From an uncultured Granulosicoccus sp. (GTDB lineage Bacteria > Pseudomonadota > Gammaproteobacteria > Granulosicoccales > Granulosicoccaceae): a stretch of DNA of 64,000 nt. Positions within the stretch are counted from its first letter, which is position 1. Each line of letters starts with the position of its first letter. Where the stretch lies: assembly GCA_947495035.1 (NCBI GenBank), contig CANLXI010000021.1:1-64000 (forward strand), given 5' to 3'. Positions 1 through 64,000 of the stretch are shown piece by piece. The position numbers were made by a program, and so were the translations under genes. A model generated the notes under the pieces. It was not told the DNA's origin. It made no database searches and saw nothing but the letters and a program-made list of their open reading frames with translations.

Positions 1-3000
1 TACCAGGACACGGACTCGGACAACGACGGACGTACGGATGCCGAGGAAGACACAAGCAGTCCGACCCTGCTGGGCACCGACAGCGATGCCGATGGTATCG
101 ATGATGCGCTGGATGTGGATGAGACCGGTGGCGATGATGTGGACGGTAACGGCATCGACGATGCGTTCGAACCCACGGACAGCGACAATGACGGTCTGTC
201 GGACAGCCGCGATGTGGACAGCGATAATGATGGCATCGTCGATGTGCTGGAAGGCACGGGTGACAGTGACGGGGATGGAACACCGGATTACCTGGACACC
301 GATTCCGACAACGACGGCATTACCGATGATGCGGAAGACAATACCAGTCCGACCCTGAGTGGTGTGGACAGTGACAATGATGGTATTGACGATGTGCTGG
401 ATGTGGATGCCACTGGCGGTGATGATGTCGATGGAAATGGTATCGATGATGATCGGCAGCCTCTGGATTCCGACAATGATGGGCGTCCGGACTATCGCGA
501 TGTCGATAGTGATGGTGATGGCATCATCGATATTGTCGAGATTGGTCCTGACCCGTTGAATCCTCTGGACAGGGATCAGGATGGCATACCGGATTATCGG
601 GATGAGGATTCAGACAACGATGGTTTGTCCGATGCCGAGGAAGATCTGAACTCGCCTGAATTGACCGGGATTGACAGTGATGCGGACGGCATCGACGACG
701 CACTGGATGTCGACGAGACTGGCGGTAGCGATGTCAATGGGAATGGTGTCGATGACACCCTCGAGCCACAGGATACTGACAACGATGGTCTGGCCAATCA
801 CCATGACGCAGACTCGGATGGTGATGGCATCGCGGATGCTGAAGAGTCGCTGGTGGATGCTGATGCAGATGGGCTGGGCAACGCTCAGGACACGGATTCC
901 GATGGTGACGGCATTGCGGACTCCGTCGAAGGCAATGCTGACAGCGATGGCGATGGCATACCGGATTATCAGGATACCGACTCCGACAATGATGGCGTCA
1001 GTGATAGCGAGGAGAGCGGCCTGGACTCCGATGGCGATGGCATCAGCGACTATCTGGATGATGATAGTGACAATGACGGCATCGTCGACACGGTGGAAGG
1101 TCGCGTCGACACTGACCAGGATGGTATCGCCGATTATCTTGATGATGACAGCGATGGTGATGGTATTCCTGATGCGGCTGAAGGCGACGAGGATACGGAT
1201 GGCGATGGCGTGCTTGACTTCCGTGATCTGGATACCGACAACGATGGCCTGCTGGACTCGATCGAGAAGACAGTGGATACGGATCAGGATGGCGTGGCGG
1301 ATTATCGAGACCTGGATAGTGACAATGACGGGGTTGCCGATGCGGCCGAATCCGGCACTCTGGTTGCGCTGGACGCTCTAGGGAGCATGTTGACGGGTGC
1401 TGTTGGATCGAACGGTCTGATGGATGATGCCGAGACCTCGAATGACAGTGGCATCATGGACTTCGATGGTGACGGCATTGCCGATCTCCCGCGGGATTCC
1501 GACGGAGATGGTGTGCCTGATTATCTGGATCTGGACAGTGATAATGATGGACTGGCAGACACCGTTGAATCCGGTTTGCCCGATGCCGATGGCAATGGGG
1601 AACAGGACGAATTCATCGATGCCAACGGTGATGGACTCCATGACAATGGTGATCATCTGCTGGCCAGCAAACAGGATTCCGATGCCGATGGCCAGGTTGA
1701 CCGATTGGATCTGGACAGTGACAACGATGGTCTGTTTGACATTGCCGAAGCCTTCATTACCGATTCGGACAACGACGGTCAGGTGGACTCATTGACCGAT
1801 CTCGATGGGGACGGCTTCGAGGATTCTCTGTCGGCAACGGCATACAACGAAACGGATACCGACGACGATGGCGTGCCTGATTACCGCGATGAGGATTCCG
1901 ATGGTGATGGGATCCCGGATCAACTGGAAGGCAATGCTGACACTGACGGCGATGGCGTGATCGATCGACTGGATCTCGACTCGGATAATGATGGTATTCC
2001 GGATGCGACGGAAGCCGGTAGCAGTACACCGGTAGATTCCGATTCCGATGGTATCCCGGATTATCTGGATACGGATTCGGACAACGACGGTCTGCCTGAT
2101 GAGACCGAGTCCGGCGTCGACGCCAGTGAACCGCTCGACAGCGACAACGACGGGCGCCCGGATTACCTGGACCTGGACTCTGACAATGATGGTACCAGTG
2201 ATCAGCTGGAAACCAATATCGACAGCGACGGCGACGGCATTCCGAACTCACGTGATACGGATTCGGACAACGACGGCATCAGCGACCAACAGGAAGGCGC
2301 TTCCGAGAATGGTGTACGCCCTGATTCGGATGGTGATGGATTGGTTGATGCCATTGATACGGATTCCGATAACGACGGGATAGACGATGCTCTGGAAGGT
2401 GTCAGTGACACTGACAATGACGGCGTTATCGATTCACTCGATACGGATTCAGATAATGACGGGATTCCCGATATACAGGAAGGCGCGGTAGATACCGACA
2501 ATGACGGCATCATCGATGCGCTTGACAGTGACTCTGACAACGATGGTGTTGATGATTCCGACGAAGGGACCAATGACACCGATGGTGACGGGATCATCGA
2601 TGCAATCGACATGGATGCAGATGGTGATGGCATTCCGGATGACATCGAAGGCCATGAGGACACGGATGGCGACGGAGTCGTCGATGCTCTGGATATCGAT
2701 TCGGATAACGACGGCATATTGGACAGCGATGAAACCGCGCTGGACAGTGATGGTGATGGCATAGCCAACTATCGTGATCTGGACAGTGACAATGATGGCT
2801 TGACCGATGCCTTCGAAGCGGGAGCTCTGGACATTGATGGGGACGGAGTTGTCGATGATTTTGTCGATCAGAACGCAGATGGATGGGATGACGGTGTCGC
2901 CCTGATGCCATTGCCCAACGATGATTTTGATGGAGATGAGGTGGTGGATTATCTGGACGTTGATAGTGACAATGATGGCCTGACGGATCTGGCTGAGGCG

Positions 3001-3480
3001 GATGATTTTGCCAGTGATGCCGATGGCGATGGGCGAGTCGATGGCTTTCTGGATGCCAATGGTGATGGTCTGGATGATGGCATTGCCGCGTTGCCCATTA
3101 CCGCTGACGATCTGGATGCCGATGGCAGCTTTGATCACCTGGACCTGGATGCCGATGGCGATGGCATCTTCGATCTGCAGGAAGCCGGTGGTGTGGATGC
3201 CAATGGTGACGGGAAGGTGGATTTGCTTGCCGATGCTGACAATGATGGTATTCCCGACTCTGTCGACGTTGATCTTACCGGTGGCAGTGACGCCGATAAT
3301 GACGGCATTGATGATCTGGCTGATGCCACCTTTGTCGAAGGGGGGGATGCGGATAACGACGGGATCGTGGATCACCGTGATCCGGACCCAGACGGAGACG
3401 GTTACGCCAATCTGCTGGGTGACGGTTCCGGCAGGCCTGGGTCGATCTCGTTGCCGGATGTCGATGGCAACGGAGTTCCG
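1..3480 (+). repeat. Coding repeat array: thrombospondin type 3 calcium-binding repeats
   Basis: This array of short Asp-rich coding repeats recurs from base 1. Its common elements are 'DSDNDGI', '[15 protein letters not shown]' and 'DLDSDNDGL'. Spacer segments vary and some are longer (around 1330-1500, 1560-1680 and 2810-3120), where the array shifts to 'DADGDG...DANGDGL' variants. The repetition creates long spurious open frames on both strands, which are not genes. The array is prone to recombination and misassembly, so the copy number should be treated with caution. Confidence 0.85.
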
Positions 3481-4809
3481 GATGTCGACGAACCCGAACT
3501 GGGTGGTGCAGCGCCAACGGGCATCATTCATACAGGCCTGGGTGGCAGTGGCTGTTCCATCGGTACAGGCGCTTCCAGAGGCTGGGATCCGACACTGCTG
3601 ATTCTGATGAGTATTGCATCGATCGGCCTGGCCTGGCGTCGACGCAAGCTTGTTCGAGCGTCTCTGGTCGTGGCTGCCATGACGTTGGGAGTTGTCTCCC
3701 AGGGGCAGGCGGATTCTTTGCCGGAGCCGGGTGCTGCCAGTGTCGAGGCCGAATCGATACAACCGTTCGAACCGCAGCAGGATCGTTTGCGGCACAGGGG
3801 GCTCTACATCGGTCTGGGTGTGGGGTCAAGCTGGCTGAATCCGGATACCAGCGAAATTGACGGGGTTGACCCCCTCGACAGAGGGCAGTTGGGTGCCCAG
3901 CTCACGCTCGGAATGGACATGAGCAAATGGTGGTCATTCGAGTTGCACGCAGCGCACCTCGGTCGATCGGATCTTTCACCCAGTGGCGGTATCGACTATC
4001 GGGAACTGGGCGCCAGTGCTCTGGTTTACATTGGTGAAGGACGACATCGTGCAAGACGTCATGGACTGGTCGGGTTCTGGCGTATCGGTTATGGATGGCT
4101 GAGCAACAGGGCGACGCCCGGCATTCGCTACGAAAAGGACAATGCGGGTCACCTGCTATTCGGCCTGGGGCTTGAATACAACCTCAGACGCGGATTGGGC
4201 CTGCGTACGGAAATCATTTCCTATGAAGAGGATATCCGCTACGGCCAACTGGCGCTCATCTATCGCTTTGATCGTGACGAGGAATCTCACGATACCGCAG
4301 CAACGCTTCGCGACGCTCCGGTCGAGTCGACAACGCTGGCAACTGTCGAGCCAGAACGTGACGAGGTGGTGGCAACTGTGGATCCTTGTGCGGACCGGGC
4401 AACATCGTTGATCGTTGATACCAGAGGCTGTGTCGCTTTGTCGGAGTTGACGGAAATCGTCTACTTCGAGACAGCCTCTTCACAAATTCCGGCAGCCACC
4501 CGAACGCGCCTGCAAGACATGCTGACTATCCTGCAGCAGCAGCCGGAGCTGGCGGTGACATTGTCCGCTTATACGGACAATGTCGGCAGTTGGGTTGCCA
4601 ATCAGGCGCTTGCCGAACGTCGAGCTGACGCTGTCAGGAGCCATTTTGTCGGACAGGGTCTGAATGCCGGCCGATTTTCGCAGAACGCTTACGGCGAAAC
4701 CCGCCGAGTCGCGTCAAATGACACGGCAGCAGGTCGACGTGAAAACCGGCGTGTCGAGATACGCGTCCATCGACAGGACTCTGTCGATGCCGCTGGCGAT
4801 CAGCCGTAA
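1..4809 (+). CDS. Giant TSP3-repeat (Ca-binding) surface protein continuing into an OmpA-like outer-membrane domain; 5' end outside window
   Basis: The frame is open from base 1, so the true start lies upstream; at least 1602 residues are encoded here. Bases 1 to about 3480 encode dozens of Asp-rich thrombospondin type 3 repeats of the form D-x-D-x-DG-x-x-D, often 'DSDNDGI', known to coordinate calcium in rigid extracellular stalks. A Gly/Cys-hydrophobic-Arg tail typical of a C-terminal sorting signal follows at 3541-3648, but translation does not stop. A second signal-peptide-like stretch (about 3637-3711) leads to a beta-barrel (about 3800-4275) and a C-terminal OmpA peptidoglycan-binding domain (about 4440-4780). 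The OmpA domain keeps the Asp of 'YTDN' and the Arg of 'NRRVEI' that normally bind diaminopimelate. It could be a natural fusion of two genes or two genes joined by loss of a stop codon; an internal ATG at 3607 could start the OmpA half alone. The gene converges on its neighbour 7 bp away. Confidence 0.9.
3541..3648 (+). other. Internal CTERM-like protein-sorting signal (JDVT/MYXO-CTERM style)
   Basis: The encoded segment has a Gly-rich Cys motif 'GGSGCSIG', then '[18 protein letters not shown]', then a basic cluster 'RRRK'. This is the motif-transmembrane-Arg layout of bacterial C-terminal sorting signals in which a Cys or Gly precedes the cut. Such tails normally end a protein within a few residues. 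Here about 385 residues follow in frame. Family assignment is by eye. Confidence 0.65.
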
Positions 4810-4816
4810 CGGATTT

Positions 4817-5965
4817 TCATTGGTTGTGGCTCTCGCGATACAGCTTCTGCAGAGCCTGAACGCAGTGAGGGCGACTCAGGCGGCCCTGCAGGAAATCGGA
4901 AATGGTGTGACTGGCCAGATTCTGGAACGTGGTGTAGCCGGAATAGCGCGGTCGCACCCAGGCCGCGTCAAGCGTCGCCCGGGTGTTGTTCATGAAGTTG
5001 TTGCTCAGGCGATTGGTTTCAGCATCACTCCAGGCCAGTGCATTGCCGGGTTGACCGCCGTGGCGCACCCAGCTGCTGGTCTGGCATTCGGCACCTGCCA
5101 CGTGAAACGCGAAATCGACAGCGGTTTCTGCATCTGAGGAACTGGCGGAAACCGCAATGCCACTGCCGCCGAGTACCGTACCGCGAACACCTCCACCAGC
5201 CGCATCGGGCACATCGGTGAATGTCAGGGGATAGGGGCGAAAATTCTGCAGTGTGTAATTGATGTATCCGTAGGCATGCGGGCAATAGATGGGCCCCTTG
5301 TCCCGGGTGCTCAGGATCTCGTAGACGTCGATTGGATCCATGTCGAAACAGCTTGAACGCATCAGGCTGGTCAGTTCGTAAAGCTGTTCCAGCGCCGAGG
5401 CGATATCGTCATCCGCCATGAGCTGTTCCGGGTTGTCCGCGATACATGCCCCTCGATTGCTGGCCAGCCACAACAGAGCCATGAGTCCATGTGGCGGTCG
5501 GAGCGGCATGATGACCTTGCCAGCGCTCGCCAGCAACATGACGTCTTCCCAGGTGGCGGGCAGCTCTTCCAGTTGATCGGCTCGATAACTGGCGACCGGT
5601 GTGGCTGCATCCATGGCGAGTGCCCACTGTCCGCCGTGCATGCCGTAGGAGTCGTGCGAAGGACCAGCGCTTTGCTGTTGCAGAGTCTGCAATGCCTGGC
5701 TGCGTCTGCAGGTCGTCAGGTCGAGCAGCAGATTCTCCCGGACGGCTTCTCCCAGGTGCGGATGGTCGATGATGATCAGATCATGCGTGCTGCAGATTTC
5801 TCGCAGTGGCTGACTTTCGAAGTCCTGCAAGGGGCGGCTGTCCCAGGACAGTCGGACGCCCGGGTTCTGCTGCTCGTAGTGTCTTGATGCGGCCAGCAGT
5901 GGTTCGATGCCGCGCGCATGATTCCAGGTCATTCCACGTAAATGCGTCTGCCTGTTTTCAGTCAT
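4817..5965 (-). CDS. Extracellular-solute-binding-protein-like (family 1) protein without a signal peptide
   Basis: The 382-residue product resembles family 1 periplasmic solute-binding proteins: 'TWNHARGIEPL', then 'HYEQQNPGVRLSW', a 'DLIIIDHPHLG' strand, and a late 'SSWVRHGGQPGNALAW' segment. No hydrophobic N-terminal export signal is visible from any candidate start (ATGs at 6019, 5965 and 5932), so it may be cytoplasmic or mis-started. I favour 5965, but none of the starts has a convincing ribosome-binding site. No ABC permease or ATPase is adjacent; the upstream neighbour is a LysE-type exporter. Function is unknown beyond the fold. Confidence 0.65.
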   Translation of the reverse strand: MTENRQTHLRGMTWNHARGIEPLLAASRHYEQQNPGVRLSWDSRPLQDFESQPLREICSTHDLIIIDHPHLGEAVRENLLLDLTTCRRSQALQTLQQQSAGPSHDSYGMHGGQWALAMDAATPVASYRADQLEELPATWEDVMLLASAGKVIMPLRPPHGLMALLWLASNRGACIADNPEQLMADDDIASALEQLYELTSLMRSSCFDMDPIDVYEILSTRDKGPIYCPHAYGYINYTLQNFRPYPLTFTDVPDAAGGGVRGTVLGGSGIAVSASSSDAETAVDFAFHVAGAECQTSSWVRHGGQPGNALAWSDAETNRLSNNFMNNTRATLDAAWVRPRYSGYTTFQNLASHTISDFLQGRLSRPHCVQALQKLYRESHNQ

Positions 5966-6251
5966 GTGGTGTCCGTGCCGGAAAGTCGAATGTCCGGGAT
6001 TGGTGTCCCGATGGACCATATATGAAACAATAATTTATAAACAAATGAAATACCGAAATCGTACAGACAGTTGAGAACGAGTAGCAGCAAAGCGTGTCAG
6101 GGGGCATTTTTCTGCAGCCTGACAGCCATGAGTGGTCTGGCCCATGGGCGACTGAGTTCTGCCAATTTCGCACCCCGAGCAAGGTCGATTTTCACCCCGA
6201 GCGCGATGATGTTCCAACGCATTGCCATGCAATGCTCTGGCAGCCAGGTAT

Positions 6252-6890
6252 TCAGATCTGGCGTAGCTGACCAATGCCATCAGCGAGAAACCGGATACCC
6301 AGCAGTCCGAACAGTCCGCCGAAGACCAGTTCTATCTGACTGGCTACCCGGTTGTAGGCACGAATGGCCACGGGTGTGGAAAACAGTACGCCGTAGCTGC
6401 CGTAGATCACGAAGGCTGAACCGGCACCGACCGGTGCGAACGCCAGAACGCCCTCCGGAGGCAAGCCCGAGCCGGACAGGAAGGCGGTGACGGCAGCCCA
6501 CATCAGGGCCGCCTTGGGGTTGGTCAGCACCACCAGTAATCCACGTCGCCAGGCGCCCGACGATGACAGCGGCGTGCTGAATTGTCTGACCTGGCCCGCC
6601 GACATGTGTCTCGAAGAGCGAATGGCCTTGATACCGATATACAGGAAATACAGACCACCGCAGAGCTGCAGCAGAATGCCGGCCAGTGGGTAGGCCTGAA
6701 ACAGTGCCGATATTCCCAATGCGAAGGCGCTTACCCAGAGCAGGACACCCGAAGCGATACCGGCAGCCAGACACACGGCTGCCTTGCGGCTCTGACTCAA
6801 GGCAACGCCTGTCACAGCCAGAAAGTTCGGTCCGGGGGCCAGCTGTGCTGCAACCGTTGCTGCCAGGGCCGCAAGAAAGACAGAGTACAT
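6252..6890 (-). CDS. LysE/RhtB family amino-acid exporter
   Basis: The 212-residue membrane protein has the family N-terminus 'AQLAPGPNFLAVTG' and about six hydrophobic segments. This matches the LysE/RhtB translocators that export amino acids such as lysine, threonine or homoserine lactone. The start at 6890 is chosen because AAGGAG lies 8 bases upstream; the open frame extends further to 6935, without conserved residues. The substrate cannot be read from sequence. It lies 110 bp downstream of dapA on the same strand, which loosely suggests a link to lysine-pathway metabolites. Confidence 0.85.
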   Translation of the reverse strand: MYSVFLAALAATVAAQLAPGPNFLAVTGVALSQSRKAAVCLAAGIASGVLLWVSAFALGISALFQAYPLAGILLQLCGGLYFLYIGIKAIRSSRHMSAGQVRQFSTPLSSSGAWRRGLLVVLTNPKAALMWAAVTAFLSGSGLPPEGVLAFAPVGAGSAFVIYGSYGVLFSTPVAIRAYNRVASQIELVFGGLFGLLGIRFLADGIGQLRQI

Positions 6891-7000
6891 GGGGTCTTGC
6901 TCCTTGGATGTTGATGGGATGATGCCTTGATTCACGACCCGGACGCAATGCTGCAGTCAGGCATTGAATCCGATGCCTGAGCGGTTTGTCACGTCCCTGA

Positions 7001-7879
7001 TCAACCATCCTGCTCCAGCGATTGCAAAGCAGCGTCGATCAGTTCCTTGCTGTCGTCTTCCAGACTGATCAGAGGCAGACGAAGCGTCTCTGTGCACAAG
7101 CCGCGAGTGGCACAGGCGTACTTGATACCTGCCGGACTGGGTTCCCTGAACAGCGCTTCATGCAGTGGCATGAGCCGTCGCTGTATGTCTCTGGCTGTCT
7201 GGTAGTCGTTGTCCCTGCAGGCCTGTTGCAAGCGTGCGCACAGTGCCGGTGCGACGTTGGCGGTCACCGAGATACAGCCATTGCCTCCGGCAGCATTGTA
7301 GGCGACTGCCGTGGCATCTTCACCGGAAAGATAGCTGAACGGTGCGTCTATCTTCATCTGTTCGATGGCCGGTCGCGCCAGATCCCGGGTAGCATCCTTG
7401 ACCCCCACCACCGATGGCAATGTCGCCAGGCGCGCCATGGTATCAGCACTGATATCGACAGTGCTGCGTGGTGGAATGTTGTAGACGATGATCGGCAGCT
7501 CATTGCTTTCGCTCAGCGCTTCGAAGTGTCGGTAGATGCCCTGCTGGCTGGGTCGGTTGTAGTATCCGGTGACGTGCAGAGCGCCATCGGCGCCTTGCTG
7601 GTGGGCATAGTCGTGGAACGCCAGTGCTTCCCGGGTATTGTTGGAGCCGCAGCCGGCAATCACCGGCACTCTGCCACGTGTTTCATCGATCACGATTCGG
7701 ATGACGTCACGGTGCTCCTCGGCCGATAGAACAGGCGACTCGCCGGTGGTACCGGCAGGCACCAGGCCATTGCTGCCTTGCTCGATATGCCAGTTGACCA
7801 GACGCCGAAGCGCGGGTTCATCCAGCATTCCATCGAGCGTCATGGGGGTGATCATTGCGACCAGTGAACCTTCGAACAT
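7001..7879 (-). CDS. dapA: 4-hydroxy-tetrahydrodipicolinate synthase
   Basis: DapA condenses pyruvate with aspartate semialdehyde, the first committed step of lysine and diaminopimelate synthesis in the cytoplasm. The 292-residue product has the family length and the TIM-barrel aldolase motifs: 'GTTGESP', 'YYNRPSQ' (active-site Tyr), 'YNIPPRST', 'VGVKDAT' (Schiff-base Lys) and 'GCISVTANVAP'. Other members of this aldolase superfamily share part of this pattern, but the TTGES and SVTANVAP motifs favour DapA. It is transcribed separately from the thi operon, which ends at a hairpin 47 bp upstream of this start. Confidence 0.88.
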   Translation of the reverse strand: MFEGSLVAMITPMTLDGMLDEPALRRLVNWHIEQGSNGLVPAGTTGESPVLSAEEHRDVIRIVIDETRGRVPVIAGCGSNNTREALAFHDYAHQQGADGALHVTGYYNRPSQQGIYRHFEALSESNELPIIVYNIPPRSTVDISADTMARLATLPSVVGVKDATRDLARPAIEQMKIDAPFSYLSGEDATAVAYNAAGGNGCISVTANVAPALCARLQQACRDNDYQTARDIQRRLMPLHEALFREPSPAGIKYACATRGLCTETLRLPLISLEDDSKELIDAALQSLEQDG

Positions 7880-7925
7880 GATGATTTCTCTTGTTGAAGG
7901 CGGACATGTACGGACTCCGAAACGC

Positions 7926-7964
7926 AGAAAACTCCGGAAGCCGCCAGGGCCGCCGGAGTTTTCT
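7926..7964 (-). terminator. Rho-independent terminator closing the thiamin operon
   Basis: The arms AGAAAACTCCGG and CCGGAGTTTTCT form a perfect 12-bp stem around a 15-base loop, with T-rich sequence on both sides, so it could work in both directions. It lies between the end of thiE and the start of dapA. The remaining bases of this gap (7965-8114) hold nothing I recognise. Confidence 0.8.
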
Positions 7965-8114
7965 TGTCAGAATCTGTTGACCGGGGATCAGGCGCGCACA
8001 GTTTTCACTGCCGGTTTGAGAGCGCCCGGTTTGGAGATGCTGCTTGGGGTGAACAGGGTATTCATGCGTGGCAAAGATTGCTGCATCGGAGAATCAATGT
8101 CAAGCCTTTCGACT

Positions 8115-8714
8115 TCATTCGACGCGAGTCACGTCCAGCCATTCCCGTACTCGTGCAACCGGGTCAGCGTGCTGCACGACATCGGTGACCACACATACCG
8201 AGTCTGCCCCGTGTTCAAAGGCCCCGGGGGCTCGCTCGGGGGTAAAGCCGCCAATCGCCACCAGAGGAACATCGCCGATGGCATCCTTCCAGCGCTGCAG
8301 TTTTTCCAGCCCCTGAGGCCGCCAGGGCATTTTCTTCAACAGTGTGGCATATATCGGGCCGAGCGCGATGTAGTCGGGTGACTGGGACAGCGCGATAGCC
8401 AACTCGGCGCGATCATGTGTACTGATGCCGATCTTCATGCCGGCCCGTCGCAGGGTATCGATCTCCGCTGTCTGCAGGTCTTCCTGTCCCAGGTGTACGG
8501 CCCTGCAACCTTCGTCCAATGCCAGGCGCCAGTAGTCGTTGAGTATCAGGGTGGCGCCGGTTTTCTCGCACAGTTCCCGCGCTTCGCGTATCTGCCGGCG
8601 ACAATCCTTCTCGCTGGTGTCCTTCATCCGCAATTGCACGCAGCGCACACCGGCATCGAGAAATTCGGCCAGTTGTCGGGTATCGCCGACGATCAGGTAG
8701 AAGCGATCCAGCAT
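8115..8714 (-). CDS. thiE: Thiamin-phosphate synthase
   Basis: ThiE joins HMP pyrophosphate and thiazole phosphate to give thiamin phosphate. The 199-residue product carries 'FYLIVGD' at the N-terminus, 'VQLRMKD', 'LILNDYWRLA', 'VHLGQEDL', 'IGISTHDRAEL' and 'YIALGPIYAT', and 'VAIGGFTPE' near the end. These are the pyrophosphate and substrate-binding motifs of the TIM-barrel ThiE family. It is the last gene of the operon, starting 2 bases after the thiG stop, and a terminator lies downstream. Confidence 0.92.
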   Translation of the reverse strand: MLDRFYLIVGDTRQLAEFLDAGVRCVQLRMKDTSEKDCRRQIREARELCEKTGATLILNDYWRLALDEGCRAVHLGQEDLQTAEIDTLRRAGMKIGISTHDRAELAIALSQSPDYIALGPIYATLLKKMPWRPQGLEKLQRWKDAIGDVPLVAIGGFTPERAPGAFEHGADSVCVVTDVVQHADPVARVREWLDVTRVE

Positions 8715-8716
8715 GT

Positions 8717-9496
8717 CTAGAGATCTCGGAAAGGGGTGCCCAGAACGGGCGTGGAAGGAGCTGCCATGTCACGCGGCATCATGGGGTCGGCCTGCCAGGC
8801 TGCGCGCCCGGCGTCCACGGCCAGCGAAAAGGCACGGGCCATGGCAACCGGGTCGCCGGCTCGGGCAACGGCCGTATTGAGAAGCACGGCATCGTAACCG
8901 AGCTCCATGGCGGCAGCGGCATGAGAGGGCAGGCCGATACCGGCATCCACGACCAGCGGCACATCGGGGAAGTGAGCCCGCATGGAGCTCAAGGCATAGG
9001 GATTGTTCAGGCCGCGACCGCTGCCGATCGGTGCTCCCCAGGGCATGAGAACGCGACAGCCCGCATTGAGCAAGCGGTCGGCGACCACCAGGTCGTCAGT
9101 GGTGTAGGGAAAGACCTCGAAACCATCGTCGGCCAGTATGCGTGCGGCTTCCACCAGTCCGAAAACATCGGGTTGCAGCGTGTCATCATCGCCAATGACT
9201 TCCAGTTTGATCCAGGGAGTACCGAAGAGTTCACGCGCCATGTACGCGGTATTGACCGCTTCCTTGACGCCCCGGCAACCTGCCGTATTGGGCAACACCC
9301 GGACATTGGCCGACTGGATCAGCGACCAGAATGCCTGCCCTGATTTCTCGGAACTGGACTCGCGCCGGAGCGAGACAGTGACCACCTCGCAGCCGGATGC
9401 CGCTATGGCATCGAGCATGATCTGTGGCGATGGATACAAGGATGTCCCCAGCAGGAGGCGAGATCCGAGTTCGACATCGTAAAACGACAGTGACAT
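8717..9496 (-). CDS. thiG: Thiazole synthase
   Basis: ThiG builds the thiazole phosphate ring from deoxyxylulose phosphate, dehydroglycine and sulfur delivered by ThiS thiocarboxylate. The 259-residue product has '[15 protein letters not shown]', '[10 protein letters not shown]', '[15 protein letters not shown]', 'IKLEVIGDD', '[15 protein letters not shown]' and '[18 protein letters not shown]', all diagnostic. The start at 9496 is preferred over an upstream extension because a GGAGG site overlaps the end of thiS and the protein then has family length. Glycine oxidase ThiO in the same operon implies an aerobic dehydroglycine supply. Confidence 0.93.
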
Positions 9497-9500
9497 CCGC

Positions 9501-9698
9501 TCAGCCTCCGGACATGGGGGCGATGATGTCCACCGCATCATCGTCTGACAGTTCGAATTTGCTGCGTTTGCCGATCGGAACAAACTCCTGATTGACCGCG
9601 GTTGCCACGCTGTTTGCGCCGTGGCCCAAGTGTTCCAGCAAATCGTGCAGCGTACAGGATTCCACCTGTTGCTGTTCGCCGTTAATCCGAATTTTCAT
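9501..9698 (-). CDS. thiS: Sulfur carrier protein ThiS
   Basis: The 65-residue ubiquitin-like protein begins '[13 protein letters not shown]' and ends in Gly-Gly ('APMSGG'), the tail that is adenylated and thiocarboxylated to carry sulfur to ThiG. The ATG at 9698 overlaps the end of thiO by 17 bases. The longer open frame running back to 9965 is a shadow of thiO. ThiF, the adenylating enzyme, is not encoded in this operon and must be elsewhere (MoeB could substitute). Confidence 0.93.
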
Positions 9699-10698
9699 CA
9701 CACACTTCCTCGTCAGGCTTTCCGTCCAGTACCAGTGCCGCGGCCCGTTGCGCCATCGCGGGGGCGCACAGGAAGCCGTGTCGATACAGACCATTGATGT
9801 GGACCGTTCGGCCACGACGTCTGAGTCGTGGCAGATTGTCGGTAAATGCTGGCCGTACATCGGTACCGATCTCGATGATGGCAGCGTCTGCAAAACCGGT
9901 ATGCAGGCCATAGGCGCTGGACAGCAGTTCCATGACCGAGCGCGCACTGGCGAGACTGCGATCATCGCTTTCGATCATGGTCGCACCGACCATGAATCGG
10001 TTGTTTTCTCTGGGCACGATATAGATCGGATGGCGTGGATGCAGCATGCGAACCGGTCGCTGCAGACTGATTTCCCGGGTTTCGAGGATCAGCATTTCAC
10101 CCTTGACGCCACGCAGGTCCGCAAGGCTGTCACGTGCTGCCAGGCCCCGGCAATCGATGCGCCAGCCGGAGCGAGGCGCTTCAGCCAGTTCTGCCTTGCT
10201 CAGATGGCGGTTGAATTCCACCGAGAATCGTTCACTCTGTCTGAGTGATTCCAGCAGACCCTGCAATGTCCGTCTGGGATCCAGGTGCGCCTCTTCCGCG
10301 TAGTGCAGACCCATGTCGAAGCGATGGCCGATATCCGGCTCCATCGCTTCCATTCGAGCTCGATCGAGCCGCGCAAAGCTGTCCGTGCGCCGTGCAAACT
10401 GCTCGAAATCGGCACGATCACGGCGCAGCGCCACCACCAGCGATCCAGCCTGCTGCAGCGACTGGCTGTGCTTCTGCCAGTACGACAGACTCTCCAGGCC
10501 CAAGCGGAAGATCAGTGGTTCGGCACTTTCACTTTCGCACCAGGGAGCCAGCATGCCGCCCGCCCACCAGGAGCAGCAACTGTCATCGATACCGTGGCTG
10601 GCCGAGATCATTCTCACTCGACAACCACGCTCGATGAAGGCCTGTGCGGCACACAGACCGGCCACCCCTGCGCCGATGATTTCCACCTCGGTGCTCAT
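9682..10698 (-). CDS. thiO: Glycine oxidase
   Basis: ThiO oxidises glycine to dehydroglycine (iminoacetate) for thiazole formation, using FAD. The 338-residue product starts '[19 protein letters not shown]', the Rossmann dinucleotide motif, and ends with the DadA-family segment '[17 protein letters not shown]'. The start at 10698 shares one base with the tenA stop (TGATG), indicating translational coupling; the extension to 10767 is tenA sequence. The DAO-type fold also covers other amine oxidases, but operon position settles the role. Confidence 0.9.
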
Positions 10699-11369
10699 CA
10701 GCGGCAATCCAGTCCCATCTGCCAGAAGTCCACCTCCAGACGTGTCGCAGCATCGAAGGTGCGACACAGTGCCTGCACCCGAGGCTCGCCCAGCTGTTCC
10801 ATGCTGATGGCATCACAGGCCTGGCGATGCGTGTTGGCTACCTGCTGATATTCCTCGCTGGCATACATCTGCACCCAGTCCGAGTAGGGATTGCCTTCGG
10901 TGACAAGAAACGATTGCGTTTGCAACCAGTTGGCCACTTCGGCATAGCCGATGATGCAGGGGGCCAGTGCCACGTTCAGATCCAGCAGGTCACCGGCCAT
11001 ACCGCGTTCCAGTACGTAGCGGGTATAGGCCATATTGGGCGTTGATTCCACTGTCTCCTCCAGCGCCTGCTTCGAGATGCCGAACTGCTGGCAGTAGCCG
11101 ATATGCAAGTCCAGTTCGATATCGATGATGCCGTGCAGGGAGCTCTGAGCCTGTTTCAGTTCGGCCAGTGAACGGCTCTTGTAGGCCGCCAGGCCGAAGG
11201 CGCGGGCAAACTGGATGAGAAACAGATAATCCTGTTTCAGGTAATGCTCGAAACACTCCGCTGGCAGTGTACCGGCCGCCAGTTGGCGAACGAACTCGTG
11301 CTGAATATAGTGCTGCCAGTGAGGTTCACTGTGCGCAATCAGGTGTTGCGTCAGAGTCTGTTGGCTCAT
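10698..11369 (-). CDS. tenA: Aminopyrimidine aminohydrolase
   Basis: TenA hydrolyses aminomethyl-HMP, a thiamin breakdown product, to HMP so that it can be reused. The 223-residue all-helical product has 'YLKQDYLFLIQFARAFGLA', the Cys of 'LAPCIIGYAEVA' at the usual catalytic position (TenA_C type), and 'NPYSDWVQMYAS'. It overlaps the thiY stop by 4 bases. Together with ThiYXZ this indicates salvage of base-degraded thiamin from the environment. Confidence 0.92.
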   Translation of the reverse strand: MSQQTLTQHLIAHSEPHWQHYIQHEFVRQLAAGTLPAECFEHYLKQDYLFLIQFARAFGLAAYKSRSLAELKQAQSSLHGIIDIELDLHIGYCQQFGISKQALEETVESTPNMAYTRYVLERGMAGDLLDLNVALAPCIIGYAEVANWLQTQSFLVTEGNPYSDWVQMYASEEYQQVANTHRQACDAISMEQLGEPRVQALCRTFDAATRLEVDFWQMGLDCR

Positions 11370-12304
11370 CGTCCGGCTTCGTAGGTGTAGCTGTTCAATG
11401 CTGGCACGGAGTCGATCAGACCCTGTGATTGCATGAAGGCGGCGAAATTCTCATAGCGCTGACGGTCAAGGGCCGCAGGTCGCAGTGCGAACCGGGTGAG
11501 CGTGTCGCGCCAGGCACGTCGATTCAGCTCATTGTCGAGCATGTCCGGGTTGGAGTCACGAAAGACCTCCCAGGCCTCATCAGGATGATTGATGATGAAA
11601 ATGGTGGCGCGCTCGATGGCGTTCAGGAATGGCAGCATCCAGGAGCTGTCGAGTGACTCGTTGTTGGCAATCAGAATCAGTTCATCGAACGCTGGTACCC
11701 CGTGTTCCTCCGGATAATAGGCACGTCCGGGATGGCCTTCGATATCCAGCTGGTTCAGTTCGAAGTTGCGGTAGGCACCGATCACGGCATCCACCTGGCC
11801 GGTAATCAGAGCAGGGGACAGGGAAAAATTGACATTGACCAGTTCGATGTCATCCAGAGTCAGGGAAACGCTCTCCAGCATGGCCTTGAGCAGGGCATCT
11901 TCGAAGCCACCGACGGAGAAACCGACCTTGCGGCCTTTCAGGGATTCGAGCGATTCTATCGGTCCATCATCCAGTACCACGAGAGAATTCAGCGGTGTGG
12001 ATACCAGGGTACCGAAGCGTGACAGTGGCAGGCCTTCGGCGACCTGTACATGCAGTTGCGGCTGGTAGCTGATGGCGATATCCGCCTTGCCGGCGGCAAC
12101 CATCTTGGGTGGCAGTGAGGGGTCGGCGGGTTCGATCAGTTCGACGCTCAGTCCCTGTTCGTCGAAAAAGCCTTTCTGCTGGGCAATGATCAGCTGCGCG
12201 TGATCGGGGTTGATGAACCAGTCGAGCAGAACCGTGACCGGATCGGCAGCCAGGGTACTGCTGCTGAACAGCAGGCTTGCCAACAGGAGTTTGAATCGTT
12301 TCAT
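11366..12304 (-). CDS. thiY: Periplasmic binding protein for thiamin-pyrimidine precursors
   Basis: The 312-residue protein has a signal peptide ('KRFKLLLASLLFSSSTLAA') followed by the NMT1/THI5-like fold: 'VTVLLDWFINPDHAQLIIA', 'GFFDEQGLSVELIEPADPS' and 'AAGKADIAISYQP'. ThiY of the ThiXYZ transporter binds formylated aminopyrimidine, which TenA and partners convert to HMP. It sits 5' of tenA with a 4-base overlap and 3' of the permease. Riboflavin-precursor relatives exist, but the operon points to thiamin. Confidence 0.88.
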   Translation of the reverse strand: MKRFKLLLASLLFSSSTLAADPVTVLLDWFINPDHAQLIIAQQKGFFDEQGLSVELIEPADPSLPPKMVAAGKADIAISYQPQLHVQVAEGLPLSRFGTLVSTPLNSLVVLDDGPIESLESLKGRKVGFSVGGFEDALLKAMLESVSLTLDDIELVNVNFSLSPALITGQVDAVIGAYRNFELNQLDIEGHPGRAYYPEEHGVPAFDELILIANNESLDSSWMLPFLNAIERATIFIINHPDEAWEVFRDSNPDMLDNELNRRAWRDTLTRFALRPAALDRQRYENFAAFMQSQGLIDSVPALNSYTYEAGR

Positions 12305-12308
12305 GAGC

Positions 12309-13109
12309 TCAATGTGTTTCGGTTTGGAGGGCGTTGTTGCGACTGGAATCGGGAAGCCAGTAAAGGCATCGATCCAGCAGGTGATTGACGAGACTGTAGA
12401 GCAGGAAGGCCATCAGACACAGGCAGAGCAGGGCCGCAAACATCAGGTCGGTCTGCATGCGACCGTTTGCCTGCAGCATCAGATAGCCCAGGCCCTGACT
12501 GGAGCCGACCCACTCGCCGACAACGGCGCCGATGGGCGCCACCGAGGTGGCTACGCGAATGCCAGAGGCCATGGAGGGGAGAGCCGCCGGCAGTCGTATC
12601 TGCAGCAGAATGGTTGTGGGCGTTGCGTTCATGGTGCGAGCCAGGTCGAGCATGGCCGAACTGGTATGACGCAGGCCGTCGAAAGTGGCAGCCACCACCG
12701 GAAAGTAGATGATCAGGATTGCCATCACCACCTTGGAGCCCATGCCGTAGCCGAACCAGAGCGTCAGAAGTGGTGCCAGGGCGAACACCGGCAGCGACTG
12801 ACTGATGACCATCAGCGGCAGCAGCCAGCGACGCAGTCGTCTGGAGGTGGTCAGCAGGATGGCGCTGAGTATGCCGAGCACACAACCACTGAGCAGGCCG
12901 GCAATGACCTCGAAGGCGGTAATGGCGGTGTGCAGGCCGAGTGTCTGCATCTGACTGAACAGTGTCTTCAGAATTGCAAACGGTGCCGGTAGCAGAAAGT
13001 GGGGAATGCCACTGAGCATGACCAGCAGTTGCCAGGCCAGCAGCATCAGCGCAAGACTGACGAACAGACCTGGAATTCGCGCACGCCCGAGTGTCGTTGA
13101 CCTGTTCAT
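12309..13109 (-). CDS. thiX: ABC transporter permease for thiamin-pyrimidine precursors
   Basis: The 266-residue inner-membrane protein has about six hydrophobic segments. Its cytoplasmic EAA-like loop is 'LARTMNATPTTILLQIRLPAALP', cut here by the usual Gly ('SGIRVATSVAPIGAVVGEW'). This is the SsuC/TauC/ThiX type of permease. It pairs with the adjacent ATPase and binding protein; the next gene starts directly after its stop. Confidence 0.88.
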   Translation of the reverse strand: MNRSTTLGRARIPGLFVSLALMLLAWQLLVMLSGIPHFLLPAPFAILKTLFSQMQTLGLHTAITAFEVIAGLLSGCVLGILSAILLTTSRRLRRWLLPLMVISQSLPVFALAPLLTLWFGYGMGSKVVMAILIIYFPVVAATFDGLRHTSSAMLDLARTMNATPTTILLQIRLPAALPSMASGIRVATSVAPIGAVVGEWVGSSQGLGYLMLQANGRMQTDLMFAALLCLCLMAFLLYSLVNHLLDRCLYWLPDSSRNNALQTETH

Positions 13110-13862
13110 TCAGGCGGGCACCGGTCGGTTTTCACCGTTTTTCATGAATTGCCAGACGGCCGGCAACCGTGAGGCGATTTCCTCATGATCCAGCTGCCGT
13201 GGTGGTTGCGTGCGCAGCGGCATCGATTGCACGCGGGTGGGAGACCCCGGCTCGAGTACATGCAGTGCATGCGATAGCCTCAGGGCCTCCATCGGATCGT
13301 GTGTTACCAGCAGGACGGTGTGCCCGCTGAGGAGCTCGAAGGAGAGGCTCTGCAGTTCGTCGCGGGTGATGGCATCCAGACGACTGAAGGGTTCATCCAT
13401 CAGTACGATGTCACGATGTTCGAGCAGGGTGCGCGCCAGGGCCACGCGCTGGCGCATGCCCCCGGAGAGTACTGCCGGCAGGGCGTCTGCCCACGACGAC
13501 AGGCCGACACGTTCGAGCAGCTCGCTGACACGATGATCAGTGTCCTGCAGGCGTTCACCACGCAGCCTTGGTCCCAGCTGAATGTTCTGTCGCGCTGTCA
13601 ACCACGGCAGCAGCCCATCGTCCTGCGCCATGTAGGCAATACGGCTGGATACCGGCTTGCCGGCATCCGTCAGTACGCTGCCCTCATCCGGCTGCTGCAA
13701 GCCGGCGATGATCCTGAGCAGGCTGGTCTTGCCGATGCCACTGCGGCCAAGCAGACTGTGCCACTTGCCAGCCTCCAGGTGCAGTGACAGATCCTGGAAG
13801 ATCGGATGACTCCCCAGGTTCAGACTGACCTTGTTCAGCGCGATGCCGGGTGAATGACTCAC
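13110..13862 (-). CDS. thiZ: ABC transporter ATPase for thiamin-pyrimidine precursors
   Basis: The 250-residue nucleotide-binding subunit has Walker A 'GRSGIGKTS', Q-loop 'YMAQDDGLLPW', signature 'LSGGMRQRVALAR', Walker B 'IVLMDEP' and H-loop 'VLLVTHDP'. It belongs to the SsuB/TauB/ThiZ group. The start overlaps the thiD stop by 4 bases (ATGA), so translation is coupled. Confidence 0.9.
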   Translation of the reverse strand: MSHSPGIALNKVSLNLGSHPIFQDLSLHLEAGKWHSLLGRSGIGKTSLLRIIAGLQQPDEGSVLTDAGKPVSSRIAYMAQDDGLLPWLTARQNIQLGPRLRGERLQDTDHRVSELLERVGLSSWADALPAVLSGGMRQRVALARTLLEHRDIVLMDEPFSRLDAITRDELQSLSFELLSGHTVLLVTHDPMEALRLSHALHVLEPGSPTRVQSMPLRTQPPRQLDHEEIASRLPAVWQFMKNGENRPVPA

Positions 13863-14713
13863 GTTTGCGGCCAGAGGGCATGAAAGTGGTGGACCGGCCC
13901 GTGTCCGGAACCGATTTGCAGCTCGTCGGCACGGATGATGGCTGCATGCACGTAGATTTCAGCGGCCTGTACGGCATCGGATACGGACGCTCCCCTGGCC
14001 AGTTCAGCGGCGATGGCCGAGGACAGGGTACAGCCGGTACCGTGGGTGTTGCCGGTCTGGATGCGGGGCTGCGTGAACCGCTGCAGCTGGCCGTTCTGCA
14101 ACAGCAGATCGGTACAGTCAGTGGAATTCAGGTGCCCACCCTTGAGCAGTACACAGGCGCTACCCATTTCTGCGAGTCTGGCCGCCTGAGCCTCCATATC
14201 CGCCAGATCCCCGGCCTCCTTGCCGTTGCCCAGTAGCAAGGCTGCTTCGGGCAGATTGGGGGTAATCAGCGTCGCCCGCGGAAACAGGTAGTGACGCAGG
14301 GCATCGATGGCTTCAGTGTGCAGCAGGGAGTCTCCGCTCTTGGCGACCATGACCGGGTCGAGAACAACAGGAATCGCGGGGTGCTGCTCGAGGACTTCAC
14401 TGATGGTGCGGATGATGTCGACATTGGCCAGCATGCCTATCTTGATGGCGTCGATGCGGATATCGGACAGCACGGTTTCCATTTGCTGGCGAACGAATTC
14501 GGCGGGCACTTCGTGGATGGCATTCACCGCTCGCGTGTTCTGTGCCGTCAGCGCCGTGATGGTCGAGGCTCCGTAGACGCCCAGCGCGCTGAAGGCTTTC
14601 AGGTCCGCCTGAACGCCGGCGCCACCGCCTGAATCCGAGCCGGCGATGGTCATCGCAGCCGGTACGCCCCGTACTGTAGCGGGGTGAGAGATTGTCGTAT
14701 TGCCAGGATTCAT
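13859..14713 (-). CDS. thiD: Hydroxymethylpyrimidine/phosphomethylpyrimidine kinase
   Basis: ThiD phosphorylates HMP twice to HMP pyrophosphate. The 284-residue product has 'AMTIAGSDSGGGAGVQADLKA' split across its first strand, 'TALTAQNTRAV', 'IKIGMLANVD', 'VVLDPVMVAKSG' and 'NTHGTGCTLSSAIAAEL' (anion hole and catalytic Cys). It is the first gene after the TPP riboswitch. I prefer the ATG at 14713, with GGAG just upstream, to the in-frame GTG at 14725 because that Shine-Dalgarno sits inside the riboswitch-controlled region. Confidence 0.92.
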   Translation of the reverse strand: MNPGNTTISHPATVRGVPAAMTIAGSDSGGGAGVQADLKAFSALGVYGASTITALTAQNTRAVNAIHEVPAEFVRQQMETVLSDIRIDAIKIGMLANVDIIRTISEVLEQHPAIPVVLDPVMVAKSGDSLLHTEAIDALRHYLFPRATLITPNLPEAALLLGNGKEAGDLADMEAQAARLAEMGSACVLLKGGHLNSTDCTDLLLQNGQLQRFTQPRIQTGNTHGTGCTLSSAIAAELARGASVSDAVQAAEIYVHAAIIRADELQIGSGHGPVHHFHALWPQT

Positions 14714-14784
14714 GTTCAGCTCCACCGGAGACGCCGGGAGGAACTGGACCCATGCAAGGGAATGACTCGGATTCCCGTGACTTG

Positions 14785-14888
14785 AATCCCTTCGTCGGCA
14801 TTATCCGCATCAGGTTCAGCGGGATCGTGCAATCAGATGCATCATCTCAGCCGAACGCCCACCTCTGTAGTCGTCCAGCACCCCGTCA
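14785..14888 (-). ncRNA. TPP riboswitch (thi box) with probable Shine-Dalgarno-sequestering platform
   Basis: Read on the minus strand, this contains the conserved TPP aptamer blocks in order: ACGGGGTGC at the 5' side, GGCTGAGATGATGC, then GAACCTGATGCGGATAATGC (pyrophosphate and pyrimidine sensor), then CGACGAAGGGA. Downstream, a GGGAAT/ATTCCC hairpin (about 14754-14772) is followed by CTCCGGTGGAG, where CTCC can pair with the GGAG used by thiD. No U-run follows. Control is therefore probably translational: TPP binding hides the thiD ribosome-binding site. Confidence 0.93.
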
Positions 14889-15047
14889 AGTGTGCGAGAG
14901 AGTATCACGCGTCAATCCACTTGACCAGATGCTCTTCCTGAAAATTCTCGGTACTGGCCGTCATCGCCCGGCCATGACGGTTCCACACTCTTGCAGTAAT
15001 CTCCGTGAATATCCTGTTGGTCATGGGCGCCTGACCACTGACCTCTG

Positions 15048-15202
15048 ATCCGTGACCCGTGACCCGTGAACCCGTGAACCCGTGAACCCGTGAACCCGTG
15101 AACCCGTGAACCCGTGAACCCGTGAATCCGTGAATCCGTGAATCCTGAACCCTGAACCCTGAACCCTGAACCCTGAACCCTGAACCCTGAACCCTGAACC
15201 CT
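15048..15202. repeat. Intergenic short tandem repeats of 8 and 7 bp
   Basis: About eight copies of CCGTGAAC and three of CCGTGAAT (8-bp unit) pass into about eight copies of CCTGAAC (7-bp unit). The minus strand has open frames through it ('GFRVQGS...' and 'HGFTGSRV...' peptides), which are repeat artefacts. It lies in the 730-bp gap between the riboswitch and the next gene. The flanks (14890-15047 and 15203-15443) show nothing else I can support apart from the promoter that must precede 15444. Confidence 0.9.
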
Positions 15203-15443
15203 GGGCAGAGGCACTGGGGAACGCCTGCACGGCTGGTGTGCCCTGGCCAGGTCGATGGTGACGGTGACATTGTCACCGACCCCTTGAGAAATCAGGTCTA
15301 TTCTCCCGATCACCAGTGGCCGGCCGGGATCGGAATCGGGCGTGCATGCGGTAGTGGCGCCGGCCAGGAACATCGGTTCATGCCGAGAGAATAGCGGCGC
15401 GATGCTCAACAATCACTGACAACAACCCCGGGAAACACCGCCC

Positions 15444-17123
15444 ATGGACGTCAAGAACATTTCAGACACTCTCTCCCTGAGCAAGCAGTTGCAGATCGAC
15501 GATATTGCCCGGCTGCGTGAATTGGGATTCCGGTCGATCATCTGCAATCGGCCTGACGGAGAAGCGGCTGATCAGCCCACTTTTGCTGAAATACAGGCCG
15601 AGGCAGCCAGACACGGTCTGGAAATGCGATATCTGCCCGTCGTTCCTGGCCAGGTAAGCAATGAAGACGTCGACAGCTTCGCGCGGGCAATGCAGGAAAT
15701 GCCGAAGCCTGCAATGGCCTATTGCCGCAGCGGTACACGCTCTGCCACCTTGTGGTCTCTGGGCCAGGCCCGTACGCGACCGGTGCCGGAGATTCTGGCC
15801 GCCGCCAGAAGTGCCGGCTTTGACCTGTCAGGCGTCGTCCGGCGACTGGCCAATGGAGGGGTCACACCAACCGACAAGGCTGATGGTTCTTTTGATGTCG
15901 TGATTGTCGGGGCGGGTGCCGCCGGTATCGCCGTGGCATCCAGTCTGCTCAAGCGCCAGGCGGATCTGCAGCTTGCCTTGATCGACCCTGCCGATATTCA
16001 TTACTACCAGCCCGGATGGACCATGGTGGGAGGCGGGATATTCGAACCGGAGAAAACCGTCAGAACCATGGGGTCGCTGATACCCCCTGGTGTGCAATGG
16101 CTCAAGACAGCAGTCACGGCCTTCGAGCCGGCGAACGATTCGATCATACTTGAAGGCTGTCGAGTCATCCGGTACAAGCGGCTCATCGTCTGTCCAGGTC
16201 TCAAACTCGACTGGCACCGGGTGGAAGGGCTGACAGAGACCCTGGGACGCAATGGCGTGACCTCCAATTACCGCTACGATCTGGCTCCCTATACCTGGTC
16301 GCTGGTACAGTCGATGACGTCAGGCAAGGCGGTGTTCACACAGCCTCCCATGCCGATCAAGTGCGCCGGTGCGCCACAGAAGGCGATGTACCTGTCGGCA
16401 GATCACTGGAATCGCACTGGCGTTCTGCAGGATATCGATATCGATTTCAACAATGCCGGTGGAGTACTGTTCGGGGTCAAGGACTATGTGCCGGCACTGC
16501 AGGAATACGTTGAACGGTACCGTGCGTCACTGAATTTCTTTCACAATCTGGTGGCAGTGGATGGCGATGCGGGAAAGGCCTGGTTCGACGTGAGCGACGC
16601 CGACAAGCCCGTCAGACGAGTGGAAGTGGAATTCGACATGATGCATGTCTGTCCCCCTCAATGTGCTCCGGAATTCATCAGTGCCTCGCCGTTGGCTGAT
16701 GCGGCCGGCTGGGTGGATGTCGAGCAGTCGACTCTGCGTCACAGGAGCCATGAGAATATCTGGGCATTGGGCGATGTCATGAATGCACCCAATGCGAAGA
16801 CGGCCGCCGCTGCTCGCAAGCAGGCACCGGTCGTGGCGGCCAATGTCATTGCCGATATCGCTGGCAGGTCTCCCGTGGCGTCCTACGATGGTTACGGGTC
16901 CTGCCCCCTGACTGTCGAGCGTGGCAGGATTGTTCTGGCCGAGTTCGGCTATGGTGGCGCTCTGCTACCCAGCTTTCCGACATGGCTGCTCGACGGGACG
17001 CGGCCATCGCGCCTGGCATGGCTGCTCAAGGAGCGGATTCTGCCGCCCGTGTACTGGAAGGCGATGTTGCGTGGTCATGAATGGATGGCGCAGCCGGCCT
17101 CGCTACCGGACGCCAGTCAGTGA
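15444..17123 (+). CDS. Fusion of DUF442 (Blh-type phosphatase-like) domain with sulfide:quinone-oxidoreductase-like flavoprotein
   Basis: The 559-residue product has an N-terminal TIGR01244/DUF442 domain (about 1-110) with the phosphatase-like loop 'AYCRSGTRSATLW'. A flavoprotein of the SQR/flavocytochrome c sulfide dehydrogenase class follows (about 150-550), with 'DVVIVGAGAAGIAVAS', 'YYQPGWTMVGGG' and 'ENIWALGDV'. Cys residues in 'IKCAGAPQKAMY' and 'HVCPPQCAPEF' match the usual SQR redox positions. DUF442 domains are known beside sulfide-detoxification genes, so oxidation of sulfide or polysulfide to the quinone pool is likely. The downstream SulP gene overlaps by 4 bases. Confidence 0.88.
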   Translation: MDVKNISDTLSLSKQLQIDDIARLRELGFRSIICNRPDGEAADQPTFAEIQAEAARHGLEMRYLPVVPGQVSNEDVDSFARAMQEMPKPAMAYCRSGTRSATLWSLGQARTRPVPEILAAARSAGFDLSGVVRRLANGGVTPTDKADGSFDVVIVGAGAAGIAVASSLLKRQADLQLALIDPADIHYYQPGWTMVGGGIFEPEKTVRTMGSLIPPGVQWLKTAVTAFEPANDSIILEGCRVIRYKRLIVCPGLKLDWHRVEGLTETLGRNGVTSNYRYDLAPYTWSLVQSMTSGKAVFTQPPMPIKCAGAPQKAMYLSADHWNRTGVLQDIDIDFNNAGGVLFGVKDYVPALQEYVERYRASLNFFHNLVAVDGDAGKAWFDVSDADKPVRRVEVEFDMMHVCPPQCAPEFISASPLADAAGWVDVEQSTLRHRSHENIWALGDVMNAPNAKTAAAARKQAPVVAANVIADIAGRSPVASYDGYGSCPLTVERGRIVLAEFGYGGALLPSFPTWLLDGTRPSRLAWLLKERILPPVYWKAMLRGHEWMAQPASLPDASQ

Positions 17124-18871
17124 AGAGAGCGTCGATTGCCAGCTATCTGCCCTGTCTGGAATGGGGCAGGGAGTATGACCGTGGCTCCCTGATCAATGAT
17201 CTGCTGGCTGCGGTGATAGTCACGATCATGCTGATTCCGCAATCCCTGGCCTACGCGCTGCTGGCCGGCTTGCCGCCAGAGGCTGGTCTGTACGCGTCTA
17301 TCGTACCGATATTGTTGTATGCGATTTTCGGTACCAGTCGCACTCTGGCTGTCGGCCCGGTGGCCGTGGTTTCCCTGATGACCGCGACGGCCATCGGATC
17401 TGTCGTTCATAATACAGGGGTGGACCATGTCACTGCGGCGCTGACGCTGGCCGGCCTGTCCGGTGTGATGCTGGTGACCATGGGGCTTTTCAGACTCGGT
17501 TTTCTGGCCAATTTTCTGTCTCATCCGGTCATTGCAGGATTCATCACGGCATCGGCCATTCTCATTGCGGCCAGTCAGTTGAAGCATGTACTGGGCGTGT
17601 CTGCCGACGGTCACAATCTTCTGGAACTCCTGTTGTCGCTGGCAAGTCAGTTGAATGCGGCCAACCGGGAGACGCTGTTGTTGGGTGTCACCTCCATTGC
17701 ATTCCTTTTCTGGTGCCGCAAGGGGCTCAAAGCCCTGCTTTTGCATCTGGGTCTGTCGCCGAAGCTGGCAGAGGCGCTGGCTCGGACGGGACCTGTCATG
17801 GCCGTTCTCGTGACGACGGCTCTGGTTTGGGGTCTGCAGCTGGATTCCCACGGTGTCAGCGTCGTGGGTGCCGTTCCGCAGGCCCTGCCACCACTGACCT
17901 GGCCGAGTGTCTCAGCCGACCTGTTGCGGGAGCTGTGGATGCCTGCGCTACTGATTTCGGTGATTGGCTTTGTCGAGTCCATCTCGGTCGCTCAGACTCT
18001 GGCTGCCAAGCGGCGACAGCGCATTCGCTCGGATCAGGAGTTGATCGGTCTGGGTGCTGCCAATATGGGGGCAGCGCTGACGGGTGGATTTCCCGTGACG
18101 GGTGGGTTCTCGCGCTCCGTGGTCAATTTCGAAGCCGGTGCCGAAACGCCTGCCGCAGGCGCCATGACGGCAGTCATGCTGGCGATTGCCGCGCTGATAA
18201 TGACGCCGCTGATTCACTATCTGCCCAAGGCCACTCTGGCTGCCACCATCATTGTGGCTGTCTTCTCTCTGGTGGATTTCAGCATCCTGAAGCGCAGCTG
18301 GTCCTATTCCCGTGCGGATTTTGCCGCGGTATTCATCACCATGGTGGTTACGCTTGTCATCGGCGTGGAGGCCGGCGTCAGCGCAGGCGTGATTGCCTCG
18401 GTGGCGCTGTTTCTCTACAGAACCTCACGTCCTCATGTGGCTGAAGTCGGGCTGGTGCCGGGGACCCAGCATTTTCGCAACATCCACCGTCATCGGGTAT
18501 TGACCGATCCTTCGCTGGTTACCATTCGAGTCGACGAGAGTCTCTACTTTGCCAACGCGCGATATCTGGAAGACCTGATTCATGATCGCCTGGCCTCCAG
18601 TGACACGACCCGACACCTGGTGCTGATGTGTTCGGCAATCAATGAGATCGACATGAGTGCGCTGGAGTCACTGGAGGCCATCAACCATCGGCTCGCGGAC
18701 ATGAATATCAGCATGCACCTGAGTGAGGTCAAGGGACCGGTCATGGACAGGCTGCAGCAGTCACATTTGCTGGACGAGCTGACCGGGCAGGTCTTTCTGT
18801 CGCAGTACGAGGCCATACAGAGCCTGACACCGGCAGTCATTGCCGCTGAGCTGACCGAGGCAGCTGCCTGA
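17120..18871 (+). CDS. SulP family inorganic anion transporter with STAS domain
   Basis: The 583-residue inner-membrane protein carries the SulP signature: 'MLIPQSLAYALLAGLPPEAGL', written here in part, then 'YAIFGTSRTLAVGPVA', about 11 transmembrane segments, and 'PVTGGFSRSVVNFEAGA'. A C-terminal STAS domain starts at about residue 470, with 'CSAINEIDMSALESLE'. The GTG at 17120 overlaps the previous stop (GTGA), which makes it the natural coupled start. SulP proteins move sulfate, bicarbonate or other anions. Co-transcription with a sulfide-oxidising flavoprotein suggests sulfate or another sulfur oxyanion, but this is inferred. Confidence 0.88.
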   Translation: MKRASIASYLPCLEWGREYDRGSLINDLLAAVIVTIMLIPQSLAYALLAGLPPEAGLYASIVPILLYAIFGTSRTLAVGPVAVVSLMTATAIGSVVHNTGVDHVTAALTLAGLSGVMLVTMGLFRLGFLANFLSHPVIAGFITASAILIAASQLKHVLGVSADGHNLLELLLSLASQLNAANRETLLLGVTSIAFLFWCRKGLKALLLHLGLSPKLAEALARTGPVMAVLVTTALVWGLQLDSHGVSVVGAVPQALPPLTWPSVSADLLRELWMPALLISVIGFVESISVAQTLAAKRRQRIRSDQELIGLGAANMGAALTGGFPVTGGFSRSVVNFEAGAETPAAGAMTAVMLAIAALIMTPLIHYLPKATLAATIIVAVFSLVDFSILKRSWSYSRADFAAVFITMVVTLVIGVEAGVSAGVIASVALFLYRTSRPHVAEVGLVPGTQHFRNIHRHRVLTDPSLVTIRVDESLYFANARYLEDLIHDRLASSDTTRHLVLMCSAINEIDMSALESLEAINHRLADMNISMHLSEVKGPVMDRLQQSHLLDELTGQVFLSQYEAIQSLTPAVIAAELTEAAA

Positions 18872-18975
18872 AACGTTGCAGCGTCGCCGGGATGGAAATC
18901 GTGGCATGGGCAGAGAGCTTTTCGAGGGACGGTCGCGTTTGTTATGTTGGAGGCACCTCATGCGGAGTACGAATC

Positions 18976-19416
18976 ATGGCAGACAAGCGCAGTGCAGGCA
19001 GGGTGACTGGTATCGGCGGGGTCTTTTTTCTGGCCGACAAGGATCACGAGAGTCTCGCAAGATGGTACGAGCAGCATCTGGGCATAGCCCTGGAAAGCTG
19101 GGGAGGCGGTGTGCTCGAATGGAAGAACGACAGTGCCGAGGATGGTGGTGCGACAGTCTGGAATGTCGCCGCCAGAGACAGTGACTGGTTTGCACCGAGC
19201 CGGGCGCGGTTCATGATCAATTACCGCGTTGATGATATGGAAGCGCTGGTGTCAAGGCTGACATCCGCTGGCGTGGAGATCCTTGAAGGGCCTCAGTATC
19301 ACGAAAACGGCGTCTTTGCGTGGATTCAGGATCCCGAGGGCAACAAGATCGAGCTCTGGGAACCGATGATATGGGATGAACGGAACAGGCGACAGGACAC
19401 TCAACGCGATTCCTGA
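18976..19416 (+). CDS. VOC (glyoxalase/bleomycin-resistance fold) family protein
   Basis: The 146-residue protein has the single-domain VOC layout: 'VTGIGGVFFLADKDHESLARWY' near the start, shown in part, and the metal-site C-terminus 'WIQDPEGNKIELWEP'. The family includes glyoxalase I-like lyases, dioxygenases and resistance proteins; the substrate is not predictable. I chose the ATG at 18976 over the upstream in-frame one at 18892 because conserved sequence starts here. Confidence 0.8.
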   Translation: MADKRSAGRVTGIGGVFFLADKDHESLARWYEQHLGIALESWGGGVLEWKNDSAEDGGATVWNVAARDSDWFAPSRARFMINYRVDDMEALVSRLTSAGVEILEGPQYHENGVFAWIQDPEGNKIELWEPMIWDERNRRQDTQRDS

Positions 19417-19582
19417 CATCAGGCAAGGGCAAGAGGCCGGGTCCAGCGTGCCGGTGGACTCGGCGCGCACGCTCCAACATGCAGAACCCATCGGTGCTGC
19501 TCCCGACGCAGGTCACCATGTGCGGATTGTCAGACGGTGGCTTTCATCCTATTCTGTCGATTGACGGGTAGAAAAATACAGC

Positions 19583-20617
19583 ATGGAATCACTCGAACGC
19601 ATGACGGCTCTTCAGTTGCATGAAGAGCTGGTAGAAGCATTGCAGACTCTGGTTGGCGTGATTCGCGATCATTGCACGGGCGTGGTGGTTTTCGAGTTGC
19701 CTACCGTGGAAGTCGATGGTGTCGTGCCAACGCATATCGAGGTCAGAAAATGGGGAAGTCCTGATTCTCGCCAGAAGCCTGCGCTTGATCTGGCCTGTGA
19801 TGCCCTGACGCGTCTGTCCATGACAGCCGGTCAAAAGAGCACAACGACCTACCGTCTGCCGGGAGTTCTGTCTGTGGCGACAGATCTGAGCGAAGCGATT
19901 TCCGCCATCAATGCGCTGAAGGACAAGCTGCAGACGCATCTTGCCCAGGCCTATCCGGATACCGTCGCCAGAAGTCGTGCCTGCAAACACATTTTTCCGG
20001 GCGTGCACATGAACCATGTCTATCGCCATCTGCATGTCATTCCGGAGAACATCAGCCGCCTGAATCTGACCTGGCAATGCCAGACGCCTGCCGATGTCTG
20101 GATCACGCCCGCTGAGGCCATTGAACTGAGCGAAGCAGCCATTGAAGAAGAGACTCGCAAGGTGCAATCCGGCGACCCGGACAGGGATCGTCTGCAGGCT
20201 CTGGAAATTGCCTTGCAATATTTCCGAACCCTGCCGACACCAGTGGAGTTGACCGAGAAGGACCTGTCGGGCATGAAGCCTGCTGAAATGCCTTATCAGC
20301 TGGTGCGTCGCAACTACGTTCGCCCACACCCGAGGGCGCAGCTGTTCGATCCACAGGTGAAGGCCAGTGCGCTGCATACCCATGCCGCCAATCTGCCATT
20401 GATTCGCCTGCCATCATCCGTATCCCTGAGTGTGCGGGGTCTGAAGGACTATGAAGCCGGGCAGTCGCGAAAGCGCTCTGATACCAAGAGGGGGTTCGAG
20501 GAGATCAGTCAGGCTCTGCACATCTACGGTGGTCGACCCACGGTGGACAACTATCGCAGACGGCTCAAGTTGCAGGAGAGCGCCAGACGCCGCAAGAACA
20601 AGCAGAGCGTGGCGTAG
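19583..20617 (+). CDS. tus: Tus-like DNA replication terminus site-binding protein
   Basis: The 344-residue basic protein aligns by eye with E. coli Tus along its length. Shared stretches include 'VVVFELPTVE' near residue 35, a central 'YRLPGVLSVATD', 'FPGVHMNHVYRHLHVI' (Tus has LPGLITLNAYRTLTV), and a late 'VRPHPRAQLF...LPLIRLP' stretch. The C-terminus adds a Lys/Arg-rich tail ('SARRRKNKQSV'). Tus binds Ter sites and stops forks arriving from one side. Tus is best known from Enterobacterales, so its presence here is noteworthy. I saw no sequence matching the E. coli Ter core near the gene, but this organism's Ter may differ. Confidence 0.78.
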   Translation: MESLERMTALQLHEELVEALQTLVGVIRDHCTGVVVFELPTVEVDGVVPTHIEVRKWGSPDSRQKPALDLACDALTRLSMTAGQKSTTTYRLPGVLSVATDLSEAISAINALKDKLQTHLAQAYPDTVARSRACKHIFPGVHMNHVYRHLHVIPENISRLNLTWQCQTPADVWITPAEAIELSEAAIEEETRKVQSGDPDRDRLQALEIALQYFRTLPTPVELTEKDLSGMKPAEMPYQLVRRNYVRPHPRAQLFDPQVKASALHTHAANLPLIRLPSSVSLSVRGLKDYEAGQSRKRSDTKRGFEEISQALHIYGGRPTVDNYRRRLKLQESARRRKNKQSVA

Positions 20618-20629
20618 TGCCAGACCTGA

Positions 20630-21574
20630 CTACTGGCAGGCTGGCAGGGCGCAGAGCATCTCGTACAGCAGGTTGGCAGCAATGACCGCGGTATTGCCGC
20701 TGGGATCGTAGGGCGGTGAGACTTCAACCAGATCGGTTCCCACCAGATTCAGGCCAGCGCAACCTCTGACGATTTCATAGGCTTGCCACACCGTCAGCCC
20801 GCCCGGCTCGACAGTGCCGGTGCCCGGGGCGAAAGCCGGGTCAAGGCTGTCGATATCGAAGCTCAGGTAGACCGGTGCGTCACCGATGGTCTGTCTGACT
20901 TCCTGCATCAGCGGTACCAGTGACTTGTGCCAGCACTGTTCTGCCTGAACCACCGTCCATCCCTTGCTGCGTCCCCAATCGAAGTCCTCGGGAGAATAGC
21001 CGGTTGCACGCAAGCCGATCTGATAGACCCGATCATTCAACAGACAGTCATCCTCCCAGGCTCGTCGAAATGGACAGCCATGAGCGACCGTCTCACCGAA
21101 CATGTTGTCATTGGTGTCCGAATGAGCGTCGACATGGATCAGGGCAACCGGACCATGTCGCTGTCTGATGGCGCGCAGAATGGGCCAGGTCAGCGTGTGA
21201 TCGCCACCCAGTGTCAGTGGAATGGTTCCGTGAGACAGGATTTCCCGGTAATGTCCGTCAATGATGTCCACGCTTTTCTTCAGGTCGAAGGTATTGATGG
21301 GCACATCGCCGATATCGGCAACCTGCATCCGCTGAAACGGCGCAGCTCCCGTGGCCATGTTGAAAGGGCGGATCATGCGGCTCTCATCCCTGATCTGTCG
21401 AGGACCGAGGCGGGTGCCGGGACGATTGGAGGTTCCTGTGTCCATGGGAATGCCGACGAAGCAGGCATCGAGACCTGCCGCAGAAGTCGCTGAGGGCAGG
21501 CGCATCATGGTCGCAGGGCCGCCGAAGCGGGGCATGGTGTTACCGCTCAGCGGCTGATTGAATGCGTCGGTCAT
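20630..21574 (-). CDS. Agmatinase/guanidinobutyrase-family ureohydrolase
   Basis: The 314-residue enzyme has the binuclear manganese motifs of the arginase superfamily: 'LGGDHTLTWP', 'HVDAHSDTND' and 'SFDIDSLDPAFAPGTGTVEPGG'-type sequence (shown to its key residues). N-terminal 'GIPMDTGTSNRPGTRLGP' is typical of agmatinase-like members. It releases urea from a guanidino compound, most likely agmatine, guanidinobutyrate or guanidinopropionate. It is the last gene of a three-gene minus-strand run and starts 3 bases after the hydrolase stop. Confidence 0.87.
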   Translation of the reverse strand: MTDAFNQPLSGNTMPRFGGPATMMRLPSATSAAGLDACFVGIPMDTGTSNRPGTRLGPRQIRDESRMIRPFNMATGAAPFQRMQVADIGDVPINTFDLKKSVDIIDGHYREILSHGTIPLTLGGDHTLTWPILRAIRQRHGPVALIHVDAHSDTNDNMFGETVAHGCPFRRAWEDDCLLNDRVYQIGLRATGYSPEDFDWGRSKGWTVVQAEQCWHKSLVPLMQEVRQTIGDAPVYLSFDIDSLDPAFAPGTGTVEPGGLTVWQAYEIVRGCAGLNLVGTDLVEVSPPYDPSGNTAVIAANLLYEMLCALPACQ

Positions 21575-21577
21575 GCG

Positions 21578-22483
21578 TCAGGGTCTGGTTCGGGTATTCA
21601 TCTGTTGCGTTGACAGCCAGGTGCCGATACGCGGCCAGATTTCCCGCGCGGACGAACGCGAGCTGACCAGTCTTGCATGGCTGTAGTTTTCACTATAGCC
21701 CTGTTGCAGTCCACATTCCAGCCATGTCTTGTTCTCGCCAGGCAGTTGCGAGTACAGGTTCCGGCAAGCGATGGGAGGGGCGATGAACCAGTCTCCGGAT
21801 CCAGCCATGCACAGTAGCGGCAGTTGCTCGAAGCCCTTGCATTGCTTCAGTGCATCCAGGTAGTCGAGTCCGTCAGCACCTGTCCAGTGGCCGGTCAGAT
21901 TCCACGCGTACCATTGCAGCATGACGGCGGCGGCTTCGTTGTCAGGTCCCAGCTTGAGCCTTCTGGCCGGGACGTGGCCCAATGCTCGCGTCAGCAATGT
22001 GAAGGCTCTCAGGATCAGACGGTGTGACGGAAGCTGACCGGCGTCGCTGGCCTGGCTGGCAAGCATCACCAGAGATTGCAGATATTCCAGTGATCGGGGC
22101 TGACGGGCTATCGCCATCAACGCTGCCAGACCGCCGCCACTGTGGCCGATCCAGTGGACTTTCTGTCCCGTGGTGTCATGGACGAACTGCAGTGCACTGT
22201 ACGTTCCTGACAGAAACAGGGACTCGAAATCTGCAGCGGGCTCTACCGAGTCACTGTCTCCATGTCCTTCGTAGTCCAGCAACCAGCAGTCGAAACCACG
22301 ACTGGCGAGATAGCGTGCCAGCCCCCCGCAGGTTCGATGATTGGAGAAAGTGCCGTGGGCCAACAGCACCGGCTCTCCCACGGTTCCGTCAGTATTTCCC
22401 GCAGCAGCATTGATGCGCTGGAGTGCAAGTGTGGCTCCACGCTCCGAACGGAGCGTGAAGCGGCTTGTATGAGTATCAGTCAA
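21578..22483 (-). CDS. Alpha/beta hydrolase
   Basis: The 301-residue protein has 'VLLAHGTFSNHRTCGG' (oxyanion-side HG), 'LLDYEGHGDSD' and the nucleophile elbow 'WIGHSGGGLAAL'. A late His lies in 'YSHARLV'. Such enzymes hydrolyse esters or lactones; no substrate can be assigned. The start overlaps the end of the upstream radical SAM gene by 8 bases, so the two are translated together. Confidence 0.82.
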   Translation of the reverse strand: MTDTHTSRFTLRSERGATLALQRINAAAGNTDGTVGEPVLLAHGTFSNHRTCGGLARYLASRGFDCWLLDYEGHGDSDSVEPAADFESLFLSGTYSALQFVHDTTGQKVHWIGHSGGGLAALMAIARQPRSLEYLQSLVMLASQASDAGQLPSHRLILRAFTLLTRALGHVPARRLKLGPDNEAAAVMLQWYAWNLTGHWTGADGLDYLDALKQCKGFEQLPLLCMAGSGDWFIAPPIACRNLYSQLPGENKTWLECGLQQGYSENYSHARLVSSRSSAREIWPRIGTWLSTQQMNTRTRP

Positions 22484-23960
22484 TGGTGGTAATCGGTATT
22501 CCCTTCAGGGATTTGCCATCCTTGTTCTTGCCGCGTATTTCGGCCAGTCGTTTGCTGGCGACCAGGGACTGAAACATCGGGATGTAATACTGACCTGCAT
22601 TGATGAACTGCAGAACATCTCCGCTCCTGCGTATCCAGTTCCGAGCCTCGAGGGCTTCCCAGACCGGTGCAAAGGTATCGAGAATGTTCTCGTCGAAGAC
22701 CTGCCGATAGGCAGCAGTGTCTATCTGCATGGTTTGCATGGACTGGAACAGCCAGGCCAGCTTGACATCTTGATGCTGATAGATGAATCCTCGCTCTACC
22801 GGAAATTCTCCCCGATCCAATTTATCGCAATAGTTCTTCAAGGACGTCTGGTTCATGTAGATCCAGCTGCGATCTCCGGGGTCAAGACTGTTTACATGGA
22901 AGTTCACGGCTGCAAATCCGATGCCGCATACCTGCCTGATCTCGTTCACCTGACCATCGTCCTGCTGAACGAAGTCATGCATGTTGTGTTCGTAGTCATA
23001 GGAACTGAGGCGAGCCGACTCCGCGTCGGTAGGCAGTCTGCGCCAGTCATACACGGTCACCTGTTCGAATCCGGCACCACGCAGGAACTCGTTGGCAGCC
23101 AGATACATCTCGATGTTCTCGCTGATGTCGGGTAACAGCTTGCGCTGCGCAGGAGCTGAAAAGTTACTGCGTCCCGCAATGTTCAGTTCGTAGTGGGTGA
23201 TGTGATGCACGCCAGCATCGACTGCGCGTTTCAGGTCACCCAGCATGTCCTGCATGGTCTGTTCGGGCCAGCCATAGATGAGGTCGACACTGTTGGCCAG
23301 GTCGTACTTGTGGCAAAGTTCCAGCGAATTGTGCACCTGTTGCAGTTTCTGGTGACGTCCGCTGTAGCCGATCAACTTGTCGTTGAATTGCTGGACACCA
23401 ATGCTGACCCGGTTGAATCCAGCTTCTCTCATGGCCTTGATCTTGGGTTCGCTGAACAGTTGCGGGATACCCTCGAGAGTGATCTCGATGTCGACAGGGA
23501 CCCCGCCATAGAGGTCATCGACCATTTGCATGATTCGCCCATAGTGTTCCGGGCGATACAGATTGGGAGTACCGCCGCCGAAATAGATGCTGGCGAGCTT
23601 GTCTTCGGAATAATAGGGACGATAGAGTTCGAATTCCTTTTCGAGATAGGACAGATAGGCTTCCACGCCGCGATTGCCTTCATAGTCTTCGCTGGGAAAA
23701 AGGCAGAATCCGCAACGTGCGGGCTTGGTCTTTATGCAGAACGGCGTGCCGACATAGAGGTTGACATCGAAACGCGTATTGCGCGAATAGGCGGCACGTT
23801 CTTCAAGTAGCAGACTGGGTGGTGAAGTCAGCGGTTTCCAGTGCAGGGGGGAAGGGTGGCCGTGCAATACCTTGTTGGACTGTCGTCTGAATTCTTCACG
23901 ATTCAGGAACTGATCGACTTCATTCTGATCGGGGGCAGGAACAGGATTGTTGCTGGTCAT
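22476..23960 (-). CDS. HemN-like radical SAM protein with unusual CX7CX2C cluster motif
   Basis: The 494-residue protein is built like coproporphyrinogen III oxidase-type radical SAM enzymes: 'NLYVGTPFC', 'SIYFGGGTPNLY', 'ITLEGIPQLF', 'VSIGVQQFND' and 'VDLIYGWPEQT'. The [4Fe-4S] motif is 'CIKTKPARCGFC', that is C-x7-C-x2-C, instead of the canonical C-x3-C-x2-C. The usual fourth HemN-type Cys is absent ('CLFPSED' follows). The C-terminal HemN-like domain is present. It is unlikely to be the housekeeping HemN. It heads an operon with a hydrolase and a ureohydrolase. ATG 23960 is taken rather than the TTG one codon earlier. Confidence 0.82.
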   Translation of the reverse strand: MTSNNPVPAPDQNEVDQFLNREEFRRQSNKVLHGHPSPLHWKPLTSPPSLLLEERAAYSRNTRFDVNLYVGTPFCIKTKPARCGFCLFPSEDYEGNRGVEAYLSYLEKEFELYRPYYSEDKLASIYFGGGTPNLYRPEHYGRIMQMVDDLYGGVPVDIEITLEGIPQLFSEPKIKAMREAGFNRVSIGVQQFNDKLIGYSGRHQKLQQVHNSLELCHKYDLANSVDLIYGWPEQTMQDMLGDLKRAVDAGVHHITHYELNIAGRSNFSAPAQRKLLPDISENIEMYLAANEFLRGAGFEQVTVYDWRRLPTDAESARLSSYDYEHNMHDFVQQDDGQVNEIRQVCGIGFAAVNFHVNSLDPGDRSWIYMNQTSLKNYCDKLDRGEFPVERGFIYQHQDVKLAWLFQSMQTMQIDTAAYRQVFDENILDTFAPVWEALEARNWIRRSGDVLQFINAGQYYIPMFQSLVASKRLAEIRGKNKDGKSLKGIPITTID

Positions 23961-24244
23961 CAACTGTCTCTAGTGGCGCAGGTCCAGCTGCTGGGGCGCA
24001 ATTTTTTGCTTGTCCTTTTGTCTAGGATTGACTAGCCAAACGTTTAGCGTCAACCCATTGCTATGTTAACAAATGCAAAATGTCTCTATTGATGAGAAAT
24101 GGATCAATTTCCCCACCAATGTTTTCGTGTAAGGAATTGGTGGGTAGATACTGCAGGTTGTCGCGGGTTGTCGAGGCAGGGGGCGAGGGCCGTCGGAGCG
24201 TCAGATCACCGGACGTCAGATTGTCAGACAGAATGCCAGCCGAG

Positions 24245-24316
24245 CAGCCGGACAGCCGGACAGCCGAGCAGGCAAGCAGGCAAGCAGGCAAGCAGGCAAG
24301 CAGGCAAGCAGGCAAG
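24245..24316. repeat. Intergenic short tandem repeat, 8-bp units
   Basis: Two to three copies of AGCCGGAC are followed by six exact copies of AGCAGGCA (24267-24314). It lies in the 437-bp gap between the radical SAM gene (start 23960) and the end of the GGDEF-EAL gene. The rest of the gap holds a hairpin at 24318-24344 and, near 24000-24110, AT-rich sequence that probably carries the promoter of the minus-strand radical SAM operon. Confidence 0.9.
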
Positions 24317-24317
24317 T

Positions 24318-24344
24318 TCCGGCTCAGAGTATTCCTGAGCCGGA
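24318..24344 (-). terminator. Hairpin downstream of the GGDEF-EAL gene
   Basis: Arms TCCGGCTCAG and CTGAGCCGGA form a perfect 10-bp stem with a 7-base loop, 54 bases past the end of the minus-strand GGDEF-EAL gene. No U-run follows, so termination would be weak or Rho-dependent; it may only protect the 3' end. Confidence 0.55.
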
Positions 24345-24397
24345 CGGTGTCGATTCGATCGGGTCGTCGCGCGACAGGAGCTACATCAGTCGTGCAA

Positions 24398-26683
24398 TCA
24401 GGCCGCTCGAGGCAATGACCAGTCCATGGTAGTCAGATGCGGAATCTGCTCAGCTTCGACAGGGCGACTGAAGAGGTATCCCTGTATGTAGGGGCAGTCA
24501 TTGTTGCGCAGGAAGTCCAGCTGTTCGGCCGTCTCGACACCTTCGGCTACCACGTCGTAACCGAGTCCCAATGACAGGTCGATGATGCTTCTGACCATGA
24601 GCTGGGCCGCGGGGTCGTCGACTATGCCGTCGATGAAGGATTTATCGACCTTCAAGGTGTCCACTTCGAGTTGGCCGAGCACCGACAAGGACGAATAGCC
24701 GGTGCCGAAGTCGTCGATGGCAACTCTCACTCCCGCATTTCTGAGTCGGCGACAGATCCTTGTATGCACTTCCGGATCACGGCTGAGGCTCTCGGTAATC
24801 TCGATTTCGATATCCTGGAACTTCAGGCCATTTTCCCTGAGTGTGTCGAATACGAACTCGCAGAATCCCTCGGCCACGAAATGATCTCCGGATATATTGA
24901 CCGCCATTCCCAGGCGCATCCCCCTGTCATTCCATTGCTTCAACTGAGCACTGGCGTTGGCCAGTACCCATTCACCTATCTCCTTGATCATGCCGACCCG
25001 TTCTGCCGTGGAGATGAACAGGTCTGGCGGTATCATTCCTCTGTCAGGGTGGCGCCAGCGTATCAGGGCCTCGACTCCTGTCAGTGTGTTGTCGAGAATG
25101 TCGAACTTGGGCTGATACCACAGTTCGAATTCATCACTGTCCAGTGCCTGGCGAAGATCTGCCTCCAGTCGTACGCGCTCGCGATTGTCTCTTGCCATCT
25201 TCTCGTCATAGAAGGCAAAGCTGTGTTTTCCCGCCTGTTTGACCGTATACATGGCCATGTCGGCACATTTCACCAGGTCATCTGCCGTCTGGGCGTTGTC
25301 GGGAAACAATGCAATTCCGACACTCAAGCGTGGGTGTATGCGATGGTTTCCCACTTGTACTATCTGATTGCAGTACTCGAGGCATTGCAATGCCATGTCA
25401 TGGGCCTCCTGCCGGTTGTCGATGTCTCGAAGCAACAGGCAGAATTCGTCACCACCCAGTCGGGCGGCCATGTCACCGCGTTCTGTCAGTGAAGTAAGGT
25501 AGTTCGAGAAGTGCTTCAGATAGTTGTCGCCACATTCATGCCCGTAGGAATCATTGACACCCTTGAAGTCGTCCAGGTCGACATAGATGATGGCGAATTG
25601 CTGATGGCGCAATCTGGCCAGCGCGAATTCGGCATCGAGATTTTCATGAAAGTGTGCTCGGTTGGCAAGGCCCGACAGGTCGTCGTAGTAGGCCATGCTG
25701 TAGATCTTCTGTTCTGCGGATTTCACGTCGGTGACATCCTGAATCGTGCCCAGCAGAAACGTCTTGTCATCGGAGTCGACAAGCAGTTTCAGTACCTGTC
25801 GCATGTGGCGCATGTCGCCGCTTCGGGTATCCGCGGTGCGAAATTCGATTTCGGTGTCGACACCCGTTTTCATCACATGGGCGCAGGCGTGCTGCACTTT
25901 CAGCTGGTCATCGGGGTGCATGAGTGCGAAGCAATCCTTGATGTCTACCTTTCTGTTCCGGAAGCCCAGCATCAAGGTCAGATTGGTGGACATGTCAACG
26001 GCTTTCGAGTTCAGATCCCATTGCCAGTAGCCGAGTCGAGCCATCTGTTCCGTGGTACGAATCAAGGTCAGATTGGTTTCCTGGGAGTCCTGTCGCAGCC
26101 GTAACAGATCGATGTAGTTCTTGCCGACATCCTTGCCGCATGCGAGCAGAAATCCGAACACGAATGTGCTGAACAGGGCCAGTTCGATGGAAAAGCTGCT
26201 GCCTTCGACCAGCAGGCGGATGAATACGGAAGTGAAGATGAGCAGCTGGAAGATATTGCTGAGCGAGCGGTCGTAGGGCAGGGAAGCCAGGGCGCCAGCG
26301 GCCACGCCCCCGAGAGTCAGGACCAGCAGTACCTGATGTGCCATGTCGTCGGTGGGGAAGATCATCCACATGGACAGCGACCAGGCAATGGCGGATGACA
26401 GGGCGCCTGTCTTGAATCGCCTGGTCCAGTGTTGAACGTGCTGCCGAGCGTGCGTGGCACGCATGAAGAGGTAGCAATCCAACGCCCTGGCAAGATAAAC
26501 CAGCCACAAGGCTGTGAACCAGATCCAGGCCGCTCCCTGCGACGCTACCAGAGGGCCGAAGAAGTACATGGCAACGACAGCAGCTGCCAGTGAGCCAACG
26601 ACTGAGAATTTTACCCCTTTGTACAGGAGCTCATTCTGGTTGTGTCTGATGGCCTCCTTTCTGGCCGCCGTCGTACTCCCCAT
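24398..26683 (-). CDS. Membrane-anchored PAS-GGDEF-EAL cyclic-di-GMP protein
   Basis: The 761-residue protein has several N-terminal transmembrane segments (about residues 28-180), a PAS domain (about 215-325), a GGDEF domain with intact 'RLGGDEFCLLL' (motif at 410-414) and an EAL domain with intact 'GVEALIRWRHP' (538-540), 'DDFGTGYSS' and 'KVDKSFI'. Both the diguanylate cyclase and the phosphodiesterase motifs look functional, so direction of control cannot be told from sequence. It is expected to sense a membrane or redox signal and tune c-di-GMP. It is divergent from the alginate locus across a 450-bp gap. Confidence 0.92.
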   Translation of the reverse strand: MGSTTAARKEAIRHNQNELLYKGVKFSVVGSLAAAVVAMYFFGPLVASQGAAWIWFTALWLVYLARALDCYLFMRATHARQHVQHWTRRFKTGALSSAIAWSLSMWMIFPTDDMAHQVLLVLTLGGVAAGALASLPYDRSLSNIFQLLIFTSVFIRLLVEGSSFSIELALFSTFVFGFLLACGKDVGKNYIDLLRLRQDSQETNLTLIRTTEQMARLGYWQWDLNSKAVDMSTNLTLMLGFRNRKVDIKDCFALMHPDDQLKVQHACAHVMKTGVDTEIEFRTADTRSGDMRHMRQVLKLLVDSDDKTFLLGTIQDVTDVKSAEQKIYSMAYYDDLSGLANRAHFHENLDAEFALARLRHQQFAIIYVDLDDFKGVNDSYGHECGDNYLKHFSNYLTSLTERGDMAARLGGDEFCLLLRDIDNRQEAHDMALQCLEYCNQIVQVGNHRIHPRLSVGIALFPDNAQTADDLVKCADMAMYTVKQAGKHSFAFYDEKMARDNRERVRLEADLRQALDSDEFELWYQPKFDILDNTLTGVEALIRWRHPDRGMIPPDLFISTAERVGMIKEIGEWVLANASAQLKQWNDRGMRLGMAVNISGDHFVAEGFCEFVFDTLRENGLKFQDIEIEITESLSRDPEVHTRICRRLRNAGVRVAIDDFGTGYSSLSVLGQLEVDTLKVDKSFIDGIVDDPAAQLMVRSIIDLSLGLGYDVVAEGVETAEQLDFLRNNDCPYIQGYLFSRPVEAEQIPHLTTMDWSLPRAA

Positions 26684-27090
26684 GAACCTTGTTCTCTGAA
26701 GAAAATATGCATCAGGTAGCCTCCATGAATTCTCCTACCCGGCACTTGTCACCCCTTGAACGGCCGAGCATGATCATTCTTTAGGCTCGATCAGCAGTTG
26801 AGTCTGCTCCATATGCAATGTCTTTCATGTTTTCCACCGGTATTTCTCCACTCTGCCGGTTCAGGTCAATCTTCTGACACCCGTGAGATTGGCCTTGGCA
26901 TCTCTTTGCCGAGTCTGAATGCGATCAGTGTGTGACCATCACGGTCGCAGCGATGCAGATCCAGCTCCCGGTCCGGATCCCCGCTGGTTACGCAAATAGC
27001 AAAGTAAGGCCACAGACTCATCTGGCGTTGCGGACAGGTAATGCCGTAAAAAAACTATCAGGACATGTGTACAAGCGTCAGCAATATCTG

Positions 27091-27117
27091 ATATCTTAGA
27101 TTCACCATTAAGTATAT
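27091..27117. promoter_or_regulatory. Candidate operator of the FCD regulator
   Basis: ATATCTTA and TAAGTATAT form an imperfect inverted repeat 19 bases upstream of the GTG start of the FCD-type regulator. The position suits autoregulation. Otherwise the 452-bp divergent region 26684-27135 shows only AT-rich patches that may hold promoters for both sides, and nothing else I can support. Confidence 0.4.
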
Positions 27118-27135
27118 GAGGGATCGCGACTCAAG

Positions 27136-27921
27136 GTGCCTGCCCCGAAAATCACAGATTTGCCGGTACTCAGCTCCATCGAAGATCTGCTGGATGGTGT
27201 TGAACTGCAGCCAGGGCAGGGATTGGTCGCCCAGATCTACGATGTGCTGTGGCAGCTGATCGTCTCGATCCGATTGCTGCCGGGTCAGCTGATCACGGAG
27301 AAGGAAATTGCGGAGGCACTCAAGGCCAGCAAGACGCCGGTACGCGAGGCGCTTATTCGACTGGAAGAGACCGGGCTGGTGAGTGTGGTTCCGAAGAGCG
27401 GCACCTATGTCACGCCAATACGCATCAACACCTACATCGAAGCCTGTTTCATCCGTTTGCAACTCGAGATCGGGGCCGTGCGTCGGGCAGCGACCTATAA
27501 CGCCAATGGTCGCGCCCTGGAGCAACTGGACGAGATCATCGAACAGCAGTCCGAGGCGTTGAGCCGGGAAGACTTCGCCAATTTCTTTCTCTTGGACGAG
27601 GCGCTTCATCGTGCCTTTTTCGAGATGGCCGGTGTCACCGGAGCATGGGCAGTCGTCAAGCGCACGCAAAGCGAAATACATCGAATACGCCAGCTGAAAC
27701 ACCGATTCAGGATCAGCAGGAGATCGGTGGTACTCCGCGATCACAAGGCGATTGTCGAGGCTATCCGTTGTGGCGATTCGGACGAAGCGCAGTACGCACT
27801 GGTGCGCCATATCGGTTCACTGGAAGGGGAACTCCAGGAGCTGGCAGCGCTGCCGGAATTGCTGGCGTTCATGGAAACATCCGGTTTTACCAGGCCGGGT
27901 ACTCGAACCACAAGAACGTAG
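27136..27921 (+). CDS. GntR-type regulator with FCD ligand-binding domain
   Basis: The 261-residue protein has an N-terminal winged helix (about 30-100: 'LLPGQLITEKEIAEALKAS', 'TPVREALIRLEETGLV', 'VPKSGTYVTPI') and a C-terminal helical FCD domain (about 110-235). The FCD metal-binding His residues fall in 'LLDEALHRAFFEMAG', 'RDHKAIVEAI' and 'LVRHIGSLE'. FCD regulators commonly respond to sugar acids. Its place directly in front of algSM1M2Q suggests it senses an alginate-derived oligomer or keto acid. The start is a GTG. Confidence 0.85.
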   Translation: MPAPKITDLPVLSSIEDLLDGVELQPGQGLVAQIYDVLWQLIVSIRLLPGQLITEKEIAEALKASKTPVREALIRLEETGLVSVVPKSGTYVTPIRINTYIEACFIRLQLEIGAVRRAATYNANGRALEQLDEIIEQQSEALSREDFANFFLLDEALHRAFFEMAGVTGAWAVVKRTQSEIHRIRQLKHRFRISRRSVVLRDHKAIVEAIRCGDSDEAQYALVRHIGSLEGELQELAALPELLAFMETSGFTRPGTRTTRT

Positions 27922-27976
27922 GAAAACCAGACCCGCACGGTGTGCAGCACCCATCGGGTTGCTTAGGAGGTGAATA

Positions 27977-29086
27977 GTGTCTCAAGTAGTTCTGGAAAAG
28001 ATCCTTAAGAGTTATGGTGAGGTCGATGTCGTTCACGGCATCGACTTGACGGTGGATTCAAAGGAGTTTGTCGTACTGGTCGGGCCATCGGGCTGCGGAA
28101 AGTCGACAACGTTGCGGATGATCGCCGGGCTCGAGGAGATCTCAGGCGGAAAGCTGTCCATCGGAGATCGGGTGGTCAACGATATTGCCCCCAAGGATCG
28201 CGATGTTGCGATGGTCTTTCAGAACTACGCGCTCTATCCGCACCTGAACGTGGCCGAGAACATTGCCTTCGGTCTGAGAATACGCAAGGTCGACAAGGAC
28301 GAGATCAAGCGCTCGGTTGACGAGGTTGCCGACATTCTCGGTTTGACGAATTATCTGGACAGAAAACCTGCCGATCTGTCAGGCGGTCAACGCCAGCGTG
28401 TGGCGATGGGGCGAGCCATCGTGCGCCACCCGCAGGTGTTTCTGTTCGATGAGCCCCTGTCGAATCTGGATGCGCAACTGAGAACGCAGATGCGTGCCGA
28501 GATCAAGCGGCTTCATGCGCGTCTGGGTGTCACCAGCATCTATGTGACTCACGATCAGGTCGAGGCGATGACCTTGGCAGATCGAATCGTGGTCATGAGC
28601 GCAGGGCGAATCGAACAGATTGGCACTCCGATGGAATTGTTCATGAACCCGGTCAATCGTTTCGTGGCGGGCTTCATCGGATCTCCTCCGATGAATCAGG
28701 TCAAGGCAACCATCACCGATGGCGCTGATGGACCGGAGGCAAAGATATCCGATACCGTCAGCATTCCCCTGTCACGTGCCGAAGGGCTGGCCTCGGCCAC
28801 CGGTCAGTCGGTGATTGTCGGTATACGTCCCGAAGACGTGCTGCTGGAATCATCGGGTGGTCAGCCAGCGGTACCGCTGGATGTCAACCTCATCGAGCCA
28901 TTGGGTTCGGAAGCGCTCATTCATGCCAGTGTGGGGGGGGAGCCCTTTGTCATCAAGACGCCTACCCATGGCGACATTACACACCTCAACGACGTCAAAC
29001 AGTTCTTTGTCGATGTCGGACGGGTGAAGATCTTTGATGAGAACAGCGGATCGGCGCTCTACCAAGCCGATCAGGCGCGGGGGTAG
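27977..29086 (+). CDS. algS: ABC transporter ATPase, alginate-oligosaccharide type
   Basis: The 369-residue protein is a MalK/UgpC-type ATPase: Walker A 'GPSGCGKST', Q-loop 'MVFQNYALYPHL', signature 'LSGGQRQRVAMGR', Walker B 'VFLFDEP', H-loop 'YVTHDQVEAM', and a C-terminal OB-like regulatory domain from about residue 235. Translation starts at GTG 27977 behind an almost ideal AGGAGG six bases upstream. AlgS is the assignment by context: AlgM1/M2-type permeases, an AlgQ-type binding protein and a PL15 lyase follow. Confidence 0.85.
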   Translation: MSQVVLEKILKSYGEVDVVHGIDLTVDSKEFVVLVGPSGCGKSTTLRMIAGLEEISGGKLSIGDRVVNDIAPKDRDVAMVFQNYALYPHLNVAENIAFGLRIRKVDKDEIKRSVDEVADILGLTNYLDRKPADLSGGQRQRVAMGRAIVRHPQVFLFDEPLSNLDAQLRTQMRAEIKRLHARLGVTSIYVTHDQVEAMTLADRIVVMSAGRIEQIGTPMELFMNPVNRFVAGFIGSPPMNQVKATITDGADGPEAKISDTVSIPLSRAEGLASATGQSVIVGIRPEDVLLESSGGQPAVPLDVNLIEPLGSEALIHASVGGEPFVIKTPTHGDITHLNDVKQFFVDVGRVKIFDENSGSALYQADQARG

Positions 29087-29091
29087 GCGCG

Positions 29092-30015
29092 ATGAAGAAT
29101 TCATCAAGAGGCAGCTGGCTCATACAGCATTTCAAGCGGGAGTGGCAGATCTATCTGCTGCTGGCCCCGTTGATCATCTGGTTTCTGCTGTTTCTGTACA
29201 AGCCGATGTATGGCTTGCAGATCGCATTCAAGGATTTCAGTCTGTTCAAGGGGGTGGATGCCAGCCCCTGGGTCGGTCTGGAGCATTTCCGCTCGCTGTT
29301 CGACAGCGACATGTTCATCAGAGCCATCAAGAACACTTTCATCATCAGTTTTCTGAATCTGCTGATCGGTTTTCCGATGCCGATCATTCTGGCACTCATG
29401 TTCAATGAGATCGCCCAGGGGAAATTCAGAAAGACGGTGCAGACCATCGTGTATCTGCCGCACTTCATCTCTCTGGTCATCATCGCCGGTATTGTCATCA
29501 ACATCTTCTCGCCGTCAACGGGTGTGGTCAATCTGTTGCTGCAGAAACTGGGCTTCGATCCCATCTACTTTCTGACACAGCCCGAGTGGTTCCGACCGAT
29601 TTTCATCGGGTCCGGTATCTGGCAGGAAGCCGGTTTTCAGTCGATTGTCTATCTGGCAGCCATCGCCGGAGTCAGTCCGTCCCTGTACGAGAGCGCCGTG
29701 GTCGACGGAGCCAGCCGCTGGCAGATGATGTGGAAGATCACGCTGCCCTGCATACTGCCAACGATCATCATCATGCTGATCATTCGCATCGGCAATCTGC
29801 TGGAAGTGGGTTTCGAGCTGATCATCCTGTTGTACCAGCCAGCCACGTTCCAGACAGCTGATGTCATCAACACCTTCATCTATCGTCAGGGCCTGGTAGG
29901 CAATCAGTACGATGTGGCTGCGGCAGCCGGACTGTTCAACGCAGTCGTTGCCTTCATCCTCGTCATGACAGCAAACACCATCAGTCGTCGCTTCACGCGC
30001 ACGTCGCTCTGGTAG
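29092..30015 (+). CDS. algM1: ABC transporter permease, AlgM1/LplB type
   Basis: The 307-residue inner-membrane permease has about six transmembrane segments and the cytoplasmic EAA-type loop 'YESAVVDGASRWQMMWKITL'. The N-terminus 'WQIYLLLAPLIIWFLLFLY' and 'YGLQIAFKDFSLFKG' are hallmarks of the LplB/AlgM1 branch that pairs with large binding proteins for oligosaccharides. It starts 5 bases after the ATPase gene. Confidence 0.85.
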   Translation: MKNSSRGSWLIQHFKREWQIYLLLAPLIIWFLLFLYKPMYGLQIAFKDFSLFKGVDASPWVGLEHFRSLFDSDMFIRAIKNTFIISFLNLLIGFPMPIILALMFNEIAQGKFRKTVQTIVYLPHFISLVIIAGIVINIFSPSTGVVNLLLQKLGFDPIYFLTQPEWFRPIFIGSGIWQEAGFQSIVYLAAIAGVSPSLYESAVVDGASRWQMMWKITLPCILPTIIIMLIIRIGNLLEVGFELIILLYQPATFQTADVINTFIYRQGLVGNQYDVAAAAGLFNAVVAFILVMTANTISRRFTRTSLW

Positions 30016-30026
30016 GGGAGAAAACG

Positions 30027-30908
30027 ATGCAAAACATGAATCTCTACTCCCGCGGCGACAAGCTGTTTGTCAGGATCAACATCTTTCTGCTGACGCTGTT
30101 CGCCCTGAGCACGCTGTATCCGTTCATCTACATAGCCGCGGTTTCATTCAGTTCCGGTTCCGCGGTGACCGCCGGTGACGTGATCTACCGCCCCATAGAG
30201 CTGACTCTGGCGGCCTATGAATACGTCTGGAACGAGTCGCAGTTCTGGATCTCGTACATGAACACCTTCATCTACACGATCTTCGGTACGCTGGTCAGTC
30301 TGCTGATCATCATTCCCGGTGCCTATGCACTGTCCAGACCACAGTTGATCGGCCGACGTTTCCTGAACCTGTTCGTGGCCTTTACCCTGTGGTTCAATGC
30401 CGGGCTCATTCCGTTCTTTCTCAATATGCGGGACCTGGGGCTGCTGGACAGCTATTTCGGGATCATCATCGGCTTCGCCTGCAACGCCTTCAACGTGATC
30501 CTGTTGCGCAACTTCTTCGAAGGCATTCCGCAGTCGTTCGAAGAGGCGGCAAGAATGGATGGTGCCAATGATTTCCAGGTGCTCTGGAAAGTCTATATTC
30601 CCTTGTCCAAGCCGGCCATTGCCACGGTTGCATTGTTCTGTATCGTGTCACGCTGGAACGGCTTCTTCTGGGCCATGATCCTGCTGCGTGACGAAGGCAA
30701 GATTCCCTTGCAGGTCTTTCTTCGACAAACCATCGTGTCGCTGACCAATGACGAGGAGTTCGGCAGTACCTTGCTGGAAGCTGCCTATTCCTACGAAACG
30801 GTCACGGCTGCCATCATCGTTGCATCGATCATACCGGTGCTGTTCATCTACCCATTCCTGCAGAAATACTTCAACAAGGGAATATTGCTGGGTGGGGTGA
30901 AGGAATGA
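30027..30908 (+). CDS. algM2: ABC transporter permease, AlgM2/YtcP type
   Basis: The 293-residue second permease has six transmembrane segments, 'STLYPFIYIAAVSFSSG' near the start, 'NAGLIPFFLNMRDLGLLDSY', the EAA loop 'FEEAARMDGANDFQVLWKVY' and the typical C-terminal 'YPFLQKYFNKGILLGGVKE'. It forms the heterodimer with AlgM1. A 55-bp gap with GGAGG leads to the binding-protein gene. Confidence 0.86.
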   Translation: MQNMNLYSRGDKLFVRINIFLLTLFALSTLYPFIYIAAVSFSSGSAVTAGDVIYRPIELTLAAYEYVWNESQFWISYMNTFIYTIFGTLVSLLIIIPGAYALSRPQLIGRRFLNLFVAFTLWFNAGLIPFFLNMRDLGLLDSYFGIIIGFACNAFNVILLRNFFEGIPQSFEEAARMDGANDFQVLWKVYIPLSKPAIATVALFCIVSRWNGFFWAMILLRDEGKIPLQVFLRQTIVSLTNDEEFGSTLLEAAYSYETVTAAIIVASIIPVLFIYPFLQKYFNKGILLGGVKE

Positions 30909-30963
30909 TGGCTATTCATACACCACAGGCACTACCCCAAGATCACTACCAACGGAGGAATCC

Positions 30964-31911
30964 ATGAGAGCGATGAAACTACCACTGGCGTTCGCCATAG
31001 CTACAAGCCTGGGGCTGTCTGCCCCTCTACTGGCGGCTGACGAAGACTACCGAATCGTCGACAAGCCGCTGACGCTGACCATTCATTTCCATTCGGGTGA
31101 CAAGATTGTCTATGACAACGACTGGCCGGTGGAAAAGCGGGCGGCAGAGCTTACCGGGATCAGTCTCGATGGTGTTGCCTCGATGGCTACCCAGAAAAGC
31201 GCCGATGCCTTCAACCTGATGATTGCTTCGGGCGATCTGGCCGATATCGTGGGTGGCAACCGCCTGAAGGACGGATTCAATCAGTATGGTCAGGAAGGCG
31301 CCTTTCAGCCCCTGAACGATCTGATCGACGAACATGCGCCGAACATCAAGGCATTCTTCGAGTCACGACCCGACATCAAGTCGGCCATCAGCTATTCCAA
31401 TGAGCATCCGGTCGAGACCATCAAGTATTTCGATTTCTGGTTCACCGAACTCGGTCGACGTCTGTCGAACTTCGGAGTGGAAGGTGTGCACTACGACCTG
31501 GTGGATGGAAAGGCAATCTACAAGCCTGAGGTACTGAATGCATCGGATCCGGTCAATGCGCAGATGTGGAACATCGGTGCACAGATACCCAAGGGATTCT
31601 GGCAGGATTTCGAATACCAGGTGCAGTGGACCAATGAAATGGGGCTGGAGAGCATAGCGCTGTATGAAGCGGGGGATTACCTGACCGAGCAGTTCCTTGG
31701 CGTCTCCATGAACCCGGAAGAGCAGAATGTCTATGACAAGTACCAGGGCAATCTGCTGACCTATATGCTCGAAATGCAACAGATCTGGATTCTGGGCACC
31801 GAGGATGTGGAAGCTGGCTGGGACAAGTACCAGGAGCAGCTCGACAAGCTGGGCTACCACAAGATCATTGAAGCCATGCAGTCGGCTTACGACCGTCAAT
31901 ACGGAAGCTGA
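30964..31911 (+). CDS. algQ: Alginate-oligosaccharide binding protein (AlgQ type) with a large in-frame internal deletion
   Basis: AlgQ-type periplasmic proteins are about 500 residues; this one is 315. A signal peptide ('FAIATSLGLSAPLLAA') is followed by the normal N-terminal part ('DKPLTLTIHFH', 'FNLMIASGDLADIVGG', 'YGQEGAFQPLNDLID') up to about residue 141. Sequence then jumps, near base 31390, to the normal C-terminal part ('HPVETIKYFDFWF', 'SNFGVEGVHYD', 'GAQIPKGFWQDF', 'MQSAYDRQYGS'). Compared with remembered AlgQ2 sequence, about 200 central residues are missing with the frame kept. Both lobes of the binding fold would be affected, so transport function is doubtful. Start and ribosome-binding site (GGAGG) are normal. 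An assembly artefact is possible. Confidence 0.8.
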   Translation: MRAMKLPLAFAIATSLGLSAPLLAADEDYRIVDKPLTLTIHFHSGDKIVYDNDWPVEKRAAELTGISLDGVASMATQKSADAFNLMIASGDLADIVGGNRLKDGFNQYGQEGAFQPLNDLIDEHAPNIKAFFESRPDIKSAISYSNEHPVETIKYFDFWFTELGRRLSNFGVEGVHYDLVDGKAIYKPEVLNASDPVNAQMWNIGAQIPKGFWQDFEYQVQWTNEMGLESIALYEAGDYLTEQFLGVSMNPEEQNVYDKYQGNLLTYMLEMQQIWILGTEDVEAGWDKYQEQLDKLGYHKIIEAMQSAYDRQYGS

Positions 31912-31924
31912 TCAACAGCAACCG

Positions 31925-31955
31925 GCGACCCACCTCGGCATACGGGGTGGGTCGC
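31925..31955 (+). terminator. Hairpin between algQ and the alginate lyase gene
   Basis: Arms GCGACCCACC and GGTGGGTCGC form a perfect 10-bp stem with an 11-base loop, 13 bases after the binding-protein stop. There is no U-run, so it more likely stabilises or processes the upstream mRNA, or attenuates read-through, than fully terminates. Confidence 0.6.
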
Positions 31956-32020
31956 ATGATTCAAACCATTACAGGGATTATTTTCCAATGTCATCACGAG
32001 TGTCCGAGAAAGGCAATTCC

Positions 32021-34339
32021 ATGAAGCCAGAGCTTGCCTATCTGGATGAGCCCGCAGCGGGCGGGCTGACGATCAGCTACCGCCCGCAGGCAAGCGATCG
32101 GATTACCGAGAATCCGCCGCGTTTCTGCTGGTTGCCGGTACTGGATGAGGATGCTCGTTATGTGCTGCGTATTGCCGGCAGCGAAGATTACGCAGAGGCT
32201 GACACCCGCTACTACAGAAACATTCATCTGAACTTTCATACACCGGACGAGCCGCTGCCGCCTGGCGACTACGTCTGGTCCTATGCGGAGTGGTGTCCGG
32301 ATTCAGGCACTGCGCTCAGTCAATGGAGCAAGTCGCGTGCTTTTCATATTGGTGAAGGCCTTCCGGAGACGCCATTGCCGACGCGCGACGTCAGATATGA
32401 AAGGACTGCTCCGAGCCACCCGCGATTGTGGCTGAACAAGGAATCACTGGGCAGCTTCCGCAATGAGATCAGTCAGGATCCGGCTTACTGCGCCTGGGAT
32501 GTTTTCTTCAAGCATTCGGTTCAGCCGTGGATGGATCGTGACATCCTGCCTGAACCCTTGCCATACCCGAACAATCAGCGCACGCCACCGGTATGGCGCC
32601 AGACCTATATCGATTGTCAGGAAGTGCTGTATGCAATTCGTCATCTGGCCATCGCCGGCAAGGTTCTGGAAGACGATCCGATGCTCGAGAAGGCGAAGAG
32701 CTGGCTGCTGGAGGCCGCCAGTTGGGACCCGGATGGCACGACATCACGAGCCTACACCGACGAATGGGCGTTTCGCATCAATCTGGCGCTGGCATGGGGT
32801 TATGACTGGTTGCATGACGAACTCAGCGAAGAAGAGCGGGTGCTGGTACGCACTGCCTTGCTGGCGCGTACCCGACAGATTGCGGTGCATGTCATGCAGC
32901 AATCCAATATCCATCTTTTCCCGTTTGACAGTCATGCGGTGCGTTCGGTCTCTGCGGTGCTGATTCCCGCTTGCCTGGCCATGTTGCATGAAGAGCCGGA
33001 AGCTCGTGAGTGGCTGGATTACAGTATCGAGTTCCTGTTCACCGTCTATTCTCCCTGGGGCGATGCTGATGGTGGCTGGGCGGAAGGGCCGCACTACTGG
33101 ATGACAGGCATGGCCTATCTGATCGATGCCGCCAATCTGCTCAAGAGTGCTACCGGGCTGGATATCTACCAACGGCCATTTTTTCAGAAAACCGGTGATT
33201 TTCCACTGTACACGAAAGCACCCGACACTCGTCGATGCACGTTCGGGGATGACTCGACCATGGGAGACCTGCCCTGCCTGAAGGTGGGTTACAACCTGCG
33301 TCAATTTGCCGGGGTCACCGGCAACGGTGCCTATCAATGGTATTTCGAGGAAATCCTGCGCAATGACCCGGGAACCGAGAAGGAATTCTACAACTATGGT
33401 TGGTGGGATCTGCGCTTCGATGACATGGTCTACCGGCATGATTATCCGGTTGTGGAGGCGCAACCCCCAGCAGATGATGATGTCCTGCGCTGGTTCAAGG
33501 GTATCGGCTGGGTTGCGTTGCAAGTGAGCATGGATGTTCCGGACAAGCACATCCAGTTTGTCATGAAGTCCAGCCCCTATGGATCGGTCAGTCACAGTCA
33601 TGGCGATCAGAACGCGTTCGTGTTCTCGGCTTTCGGCGAAGATCTCGCCATTCAGTCGGGCTACTACGTGGCTTTCAACAGCTCCATGCATCAGCGCTGG
33701 AGACGACAGACGCGTTCGAAGAACGCCATCCTGATCAATGGCAAGGGGCAATACGCTGACAAGGACAAGGCACGGACCATGCGCGCGTCAGGCAATATCG
33801 AATTTGCCACGACCCATGAAGATCATGTGCACATTCGTGGCAATGCAACGGCTGCCTATGCGTCGCTGAGTCCGGAAGTCAGCAGCGTGCTGCGTGATGT
33901 GTACTTTGTACGAAACCAGTATTTTGTCATCGTGGACAGTATCGATGCCGATTCACCGGTCAGTATCGACTGGCTATTACATACAAATACGCCTCAGCAA
34001 CTGGGCAAGAATTCTTTCCGCTACTCCGGGGAAAGAGCCGGTTTTTACGGGCAAGTGCTGTGGTCCGAGGCTGGAGCGCCGACGTTACGGCAGGAGGCTG
34101 CTTTTGCAGGTGTGGACCCCGCCGAGATCGAAGGCTTGCCGGTGAGTTCGCAGCTGAGCGTCTGCTATCCGGAATCGCGGCGCCACCGAATCGCTACCTT
34201 GCTCGTGCCATACCCGCTCGATCAGCCTCGACGTGTATTTCACTTTCTGGATGATCAGGGCTATGACTGTGATCTGTATTTTACCGACGCAGATGATCAT
34301 TCCTTCAAGGTCACCGTGCAGAAGCTGGCGAAGGCATAG
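32021..34339 (+). CDS. PL15 exolytic oligoalginate lyase (heparinase II/III superfamily)
   Basis: The 772-residue protein closely resembles Agrobacterium Atu3025 (776 residues), which releases monosaccharides from alginate oligomers. Matching stretches include 'LDEPAAGGLTISY', 'ENPPRFCWLPVLD', 'QEVLYAIRHLAIAG', 'WAEGPHYWMTGMAYLI' and 'YNYGWWDL'. The motifs reported to hold catalytic residues in that enzyme are intact: 'FDSHAVRSVSAV' (His, Arg), 'HYWMTGMAYLI' (Tyr) and 'SPYGSVSHSHGDQNAF' (His). No signal peptide is visible, fitting cytoplasmic cleavage after uptake. ATG 32021 has AAAGG seven bases upstream and gives family length; ATG 31988 is an alternative. The much longer open frame back to 31805 overlaps algQ and is not coding. 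Confidence 0.92.
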   Translation: MKPELAYLDEPAAGGLTISYRPQASDRITENPPRFCWLPVLDEDARYVLRIAGSEDYAEADTRYYRNIHLNFHTPDEPLPPGDYVWSYAEWCPDSGTALSQWSKSRAFHIGEGLPETPLPTRDVRYERTAPSHPRLWLNKESLGSFRNEISQDPAYCAWDVFFKHSVQPWMDRDILPEPLPYPNNQRTPPVWRQTYIDCQEVLYAIRHLAIAGKVLEDDPMLEKAKSWLLEAASWDPDGTTSRAYTDEWAFRINLALAWGYDWLHDELSEEERVLVRTALLARTRQIAVHVMQQSNIHLFPFDSHAVRSVSAVLIPACLAMLHEEPEAREWLDYSIEFLFTVYSPWGDADGGWAEGPHYWMTGMAYLIDAANLLKSATGLDIYQRPFFQKTGDFPLYTKAPDTRRCTFGDDSTMGDLPCLKVGYNLRQFAGVTGNGAYQWYFEEILRNDPGTEKEFYNYGWWDLRFDDMVYRHDYPVVEAQPPADDDVLRWFKGIGWVALQVSMDVPDKHIQFVMKSSPYGSVSHSHGDQNAFVFSAFGEDLAIQSGYYVAFNSSMHQRWRRQTRSKNAILINGKGQYADKDKARTMRASGNIEFATTHEDHVHIRGNATAAYASLSPEVSSVLRDVYFVRNQYFVIVDSIDADSPVSIDWLLHTNTPQQLGKNSFRYSGERAGFYGQVLWSEAGAPTLRQEAAFAGVDPAEIEGLPVSSQLSVCYPESRRHRIATLLVPYPLDQPRRVFHFLDDQGYDCDLYFTDADDHSFKVTVQKLAKA

Positions 34340-34387
34340 CCTGGTCGAGTCTCTGGCCTGACTGAGGGGCAAGACTGAGAGGCCTGA

Positions 34388-34459
34388 CTGAGAGGCAGGC
34401 TGAGAGGCAGGCTGAGAGGCAGGCTGAGAGGCAGGCTGAGAGGCAGGCTGAGAGGCAAG
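34388..34459. repeat. Intergenic 12-bp tandem repeat
   Basis: Six consecutive copies of CTGAGAGGCAGG (last copy ends CAAG) follow degenerate copies from 34368. It lies downstream of the alginate lyase gene in a 339-bp gap that also holds a terminator at 34455-34487. Nothing else is recognisable there apart from a probable promoter for the kinase gene. Confidence 0.9.
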
Positions 34460-34487
34460 GCACCCCGCTCATGGAGCGGGGCTTGCC
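34455..34487 (+). terminator. Terminator hairpin after the alginate locus
   Basis: CCCCGCTC and GAGCGGGG pair with a 3-base loop, and the stem continues through flanking GGCAAG and CTTGCC with a three-base bulge. This is a very stable hairpin about 115 bases after the lyase stop. It lacks a long T-run. Confidence 0.65.
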
Positions 34488-34678
34488 CATGGTGTATGAG
34501 CGGCACAGGAGTCACAGCCAGGGTATGTCTGATCGCACCAGGTGTGGCTGATCAGGAAAGATCCGACAGTGACGGCTTGCGGTAATTTTTACACGCGGCT
34601 GCTCGTGGAACGACACTTTCCAGCAGGATATGGCACCATCAGGGACAGGGTGAAGGTGCTTTCCGGGATGAAAAGACA

Positions 34679-36358
34679 GTGAGTAACCAGAGGATCTACG
34701 AGGTTCAGGAAATTCTCGATGTCATGCCGCTCATGTTCTTTCAGAAGGACACGCGAAACTGCATAGTCAGAACCAATCAGGTTGTTGCCGATATGCTGGG
34801 TACAACCGTGGGTGCGATGATCGGTACTTCTGCGGAACAGTGGTTTCCCGACGAGGCAGGCGATTTCTTCAGTGATGATCTGCAGGTCATGAATTCCCGG
34901 CAGTCGCGGTTGAGCATCATCGAACAATTCGAGACACCCGTTGCTGGCAAATTATGGGTCAAGACGGACAAGCACCCTCATTATGATGCGACCGGTGAGG
35001 TTGATGGTGTGCTGGTATTCTCCAGAAGGGTCGACGGCAGGACGCTGGATGAGGAGCAGCGATCGGAACTCGAAGCGCAGGTCCGCTATGCCCAGAAGCT
35101 GGACAGCATCGGCGTTCTGGCCGCAGGTGTCGCACACGATTTCAACAACTATCTGACGATCATCATGGCCGGTACCGAGATGGCGCTGGATCGCATGGGT
35201 CGTGGCGTTCCGGAAGCACTTCCACTGGAAGAATCACTGAAAGCAGCTCATGAAGCCGCCAGAATTGCCAATCAGCTGGTCACCTATGCCGGCAAGTCGC
35301 CGATTGTCAGCAAACCGATCAACCTGTCGCTGCTGATCCACCAATTCAGCGACATGCTACATGCCTCTGTTGCAACGAATGTAGCGCTGTCGTTCAGTCT
35401 CGATTTCGATATTCCGGAGATCAATGCCGATATCGCACAGATGCACCAACTTCTCGTGAATGTCGTCATCAACGCGTCCGAGGCTATCGATGGGGAACGA
35501 GGCAAGATCATCATCAGCACCAGTGAGCGTCACTACAGCGCCAGGGAACTGATGAATACCGTTATCGGCTCGGCGCTGCATTCCGGTCCATTTGTTCTCC
35601 TTACCATCAGCGATACAGGACAGGGAATGTCGGCCGAAGTGATGAAAAGCGTTTTCGAACCCTTTTTCAGCACGAAGATGTCCGGTAGAGGTCTGGGACT
35701 GGCTACCGTCATTGGCACCATCAAGGGTCATGGTGGAACCTTGCATGTCGAATCCACAGAGGGGCAGGGCACCACCATTGACCTGTTGTTCCCGGTAGCG
35801 AACAGGGCTTATCACTCGGCTGGAAACGCTGCCGACGACGATCGTTCTGCGCTCAGCGCAATACAAGGCAGGCCAGGCGGTCATGCGCAGGATGCCAGCC
35901 CTGGTGTGTCGAGCGACGGCCGTTTTGCCAGCATCAGTCCGGGAACAAGCGCACAACAGACTGACAGGAACCGTTACCCGATACTGATCGTGGATGACAA
36001 CAGTGCTGTCAGGGAAACCCTGCAGACATTTCTGGAGAGCGACGGCTTTACGGTGGTGAGTACTGATGGCAGCGAGGCAGCACTCGCCTTGCTACGGGCT
36101 CCAGAGGCAAGGTTCAGCGCTGCGGTCGTGGATTACTGCATGCCCGAAACCAATGGTCTCGAATTGTTCAGACAGATCAGGCAGCTGCGCACGGACTTGC
36201 CGTTCATTCTGGTCAGCGGCTCTGCCAATCTGGATTCCATGGAGCAATTCGAGAGTCTGTCCGGTGTTGCTTTTCTGAAGAAGCCATTCAACAGGGGCGC
36301 GATACTTGAAAAGTTGAAGGATCTGCTTGAAAACAGCCATGCCGAGCGTGCCGACTGA
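34679..36358 (+). CDS. Hybrid histidine kinase (PAS - HisKA/HATPase - receiver)
   Basis: The 559-residue cytoplasmic protein has an N-terminal PAS domain (about 8-120), a kinase core with H-box 'GVAHDFNNYLT' (His153, the NtrB-like HDFNN type), N-box 'NVVINASEAI', G1 'ISDTGQGM' and G2 'GRGLGLATV', and a C-terminal receiver (about 435-555) with 'LIVDDN' and phospho-acceptor Asp485 in 'VVDYCMP'. No transmembrane segment or DNA-binding domain is present, so it must pass phosphate to a partner encoded elsewhere. The start is a GTG. It converges on the next gene 21 bp away. Confidence 0.9.
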   Translation: MSNQRIYEVQEILDVMPLMFFQKDTRNCIVRTNQVVADMLGTTVGAMIGTSAEQWFPDEAGDFFSDDLQVMNSRQSRLSIIEQFETPVAGKLWVKTDKHPHYDATGEVDGVLVFSRRVDGRTLDEEQRSELEAQVRYAQKLDSIGVLAAGVAHDFNNYLTIIMAGTEMALDRMGRGVPEALPLEESLKAAHEAARIANQLVTYAGKSPIVSKPINLSLLIHQFSDMLHASVATNVALSFSLDFDIPEINADIAQMHQLLVNVVINASEAIDGERGKIIISTSERHYSARELMNTVIGSALHSGPFVLLTISDTGQGMSAEVMKSVFEPFFSTKMSGRGLGLATVIGTIKGHGGTLHVESTEGQGTTIDLLFPVANRAYHSAGNAADDDRSALSAIQGRPGGHAQDASPGVSSDGRFASISPGTSAQQTDRNRYPILIVDDNSAVRETLQTFLESDGFTVVSTDGSEAALALLRAPEARFSAAVVDYCMPETNGLELFRQIRQLRTDLPFILVSGSANLDSMEQFESLSGVAFLKKPFNRGAILEKLKDLLENSHAERAD

Positions 36359-36379
36359 ACGACACGCCAGTTGTTGATG

Positions 36380-38947
36380 TCAGGACTTCGGCCTGACATT
36401 CTCTGCATCGTACAAGGCTCGGTAACCCACTGCCTCAACGCTTACCGGGTACTGCTCGCCGAAATACTCCATCAGCAGTGTACGTCCCTCCTGGCAATAC
36501 TCATGGGGCAGGTAGCCCAGCGCAATGTTCTTCCCCAGACTGGGTCCGTAGGCGATACTGGTGGTATAGGAACGTCGGCCATGCTCATCCTGCAGCACAT
36601 CGCCGGTTTCCGGATCTACGATCGGGCAGGTGCCGACCGGGTATCGGGCCACACCATTGGCATCCTTGTTGTCTGTCATGACCAGGGTACACAGATAGGC
36701 AGACTGATGCTCGAGTTCTCGTTGTTCCAGATACGCTTGTTTGCCATGGAAATCGGCAGCCTTGACCTTGGGGCGTGCAAGACCGGCTTCATACAGATTG
36801 TATTCGGTCAGCAAATCGGCATTCTGCAATCTCAGGCTCTTCTCGAGGCGACGACTGTTGGCGTAGGTTTCCACACCGATCGGAGTCACGCCTTCAGCTG
36901 CCAGGGCATCCCAAACGGCCAGCCCGTCCTGGTAGGCGAAATGCAACTCCCAGCCCTGTTCTCCGACATAGGAAATCCGGAAAGCGCTGATTTCCACGTC
37001 ACCGATGTGAAGTGTCCTGACCGCTGCGAACGGAAAATTTTCCTGGGTGACGGCGTTCGGGTCGCTGATGACCTTTTGCAGGACGCTGCGTGCATTGGGA
37101 CCCCACAGTCCCAGGCAAGAGAAGTCTTCCGTGCGGTCCACGATGCTGACGGCTGGAAAACCATGGTCCTGACTGATACGCTGCATCCAGACGAAATCGC
37201 GATTGCCGGAGTCACCGCCGTCGATGACACGGAAATGATCATCGGCCAGTCGAATCACGGTCAGGTCGGCTCGCACACCGCCGGCATGGTCGATGAAGTG
37301 GGTGTAGACTCCCTTGCCGATCGGCGTATCACCTCCAACCTTGGCCACGCACAGGTATTCCATCAGGGCCTCGGCATCGACGCCTGACACATCGTAGAGT
37401 GCAAAATGCGACAGATTGACCATGCCGACATCTTCGGACAGCTGCAGATGCTCGGCGTTGGACACACGCCAGAAGTGGCGATTGTCCCATTCCGACTGAC
37501 GAACCGGTACGCGGTCGCCGAATTTTTCCAGCAAGTGCTCATTGCCGGCGTATCCATGGGCGCGCTCCCAACCGGCCGCCTCCATGAAATGGGCGCCATG
37601 GGCCTTTTCACGCTCGTGGAAAGGGCTTTGCCGGATGCCACGTCCCTTGGAATAGGGCTCGCGATTGTGAACCGCAGGGTTGTATATCTTGAAGGCTGAC
37701 TCATAGCAGCGATCATGGATGTATTGTTCTTCCTGCTGAAAAGGATAGTAGCGAGCCACGTCAACACCGAAATGATCCAGTTCGGTTCGTCCGTCGGTCA
37801 TCCAGTCAGCGATAAGCTTGCCAGTGCCGGGTCCGTCCTTGACCCAGACAGACACCGCGTACCACAGACCGCGGACACGGGCCGACTCGCCAACGGAAGG
37901 GCCGCCATCGGCGGTGACCTGCAGCAGGCCATTGAATGAGCGCTTTTCGTCAAAACCCAATTCACCCAGGATAGGGGTCAGCTCCATGGCCCGTTCCAGT
38001 GGTTCCATGATCTGTTCCATTTCCAGATCCCGTTGAGAGGGTGACAGGCGAGCCTCTTCCTTTTCCTGAAGGTCGCGAGGATGACACATGCGAGGTTCCT
38101 TTTCCTCGTAATAGCCCCACTCGATCATGCCGCCTTCGGCCGTTCGTGGATCTCCGGTGTCGCGAAGGTAGGCCGAGTTGCCCTGATCGCGCAGCAAAGG
38201 CCAGCCGATTTCCTTGCCGGTATCGGCAAATTCGTCGTAGGGCCCGAACCACAGGAGTGGGTGATCGACCGGCATCACAGGCAGGTCCTCACCAGCCATC
38301 TGTGCAATCAGTCGTCCCCAGAGTCCTGCACAGACCACCACGTAGTCGGCCTTGATGTAACCCCGGCTGGTCTCCACACCGACAATACGACCTTCCTGTA
38401 TATCCAGGCCGGTTGCCGATGTATTGGCAAAGGTGGTGAGCTTGCCTGTTTTTTCGGCCTCTTCCACCAGTTCTCCGGCGACAACCTGCGAGCGCGGTAT
38501 GACAAGTCCTGCATCGGGATCCCACAGGGCGCCCTGAATGACATCCTCTTCCAGCAAGGGCATGCGTTGCTTTGCCTCGCTGGCGCTGATCATGGTTGCG
38601 CGCGTGCCGAAGGCCTTGCCTGATGCAACCTTGCGCTGCAGTTCGAGCATTCGTTCGTCATCACCCACGCGGGCAACCTCGAGCCCGCCCACCTTGGCGT
38701 AATGACCTCTCTTTTCATAGAAGTCGATGCTGTACAGGGTGGTGTGGCAGGTCATCTGATCGTGCGCCGTGGCGTAGCAGAAATCCGATGCATGCGCTGT
38801 AGAGCCGATGTCGGTCGGAATGGCAGACTTGTCGATACCGACAATGTTGCTCCAGCCGCGCTCGATCAGGTGGTGTGCAACCGACGCTCCGACGATTCCG
38901 CCCTGACCAATGATGACAACTGACGCCTGTTCTGGAAATTTAGCCAT
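36380..38947 (-). CDS. Dimethylglycine/sarcosine dehydrogenase-like FAD protein with GcvT (aminomethyltransferase) domain
   Basis: The 855-residue protein has an N-terminal DAO-type flavoprotein (about 1-400: 'VVIIGQGGIVGASVAHHL', 'VVCAGLWGR'), a linker/FAO domain, and a C-terminal folate-binding GcvT part (about 440-850: 'VGMVNLSHFALYDVSG', 'RISYVGEQGWELHF', 'YANSRRLEKSLRL'). This architecture is that of dimethylglycine and sarcosine dehydrogenases, which demethylate N-methyl amines and pass the carbon to tetrahydrofolate. The exact methylamine is uncertain. ATG 38947 is preferred to the TTG two codons upstream. No cognate folate genes are adjacent. Confidence 0.87.
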   Translation of the reverse strand: MAKFPEQASVVIIGQGGIVGASVAHHLIERGWSNIVGIDKSAIPTDIGSTAHASDFCYATAHDQMTCHTTLYSIDFYEKRGHYAKVGGLEVARVGDDERMLELQRKVASGKAFGTRATMISASEAKQRMPLLEEDVIQGALWDPDAGLVIPRSQVVAGELVEEAEKTGKLTTFANTSATGLDIQEGRIVGVETSRGYIKADYVVVCAGLWGRLIAQMAGEDLPVMPVDHPLLWFGPYDEFADTGKEIGWPLLRDQGNSAYLRDTGDPRTAEGGMIEWGYYEEKEPRMCHPRDLQEKEEARLSPSQRDLEMEQIMEPLERAMELTPILGELGFDEKRSFNGLLQVTADGGPSVGESARVRGLWYAVSVWVKDGPGTGKLIADWMTDGRTELDHFGVDVARYYPFQQEEQYIHDRCYESAFKIYNPAVHNREPYSKGRGIRQSPFHEREKAHGAHFMEAAGWERAHGYAGNEHLLEKFGDRVPVRQSEWDNRHFWRVSNAEHLQLSEDVGMVNLSHFALYDVSGVDAEALMEYLCVAKVGGDTPIGKGVYTHFIDHAGGVRADLTVIRLADDHFRVIDGGDSGNRDFVWMQRISQDHGFPAVSIVDRTEDFSCLGLWGPNARSVLQKVISDPNAVTQENFPFAAVRTLHIGDVEISAFRISYVGEQGWELHFAYQDGLAVWDALAAEGVTPIGVETYANSRRLEKSLRLQNADLLTEYNLYEAGLARPKVKAADFHGKQAYLEQRELEHQSAYLCTLVMTDNKDANGVARYPVGTCPIVDPETGDVLQDEHGRRSYTTSIAYGPSLGKNIALGYLPHEYCQEGRTLLMEYFGEQYPVSVEAVGYRALYDAENVRPKS

Positions 38948-39055
38948 TATCAATTAACTCGAAGAGCACAAGGACCGTATGTAGCGGCCATAGTAAAACC
39001 GACAACAGATCTTCTCATTGTCATGATTGCGACACTCATCGTCGCCAGGCTGACC

Positions 39056-39532
39056 TCATGCACCGGAGCCAGGTGGTTGCTCATCAGCGCGAATGACATC
39101 CCTGATGCGGTTGCAGGCCATCATCAGGCTGCGCGCGCTCTTCTCATCGACCCCGATCGCGCATTGGATCGAGGCAGGGATACCCAGCGCCCGACGATAC
39201 AGATCGTGCCCCTTGTCGGTCAGGTGAATCATCACACGGCGTTCGTCATCTCGACTGCGTACGCGACTGACAAGGCCCAGTTTCTCCAGACGCTGTATCA
39301 GGGGGGTGGTGGTTGCGCCCTCCAGTTGCAGTCGGGAAGCCATGGCCTGGATCGTGATGCCATCACCTTCCCACAATACCAGCATGGCCAGATACTGCGG
39401 ATAGGTCAGACCCAGGTCCGCCAGCAGCTTGCTGTACTGGCGGGTGATGGCGCGCGATGTCGAATAGAGGGCGAAACACAACTGGTCCTGCAACAGGAGT
39501 CCATCTGACGGCTTGGAGACTGTCTTGTTCAT
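39056..39532 (-). CDS. MarR-family regulator, OhrR-like (peroxide-sensing Cys)
   Basis: The 158-residue protein has the OhrR-type N-terminus 'LLLQDQLCFALYSTSRA', whose single Cys is the organic-peroxide sensor in that family, then 'LGLTYPQYLAMLVLWE' and the wing 'RVRSRDDERRVMIHLT'. The start at 39532 is preferred to the upstream in-frame one at 39571. It is divergent from the L-threonate genes with a 142-bp gap, so it may regulate them rather than an ohr gene, none of which is in the window. Confidence 0.82.
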   Translation of the reverse strand: MNKTVSKPSDGLLLQDQLCFALYSTSRAITRQYSKLLADLGLTYPQYLAMLVLWEGDGITIQAMASRLQLEGATTTPLIQRLEKLGLVSRVRSRDDERRVMIHLTDKGHDLYRRALGIPASIQCAIGVDEKSARSLMMACNRIRDVIRADEQPPGSGA

Positions 39533-39674
39533 GCTGGGCACTATATACCAGTGTGTCGAGGTGGCCTGCAAACCGCTGAACTGACCCCGTGCCGGCGCGG
39601 TATCTGAGAACCGGGCTGTCAGGTATTATGTTTGGTCCATTCTGCGATCGACAGCTACGAGAACCCTGACAGTT

Positions 39675-40577
39675 ATGAGTGAAGCAAGGAATATTGCCGT
39701 TATCGGACTGGGCTCCATGGGGTATGGCATGGCAAGCTCTATACGCAAGGCGGGACACACCACCTGGGGTGTCGATATCGCTGAGTCTGCAATGCAGCGC
39801 TTTCGTGAAGAGGGCGGTGCTGCCGGTGAGCTGACTGATGTGGCTGGCACGCTGGATGCTGTTGTCGTTGTGGTGCTCAATGCCGCGCAGACAGAGAGCG
39901 TGCTGTTTGGCGACAACGGCATCGTGGCGGGTCTCAGAGCGGGTGCGGTCGTCATGGCCTGCGCGACGGTACCGCCTGAATTTGCCCGCTCCATGGCACA
40001 ACGCTGTGCCGAGACCGGCGTACTGTATCTGGATGCACCCATCTCCGGCGGATCCGTCAAGGCGGCACAGGGAGCCTTGAGCGTGATGGCATCCGGCAGT
40101 CAGGAGAGTTTTGCCGCGGCGCGTCCGGTACTGGATGCAACCGCCGAGACCGTCTTCGAACTGGGTGATGAGGTGGGGATGGGGTCTGCGATGAAGGCCG
40201 TGAACCAGTTGTTGGCAGGCGTCCATATTGCCGCCATGGCCGAGGCCATGACCTTCGGCATGACACAGGGCATCGCACCGCAGACCTTCGTGGATGTGAT
40301 CAGCAAATGTGCAGGTACTTCCTGGATGCTGGAGAATCGAGCCCCTCATGTTGTGGACGGTGATTATACGCCGCGTTCGTCCATCGATATCTGGCCCAAG
40401 GATCTGGGAATCGTTCTGGATATTGCCAAATCGGCGAAGTTCGGCGCGCCGCTGACCGCGGCAGCCCTGCAGCAATTCCTGGCGGCCTCCGGATCCGGTC
40501 TGGGGCAGGAGGACGATGCCGCCGTGGCCAAGGTCTACGCCCGCAATGCAGGCCTCGAACTGCCGGGAGAGGCGTGA
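39675..40577 (+). CDS. ltnD: L-threonate dehydrogenase
   Basis: The 300-residue beta-hydroxyacid dehydrogenase oxidises L-threonate to 2-oxo-tetronate with NAD. It has the NAD motif 'IAVIGLGSMGYGMA', the substrate loop 'LDAPISGGSVKAAQGALSVM' and the catalytic Lys in 'GMGSAMKAVNQLLAG'. The order LtnD-OtnK-OtnC-OtnI, with a 4-base overlap to the next gene, is the established L-threonate pathway and decides among related dehydrogenases. Confidence 0.92.
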   Translation: MSEARNIAVIGLGSMGYGMASSIRKAGHTTWGVDIAESAMQRFREEGGAAGELTDVAGTLDAVVVVVLNAAQTESVLFGDNGIVAGLRAGAVVMACATVPPEFARSMAQRCAETGVLYLDAPISGGSVKAAQGALSVMASGSQESFAAARPVLDATAETVFELGDEVGMGSAMKAVNQLLAGVHIAAMAEAMTFGMTQGIAPQTFVDVISKCAGTSWMLENRAPHVVDGDYTPRSSIDIWPKDLGIVLDIAKSAKFGAPLTAAALQQFLAASGSGLGQEDDAAVAKVYARNAGLELPGEA

Positions 40578-41833
40578 TGCTGCTGGGATGCATCGGGGAT
40601 GACTTCACCGGCTCATCCGATCTGGCAAATACCCTGGCCAAGCAGGGCATGCGTGTGGTGCAGTACACGGGAGTACCCTCCACTGCTGCCGACTCGATAG
40701 TCGAGGCCGGCGTGGTCGCCCTGAAATCACGCTCCATCGACCCGGCTGATGCAGTGCGACAATCACTCGAAGCCCTGGAGTGGCTACAGGCGCAAGGTTG
40801 CGAACAGTTCTTTTTCAAGTACTGCTCCACCTTCGACTCCACGCCGGAGGGCAACATCGGACCGGTAGCGGATGCCCTCGCCGAAGCACTCGACGCCCAC
40901 CGGATCATCGTCTGTCCGGCGTTTCCCGGGACGGGCCGCTCCATCTATCAGGGGCATCTGTTCGTCAAGGACACCCTGTTGAACGAAAGCGGATTGCAGA
41001 ATCACCCGCTGACGCCCATGACCGATCCGGATATCCGCCGCTGGTTGCGTCCGCAGACGACATTCGAAGTGGGGCATGTGGCTGCAGCGTCGGTGTTTGC
41101 CGGCAGTGAGGCCATTCGTGCGGCTCTGGATGAACAACATGAACAGGGCAAACGACTGATCGTGGTGGATGCCCTGCGGGATGAAGACTTGATGCAGATC
41201 GGCGCAGCCGTGGATACGCTGCCCCTGATTACCGGAGGATCCGGCGTTGCTCTGGGCTTGCCCGAGAACTTCAGACGGCGAGGTCTGATCACTGGTTCGG
41301 GGGCTCACTGGCGAGGGGAATCCGGCAAGTGCGTCGCCTTGTCCGGGTCCTGTTCCACGGCGACCCGCGAGCAGGTGGCACGGCATCTCGAAAAGGCGCC
41401 CGGCATGGAGATTGTGGCCGCCGATGTCATCGAAGGCAGAGTCACACCGCAGGGCGTCGCGGATTTTCTGATCAACGCCGACGGTGTGCCATTGGCCTAC
41501 AGTTCGGCTGACCCGATGGTTGTCAAGGAGGTGCAGGCACGTTTTGGTCGGGAGCGATCGGCCGAAGCGCTGGAGTCCTTTTTCGCGCAAGTGGCCCGGT
41601 GCCTGGTGGCTGGGGGTGTCAATCGCCTGTTGACCGCCGGTGGTGAGACCTCGGGGGCCGTGGTGGAGGGTCTGCAACTGGACACTCTGGAAATCGGTCC
41701 CGAGATCGATCCGGGCGTACCTGCGCTGAGAGCGGGTGACAGTCTGGTGATTGCCTTGAAATCCGGCAATTTCGGGGCGCCGGACTATTTCGAGAAGGCC
41801 GCCAGGGTGCTGGGCCTGTCAGGGCAGGAATAG
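40574..41833 (+). CDS. otnK: 3-oxo-tetronate kinase
   Basis: The 419-residue DUF1537 sugar-acid kinase phosphorylates 3-oxo-tetronate at C4. Diagnostic pieces are 'LGCIGDDFTGSSDLANTLA', 'FKYCSTFDSTPEGNIGPVA', 'VALSGSCSTATREQV' and 'LLTAGGETSGAVVEGL'. The start overlaps ltnD by 4 bases. Confidence 0.93.
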   Translation: MMLLGCIGDDFTGSSDLANTLAKQGMRVVQYTGVPSTAADSIVEAGVVALKSRSIDPADAVRQSLEALEWLQAQGCEQFFFKYCSTFDSTPEGNIGPVADALAEALDAHRIIVCPAFPGTGRSIYQGHLFVKDTLLNESGLQNHPLTPMTDPDIRRWLRPQTTFEVGHVAAASVFAGSEAIRAALDEQHEQGKRLIVVDALRDEDLMQIGAAVDTLPLITGGSGVALGLPENFRRRGLITGSGAHWRGESGKCVALSGSCSTATREQVARHLEKAPGMEIVAADVIEGRVTPQGVADFLINADGVPLAYSSADPMVVKEVQARFGRERSAEALESFFAQVARCLVAGGVNRLLTAGGETSGAVVEGLQLDTLEIGPEIDPGVPALRAGDSLVIALKSGNFGAPDYFEKAARVLGLSGQE

Positions 41834-41835
41834 CG

Positions 41836-42486
41836 ATGAGTGCAGAAGCCGACTTGCGCGAACAGATGTGCCTGCTGGCCAAATCGTTGTTCGACCGGGG
41901 GTTGACCAGTGGCAGTACCGGCAACATTTCTTCCCGGACGGCTGATGGTGGTTTGCTGGTATCACCCACGGGCACCAGTTTCGGGCGTCTCGATCCGGGG
42001 CGTCTGTCCCGGTTCGATGCAGACGGCCGACTGATCGACGGAGATTCACCCACCAAGGAAATGTCACTGCATTCGGCCTTCTATACCACGCGAAGCACGG
42101 CTGGTGCCGTGGTGCATCTGCATTCCTGTCATGCGGTGGCCTGGTCACTGATGCCCGAGGTCGATGAAGACAACTTTCTGCCACCGCTGACTCCATACGG
42201 GATCATGAAGCTCGGGCGAGTCAAACTGCTGCCGTACTTTCGACCCGGCGATCCGGCGATGGGGGAGGCCGTACGCGGTCTGGCGGGCAAGCGCAGTGCC
42301 GTGATGCTGGCCAATCATGGCCCGGTGGTTGCCGCCAAGGATGTCGAGGCAGCCTGTAACGCCATCGAGGAGCTGGAAGACACGGCCCGACTGGCAATGA
42401 TGATGCGCGGTCATGCCGCGCGTGCACTGAATTCAGATCAGATCGCTGATCTGGTATCGCATTTTGATGTGGAGTGGGAAGCTTGA
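41836..42486 (+). CDS. otnC: 3-oxo-tetronate 4-phosphate decarboxylase
   Basis: The 216-residue class II aldolase-fold protein has 'GLTSGSTGNISSR', 'LLVSPTGTSFG', the metal pair in 'AVVHLHSCHAVAWS' and 'VMLANHGPVVAAKD'. It converts 3-oxo-tetronate 4-phosphate to dihydroxyacetone phosphate and CO2, feeding glycolysis. It starts 2 bases after otnK. Confidence 0.92.
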   Translation: MSAEADLREQMCLLAKSLFDRGLTSGSTGNISSRTADGGLLVSPTGTSFGRLDPGRLSRFDADGRLIDGDSPTKEMSLHSAFYTTRSTAGAVVHLHSCHAVAWSLMPEVDEDNFLPPLTPYGIMKLGRVKLLPYFRPGDPAMGEAVRGLAGKRSAVMLANHGPVVAAKDVEAACNAIEELEDTARLAMMMRGHAARALNSDQIADLVSHFDVEWEA

Positions 42487-43244
42487 AATTTTCTGCCAAT
42501 CTCGGTTTTCTATGGACCGAATCGAGTCTGCCCGACGCCGTGCGCGCCGCTGCCAGCGCCGGTTTCGATGCTGTGGAGTGTCACTGGCCGTATGACACGC
42601 CTCCCGAGCAGCTTCGCCAGGCGCTGGCGGATACGGGGCTGACCATGCTGGGGCTCAACACCTCGCGTGGCAACCCGGATGCCGGCGATAACGGTCTGGC
42701 CGCATTGAGCGGACGAGTCGAAGAGGCTCGTCAGTCGATAGATGCGGCGATAGCCTATGCAGATGCTGTTGGCATTCCCAATGTGCATGTCATGGCCGGT
42801 TTTGCCGCGGGTGAGGAAGCACACACCACCTTTGTATCGAACCTGCAGTACGCCTGCGTAATGGCCGCCGCGCGGCACATCACCATTCTGATCGAACCAC
42901 TGAACCACTACGATGCCCCGGGGTATTTTCTGAATACCACCACTCAGGCGCTCGACATCATGGATGCTGTGGCAGCTGACAATCTGAAGCTGATGTTCGA
43001 TTGTTATCATGTGCAGTTGATGGAGGGTGATCTGAGCCACCGCCTGTCCGAACTACTGCCGCGAATCGGTCACATCCAGTTTGCTTCGGTGCCTGATCGT
43101 GGTGCACCGGATCACGGAGAGATCAATTATGATCATGTGTTCCGGCTGATCGACGAACTGGGCTACGCGGCACCGCTGGGCGCTGAATACAAGCCTGGAG
43201 GCGACACCGATTCCACGCTTGGCTGGTTGCGCGGATACCGTTGA
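42483..43244 (+). CDS. otnI: 2-oxo-tetronate isomerase
   Basis: The hydroxypyruvate-isomerase-like TIM barrel (about 253 residues) begins 'KFSANLGFLWTE', with 'VECHWPYD', 'IEPLNHYDAPGYFL', 'KLMFDCYHVQLMEGDL' and 'GHIQFASVPDRGAPDHGEINY', shown in part. It converts the LtnD product to the OtnK substrate. I chose TTG 42483, which overlaps the otnC stop (TTGA); GTG 42474 is an alternative start. Confidence 0.9.
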   Translation: MKFSANLGFLWTESSLPDAVRAAASAGFDAVECHWPYDTPPEQLRQALADTGLTMLGLNTSRGNPDAGDNGLAALSGRVEEARQSIDAAIAYADAVGIPNVHVMAGFAAGEEAHTTFVSNLQYACVMAAARHITILIEPLNHYDAPGYFLNTTTQALDIMDAVAADNLKLMFDCYHVQLMEGDLSHRLSELLPRIGHIQFASVPDRGAPDHGEINYDHVFRLIDELGYAAPLGAEYKPGGDTDSTLGWLRGYR

Positions 43245-43338
43245 TGCCCGTGCTGTGACGGAGCCGGCAGGCAGTATTCCCGAGGAAAAAGGCCTGCAGG
43301 AGTAGGTTTTCATACTGTTTCGAGGGGGCTTCGACTGG

Positions 43339-43368
43339 TTGACACTGCCTGTATATACAGGCTATCGT
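43339..43368 (+). promoter_or_regulatory. Promoter with embedded HutC-type operator upstream of the SDR gene
   Basis: TTGACA (43339-43344) and TATCGT (43363-43368) are spaced 18 bases apart as -35 and -10. The spacer holds the perfect 16-bp palindrome GCCTGTATATACAGGC (43347-43362), whose core TGTATATACA recurs after the HutC-type repressor gene. A repressor bound here would block RNA polymerase directly. Confidence 0.75.
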
Positions 43369-43402
43369 CAACCTGAAATCCAGAATCAGCAAAGGTGGCC
43401 GG

Positions 43403-44185
43403 ATGACTCCGGAGTCCGTCAATGCCCTGTTTGACCTGCAGGGCAGTACCGCAATCGTCACGGGTGCCAGTCGAGGTATCGGTCGGACCCTGGCAATGGG
43501 GCTGGCCGCTGCGGGTGCCGATATTGTCCTGACTGCGCGTTCGCAAGGCTCATTGCAGGACGTATCCTCTTGCATCGACGCGCTGGGGCGTCATTGCCAT
43601 GTGCGTACGCTGGATGTCAGCCGTACAGGGTCGATCGAGGAATTGTTCGGGTCCCTGCAGGCCGACGGCATCCTGGCTGACATTCTTGTCAATAATGCCG
43701 GCGTCGAGCAGGTCTGTCCGTCCGTGGATGTGGACGCGCAATTGTGGGACACCATCTGCGATACCAATCTCAAGGGATCCTTCTTCATGGCGCAGCATTT
43801 TGCTCGCGCCTTGCTGGCGCATGACAAGCAAGGCAGCATCATCAATCTTGGCTCGCTGACATCCGCGGTTGGGGTTCCGGGAGCAACGGCCTATACCAGC
43901 AGCAAAAGCGGCCTGCTGGGAATGACGCGAGCATTGAGTACCGAATGGGCGCCTCGCGGCATCCGAGTCAATGCCATGGGTCCCGGCTATTTTCGTACGG
44001 CATTGACAGAAGAGTTCTATCAGGATGCCCAGTGGCAGGACACCATGTTGTCGAAGATTCCGATGCAACGTTTTGGCCGGTTGGAAGATCTGGTAGGGCT
44101 GGGCGTCTTTCTGGCAGGTGATGCATCCGCCTATGTCAGTGGCCAGATCTTCTATGTTGATGGCGGATATCTCGCTGCCATCTGA
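43403..44185 (+). CDS. SDR-family NAD(P)-dependent alcohol/polyol dehydrogenase
   Basis: The 260-residue classical short-chain dehydrogenase has the cofactor motif 'TGASRGIGR', 'LVNNAG', the catalytic Ser in 'INLGSLTSAVG' and 'YTSSKSG', and the C-terminal 'SGQIFYVDGGYLA'. It resembles gluconate/ketogluconate-type reductases. No substrate can be fixed. Its promoter carries the operator shared with the ABC transporter operon downstream, so both belong to one regulon. Confidence 0.87.
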   Translation: MTPESVNALFDLQGSTAIVTGASRGIGRTLAMGLAAAGADIVLTARSQGSLQDVSSCIDALGRHCHVRTLDVSRTGSIEELFGSLQADGILADILVNNAGVEQVCPSVDVDAQLWDTICDTNLKGSFFMAQHFARALLAHDKQGSIINLGSLTSAVGVPGATAYTSSKSGLLGMTRALSTEWAPRGIRVNAMGPGYFRTALTEEFYQDAQWQDTMLSKIPMQRFGRLEDLVGLGVFLAGDASAYVSGQIFYVDGGYLAAI

Positions 44186-44236
44186 GGCGGGAGAATCCTC
44201 ATGAATTTCGATAGTGATCGATGAGAGTCCAGTCCG

Positions 44237-44959
44237 ATGAATGACCCGGCACCGTTGTACGTCAAGGTAAAGCGCCACATCACCGATGCGATCAGTGACG
44301 GAAAATATCTGCCGGGCGCCAAGTTGCCATCGGAGAGCGCCCTGGTCGAGGCGCTGGACGTCTCCCGAATGACGGTCAACCGGGCGCTGCGAGAGCTGAC
44401 ACGCGATGGGCTCATCACTCGGCTGCAGGGCGTTGGTTCCTTTGTCAGCAACGCTCGCCCCATGACCTCTCTTGTCGAGCTCAGGGACATTCGTGATTTC
44501 GTACTCGAGCTGGGCGCGGATTATTCCTGCAAGGTGCTGGTCGCAGAACGACGGCAGGCGAATCGGCGAGTGGGGGAGCTACTGGAAGTCGGCAAGGGCG
44601 CACAGGTTCTGCATGTGGCCATATTGCATTATTCCGATGGTGTTCCGATGCAGCTGGAGCGTCGCTTCGTGCGCGAGGATTTTTCGCCCGATCTGCTGAA
44701 GCAGGACCTGGAAGCCACCTCGACATTTCGCTATTTCCAGTCGATCGCGCCGGTATCCGAGCTGGAACAGGTGGTCGAGGCCTGTACACCCGATGCGCAA
44801 GAGCGTCGTTGGCTGAAACTGGAGGCGAATTGTCCACTGCTGAGAATCAGAAGGCGAACCTGGGTGGGTTCCAGAATTGTGACGCTGGGCTACTTTTCGC
44901 ATCCTGGCGATCAGTTTCGTGTGACTGTCAGGCTCTGTCCCGGCGATCTGTCGCGTTGA
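44237..44959 (+). CDS. GntR/HutC-family repressor with UTRA domain
   Basis: The 240-residue regulator has a winged helix (about 1-75: 'LYVKVKRHI', 'LPSESALVEALDVSRMTVNR', 'LQGVGSFVSN') and a UTRA ligand domain (about 90-235: 'GVPMQLERRFV', 'LRIRRRTWVGSRIVTLGYF'). It is closest by eye to HutC, the urocanate-responsive repressor, yet no hut catabolic gene is nearby, so the inducer probably differs. The TGTATATACA palindromes on both sides of the gene are its likely operators. Confidence 0.88.
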   Translation: MNDPAPLYVKVKRHITDAISDGKYLPGAKLPSESALVEALDVSRMTVNRALRELTRDGLITRLQGVGSFVSNARPMTSLVELRDIRDFVLELGADYSCKVLVAERRQANRRVGELLEVGKGAQVLHVAILHYSDGVPMQLERRFVREDFSPDLLKQDLEATSTFRYFQSIAPVSELEQVVEACTPDAQERRWLKLEANCPLLRIRRRTWVGSRIVTLGYFSHPGDQFRVTVRLCPGDLSR

Positions 44960-44978
44960 CATCGGGATATTCCTGTAT

Positions 44979-44992
44979 CTTGTATATACAAG
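44979..44992. promoter_or_regulatory. Second HutC-type operator, in front of the ABC transporter operon
   Basis: The perfect 14-bp palindrome CTTGTATATACAAG lies 20 bases past the repressor stop and about 58 bases before the ATPase start. A TTGACA (44956-44961) overlaps the repressor stop codon and may be the -35 box. The core is identical to the operator at 43347-43362. Confidence 0.75.
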
Positions 44993-45050
44993 GGACGAGG
45001 GGTAAACTTCCTTACCGTCTTGCAGACACATGCCGTTAGAGCCGGGAGTT

Positions 45051-46151
45051 ATGAGTACAGCTGCACACATGGTTGAGATCAGGAATGTCTCCAGAGCCTT
45101 CGGCCAGACTGTCGCGGTCGATAACGCGAGTCTCTCTCTGCAGCGCGGTGATTTCCTGACCATCGTTGGCCCCAGTGGTTGTGGCAAAACCACCTTGCTG
45201 CGAATGATTGCCGGGTTTGATGAACCGACCCGGGGCGAGATTCTGATCAACGGGCAGAATGTCGAATCCGTGCCGGCTTACCGGCGCTCGATCGGCATGG
45301 TGTTCCAGAAGCTGGCATTGTTTCCTCACATGACTGCCGCTGAGAACGTTGCCTTTCCACTGCGCATGCGTCGTTTCAATCCGGCATTGATCCCCGAACT
45401 GGTGAACCGATATCTGGCGCTGGTCAAGCTGGAACATCTTGCCGATCGCCGGCCTCATCAACTGTCAGGTGGACAGCAACAGCGTGTGGCCATTGCCCGC
45501 GCCCTGTCCTTCAGTCCGGATCTGCTGTTGCTGGATGAGCCCTTGTCAGCTCTGGACAAGAAGCTGCGGGAGGAGATGCAGTTGGAGTTCAGGCGTATTC
45601 AGCAGGAGCTTGGCGTCACCACGATCAATGTGACTCATGATCAACGCGAAGCGCTGGTCATGTCCGATCACATGATCGTCATGGATGAGGGCGTGGTGCA
45701 GCAGGCCAATACACCGCGCGAGGTCTATCACAGCCCCGGAAATCGCTTCGTGGCAGGTTTTCTCGGCGTTACGTCCATGTTCAAGGGCAGCGTGACGGCC
45801 ATCCGGGAAGGCAGGCTGTCGGTGGATATGGGTGGCGTCACGATGACGGCTCGGGGTAACGGACAATTGTTTTCGGTCGGTGATGTCATCGACTGTGCTG
45901 TGCGTGCAGAACAGGTCGTTCTGTTCGAGGAAGATGCCCGGCATTGGGAGAATGCGGTCACGGGTGTTGTTCGCCAGCGCATCTTCGAAGGTGATCGAAT
46001 GGTGTATGAGGTTCATGTCGAAGACATGAATGGTTCATTCATCCATGTGTTCGATCATGATCCCGGCAAGCACGCTGAACATGAGGTTGGAGCCATCGTG
46101 CATCTGGGCTGGAATGCAGAGTCGTTCTATGCGTTCCCTGTCGTTAAATAG
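45051..46151 (+). CDS. ABC transporter ATPase, spermidine/putrescine (PotA) type
   Basis: The 366-residue ATPase has Walker A 'GPSGCGKTT', Q-loop 'MVFQKLALFPHM', signature 'LSGGQQQRVAIAR', Walker B 'LLLLDEP', 'VTHDQREALVMSD' and a C-terminal TOBE domain. Starts at 45030 or 45051 are possible; GGGAG precedes the latter closely. It opens a four-gene importer operon of the PotABCD class, which carries polyamines, amino acids, opines and similar compounds. Confidence 0.85.
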   Translation: MSTAAHMVEIRNVSRAFGQTVAVDNASLSLQRGDFLTIVGPSGCGKTTLLRMIAGFDEPTRGEILINGQNVESVPAYRRSIGMVFQKLALFPHMTAAENVAFPLRMRRFNPALIPELVNRYLALVKLEHLADRRPHQLSGGQQQRVAIARALSFSPDLLLLDEPLSALDKKLREEMQLEFRRIQQELGVTTINVTHDQREALVMSDHMIVMDEGVVQQANTPREVYHSPGNRFVAGFLGVTSMFKGSVTAIREGRLSVDMGGVTMTARGNGQLFSVGDVIDCAVRAEQVVLFEEDARHWENAVTGVVRQRIFEGDRMVYEVHVEDMNGSFIHVFDHDPGKHAEHEVGAIVHLGWNAESFYAFPVVK

Positions 46152-46184
46152 CAGAACCTGAAAATCTTGAATCAGAGGATCGTG

Positions 46185-47279
46185 ATGATGAACAGACTAC
46201 CGATACAGAGCATGCGGCGACGCGCGGCACTCAAGGCCAGTGCGGCCGCCGCCGGAGCCCTGGCATTTCCTTCCCTGCTCAGAGCCAATGACAAGCCCGG
46301 AGAGTTGATCGTGCGCGCCTGGGGAGGCGCCTGGGGCGATGCACTCAAGGCGGGCGTTGCCGACCCGTTTACCGAAGCCACCGGCATCAAGGTGCGCCTG
46401 GATTTCACGGAAGACAACGAGATCAAGCCGAAGATCTGGTCGGCTGTCGATCAGGGACGCATTCCGCCCATCCATGTCAACTGGGACACCTCGACCAACG
46501 CAACGATTTCCGCGTTGCGGGGTGTGACTGTCGATCTGAGTGATCTGCCCAACCTCGAAGGCCTCTTGCCGCTGGCGAAACCTGCCGGACTGGAAGGCTA
46601 TCCGCTGGTCAACACCTACGCCTATGTCTATGTCTGCGCCTATCGTCCCGAGGCGTTTCCCGATGGTCCGCCCACGTCCTGGAAGACCATGCTGGACCCG
46701 AAATACAAGGGGCGCATCGCCTTGTACGACGACGGCATCGGATTCAACCCCATCGCGGTGATCGCCGGTGGCGGCACATTCGACGATATTCCCGACAATA
46801 TGGAGCCGGGTTACGAATTCTATCGTCAGCTCAAGGCGAACGAGCCATTGCTGGGTGAGGACTCCGACTTCACGACCTGGTTCCAGAACGGCGAGATCGA
46901 TCTGGCCTGCACCATCTCGGTGAATGCACGGGCAGCTCGCCAGAACGGTATCGATGTGCAGTGGACCGTACCGGAAGAGGGTTGCAAGGTGGATACCGAC
47001 GGTTTGTGGATTCCCAGAGGCTTGCCGGAGAACGAAGAGTTCTGGGCCAAGGAGTTCGTGAACTTCGCACTCTCCAGAGAAGCACAGGAAAAATGGTGTT
47101 CCCTGCTCGGATTGCCTCCCGTGTTTCCGGGAATCGCACCACCGGAAGATCTGGTCGACGATCTGTCCTACCCGACGAAACCGGAAGATTTTGCCAGACT
47201 GGTCAGTGTGCCGTCGCCCGTACTGGTCGAGAATCAGCCGAAATGGTTCGCCCGGTTCAACGAGATTTTCCAGGGCTGA
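46185..47279 (+). CDS. Periplasmic binding protein, PotD/family 1 type, with Tat signal
   Basis: The 364-residue protein has a twin-arginine signal ('MRRRAALKASAAAAGALAF') and then 'ELIVRAWGGAWGDALKAGV' and 'VNWDTSTNATISALRG', typical of spermidine/putrescine-family binding proteins. The body keeps 'WKTMLDPKYKGRIALYDD' and 'FALSREAQEKW'. The Tat route suggests folding or cofactor needs before export, and is common in this subfamily. ATG 46185 has AGAGG six bases upstream; the open frame extends to a TTG at 46167. The ligand is unknown. Confidence 0.85.
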   Translation: MMNRLPIQSMRRRAALKASAAAAGALAFPSLLRANDKPGELIVRAWGGAWGDALKAGVADPFTEATGIKVRLDFTEDNEIKPKIWSAVDQGRIPPIHVNWDTSTNATISALRGVTVDLSDLPNLEGLLPLAKPAGLEGYPLVNTYAYVYVCAYRPEAFPDGPPTSWKTMLDPKYKGRIALYDDGIGFNPIAVIAGGGTFDDIPDNMEPGYEFYRQLKANEPLLGEDSDFTTWFQNGEIDLACTISVNARAARQNGIDVQWTVPEEGCKVDTDGLWIPRGLPENEEFWAKEFVNFALSREAQEKWCSLLGLPPVFPGIAPPEDLVDDLSYPTKPEDFARLVSVPSPVLVENQPKWFARFNEIFQG

Positions 47280-47290
47280 TGATGCCCATG

Positions 47291-47320
47291 GTGCAACCCC
47301 GGCAGCTGCCGGGGTTGCAC
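47291..47320 (+). terminator. Perfect 30-bp palindrome between binding-protein and permease genes
   Basis: The two 15-base halves are exact reverse complements, starting GTGCAACCCCGGCAG. The hairpin lies 11 bases after the binding-protein stop and 24 before the permease start, with no U-run. It probably attenuates or protects the upstream mRNA so the binding protein outnumbers the membrane subunits. Confidence 0.75.
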
Positions 47321-47344
47321 GGCTACCTAGAGTGAATCACCGAC

Positions 47345-48283
47345 TTGCCTGAACGTACACCGGATAGACTGCCACTGCGCTGGACACTGCTGGACAGGCT
47401 GGAAGCTATCGCAGCCCTGGTCTGGCCAGCGCGCTTGCGTGGGGCAACCGGCTGGCTGTTCATCACACCGGCCCTGTTGCTGGTAGGCGTGTTGCTGATC
47501 GGTCTGGGCTACATGATCGAGTACAGTCTGCACGAACTGGATCTGTCCACCTACCGCCTGAAGGAAGCCTACACGCTGGACAATTACCTGTTCCTCATGG
47601 AGCAACCCGTCTATCTGCGAGTACTGTTGCGGACTTTGCTGGCAGCGACCATTGTCACGGCAGCGACTCTGTTTCTGGCTTTTCCCTATGCTTATGTCAT
47701 GGTCAGAACCTCGTCCTCGAGGTTGCGCAAGTTCCTGCTGATTTCGCTGTTTCTGCCTTTTTTCATCGGCCAGGTGGTACGTGCCTATGGCTGGCTGATC
47801 ATCCTGGGCAAGGAAGGCATCATCAACAGCCTGCTGCTGACACTGGATTTGCCGACACTGGATCTGATCTACAACAACGGTGCGGTGATCTTCGGTCTGG
47901 TGCAGTACATGCTGCCCTTTGCCGTGTTGCTGATCGTACCGGCCATCACTGCCATCGGCGAGGATATCGAACTGGCAGCAGAAAGCCTGGGTGCCCACTG
48001 GACAAGAGCCTTCTGGCATGTGGTTCTGCCCATGGCCAGGCCCGGACTGGTTGGTGCCGGGGTTGTCGTGTTCACCCTGACCATGACAGATTTTGCCATG
48101 CCGGAAATTCTGGGTGGTGGTACCAGTGATTTCATCGCCAGTGCGATCTACGACAGCTTTTTCCAATTGTCCAATTCCGGTCTGGGCGCTGCCCTGTCCA
48201 TTGTCCTGGTGACACTTGGCAGTATCCTGGTGGCCATCGTGTTCCGGCTCACCGGTGCCGGGACGCTGAGTATCCGGCAATGA
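47345..48283 (+). CDS. ABC transporter permease, PotB type
   Basis: The 312-residue inner-membrane permease has six predicted transmembrane segments, 'PALLLVGVLLIGLGYMI', 'FLPFFIGQVVRAYGW' and the EAA loop 'LAAESLGAHWTRAFWHVVLP'. The start is a TTG at 47345; no better codon is in frame nearby. It pairs with the next gene. Confidence 0.85.
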   Translation: MPERTPDRLPLRWTLLDRLEAIAALVWPARLRGATGWLFITPALLLVGVLLIGLGYMIEYSLHELDLSTYRLKEAYTLDNYLFLMEQPVYLRVLLRTLLAATIVTAATLFLAFPYAYVMVRTSSSRLRKFLLISLFLPFFIGQVVRAYGWLIILGKEGIINSLLLTLDLPTLDLIYNNGAVIFGLVQYMLPFAVLLIVPAITAIGEDIELAAESLGAHWTRAFWHVVLPMARPGLVGAGVVVFTLTMTDFAMPEILGGGTSDFIASAIYDSFFQLSNSGLGAALSIVLVTLGSILVAIVFRLTGAGTLSIRQ

Positions 48284-48332
48284 GTCAGCTGTTGATCGTG
48301 TTGGTGAAGACGTTGCGATGTCAGGGGGGCGC

Positions 48333-49133
48333 ATGAATCTCATGCCGTCGAAGAACTGGGTCCTGTGGACATTGGTGACTTTCAGTCTGATCACCTTGAG
48401 TCTGCCGACCATCATCATCATTGGTGCCTCGTTCACCTCGGGTGAGATCATCCAGTTTCCGCCAGATGGTTTTTCTCTACGCTGGTATGAACGTCTGTGG
48501 CAACTGGATGACTTCAAGGATGCATTCCTGCGCACGCTGCATGTCTCTTTCATCTGTACCCTGGTGGCCATTCCCGTGGGCACGCTGGCAGCTCTGGCCT
48601 GTGTGCGCTATCGCATGCGTTTCCAGCAGACCATACAGGTCTATCTGTTGCTGCCATTCACCATACCGCTGGTGGTATCCGGAATCGCCATGATGATCTT
48701 CTTCGGTGAGATTCGCATTTTGGGGCAGATCTGGCCAGTGGGTGTCGCGCTGTGCCTGATCAACCTGCCGTTCATGATCTGGTCGGTGAGCTCGACGGTC
48801 AACGGTCTGGACCCGGAGCTGGAGAATGCCGCTCACAGTTGTGGTGCACCACCGGTGCAGACGTTCTTTGCCGTGACGCTGCCGGCAGTCATGCCCGGTG
48901 TGATTACCGGGGCACTGCTGATGTTCATTCTGGCGTTCAACGAGTTTCTGGTCAGTCTGTTCCTGACCGATGCCCGCACCGTGACCCTGCCGGTGCAGAT
49001 CTACAATTCGATTCGCAGTGTCATCACGCCAGACCTGGCTGCGGTATCGGTCGTCTACATCGTGGTCGCACTGCTTGCCGTCTGGTTGCTCGACCGTCTG
49101 GTCGGACTCGACATCTTCCTCAAATCACGATAA
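48333..49133 (+). CDS. ABC transporter permease, PotC type
   Basis: The 266-residue permease has 'LPTIIIIGASFTSGEIIQFPP', 'GFSLRWYERLW' and the EAA loop 'LENAAHSCGAPPVQTFFAVT', all PotC-like. A run of AGGGGGG ends four bases before the ATG at 48333; an in-frame ATG at 48318 is an alternative. The HisD-like gene follows 17 bases later. Confidence 0.85.
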   Translation: MNLMPSKNWVLWTLVTFSLITLSLPTIIIIGASFTSGEIIQFPPDGFSLRWYERLWQLDDFKDAFLRTLHVSFICTLVAIPVGTLAALACVRYRMRFQQTIQVYLLLPFTIPLVVSGIAMMIFFGEIRILGQIWPVGVALCLINLPFMIWSVSSTVNGLDPELENAAHSCGAPPVQTFFAVTLPAVMPGVITGALLMFILAFNEFLVSLFLTDARTVTLPVQIYNSIRSVITPDLAAVSVVYIVVALLAVWLLDRLVGLDIFLKSR

Positions 49134-49150
49134 ACCGCCTTCCCGCATTC

Positions 49151-50473
49151 ATGAACATCAGTTTCCATCACCATGCGTCGCTGGACGATGCGCAGAAAGC
49201 TGCCTTGCTGCAGCGTACCGAAGGCGATCTGGGGCCTTTTCTGGAAAAGGTCGTGCCCATCATCCATGCTGTTCGGGATGAGGGTGACGCAGCGCTGGCG
49301 CGCTTTGCCAGGCAATTCGATGGCTCTACGGTTGCTGCCGATGCCATTGCGGCCACGCCTGCAGATTTCGACAAGGCGTTTGACAGCCTTGACAAGGACT
49401 TCATCGAGATACTGGAATACAACAGCGACAATGTGCGCCGCTTTCATCGGGCACAGATGCCCGAGCAGATGTGGATGAAGGAAATGCATCCGGGGGTCTT
49501 TGCCGGGGAGAAGGTTGAGGCGATCAGCTCGGTAGCCTGCTATGTTCCCAGAGGCAAGGGTTCGTTTCCCAGTGTTGTCATGATGACGGCCATTCCGGCC
49601 GTCGTGGCGGGTGTTCCCGAACCGGTCATCATCACGCCGCCGGGGCCCGATGGCAACGTGGATGCGGCGACTCTGGTGGCAGCCAGGATCGCTGGTGTCG
49701 AACAGGTCTACAAATGCGGTGGTGCTCAGGGCGTCGCAGCCGTTGCCCATGGCACGCAGACCGTGCCGCGTTGTCGCAAGATCGTCGGACCGGGCAGCCC
49801 CTGGGTGGTCGCGGCCAAACGTGTTCTGGCCGACCGTCTCGATCCGGGCCCACCCGCCGGTCCCAGCGAGTCGATCATCCTGGCCGATGAGACTGCCAAT
49901 GGACGTGTAGCCGCTCTGGATCTGCTGATCGAATCCGAGCACGGACCTGACAGCTCTGCCTATCTGGTGACCTCATCAAGGGCGGTTGCCGAAGCTGCGA
50001 TTGCGGCCATTCCCGGATATTGGAAGCAGATGAGTGAACAGCGAGTGGCGTTTTCATCCACGGTGCTGTGTGGTCCGCGAGGCGGAGTGATTCTGACTGA
50101 CTCCATTGAAGAGGCCATCGCTTTCGTCAATGAGTATGCTCCCGAACATCTGCAGATACACTCGAAGGATGCGCATGACTACCTGGGCGCCATACGCAAT
50201 GCCGGGGAGATACTGCTGGGAGAACATACGCCGATCTGTATCGGTAATTTCACGCTTGGTCCCAATGCTGTGCTGCCAACCAATGCAAGCGCACATACGC
50301 GCTCACCCCTGGGTGTGCATGATTACCTGAAGCTGGTCTCGATCGGCCATGTGACAAGAAAGGGTTACGACACCTTGGCGCCCTATGCCCGGAAGATGGC
50401 ACGGTACGAAGGGTTCGATGCACACGAAAACGCGGTGTCGGAGATGCGCACAAAGGCGTTCGAGGCCGGATAG
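49151..50473 (+). CDS. Histidinol-dehydrogenase paralogue with altered metal ligands
   Basis: The 440-residue protein has the HisD fold: 'SSVACYVPRGKGSFPSVVMM', 'GGAQGVAAVAHGT', 'VGPGSPWVVAAKR' and 'AGPSESIILAD'. The catalytic Glu-His of 'YAPEHL' is kept. Of the four zinc ligands of E. coli HisD, two are kept (His264 and His425 here) and two are changed: Gln to Glu261 and Asp to Asn366. The conserved His of 'PNHVLPT' is Ala373. HpsN-type sulfopropanediol dehydrogenases, the best known HisD paralogues, keep these residues as far as I recall. So this is probably a different alcohol/amino-alcohol oxidising enzyme, not the biosynthetic HisD. The longer open frame to 48752 overlaps the permease and is not coding. 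Confidence 0.85.
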   Translation: MNISFHHHASLDDAQKAALLQRTEGDLGPFLEKVVPIIHAVRDEGDAALARFARQFDGSTVAADAIAATPADFDKAFDSLDKDFIEILEYNSDNVRRFHRAQMPEQMWMKEMHPGVFAGEKVEAISSVACYVPRGKGSFPSVVMMTAIPAVVAGVPEPVIITPPGPDGNVDAATLVAARIAGVEQVYKCGGAQGVAAVAHGTQTVPRCRKIVGPGSPWVVAAKRVLADRLDPGPPAGPSESIILADETANGRVAALDLLIESEHGPDSSAYLVTSSRAVAEAAIAAIPGYWKQMSEQRVAFSSTVLCGPRGGVILTDSIEEAIAFVNEYAPEHLQIHSKDAHDYLGAIRNAGEILLGEHTPICIGNFTLGPNAVLPTNASAHTRSPLGVHDYLKLVSIGHVTRKGYDTLAPYARKMARYEGFDAHENAVSEMRTKAFEAG

Positions 50474-50485
50474 GCGCTGGACGAC

Positions 50486-51859
50486 ATGATGGATTCACGT
50501 TTGAAGATTGGCGCGCAAGCCGGTACGCCATTGGATAAGCAGGCTGGTTCGGGAGCCAGCCATGATGCACCGGCAAGCCCGTTGTCGCGGATCAGGCAGC
50601 TTGGCCGCGATCCGGCGAGCATGCCCGAGGCCGCGCTCGCGATGATCGAACTGCTGGATCGGAAGTTTCCGTTCACGGTGGTGCCGGGCAGTCTGACTCT
50701 TGACACCTGTAATCCACTGGCACTGAACTCGCTGCGAGCAGAATTCAGAACCGAAGACGGACAGCACCTGTTTCTCAAATGCCATCACGAGGACGGTGAA
50801 GCAGACCGAGTGGGGGAGTATTACCGGTCTGGTATTCTGGAAGAAGCCGGCTTTCCGATTGACAAGGCCCTGTATCAATCCTCCGCAGTTGGCGAGCAAC
50901 TGGTGATCTACCGCTACCGGGATCGTCGCCAGTTTCCGGAGTTGCACAGTGTGGCCCGTGATCTGGAATCGCATGGTTGCAGGCCGGCGGACATGGCGCC
51001 AGTGGTCGCAGCCTTTGACCGCTTTCAGCAGCAGCTGGGAGCGCGTTATCTGGATAGTCTGCACCTTGCCTCCCCAGCGGAGGTTGCGGCCGAGGCGGTG
51101 CATGGCTTGTATCATCGACGCCTGGTCGATCACGAGGAAGCAGTCGTGTTCGGTGGGCGAGTTCGCGAATTCTACCTGGGAAGACAAGTAGAGCTGCCCG
51201 ACGGCAGCAGCCTGCCGTTCGAACAATTCTGGCATTTACGCTGGCGTATCAATGGGCAGCTGCAAGAGTCGAGTCTGCATGAGGCCTTGCAACGCGCCCG
51301 GGTGCTGCTGCTGCCGACACCGCATGAGTCCGTGGCGGCCCTGACAGCCCATGGCGATGACCACACCGGAAATCTGCTGTACAACCCGGCGGAAAGTATC
51401 GACAGGGCGATCAGCTATTTTGATCCGGCTTTCGCTGGCAACCACATTCCGGCATTGATGGCGCCCTGCAAGGCGCTCTATCATGTCTGTTATGCGCATC
51501 CGAACATGCTGTACGATCCGGACGAACTGCGGGTGGATCTGTCAGCGAAGGTGAGTCAGGGTGTGCTGCAGATCGAGCATGACTGGCAGCTGACGCCGTT
51601 GCGGCAGCAATTTCTGGCATCGCAGACAAGACATGTCTGGCAACCCTTGCTGCGAACCATGAGGGCACAGAATCTGCTGCCCGTGCAGTGGCGGGACATC
51701 ATCGGTGCTGCATTGCTGTGCTGCCCGTTGTTGTGCAAGAATCTTCTGGCAGGGGCAGGTCGACCCAACCCCTTGACGGCTGAAGCCTCACTGCTGACGT
51801 TCTCGGTTGCCCTGCAACTGGCCGATGGCCTGTTTACCCATCAGCTGGACGACCCGTGA
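50486..51859 (+). CDS. APH-fold phosphotransferase (small-molecule kinase-like)
   Basis: The 457-residue protein has the kinase-like aminoglycoside/choline phosphotransferase core. 'HLFLKCHHEDGEADRVGEYY' (shown to the key Lys and Glu) would hold the ATP site, 'ALTAHGDDHTGNLLY' is the catalytic loop (HGDxHxGN) and 'ISYFDPAFAGNH' the metal-binding segment. The substrate is unknown. It follows the HisD-like gene by 12 bases, so it probably phosphorylates a substrate or product of this catabolic cluster. Confidence 0.75.
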   Translation: MMDSRLKIGAQAGTPLDKQAGSGASHDAPASPLSRIRQLGRDPASMPEAALAMIELLDRKFPFTVVPGSLTLDTCNPLALNSLRAEFRTEDGQHLFLKCHHEDGEADRVGEYYRSGILEEAGFPIDKALYQSSAVGEQLVIYRYRDRRQFPELHSVARDLESHGCRPADMAPVVAAFDRFQQQLGARYLDSLHLASPAEVAAEAVHGLYHRRLVDHEEAVVFGGRVREFYLGRQVELPDGSSLPFEQFWHLRWRINGQLQESSLHEALQRARVLLLPTPHESVAALTAHGDDHTGNLLYNPAESIDRAISYFDPAFAGNHIPALMAPCKALYHVCYAHPNMLYDPDELRVDLSAKVSQGVLQIEHDWQLTPLRQQFLASQTRHVWQPLLRTMRAQNLLPVQWRDIIGAALLCCPLLCKNLLAGAGRPNPLTAEASLLTFSVALQLADGLFTHQLDDP

Positions 51860-51958
51860 GCTGCGTGAAGACAGCGACACGCTGAAGAACAGCTGTGTGT
51901 ACCTGATCCGAATCCCGGCGTATCATGACGCTGAACCCGGCTACCGGTGGAGACTGTC

Positions 51959-52204
51959 ATGTCGCGGCAAATACCTGCATTGAAGCGCATCACCATTCGT
52001 ACGGCACGCGAACTGGATGTCTGGCTTGCCAGTGGCTTCACTCAGGCAAACAGCGTCATGCTGGTGACCCATGCCAGATCCTCCGATCCGCAAAGCATCA
52101 GCCCGGATCAGATGGCACAGGCAATGGCAGGGCATGAATGGAAGGTCGGGCGTCGCTATACCCTTGGATCGGGCCTGCTGGGACAGGTGATCAGCAGACC
52201 ATGA
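51959..52204 (+). CDS. Short protein resembling the N-terminal part of YdeI/OmdA-family proteins
   Basis: The 81-residue frame contains 'ITIRTARELDVWLASGFTQA' and 'SVMLVTHARSSDPQSISPDQ', the pattern that begins YdeI-like proteins (usually about 190 residues). The downstream tryptophan-rich part is missing and the frame ends against the tauZ-like gene on the other strand. It may be a remnant or a true short relative. The ATG at 51959 lacks a strong ribosome-binding site. Confidence 0.45.
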   Translation: MSRQIPALKRITIRTARELDVWLASGFTQANSVMLVTHARSSDPQSISPDQMAQAMAGHEWKVGRRYTLGSGLLGQVISRP

Positions 52205-52223
52205 CCGGGGTGGGTCTGCGTGA

Positions 52224-53258
52224 TCAAGCCAGAAAATGCACGCCGACAAGAATGAACACGCCGATGAACAGGGTTTCAGCCACGATGAGGATGATGGCCT
52301 GAGAACCGACGTCGAAGATTCTGCGCAGAGACGTTTTCATGCCTACTGCCGAGATGGCGGTCAGCAGGGCCCAGCGAGACAGATCGTTCAGGAAGCTGCC
52401 AACGGACTCCGGTATCAGATTCAGGGAATTGATGCCAGCCAGCAGCAGAAAACCCAATACAAATCCCGGCACCAGTGGTGGTCGTTTCTTGCCTTCAAGC
52501 GATTCCGATTCGCCGCGCATGCGGATCACCAGAGCGAAGACCAGTACCACGGGGGCCAGCATGCTGACACGGATCAACTTCACAAGCGTGGCTGTTTCAC
52601 CGGTCTGTTCGGAGACGGAGAAACCGGCACCGACAACCTGCGCGACATCGTGGATGGTGCCGCCGAGAAAGACCCCGGTGGCAAGATGATCCAGCCCCAG
52701 TGTCTGTGTGATGATGGGGTAGGCAATCATGGCGATCGTGCTCAACACGGTGACGCCCAGTACCGTGAACAGCAGATTGCGTTCGGAATGTTCGTTGGTG
52801 GGCAGAACGGCGGCAATGGCCATGGCCGCTGATGCTCCGCAAATGGCAACAGCGCCCCCCGTCAGCAAACCCAGTCGCCAACCGCGTCCCAGTACCGCGG
52901 CACCGCCCAGACCGAACAGGATGGTCAGAATGACACCGGCTATGGTCAGCGAGATCATGGACGGACCAAGACCGATCAACAGATCGATACTGATTCTGAC
53001 ACCCAGCAAGGCCACACCGAAGCGCAAGACAGTGCGTGCCGTGAATTCGATACCCTTGACGCAGACGCCTTCTTCAGCAAGAAAATGAAAGGCAATCCCC
53101 AGCAGCAAGGCCATCAGCATGGCGGGCGCGCCATAGTGCTCTGACAGGAATTGCGCGGTCACGGCAATGACCAGTGCGACACACAATCCCTGGCCTACCC
53201 CTCCCAGACGACCGCTGACTGCATCGAATCGGGAGGCAATCGCTGACTGCATATTCAT
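52224..53258 (-). CDS. tauZ: YeiH/UPF0324-family membrane protein, TauZ-like sulfite/sulfate exporter
   Basis: The 344-residue protein has about ten transmembrane segments and the family motifs 'LRFGVALLGVRIS', 'AICGASAAMAIAAV' and 'FLGGTIHDVAQVVGAG'. Members in sulfonate-degradation clusters are thought to remove the sulfite or sulfate set free by Xsc. It lies downstream of xsc on the same strand after a hairpin at 53302-53331. The name TauZ is by context; export itself is an inference. Confidence 0.8.
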   Translation of the reverse strand: MNMQSAIASRFDAVSGRLGGVGQGLCVALVIAVTAQFLSEHYGAPAMLMALLLGIAFHFLAEEGVCVKGIEFTARTVLRFGVALLGVRISIDLLIGLGPSMISLTIAGVILTILFGLGGAAVLGRGWRLGLLTGGAVAICGASAAMAIAAVLPTNEHSERNLLFTVLGVTVLSTIAMIAYPIITQTLGLDHLATGVFLGGTIHDVAQVVGAGFSVSEQTGETATLVKLIRVSMLAPVVLVFALVIRMRGESESLEGKKRPPLVPGFVLGFLLLAGINSLNLIPESVGSFLNDLSRWALLTAISAVGMKTSLRRIFDVGSQAIILIVAETLFIGVFILVGVHFLA

Positions 53259-53301
53259 GGTGACGTTGTTCGTGATTTCAGGTTGGGGGGGCGAGGTGTG
53301 G

Positions 53302-53331
53302 GGAGTCAGGAAGCGGATGCTCCCTGACTCC
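53302..53331 (-). terminator. Hairpin between xsc and the exporter gene
   Basis: GGAGTCAGG and CCTGACTCC form a perfect 9-bp stem with a 12-base loop, just past the xsc stop on the minus strand. No U-run follows; partial termination or mRNA-end protection is likely. Confidence 0.6.
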
Positions 53332-53338
53332 TGTCCAA

Positions 53339-55120
53339 TCAGGAAGGTTGTTGCGGACGCATGTCGGCAGCATTGATGCCGGCAACCGATACCGGTGCTT
53401 TCATGGCATCGCGACGGAAGGGTTCGCCGAGTTCCTGGTTCAGTACGACTTCGATGAAGGTAGTGACATTGTCGTTCATCTGTTCCTGCACGGCAGTTGT
53501 CAACGCAGCCGAGAGATCCTCGGTATTGAACACCTTGACACCCTTGAGGCCGCAGGCTTCAGCGATCTTCGCGTAATCCACCTGAGTATCCAGCTCGGTT
53601 CCGACAAAGTTGTCCTTGTACCAGAGTGTGGTATTGCGCTTCTCGGCGCCCCACTGATAGTTGCGGAAGATCACCATTGTAATCGCTGGCCAATCGTTTC
53701 GGCCGCAGGCGGTCATTTCATTCATCGAGATACCGAAAGCACCGTCTCCGGCAAAACCGACGACCGGTACATCGGGACAACCGATCTTGGCGCCCAGGAT
53801 GGCTGGCAGACCGTAGCCACAAGGTCCGAACAGGCCGGGAGCCAGGTACTTGCGACCTTTTTCGAAGGTCGGGTAAGCGTTGCCGATGGCGCAGTTGTTA
53901 CCGATGTCGCTGGAAATGATGACGTCTTCAGGCAGTGAGTCACGGATTGCCAACCAGGCATTGCGCGGTGACATGCGATCGGGATTGCGCTCACGCGCAC
54001 GCTCGTTCCAGGTGATGCCCTCGTCGTTGTCTTCCTCGTGCTCCATGGACACCAGTTCCTGCGCCCAGCGATCCTTGGTGTGCTTGATGTCGGACTTGCG
54101 TTCGCTGCGGCCGGCATCACCGGCAGTCTTGCTCAACTGGCCGAGAATTTCGGTGGCCACGTACTTGGCATCACCCTGGATGGCTACGGTTACCGGCTTG
54201 GTCAGCCCGATACGATCGGCATTGATATCCACCTGAATGAGCTTGGCGTCCTTCGGCCAGTAGTCGATTCCGTAACCGGGCAGTGTGGAGAAGGGGTTCA
54301 GACGCGTGCCCAGAGCCAGCACCACATCCGCCTTGGCAATCAGTTCCATTGCCGCCTTGGAGCCGTTGTATCCAAGGGGACCGACAGACAGCTCATGTGA
54401 GCCGGGGAATGCATCGTTGTGCTGGTAATTGCAGCAAACCGGTGCATCCAGTTTTTCGGCCAGCTGGCGTGAGGCATCGATGGCACCACCGATAACGACA
54501 CCGGCACCATTGAGAATGACGGGAAACTTCGCTTCAGACAGCAGTTTTGCCGCATCGGCAATGGCATCGGCGCCACCGCGTGGACGTTCCAGACGCACGA
54601 TCTGTGGCAGTTCGATGTCGATGACCTGAGTCCAGTAGTCACGAGGAATGTTGATCTGCGCCGGTCCACACAGACGCCAGGCCTGCTCGATGACGCGGTT
54701 CAGAACCTCGGCAACACGGGAAGGATCACGAACCTCTTCCTGGTAGGCCACCATGTCCTCGAACAGGGCCATCTGCTTGATTTCCTGGAAGCCGCCCTGA
54801 CCGATGGTCTTGTTGGCTGCCTGAGGTGTTACCAGCAGCATGGGGGTGTGGTTCCAATAAGCAGTCTTTATGGGAGTCACGAAATTGGTGATGCCCGGGC
54901 CGTTCTGGGCAATGGCCATGGACATCTTGCCCGAGGCACGGGTATAGCCGTCGGCACTCATGCCGGCGTTGCACTCATGTGCGCAGTCCCAGAACTTGAT
55001 GCCGGCAGCCGGGAACAAGTCGGAAATGGGCATCATGGCAGAGCCGATGATGCCGAATGCATGTTCGATACCATGCATCTGCAGTACCTTGATGAAGGCT
55101 TCTTCTGTTGTCATTTTCAT
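53339..55120 (-). CDS. xsc: Sulfoacetaldehyde acetyltransferase
   Basis: The 593-residue ThDP enzyme converts sulfoacetaldehyde plus phosphate to acetyl phosphate and sulfite. It has the Xsc-type N-terminus 'GIEHAFGIIGSAMMPISDLF', 'QNGPGITNFVTPIKTAYWNH', the ThDP motif running from 'GDGAFGISMNEM' to 'IFRN', and 'QWGAEKRNTTLWY'. Length is typical for the family. TauY ends 11 bases upstream, giving the order tauX-tauY-xsc-exporter. No phosphotransacetylase gene is in the window. Confidence 0.95.
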   Translation of the reverse strand: MKMTTEEAFIKVLQMHGIEHAFGIIGSAMMPISDLFPAAGIKFWDCAHECNAGMSADGYTRASGKMSMAIAQNGPGITNFVTPIKTAYWNHTPMLLVTPQAANKTIGQGGFQEIKQMALFEDMVAYQEEVRDPSRVAEVLNRVIEQAWRLCGPAQINIPRDYWTQVIDIELPQIVRLERPRGGADAIADAAKLLSEAKFPVILNGAGVVIGGAIDASRQLAEKLDAPVCCNYQHNDAFPGSHELSVGPLGYNGSKAAMELIAKADVVLALGTRLNPFSTLPGYGIDYWPKDAKLIQVDINADRIGLTKPVTVAIQGDAKYVATEILGQLSKTAGDAGRSERKSDIKHTKDRWAQELVSMEHEEDNDEGITWNERARERNPDRMSPRNAWLAIRDSLPEDVIISSDIGNNCAIGNAYPTFEKGRKYLAPGLFGPCGYGLPAILGAKIGCPDVPVVGFAGDGAFGISMNEMTACGRNDWPAITMVIFRNYQWGAEKRNTTLWYKDNFVGTELDTQVDYAKIAEACGLKGVKVFNTEDLSAALTTAVQEQMNDNVTTFIEVVLNQELGEPFRRDAMKAPVSVAGINAADMRPQQPS

Positions 55121-55131
55121 GGTGTTGGTCC

Positions 55132-56532
55132 TCAGAGTTTCTCGTCTTGCAGGTGGTAGTAAACGTACATGAATCGTTGACCCAGACGTCTGAACGGAGT
55201 CAGTACGCCATGGCTGGGCAACGGTGATGTAAAGATGGGTAGATCAAGGCCCTGGTTCTGTCCCGCGACCAGTTGCGCCATGCGACGGCCGGCCTGTGCG
55301 GAATACATGACTCCGTTGCCGCCGTAGCCCATGGCGTAATAGATGGTCTGCTTCGGATCGGGCTGGAATATTCTCGGCATCATGTCGTGACTGACGTCCA
55401 CCCAGCCCCACCAGGAATAATCCAGATCGATATCGTCGAGCACCGGAAATTTTCTGGCCAGTCCCTGACGCAGTGCTGCCAGGTGCTTCGGGTTCTCAGC
55501 ATCCTTGCCGGTCACGGCACTACGGCTACCGATCTGTACCCGGCCATCAGGCAGATAGCGGTAGTAGTGGCGCAGCGTACGCGTGTCGGTCAGGGGCGAG
55601 CAGGTCTGGAATCCGCATTCACTTTTCTCTTCGTCGGTCAGAGGCCGAGTCACGATCGAGTTGGACAGAATCGGCATCAGGCGATTCTTGGTGCGGTTGC
55701 TCAGGCCTGCCGGCGTATAACCGGCGGTTGCCAATGCCACCGAACGTGCGCGTACGATGCCGCCGGGTGTTGTCAGATGGTGGACACCGTCGATGGTCTT
55801 CCAGCCCATGACAGGGCTACCCGGATGAATGGATGCTCCGAGCTTGCGTGCCATGTTCTGGTAACCGAATGCCAGCTTGGCTGCGTGTATGGAGACACCA
55901 TCCGGCTCCCACATGGCACCGGCTGCTTCCTGGTCTCGGACATGATTCTCGTGAAGCTCCTCGCGGGACATCATGCGTGAGCCATACCCGAAAGTATCAT
56001 TGAGCAGTTGGCATTCCTTGTTCAGTTTTGCCATGACGCCGGGCTTGTGTGCGATGTAGAAGTGACCACCATCCTGTGGTTCGCAATCGAACTCGCCACA
56101 ACCGATCAGGTCACGAAACAGTTCAAAGCCCTCGCTGACCTCGGCATGCATCTTCTTGGCGACGTCCACACCCCAGCGATCGATCCACTGGGAGCGCTTG
56201 AGTCGTCCGGAGGAGATCTGCGCCTGACCACCGTTACGCGTGGAGCAACCCCAGGCGACGGTATTGGCTTCCAGTACAGTGGCCTTGATGCCGAATTCCT
56301 TTGCCAGGTGAATGGCGCAGGACAGACCGGTGTATCCGGAACCGACGATGGCAACATCGACGTCCATATCTCCGGACACAGGGCCATCATCCTCTGGCGG
56401 TTCTCCGGCCGTGCCTACCCAATAGGTGGGCGCGTAGTCGCGGTTGTGTCCCGGACCGGAGTCGACGAGAGGATCGTATCGAGGGTCGTAGCTGGATTTT
56501 GGCCAGTGTTTCCGACGTAGTGAATCAGTCAT
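55132..56532 (-). CDS. tauY: Taurine dehydrogenase, large (flavoprotein) subunit
   Basis: The 466-residue DadA/PuuB-type flavoprotein has 'VDVAIVGSGYTGLSCAIHLA', 'WGCSTRNGGQAQISSGRL' and a C-terminal 'YYAMGYGGNGVMYSAQAG'. Alone it could be gamma-glutamylputrescine oxidase-like, but it sits between an NTF2-like tauX and xsc, the arrangement of TauXY, which deaminates taurine to sulfoacetaldehyde and passes electrons to the respiratory chain. It starts 30 bases after tauX. Confidence 0.87.
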   Translation of the reverse strand: MTDSLRRKHWPKSSYDPRYDPLVDSGPGHNRDYAPTYWVGTAGEPPEDDGPVSGDMDVDVAIVGSGYTGLSCAIHLAKEFGIKATVLEANTVAWGCSTRNGGQAQISSGRLKRSQWIDRWGVDVAKKMHAEVSEGFELFRDLIGCGEFDCEPQDGGHFYIAHKPGVMAKLNKECQLLNDTFGYGSRMMSREELHENHVRDQEAAGAMWEPDGVSIHAAKLAFGYQNMARKLGASIHPGSPVMGWKTIDGVHHLTTPGGIVRARSVALATAGYTPAGLSNRTKNRLMPILSNSIVTRPLTDEEKSECGFQTCSPLTDTRTLRHYYRYLPDGRVQIGSRSAVTGKDAENPKHLAALRQGLARKFPVLDDIDLDYSWWGWVDVSHDMMPRIFQPDPKQTIYYAMGYGGNGVMYSAQAGRRMAQLVAGQNQGLDLPIFTSPLPSHGVLTPFRRLGQRFMYVYYHLQDEKL

Positions 56533-56562
56533 GGCGGCAGACTTCCTGCGGAAGAGAAACTA

Positions 56563-56949
56563 TCAGGATTGTTGGAGAGGGCGATCCTTGCGCAACGCCT
56601 GTTTGACAATGATCTTGCCGTCGCGCAATGTGAACAGGTCTGCTCCCTGCGCTTCAACGCGAGAGCCATCGGCATTGGTACCGGAGAAAGTCCACTCGGA
56701 AACGGCACGGTCACCGTGTACGAAGTGGCTGTGGTGATCCCAGTGGGCGTCCTTCATGCCTGCCCAGACAGCGCTGAATGCCTTGGCGATGGCTTCCTTG
56801 CCTTCGATCTTGCTGCCGTGCACTTCGGGTCCACCGACCGTGTAGAACACGCAGTCGTCGGCGAAGCAGGTCATGACACCCTCGATGTCATGGCGATTGA
56901 AGGCGTCGAAGGTTGCGGCAAGGTCTGCTGCAGTGAGTTCGTTGGACAT
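56563..56949 (-). CDS. tauX: Taurine dehydrogenase, small subunit (NTF2/SnoaL-like)
   Basis: The 128-residue protein has the NTF2-like fold pattern 'FDAFNRHDIEGVMTCFADDC', 'KIEGKEAIAKAF', 'HGDRAVSEWTFSGTNADG' and 'GADLFTLRDGKIIVKQ'. TauX small subunits are of this type as I recall. Position directly before tauY supports the call. The ATG at 56949 has AGGGA ten bases upstream; the long open frame to 57195 enters the inverted-repeat element and is not coding. Confidence 0.82.
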   Translation of the reverse strand: MSNELTAADLAATFDAFNRHDIEGVMTCFADDCVFYTVGGPEVHGSKIEGKEAIAKAFSAVWAGMKDAHWDHHSHFVHGDRAVSEWTFSGTNADGSRVEAQGADLFTLRDGKIIVKQALRKDRPLQQS

Positions 56950-57089
56950 CGGTTTCTGTTTCCCTGAGTAAGCTGAGACACCAGGAGCAGGTCTCTTGGT
57001 GATGGATCTTAGGGGGACTGGGGCGTTTGCGTACGTACCAATGAAAACGCGGCGGTGGAGCCAGCGTGTGTGTCGAGACGGATGGACCC

Positions 57090-57322
57090 TGGGACAGGCC
57101 TTGGCCTCAATGAGACATAAAGACGCGCAGCAGAAACGCGATAGACCGGTGAATACAGTCGCGCACGGAGTTGTTTTCGGGGCGGCCCTCCGCAAACCGT
57201 GGCTTGGTTACTCCAAGTGAGGTTTGGAAATATCGAGTACGCGGCTGTAGACGCCGGTATAGCGCGAGCCGTAGGCGGTTTCTGGTCGTGGACTTATGTC
57301 TCATTGAGGCTAGGTCAGGGAC
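57090..57322. repeat. Long imperfect inverted repeat (MITE-like element)
   Basis: Terminal 17-base arms are perfect reverse complements (57104-57120 and 57294-57310, GCCTCAATGAGACATAA). Similarity runs inward on both sides with gaps to a central inverted repeat around CAAACC/GGTTTG (57193-57226). Total about 230 bp, non-coding, in the 727-bp gap between divergent tauX and tauK. The shape fits a miniature inverted-repeat element or a large hairpin repeat. Other parts of the gap are 56950-57089 (nothing seen), 57323-57599 (nothing seen) and a leader with palindromes at 57600-57650. Confidence 0.7.
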
Positions 57323-57599
57323 TTCTTGCGCAGCAGTAAACAAGTTGATTGATGAACCAGATCAGTGCAATCATGGTCAGGGCTGCACTTTGCCTGTTCA
57401 ATCGAACACGACATTTGGGCCAGCTGTCAGTTCCGTCTGAGGCCACTGACAAAGTTGTCTGGACGTGAACCCGATTAGCGGTTACAAGTTGTCCCACGAA
57501 TTCAGAGCACCGGGAATCTCACGCCCTCGATGAAAAACGCTCTCTTTCGGACTTTTGAAATTCCACAGCCTGACAGGATCAGGATTGGAAGAAGTCATC

Positions 57600-57650
57600 G
57601 TTGCGCCGCATGAGTCCTCGGCGCAACTGCAACACATCGATAGTCGATGT
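57600..57650 (+). promoter_or_regulatory. Paired palindromes in the tauK leader
   Basis: A hairpin GTTGCGCCG...CGGCGCAAC (57600-57627) is followed by ACATCGA-TAG-TCGATGT (57634-57650), which ends 26 bases before the tauK start. The second has the form of a dimeric repressor site and the first could be a leader hairpin. The cognate regulator is not identified in the window. Confidence 0.45.
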
Positions 57651-57676
57651 CGTCCCCATACCACGGAGAAACGATC

Positions 57677-58681
57677 ATGAAGTTGTTTTCGAAACTTGCC
57701 ATTGCGGCATTTACTGCCACCTTGTTCGCAGCACCTGCCAGCGCGAAGAATTTCAAGATCGCCGTCGGCGACAGTGGTGGCAGCAGCCAGGAAGCGACGG
57801 GCCTGGGTTTTGTCTCGGCTCTGGAAGAGCTGTCCGGTGGCAAACATACAGCGACGCTTTTTCTCAACGGACAATTGGGTTCAGAGCAGGACACGGTCAA
57901 TGAAGCGGCGATCGGCACACTGGACATGTCCTTGCTTGCCATCAACAACATCACACCTTTCTCTCCGACTGTCGGTGTGTTCTCACTGCCCTATGTCATC
58001 CTGAGCCTGGAAGATGCGGAGAAGCTGACGCAAGGCCCCATCGGTGCAGAACTGACCGAGAACACCATCGAGGACGCAGGTGTCCGCATCATTGCGTGGA
58101 CCTACACAGGCTTTCGCCGTCTGACCAACTCCAAGAAACCGGTAAAGTCCGTGGCTGATCTTGAAGGGCTGGTCATTCGCGTTCCCAAGAATGAAATCAT
58201 GATCGATACCTACAAGTCCTGGGGTATCAGCCCAACGCCCATGGCCTGGTCCGAGACCTTCGCCGGCCTGCAGACCAAAGTGGTTGATGGTCAGGACAAT
58301 CCCTACACCACCATCAATGCAATGAAATTCTACGAAGTGCAGAAGTATGTAACCAACATTCGGTACATCTTCTCCATCGAACCTCTGGTGATTTCCGAGC
58401 AGGTTTTTCAGGAACTCTCAGCCGAAGACCAGGATATCGTCCTGAAGGCCGGTGAGGCCGCCACTCAGGCATCGGCAACATTTCTGCGTGAAAAGGAAGC
58501 CGAGATCAAGGACATCCTGATCGAGAAGGGCATGCAGATTGACGACCCTGAAAATGACGAAGCCGAGTTCATCGAACTGGCTACCAAGGCGGTATGGCCC
58601 AAGTTCTACGAGAGCATCGGTGGCATCGAAAAGCTCAATGCCGTTCTGGCAGAAATCGGCCGCGAACCAGTCGCGGAATAA
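57677..58681 (+). CDS. tauK: TRAP transporter solute-binding protein, taurine type
   Basis: The 334-residue DctP-like protein has a signal peptide ('KLFSKLAIAAFTATLFAAPA', cut after ASA), 'FLNGQLGSEQDTVNEAAIGT', the conserved Arg region 'LEGLVIRVPKNEIMIDTY' and 'WSETFAGLQTKVVDGQDNP'. Divergent from tauXY-xsc, it is the TauK of a tauKLM taurine importer. The ATG at 57677 has GGAG upstream; the frame extends to 57647. Confidence 0.87.
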   Translation: MKLFSKLAIAAFTATLFAAPASAKNFKIAVGDSGGSSQEATGLGFVSALEELSGGKHTATLFLNGQLGSEQDTVNEAAIGTLDMSLLAINNITPFSPTVGVFSLPYVILSLEDAEKLTQGPIGAELTENTIEDAGVRIIAWTYTGFRRLTNSKKPVKSVADLEGLVIRVPKNEIMIDTYKSWGISPTPMAWSETFAGLQTKVVDGQDNPYTTINAMKFYEVQKYVTNIRYIFSIEPLVISEQVFQELSAEDQDIVLKAGEAATQASATFLREKEAEIKDILIEKGMQIDDPENDEAEFIELATKAVWPKFYESIGGIEKLNAVLAEIGREPVAE

Positions 58682-58698
58682 GGTCTGTCTGGCGGTCA

Positions 58699-58730
58699 TC
58701 GAGAGTGCCGGTCTAGACTGGCACTCTCGA
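58699..58730 (+). terminator. Hairpin between tauK and tauL
   Basis: TCGAGAGTGCC and GGCACTCTCGA pair perfectly over 11 bases, and the loop contains GTCTAGAC, itself self-complementary. It lies 17 bases after the tauK stop, 93 before tauL. This is the usual place for a hairpin that protects binding-protein mRNA and lowers expression of the membrane subunits. Confidence 0.75.
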
Positions 58731-58822
58731 ATGCCCATCCGTTTTGCCCATGATAACGGGTTGACGGCAGCAGTCCTGACATCGATAGTAACAATACAAC
58801 CACGAAACAGACAGAGAGTGTA

Positions 58823-59362
58823 ATGAACAGATTCTGGAGCTTTGTCGACAACCTGGAAAGTTATCTTTGCCGCACCTTGCTGGCCACCTTTGTCTGTCTG
58901 CTGTTTCTGCAAGTGGTGGTCAGAACACTGTTCAATTTCTCTTTTTCGTGGCTTGAGGAATTGACTGTCTACATGTTTGTCTGGTTCGTGTTTTTCGGTG
59001 CAAGCTATGCAGCCAAGATGGCAGCCCACAACCGGGTGACATTCCAGTTCAAGTTTCTGCCGGCTTCCGCCATCAAGTACATCGAGGCCTTTGCGGATCT
59101 GTTCTGGATTGCGTTCAATGTCGTGTTCATCTATCTCTCCATCGATTTCATCTTCAACAAGATGAACAAGTTCCAGTCGTCACAGACCATGGGTTTTCAT
59201 CTGAGCTGGGTGTATATCGTGCTGCCCATTGCGTTCTCGTTGATGACGTTCAGGGTTCTGCAGGTCAATTACAAGAAGCTGGTTCTCAAGCAGGACATGC
59301 GCGATCCGGATGCCATCGATCTGGATGAAGTGAAATCGGAAATCGAACGCGGCGAAAGCTGA
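58823..59362 (+). CDS. tauL: TRAP transporter small membrane subunit
   Basis: The 179-residue DctQ-like protein has four transmembrane segments. Motifs are 'LLFLQVVVRTLFNFSFSWLE' and 'FFGASYAAKMAAHNRV', typical of the family. It bridges the binding protein and the large subunit encoded 27 bases downstream. Confidence 0.88.
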   Translation: MNRFWSFVDNLESYLCRTLLATFVCLLFLQVVVRTLFNFSFSWLEELTVYMFVWFVFFGASYAAKMAAHNRVTFQFKFLPASAIKYIEAFADLFWIAFNVVFIYLSIDFIFNKMNKFQSSQTMGFHLSWVYIVLPIAFSLMTFRVLQVNYKKLVLKQDMRDPDAIDLDEVKSEIERGES

Positions 59363-59389
59363 TCAAGAATCAAACGGGAATACTCGGCA

Positions 59390-60730
59390 ATGGAAAGTGA
59401 AATCATTCTGATCCTGTTCGGATCTTTTCTGGCACTGCTGTTCATCGGCGCACCGATCACCGTGGCACTGGGGGTGTCCACGCTGATCTCGTTCATCTAT
59501 CTTGGCGACAACCCGATCAAGTTCGTGCAGATCGCCTTTACGTCGGTAGGCTCGTTCCCCCTGATGGCCTTACCGGCCTTCATACTCGCTGGTGCGCTGA
59601 TGGAGGCAGCAGGACTGTCCCGGCGATTGATCAACGTGGCGGAGAGTTTTGCCGGCCCGTTTACCGGTGGCATGTCGGCGGCAGCCGTTGTGGCCTGTCT
59701 TTTCTTCGGGGCCATTTCCGGGTCCGGGCCCGCTACCACTGCAGCGGTAGGCATGCTGATGATTCCTGCCATGATCGATCGCGGTTACAGCAAGGGCTAC
59801 GCATCGGCCATCACGGCGTCCTCGGGGGGGCTGGGTATCGTCATCCCGCCCTCCATCCCGATGATCATCTTCGGTATTGCAGCTCTGGGTATGCCGCCGC
59901 CTCCAGAGGCTGTCGACAAGTTCGGTGTGTTCCAGACAGTGTCCATTCCCAAGCTGTTCATCGCCGGATTTCTGCCCGCCTTTCTGATAGCAGGCAGCCT
60001 GCTGACGATGAACTACTTCCTGTCGAAGAAGCATGGCTACAAGGGGACTACGGAAGGCTGGTCCTCACGTCAGATCTGGTGTGAGCTGTATCGCGGCTTC
60101 TGGGCGCTGATGGCACCGGTGGTCATACTCGGTGGTATCTATTCCGGATTCTTCACACCGACCGAAGCCGCCATCGTGGCGATCTTCTATACCTTGATCG
60201 TCGGCACATTCATCTATCGCGAGATGAGCTGGAAGAAGCTGTTCACCGCCCTGGAAACCACCACCTGGCTGACAGGGCGTGTGCTGCTGATCATGTTCAC
60301 CGCCACGGTCTTTGGCCGGCTGCTGGTCGAGAACCAGATCCCGGCGACCATCGCAGAAAGCATGTTGTCGTTCACCAGCAATCTCTACGTGATCTGGACC
60401 TTGATCATCGTGTTTCTGTTGTTTGTCGGCATGTTCATGGAGACACTGGCGACCATTCTGATTCTGGTGCCGGTCATGCTGCCGGTAGCCTACAGCGTCG
60501 GCATCGACCCCATACACTTTGGTGTGGTCATGATCTGTACCCTGGGCATCGGTTTTCAGACACCGCCACTGGGTGAGAATCTGTTCATTGCCTCGGGCAT
60601 TTCCAAGATCTCCATCGAGGAGATCTCTCTCAAGGCCTTGCCGTTTGCCGTGGTCAATACGGCTGCCATCTTCATCATCGCGTTCTTCCCGCAGATATCG
60701 CTGTGGTTGCCGCGGTACTTCGGCTATTGA
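59390..60730 (+). CDS. tauM: TRAP transporter large membrane subunit
   Basis: The 446-residue DctM-like carrier has about twelve transmembrane segments, 'LFIGAPITVALGVSTLISF', 'FFGAISGSGPATTAAVG', 'ASSGGLGIVIPPSIPMIIFG' and 'GFQTPPLGENLFIASG'. It uses the sodium gradient to import the solute delivered by TauK. Confidence 0.9.
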   Translation: MESEIILILFGSFLALLFIGAPITVALGVSTLISFIYLGDNPIKFVQIAFTSVGSFPLMALPAFILAGALMEAAGLSRRLINVAESFAGPFTGGMSAAAVVACLFFGAISGSGPATTAAVGMLMIPAMIDRGYSKGYASAITASSGGLGIVIPPSIPMIIFGIAALGMPPPPEAVDKFGVFQTVSIPKLFIAGFLPAFLIAGSLLTMNYFLSKKHGYKGTTEGWSSRQIWCELYRGFWALMAPVVILGGIYSGFFTPTEAAIVAIFYTLIVGTFIYREMSWKKLFTALETTTWLTGRVLLIMFTATVFGRLLVENQIPATIAESMLSFTSNLYVIWTLIIVFLLFVGMFMETLATILILVPVMLPVAYSVGIDPIHFGVVMICTLGIGFQTPPLGENLFIASGISKISIEEISLKALPFAVVNTAAIFIIAFFPQISLWLPRYFGY

Positions 60731-60753
60731 GCCTTCAGGAGGCGATGAGCATC

Positions 60754-61251
60754 ATGAGTTCCACGATATCCCGAATGCTGTTCACGACAGATCTGTCTGT
60801 CAATTCCACCTATGCCTTGCACCAGGCGATCGGCCTGGCCAGGGCCACCGAGGCGCGCATGCATATCCTGCATGTTGCAGAGCCCATGAGTGAGGACGCA
60901 CGCATTACCCTGAGGTTGTTCATTCAGGATGAAAAGGCCCGTGAGTCGGCGTTACAGACACGCAAGCAGGCGATCGAACAGGAGCTGGCAGACAGACAGG
61001 AACGATTCTGGTCGGCCTTGCCGGAAGACTCGCAGTCGATAAGGCAGCAGGTTGATGAAGTCGAAGTGGTGGAAGGGCATCCGGCGGAAGTGATCTTGCG
61101 CCGTGCGAAAGAGCTTGATTCCGATCTGATCGTACTGGGTGCGCACAGTCACGGTTTTTCCCAGACGTTTCTGGGGTCCACCGCCAAGCGCGTCCTGCGC
61201 CGGGCAACCATCCCGACGCTGGTCGTACCTTATCGTTCTGACAGGGACTGA
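60754..61251 (+). CDS. Universal stress protein (UspA family)
   Basis: The 165-residue protein has the Usp fold and ATP-type loop: 'RMLFTTDLSVNSTYALHQAI' at the start and 'LIVLGAHSHGFSQTFLGSTA' with 'VLRRATIPTLVVP' at the end, i.e. G-x2-G/S-type nucleotide loop. A Usp gene next to tauKLM is common in taurine clusters. AGGAGG at 60737-60742 could serve ATG 60745 or 60754; I chose 60754 for spacing. Confidence 0.85.
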   Translation: MSSTISRMLFTTDLSVNSTYALHQAIGLARATEARMHILHVAEPMSEDARITLRLFIQDEKARESALQTRKQAIEQELADRQERFWSALPEDSQSIRQQVDEVEVVEGHPAEVILRRAKELDSDLIVLGAHSHGFSQTFLGSTAKRVLRRATIPTLVVPYRSDRD

Positions 61252-61614
61252 TCAGTACTGTCTGATGACAAAGTGCTTGCGTGTCTCCTCGATGACTTCC
61301 CAGTAGCCCCGGAAGCCATTGGGGATCAGGAAGGCATCACCGGTCTTGTAGGTGTTCGATTCACCGTTTTCGCTGATGAGGCGGCAATGGCCGTAGATGA
61401 TGTAGCAGAATTCGTCTCTGTCGGTGAAAGCATGCCATTTACCGGGTGTGCTGGTCCAGCTGCCCGCCAGCAGGGACTTGTCTTCACTCTCGAACTGTAT
61501 CTGCGTTTCATGATGCGGGTCGCCATCGACCACCCTGTCCGGCAAGTCAGCCAGTCGTCGGCTGGAACTGGAGGCGGGTGGGTTGGAGAAGGAGACTACC
61601 TGGGTATCCGGCAT
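61252..61614 (-). CDS. Cupin-domain protein (DUF861/EutQ-like)
   Basis: The 120-residue single-cupin protein has 'LLAGSWTSTPGKWHAFTDRD' and 'EFCYIIYGHCRLISENGE', then 'GDAFLIPNGFRGYWEV', the DUF861 pattern also seen beside sulfonate and amine catabolism. The usual cupin His ligands are only partly evident. It abuts the Usp stop with no gap on the opposite strand. Function unknown. Confidence 0.75.
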   Translation of the reverse strand: MPDTQVVSFSNPPASSSSRRLADLPDRVVDGDPHHETQIQFESEDKSLLAGSWTSTPGKWHAFTDRDEFCYIIYGHCRLISENGESNTYKTGDAFLIPNGFRGYWEVIEETRKHFVIRQY

Positions 61615-61754
61615 GGTTGTTTCTCTCGGGTGGCTGGTGATTGAAATGCAGCATCCATTGTATGGGATCGGCCTGTTCCTGAATGAAAGGGGCGTGAAAA
61701 TATTGCATTACCGTTGAACCATTGCCGTTGAAGTCTATCGTTTGACAAAGACTT

Positions 61755-61796
61755 GCGTGTGGCGTGTGGCGTGTGGCGTGTGGCGTGTGGCGTGAG
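61755..61796. repeat. Intergenic 7-bp tandem repeat
   Basis: Five exact copies and one variant copy of GCGTGTG lie 28 bases before the MgtC-like gene, in the gap divergent from the cupin gene. Slippage here would change promoter or leader spacing of that gene. Confidence 0.9.
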
Positions 61797-61823
61797 ATTC
61801 CACCCGGATGACGGTGAGCGAAG

Positions 61824-62348
61824 ATGCTGGAGACTCTTCTTTCAGAATTTGGTACGGATCAGGGTTTGCCGATGCTGGTCATTGCCGTGCGGGTTGCGGG
61901 AGCAGCCTTGTTCAGTGGCGTGATCGGCCTGGAGCGAGAAATACGCAAGGATACGGCTGGACTCAGGACTCATATGCTCATCGGTACGGCAGCAGCGGTC
62001 TTTGCGGTCATAACCATCGAGCTGATGCTGCTGGCGCAGGGCGATTATGGCGCGCTCAGGCTTGACCCTCTGCGTCTGGTCGAGGCGGTGACGGGCGGAG
62101 TTGCATTTCTGGCTGCCGGCATTGTCGTCTATACCAAGGGCAATGTGAAGGGGCTGACCACAGGCGCCGGCATGTGGCTGGCAGCGAGCATCGGACTTGC
62201 CTGCGGACTCGGGTACTGGTCCATTGCACTGATTGCCTGCGTTGCCGGGATCATCGTCATCGGTTTGCTGCGGCACGTGGAGGTCGCCTGCGGATCGAAG
62301 GAGCTGGCCGGGAAGTCGGTAACAGGTTCTCAGTCCTCCAGCGAATAG
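61824..62348 (+). CDS. MgtC/SapB-family membrane protein
   Basis: The 174-residue protein has four to five transmembrane segments and the N-terminal signature 'GVIGLEREIRKDTAGLRTHM', then 'FLAAGIVVYTKGNVKGLTTG' and 'WLAASIGLACGLGYW'. MgtC proteins affect growth at low magnesium, though the mechanism differs between species. Its end overlaps the convergent regulator gene by 19 bases. Confidence 0.88.
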   Translation: MLETLLSEFGTDQGLPMLVIAVRVAGAALFSGVIGLEREIRKDTAGLRTHMLIGTAAAVFAVITIELMLLAQGDYGALRLDPLRLVEAVTGGVAFLAAGIVVYTKGNVKGLTTGAGMWLAASIGLACGLGYWSIALIACVAGIIVIGLLRHVEVACGSKELAGKSVTGSQSSSE

Positions 62349-63748
62349 GGCATCAATTCGCGACTGTTCTGATCGATGGTCAACGCCCGCTTCAGCGGTG
62401 GCAAGGCGCGTTGCACACAGTGCTCCCGCTCGCAGATTCGGCAGGATATGCCGATAGGCTCGAAATTCTCCAGGGGTTGGCCGGCGAAATTGTCGCTGTA
62501 CACGAACTCATCCTTGAAACGGTATTCGCAACCCAGTGCCAATGCGTACTGCTGGGTCGGATCCTTGAAACCGCCGGTGGGTTTGTCCACGGTGCAGGCC
62601 AGACAGAGATATTGCACACCATCGGGTGTCTCGGCAAGCTGGCGAATGATCCGGCCCGGAGATTCGAACGCCCGGTGGGCATTCCACAAGGGGCAGGCGG
62701 AACCGAAGCGGGCAAATTGCAATCGTGTGGCACTGTGGCGTTTGGTGATGTTTCCTGCGCGATCAAGCCGTGCGAAGAAGATCGGTACACCTGGCAGGCC
62801 TGGTCGCTGCAGTGTACTCAAGCGGTGCGAGACCTGTTCGAGGCTGGTCTGGAAGCGATCTGCCATGTCAACCAGGTCGTGGCGCAGCTCGCGAGCCGAT
62901 TTCTGGAAGCGGGTATAGGGCATCAACAGCGCGCCGGCAAAATAGTTGGCCAGGCCGATTCGGCAGACCTTGTCGGCTTCGGCATTGCCGAACCCGGCCT
63001 TTGCGATGATGTCGTTCATCGTGTCTGCCTGTTCCAGCAGGGCTATCTGGTGGGCCATCTGAAAGGCGCGGGTAGATGCCGGATGACGCCTGTTCAAATG
63101 CAGTTGTCGAGTCTCGGGGTCATAGGTACGAATGGTCTCGTTATCTGCCAGATCAATGCCGATGCTGACCTTGTGTTGACGTCGCAAGTGTTCCATGAGC
63201 AATTGGTCGCGATCGCTGGCGCTGGCATCGAAGAGCTGCTCGGACAGGCTCTCCGCGGCCAGGTCCAGCTCGTGAATATAGTTATCGTTGAAGTGAAAGT
63301 AATCGCGCACCTGCTCATAGGACGTCGCCTGCACGATGACGCCCGCTCGGGTGATGGTGTCATCCAGTTCGGCAAGTTGGTCATGCGCGCGTCGCAGTGC
63401 CTGATGCATGGAAACCAGCGCCATGGCCACAGCCGGCGAGTTCTGACTGGCAAGACGCAGTTCCCGGCTTGAGGGGCTCCTGTCCTTCAGCAGCGGGTCG
63501 GCGAAGACTTCGGTCAGAGTTGCCAGCAGGCGATCACTGTCCTGTCTGGAGAGGCTGGCAATATCGACGGAGAAATGCTCGGCCAGACCCAGCAGTACCG
63601 TGGCGGTGGCGTGCCGCTGGTTGTTTTCCAGCTGGTTCAGATAGCTGGTGGAAATGCCCAGCCGCTCGGCAAAACGCGCTTGCGTCAGGCGGTGCTCTTC
63701 ACGCAGCGCACGCAGTTTTTCACCAATGAAGAGTTTGTGTCCTCGCAT
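62330..63748 (-). CDS. Short-chain fatty acyl-responsive regulator (ScfR/PrpR/RamB type)
   Basis: The 472-residue protein has an XRE helix-turn-helix (about 8-62: 'LRALREEHRLTQARFAERLG', 'SYLNQLENNQRHAT'), an IrrE-like domain with a degenerate metalloprotease site ('FQMAHQIALLE' in place of HExxH) and a C-terminal DUF2083 region with Cys pairs 'CLAC' and 'CRICEREHC'. Family members sense propionyl- or acetyl-CoA and control propionate, glyoxylate or acyl-CoA carboxylase genes. It is divergent from a propionyl-CoA carboxylase beta gene, which fits exactly. Confidence 0.9.
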   Translation of the reverse strand: MRGHKLFIGEKLRALREEHRLTQARFAERLGISTSYLNQLENNQRHATATVLLGLAEHFSVDIASLSRQDSDRLLATLTEVFADPLLKDRSPSSRELRLASQNSPAVAMALVSMHQALRRAHDQLAELDDTITRAGVIVQATSYEQVRDYFHFNDNYIHELDLAAESLSEQLFDASASDRDQLLMEHLRRQHKVSIGIDLADNETIRTYDPETRQLHLNRRHPASTRAFQMAHQIALLEQADTMNDIIAKAGFGNAEADKVCRIGLANYFAGALLMPYTRFQKSARELRHDLVDMADRFQTSLEQVSHRLSTLQRPGLPGVPIFFARLDRAGNITKRHSATRLQFARFGSACPLWNAHRAFESPGRIIRQLAETPDGVQYLCLACTVDKPTGGFKDPTQQYALALGCEYRFKDEFVYSDNFAGQPLENFEPIGISCRICEREHCVQRALPPLKRALTIDQNSRELMPYSLED

Positions 63749-63754
63749 TTCGCA

Positions 63755-63773
63755 AGTTTACTATTTGTAAACT
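63755..63773. promoter_or_regulatory. Operator palindrome between the fatty-acyl regulator and pccB
   Basis: AGTTTAC-TATTT-GTAAACT is a perfect 7+7 inverted repeat six bases upstream of the regulator start. A nearby TTTTGCAATATTCACAA (about 63777-63793) resembles the TTTGCAA core known for RamB/PrpR sites. The region would serve both autoregulation and control of pccB. Confidence 0.65.
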
Positions 63774-63868
63774 GTGTTTTGCAATATTCACAACGGGACG
63801 CCTTAATACAGTTGCCATGAGACTCGAAAATTGCAATGGTTGTCAGATACCAATGAGGAGTAGCAACC

Positions 63869-64000
63869 ATGAATGCCATCACGCAGGAGTTGGAGAATCG
63901 GCGAGCGAAGGCTCGTCTCGGTGGTGGGCAGGCGCGGATCGACAAGCAACATGCCAAGGGCAAGCTGACAGCGCGCGAACGCATCGATGTTCTGCTTGAT
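63869..64000 (+). CDS. pccB: Propionyl-CoA carboxylase beta subunit, N-terminal 44 codons (continues beyond window)
   Basis: The frame starts at ATG 63869 behind GAGGAG (eight bases upstream) and is still open at the window end. The N-terminus '[20 protein letters not shown]' followed by '[10 protein letters not shown]' is the conserved start of biotin-dependent acyl-CoA carboxyltransferase beta subunits, chiefly propionyl-CoA carboxylase. Divergence from a short-chain fatty-acyl regulator supports propionyl-CoA over methylcrotonyl-CoA as substrate. Confidence 0.88.

Follow-up and report, generated by a model that had tools for sequence, protein, structure and literature searches.

The described systems closest to the locus analyzed here are the HpsOPN enzymes for DHPS (PMC11382572), biosynthetic HisD, the PotABCD polyamine importer and a gene cluster of S. 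meliloti. The genes hpsO, hpsP and hpsN were selected by this combination of families: an SDR, a zinc alcohol dehydrogenase (ADH) and a HisD-family protein. In CpHpsN the sulfonate is contacted by His126 and Lys353, and in MtHDH the imidazole is contacted by Glu455. The S. meliloti cluster, SMa0387/SMa0391-0402, is orthologous to the genes studied here and is already in print; its transporter is termed of unknown function (PMC2912261). No function for the cluster was found in the open-access literature.

Operon layout and operators

The window, i.e. the complete 64 kb stretch of DNA that was analyzed, contained a plus-strand operon of eight genes (43403-51859) that encodes an SDR, a HutC-like regulator, a PotABCD-type importer, a HisD-like dehydrogenase and an APH-like kinase (Table 1). 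All eight reading frames of the initial annotation were recovered, and all lay on the plus strand. Pfam or NCBIfam models supported the family of seven of the eight ORFs, the kinase being the exception. For the PotA-like gene, conserved starts (compare locus L006) suggested 45051 as the start codon and not 45030. The same eight genes occurred in identical order in three relatives of the same genus (G388, G410 and G411) with varying flanks, and this retention of gene order amid changing surroundings supports their being one unit. A search with Rfam gave zero matches at 38000-57500.

Table 1. Features of the operon and its upstream region in the window.
Feature	Position	Strand	Remarks
Sigma-70-like match TTGACA-18-TATCGT	43339..43368	+	Consensus match only; operator 1 in spacer, before SDR gene
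Operator 1, CTGTATATACAG	43349..43360		Within 16-bp perfect palindrome, before SDR gene
SDR-family dehydrogenase	43403..44185	+	PF13561; position same in three relatives
HutC-like GntR/UTRA regulator	44237..44959	+	TIGR02018, 241 bits (cut-off 220)
Operator 2, TTGTATATACAA	44980..44991		Before potA-like gene
PotA-like ABC ATPase	45051..46151	+	ORF open from 45030
PotD-like solute-binding protein	46191..47279	+	Family match and PotD alignment
PotB-like permease	47345..48283	+	Family match; TTG start
PotC-like permease	48318..49133	+	Family match
HisD-like dehydrogenase of the third clade	49151..50473	+	TIGR00069, 432 bits (cut-off 244)
Kinase with APH-like active-site motif	50486..51859	+	Motif Lys98, HGDxHxxN 289-296, Asp313

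The only exact copies of TGTATATACA in the 64 kb were the two at 43350-43359 and 44981-44990 (100 shuffles gave a mean of 0.00), and the earlier claim that the SDR and importer genes have common operators was borne out by these two sites. In G410 and G411, both operators were found at corresponding positions, with one base changed in the second operator of G411, while G388 carried a perfect palindrome of 20 bp in front of the SDR gene and none in the 53 bases that were inspected upstream of potA. Sigma-70-like matches were no commoner in the window than expected by chance (4 vs. a shuffle mean of 3.7). In the host genome, exact TTGTATATACAW occurred at three places, none of them on contig C4 with its urocanase cluster; the other exact genomic copies of the operator, two of which were on contig C5, lay beside seemingly unrelated genes or within an ORF. 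The operator was not found in Phyllobacterium (best 7 of 12 positions) or at the three alphaproteobacterial loci L080-L082 (9 of 12), and the Klebsiella stretches contained no match at 11 or more of 12. The 'HutC' label is to be read as a family name only, since a separate GntR/UTRA-like gene, the product of which is 23% identical, belongs to the urocanase cluster.

Active sites of the dehydrogenase, kinase and importer

Based on its sequence the HisD-like protein is assigned to a third clade, which is neither HisD nor HpsN and which was separated from HisD with a tree support of 100/99. It shares the fold family, 32% identity (E. coli) and the catalytic pair with biosynthetic HisD (Glu332-His333, corresponding to E. 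coli HisD 326/327). Both metal-binding His residues and Glu420 were also kept. However, the aligned metal ligands were Glu261, His264, Asn366 and His425, whereas those of HisD are Gln, His, Asp and His. HisD His367 was replaced by Ala, and Ala373 was among the residues recorded in the window protein. The metal-ligand changes (Gln to Glu and Asp to Asn) were present in all 26 kinase-linked members examined. The same 26 proteins had G-K-G-S/A-F (G-K-G-S-F in the window protein) in place of the G-S-A-P-L of HisD and the G-R-Y-A/S-H of HpsN. The protein passed the TIGR00069 HisD cut-off, which counts against the reading preferred below. The window gene was not located beside his genes.

No Pfam or NCBIfam family match was obtained for the window kinase alone. 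Among 11 kinase relatives, weak matches to PF01636 (4/11, best E 0.0012) and to an APH(3') model (3/11, best E 0.051) were detected. The APH-fold call of the initial annotation was not upheld as written. The motif residues Lys98, His289-Gly-Asp291-x-His-x-x-Asn296 and Asp313 were invariant in 25/25 aligned sequences, including that of the window. By hhalign, SrkA ranked first of 16 but with just 22%, and ThiK and YniA scored no better than the controls. The evidence for calling the kinase APH-like is weak. Kinship to methylthioribose (MTR) kinase (2pyw) was rejected: a single weak match of the window protein (E 0.14) was lost with a profile, the sole matches of which were two CoA-transferase sequences (E 0.88).

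For the ATPase, the binding protein and the two permeases, the best NCBIfam models were Pot models, although the cut-off was passed only for the PotA subfamily and the scores for PotD, PotB and PotC were far below theirs. All four subunits are of the PotABCD polyamine importer family. Two acidic positions of PotD, Asp168 and Asp257, aligned with Asp181 and Asp270 of the window protein, which were invariant in 15/15 binding proteins aligned; this invariance argues that the ligand is probably cationic. PotD Trp229, Trp255 and Glu171 were replaced by Ile, Asp and Gly, respectively, a difference from the polyamine importer.

Distribution of the gene set and possible link to nitrogen

Searching with the kinase alone led to 14 other genomes, and in all 14 of them a same-clade HisD-like gene was located 67-7709 bp away from it; the HisD-like gene and the kinase are therefore the core of the gene set. 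Within the order of the host, the kinase was present in exactly 4 of 48 genomes, namely those whose HisD-like protein shares 83% identity or more with that of the window. The co-occurrence of both genes, which the initial annotation proposed as a check, held from the kinase side and failed from the HisD side for a paralogous branch of the same order (24/28 genomes). The gene set recurred in rhizobia, Agrobacterium, marine bacteria and enterobacterial plasmids; relatives were found on plasmids of Sinorhizobium, Rhizobium, Pantoea and Klebsiella. In E. coli genomes, the HisD-like/kinase/ADH DNA of Klebsiella had no match. On pSymA of S. meliloti strain M162 the HisD-like protein (59% identity), kinase (36%), SDR (53%), importer (58-66%) and HutC-like regulator (36%) were all present, but the cluster differs by an extra Zn-ADH, a 2-hydroxy-acid oxidase and a HisC-like aminotransferase. 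The earlier statement that the combination matches no pathway that could be named stands insofar as no described pathway was found, and needs qualification insofar as the orthologous S. meliloti genes were already published.

Near the kinase, SDR and Zn-ADH genes were both present in 5/14 sampled relatives; the SDR was missing in 3/14 and the ADH in 9/14, and the eight genes of the window include an SDR and no ADH. A 2-hydroxy-acid oxidase, an aminotransferase and a 2-hydroxy-acid dehydrogenase were encoded within or beside the clusters of some relatives. No importer adjoined the pair in 2/14 genomes, and a SsuA-like, sulfonate/nitrate-type importer was found in 7/14. Such SsuA-like importers do not favor a cationic substrate.

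In the S. meliloti tolC mutant, SMa0387, 0391, 0392, 0394, 0396, 0398 and 0402 were down 8- to 24-fold, and ntrB, ntrC, glnK, hutU and hutG were down as well (PMC2912261). The Pantoea region contained a perfect sigma-54 site (TGGCAC-N5-TTGCT) five bases before an operator, the only perfect site in 21 scanned regions, the next best having three mismatches in that scan; in Klebsiella only matches with two mismatches, inside a gene, were seen. Together, the Pantoea promoter and the S. meliloti expression data, both of them indirect, suggest that the substrate is a nitrogen source. The link in S. meliloti may itself be indirect, because no perfect sigma-54 site was found at its cluster.

Proposed pathway and alternatives

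The best explanation, to which we give a probability of about one half, is an inducible, nitrogen-scavenging catabolism of a small, probably cationic, amino-alcohol or amine-bearing 1,2-diol that follows an HpsOPN-like logic; the amine-bearing substrate proposed initially is kept as the likeliest class. Without the compound, the HutC-like repressor would occupy the two operators and shut off the SDR and importer genes. The PotABCD-type importer would take the compound up, and the HisD-like enzyme, by the chemistry of HisD and HpsN, would use two NAD+ to oxidize its terminal CH2OH to a carboxylate while the metal holds the neighboring NH2 or OH and one further substrate group. The SDR, with the zinc alcohol dehydrogenase in some species, would probably interconvert or oxidize the neighboring secondary alcohol. 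A corresponding role has been proposed for HpsO and HpsP with DHPS, an analogy that cannot hold everywhere because of the missing SDR and ADH genes noted above. The 2-hydroxy-acid oxidase and aminotransferase of some species would fit a 2-hydroxy acid as the product of the HisD-like enzyme. In the weakest step, the kinase may phosphorylate either the substrate or some intermediate, thereby committing the compound to metabolism.

Upstream of the operon, a DUF1537-kinase block (39675-43244) resembles a 4-carbon acid-sugar pathway, and three of its genes were also upstream in G411. Linked to this block, the operon could serve a nitrogen-free polyol or sugar acid, to which an SDR, a kinase and alcohol-to-acid oxidation would be suited, but in G410 the shared left flank and the SDR gene had no such block between them, and none was found in the fetched G388 stretch. 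Since the S. meliloti (PMC2912261) and Pantoea evidence also points to nitrogen, we regard this as unlikely.

Downstream, on the minus strand, Xsc and FAD oxidoreductase genes were located at 1.5-4.7 kb and were kept in two relatives. These, the SsuA-like importers and the membership of HisD, SDR and ADH in the hps families would agree with a sulfonate catabolism that has the HisD-like enzyme as a variant of HpsN, acting on DHPS or cysteinolate together with the neighboring Xsc. The window protein shares the catalytic Glu-His pair with HpsN. However, the CpHpsN His126 and Lys353 positions were both Phe in 26/26 kinase-linked proteins (HpsN Asp352-Lys353, metal ligand and sulfonate contact, being Asn366-Phe367 in the window), two metal ligands were changed, the window cluster has a kinase, and no Xsc was found in the fetched G388 stretch although the operon was present there. 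The host also has two other HisD-family genes (contigs C6 and C34) with the HpsN-type G-R-Y-S-H and Asp-Lys; by inspection, the one on C6 adjoins apparent TRAP permease and sulfopyruvate decarboxylase genes. With the sulfonate contacts changed and HpsN-type genes elsewhere, the sulfonate reading was judged very unlikely. As required parts of the system, both the DUF1537-kinase and the Xsc blocks were rejected, since at least one relative lacks each of them next to the operon.

Use of histidinol or an imidazole compound that feeds the hut pathway has equally low odds. The HisD and HisC families occur alongside a HutC-family regulator, with TIGR00069 and TIGR02018 above cut-off; the imidazole-contacting Glu is kept, hutU and hutG fall with the cluster in the tolC mutant, and canonical hisD was not seen in the host. 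Against this, two of the four metal ligands differ, G-S-A-P-L is absent, the urocanase cluster on contig C4 is separate and has its own regulator-like gene, and histidinol breakdown offers no obvious role for the kinase, SDR, ADH and 2-hydroxy-acid oxidase. The initial exclusion of hut and hps therefore agrees with our results.

It is just as improbable that an amine is degraded by gamma-glutamylation, with an aldehyde instead of an alcohol as the substrate of the HisD-like enzyme: a 62% paralogue was grouped with glutamine-synthetase-like, class-I amidotransferase and FAD oxidase genes (at L053 and L054, by inspection, also with gamma-glutamyltransferase-like genes), a class-I amidotransferase adjoined the pair in G863 and G965, and one Klebsiella plasmid carried glutamine synthetase and amino acid permease genes 3-6 kb past the cluster, but none of these families was among the eight genes of the window (other loci being annotated in part) and the paralogue differed at two pocket positions (Tyr/Cys instead of Phe/Ala).

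S. meliloti carries the gene set, and the substrate can thus be sought with existing laboratory tools. In the plasmid annotations examined, the names 'histidinol dehydrogenase', 'histidine utilization repressor' and 'hypothetical protein' mask a recurrent gene set. G-K-G-S/A-F together with the Glu/Asn metal ligands separates the enzyme from both HisD and the ocean-relevant HpsN, a signature by which the third-clade enzyme can be excluded from surveys of DHPS or histidine metabolism. More tentatively, the HisD-like/kinase pair may mark an unrecognized proteobacterial pathway for an abundant plant or algal nitrogenous alcohol. In such a pathway, the product of a third HisD subtype, with a Glu/Asn metal site, would be an amino acid or a 2-hydroxy acid, and APH-like kinases of a new family would act on a metabolite and not on a drug.

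Gene content and candidate operators of the unit

The eight open reading frames of the unit run in a single direction and encode, in this order, an SDR dehydrogenase, a GntR/UTRA regulator (HutC family), PotA-, PotD-, PotB- and PotC-like importer subunits, a dehydrogenase of the HisD family and the putative kinase (457 residues). The host genome (7.16 Mb) belongs to the Granulosicoccus group, and three further genomes of the genus (G388, G410 and G411) contained all eight genes in unchanged order, which bears out the initial annotation of eight plus-strand genes as one system. Three genes of the DUF1537-kinase block were present upstream of the unit in G411; the block was absent upstream of it in G410, and the 19-kb stretch of G388 showed no part of the block. 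The Xsc block was present downstream of the unit in G410 and G411 and absent from the G388 stretch. Because the flanks vary among these genomes, only the eight genes were assigned to the unit; the sulfonate and acid-sugar genes were regarded as neighbours. The upstream block resembles 4-carbon acid-sugar catabolism, and the downstream genes are a taurine-type sulfonate module kept in two relatives.

Locations of the unit, its neighbours and related features
Feature	Location	Strand
3-hydroxyacid-dehydrogenase-like, DUF1537 kinase (PF07005/PF17042), aldolase-like and TIM-barrel isomerase-like (PF01261) genes; first and third named by inspection	window 39675-43244	
Eight-gene unit	window 43403-51859	+
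HisD-like dehydrogenase gene	window 49151-50473	+
Kinase gene	window 50486-51859	+
YeiH-like gene (by inspection), sulfoacetaldehyde acetyltransferase (TIGR03457, 940 bits), FAD oxidoreductase	window 52224-56532	-
Host locus (L045) with the 62% HisD-like paralogue	G000:C1:79000-98000	
Further perfect TTGTATATACAA in the host	G000:C5:92638-92649	
Perfect sigma-54 match TGGCACTTAATTTGCT, Pantoea cluster	L039:7282-7297	

The sequence TGTATATACA occurred twice in the window, upstream of the SDR gene and of potA, and in none of 100 shuffles, so the two identical operator cores annotated before the SDR and importer genes are indeed there. The SDR-side copy lies inside the spacer of a TTGACA-18-TATCGT match; a promoter spacer is a usual position for a repressor. 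Both candidate operators were kept in G410 and G411, the potA-side copy of G411 with one base changed. G388 showed a perfect 20-bp palindrome upstream of the SDR gene and none in the 53 bases examined upstream of potA. Similar sites (at least 10/12) were present at the corresponding promoters of the Paroceanicella, Pacificitalea, Agrobacterium, S. meliloti, Rhizobium SSA_523, G700, G504 and Pantoea clusters. None was found at the Phyllobacterium cluster (best 7/12) or in the Klebsiella stretches, and the best match in loci L080-L082 was only 9/12. The further perfect TTGTATATACAA of the host is flanked by gene groups for two transporters, which by inspection are TRAP-type and Dpp-type.

The HisD-like dehydrogenase and its relatives

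Alignment with E. coli HisD and the HpsN reference CpHpsN showed that the window HisD-like protein keeps the catalytic Glu-His pair and two metal-binding His; the metal-ligand Gln is replaced by Glu261, the metal-ligand Asp by Asn366, and His367 of E. coli HisD by Ala373. These changes and a G-K-G-S/A-F motif were present in all 26 aligned kinase-linked proteins. At the place of this motif HisD has G-S-A-P-L, and HpsN has G-R-Y-A/S-H as given in PMC11382572. Activity was not detected for the Asp-to-Ala mutant of the CpHpsN metal ligand (same source), which makes a natural Asn, plus Glu for Gln, notable.

At two pocket positions, the five aligned Granulosicoccaceae paralogues carry Tyr and Cys in place of the Phe and Ala of the kinase-linked proteins. 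A tree was built for 35 proteins and had long branches among the outgroup rows; 31 of them formed a single clade (100/99), which a long branch separated from E. coli HisD and from three further host copies. The paralogues were nested in this clade and grouped (10 rows, 100/99) with the kinase-linked proteins of Granulosicoccus and Paroceanicella. This suggests that the kinase association may have come first; as tree rows were picked via the kinase or the HisD-like family, the tree cannot settle this order. A 62% paralogue occurs in L045 and in loci L049-L054. In several of these loci its neighbourhood includes genes for FAD oxidase, class-I amidotransferase and glutamine-synthetase-like proteins, to which L053 and L054 add gamma-glutamyltransferase-like genes; these loci are perhaps another amine pathway.

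A histidinol or hut function would agree with the TIGR00069 and TIGR02018 cut-offs passed by window proteins, and with the drop of hutU and hutG along with the S. meliloti cluster in a tolC mutant, as reported in PMC2912261. The hut reading was judged unlikely, since the host has a separate cluster on contig C4 in which urocanase (TIGR01228) is encoded together with another GntR/UTRA-like gene, whose identity to that of the window is 23%. No canonical hisD was seen in the host, where PF00815 gave five genes (contigs C1, C2, C6, C21 and C34); five were likewise counted, without further assignment, in the single-contig genome G388. Of the host copies, the nearest to E. coli HisD (38% identity) is HpsN-type, and hisG, located after a murA-like gene, is not followed by any hisD-like ORF. 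An hps function was judged unlikely because the CpHpsN sulfonate-contact residues are Phe in the window protein. Two host genes (C6, C34) carry G-R-Y-S-H and the Asp-Lys pair, and that on C6 adjoins TRAP permease and sulfopyruvate decarboxylase subunit genes (both by inspection). With HpsN-type genes and the hut cluster elsewhere in the host, the earlier verdict of neither hut nor hps was supported.

The putative kinase and its pairing with the HisD-like gene

The window kinase matched no Pfam or NCBIfam family. Lys98, HGDxHxxN and Asp313 were kept in 25 of 25 aligned sequences, and Pfam APH matched four of the 11 members searched, at E 0.0012 for the best. In the hhalign comparison with E. 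coli proteins, SrkA ranked first of 16 with a probability of only 22%; scores for ThiK and YniA were similar to those of controls, although their motifs can be aligned with that of the kinase. An APH-type kinase is predicted from these sequences as probable, not proved: the conserved active-site motif speaks for the annotated APH fold, and the profile and hhalign matches are weak. Nothing among the observations made suggests a role in drug resistance.

With the window kinase as the sole query, 369 genomes of the class yielded two marginal matches and no other full-length relative. With a profile of 11 kinases, the kinase was detected in seven out of 398 genomes from the phylum (host counted in) and in ten out of 385 from the class to which G504 belongs, together 14 distinct genomes besides the host. 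A HisD-like gene lay 67-7709 bp from the kinase in all 14. Within the 14-20 kb fetched per genome (n=14), the pair was accompanied by an SDR (11), a zinc ADH (5), a HutC-like regulator of at least 35% identity (4; the G700 copy at 29% left out), a HisC-like aminotransferase (3) and a partially matching 2-hydroxy-acid oxidase (1); a PotABCD-type importer was present in five, an SsuA-type importer in seven and neither in two. In the order, the kinase was found in 4 of 48 genomes, exactly those four with a HisD-like protein at least 83% identical to that of the window; 24 others had only the 59-64% paralogue and lacked the kinase. The proposed co-occurrence of HisD subfamily and kinase thus holds from the kinase side, from which it was counted outside the order, and fails for the paralogue within it. 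On plasmids (tblastn) the kinase occurred in 106 records, with Sinorhizobium and Rhizobium predominating and nine from Klebsiella; at all ten plasmid loci examined the HisD-like gene adjoined it or lay at most 6 kb away (for L094 judged solely by its annotation and its resemblance to L093). In one alphaproteobacterial genus (L104 and L105), the cluster has next to it an amidase gene, with a PF01425 match in L104, and genes that by inspection are urease-accessory-like.

Importer, possible nitrogen control and proposed pathway

The binding proteins of PotABCD-type clusters (15 aligned) have 157 of 362 residues in common. Counting by hand from the alignment, Asp168 and Asp257 of PotD correspond to Asp181 and Asp270 in the window protein, and Glu171, Trp229 and Trp255 are replaced by Gly, Ile and Asp. 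A cation with hydroxyl groups would fit, weakly, as the ligand. Half of the sampled clusters have another importer type, whose Pantoea binding protein scored 142 bits against the SsuA family (cut-off 163.5).

In the Pantoea cluster, TGGCACTTAATTTGCT was the sole perfect sigma-54 match in the 21-kb locus, and TTGTATATACAT begins five bases after it. Shuffling the mononucleotides of the intergenic stretch 2000 times produced no perfect match, and among the 21 regions scanned none but the Pantoea one has such a site. In the S. meliloti 1021 tolC mutant, hisC3 (SMa0387), SMa0391, 0392, 0394, 0396, hisD2 (SMa0398) and SMa0402 were down 8- to 24-fold, and ntrB, ntrC and glnK were also down; the authors described the transporter as one of unknown function and the drop of nitrogen-compound transport genes as probably an effect of lower NtrC (PMC2912261). 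These SMa loci were equated with the pSymA locus of strain M162 by gene order and names. The AbcR1/2 small RNAs target SMa0392 mRNA (PMC8844928), and a study of PhaR lists SMa0391 and hisD2 in its tables (PMC12542648).

In HisD and HpsN, as described, the metal holds the 2-amino or 2-hydroxy group of the substrate and one further group, and a terminal CH2OH is oxidized to COOH. If the HisD-like enzyme performed the same conversion, the SDR and the zinc ADH could act on a secondary alcohol and a 2-hydroxy-acid oxidase or aminotransferase after the HisD-like step, which would account for the gene content of the larger clusters. The unit may serve nitrogen-scavenging catabolism of an amino-alcohol or an amine-bearing 1,2-diol, a reading to which we give a probability of about one half.
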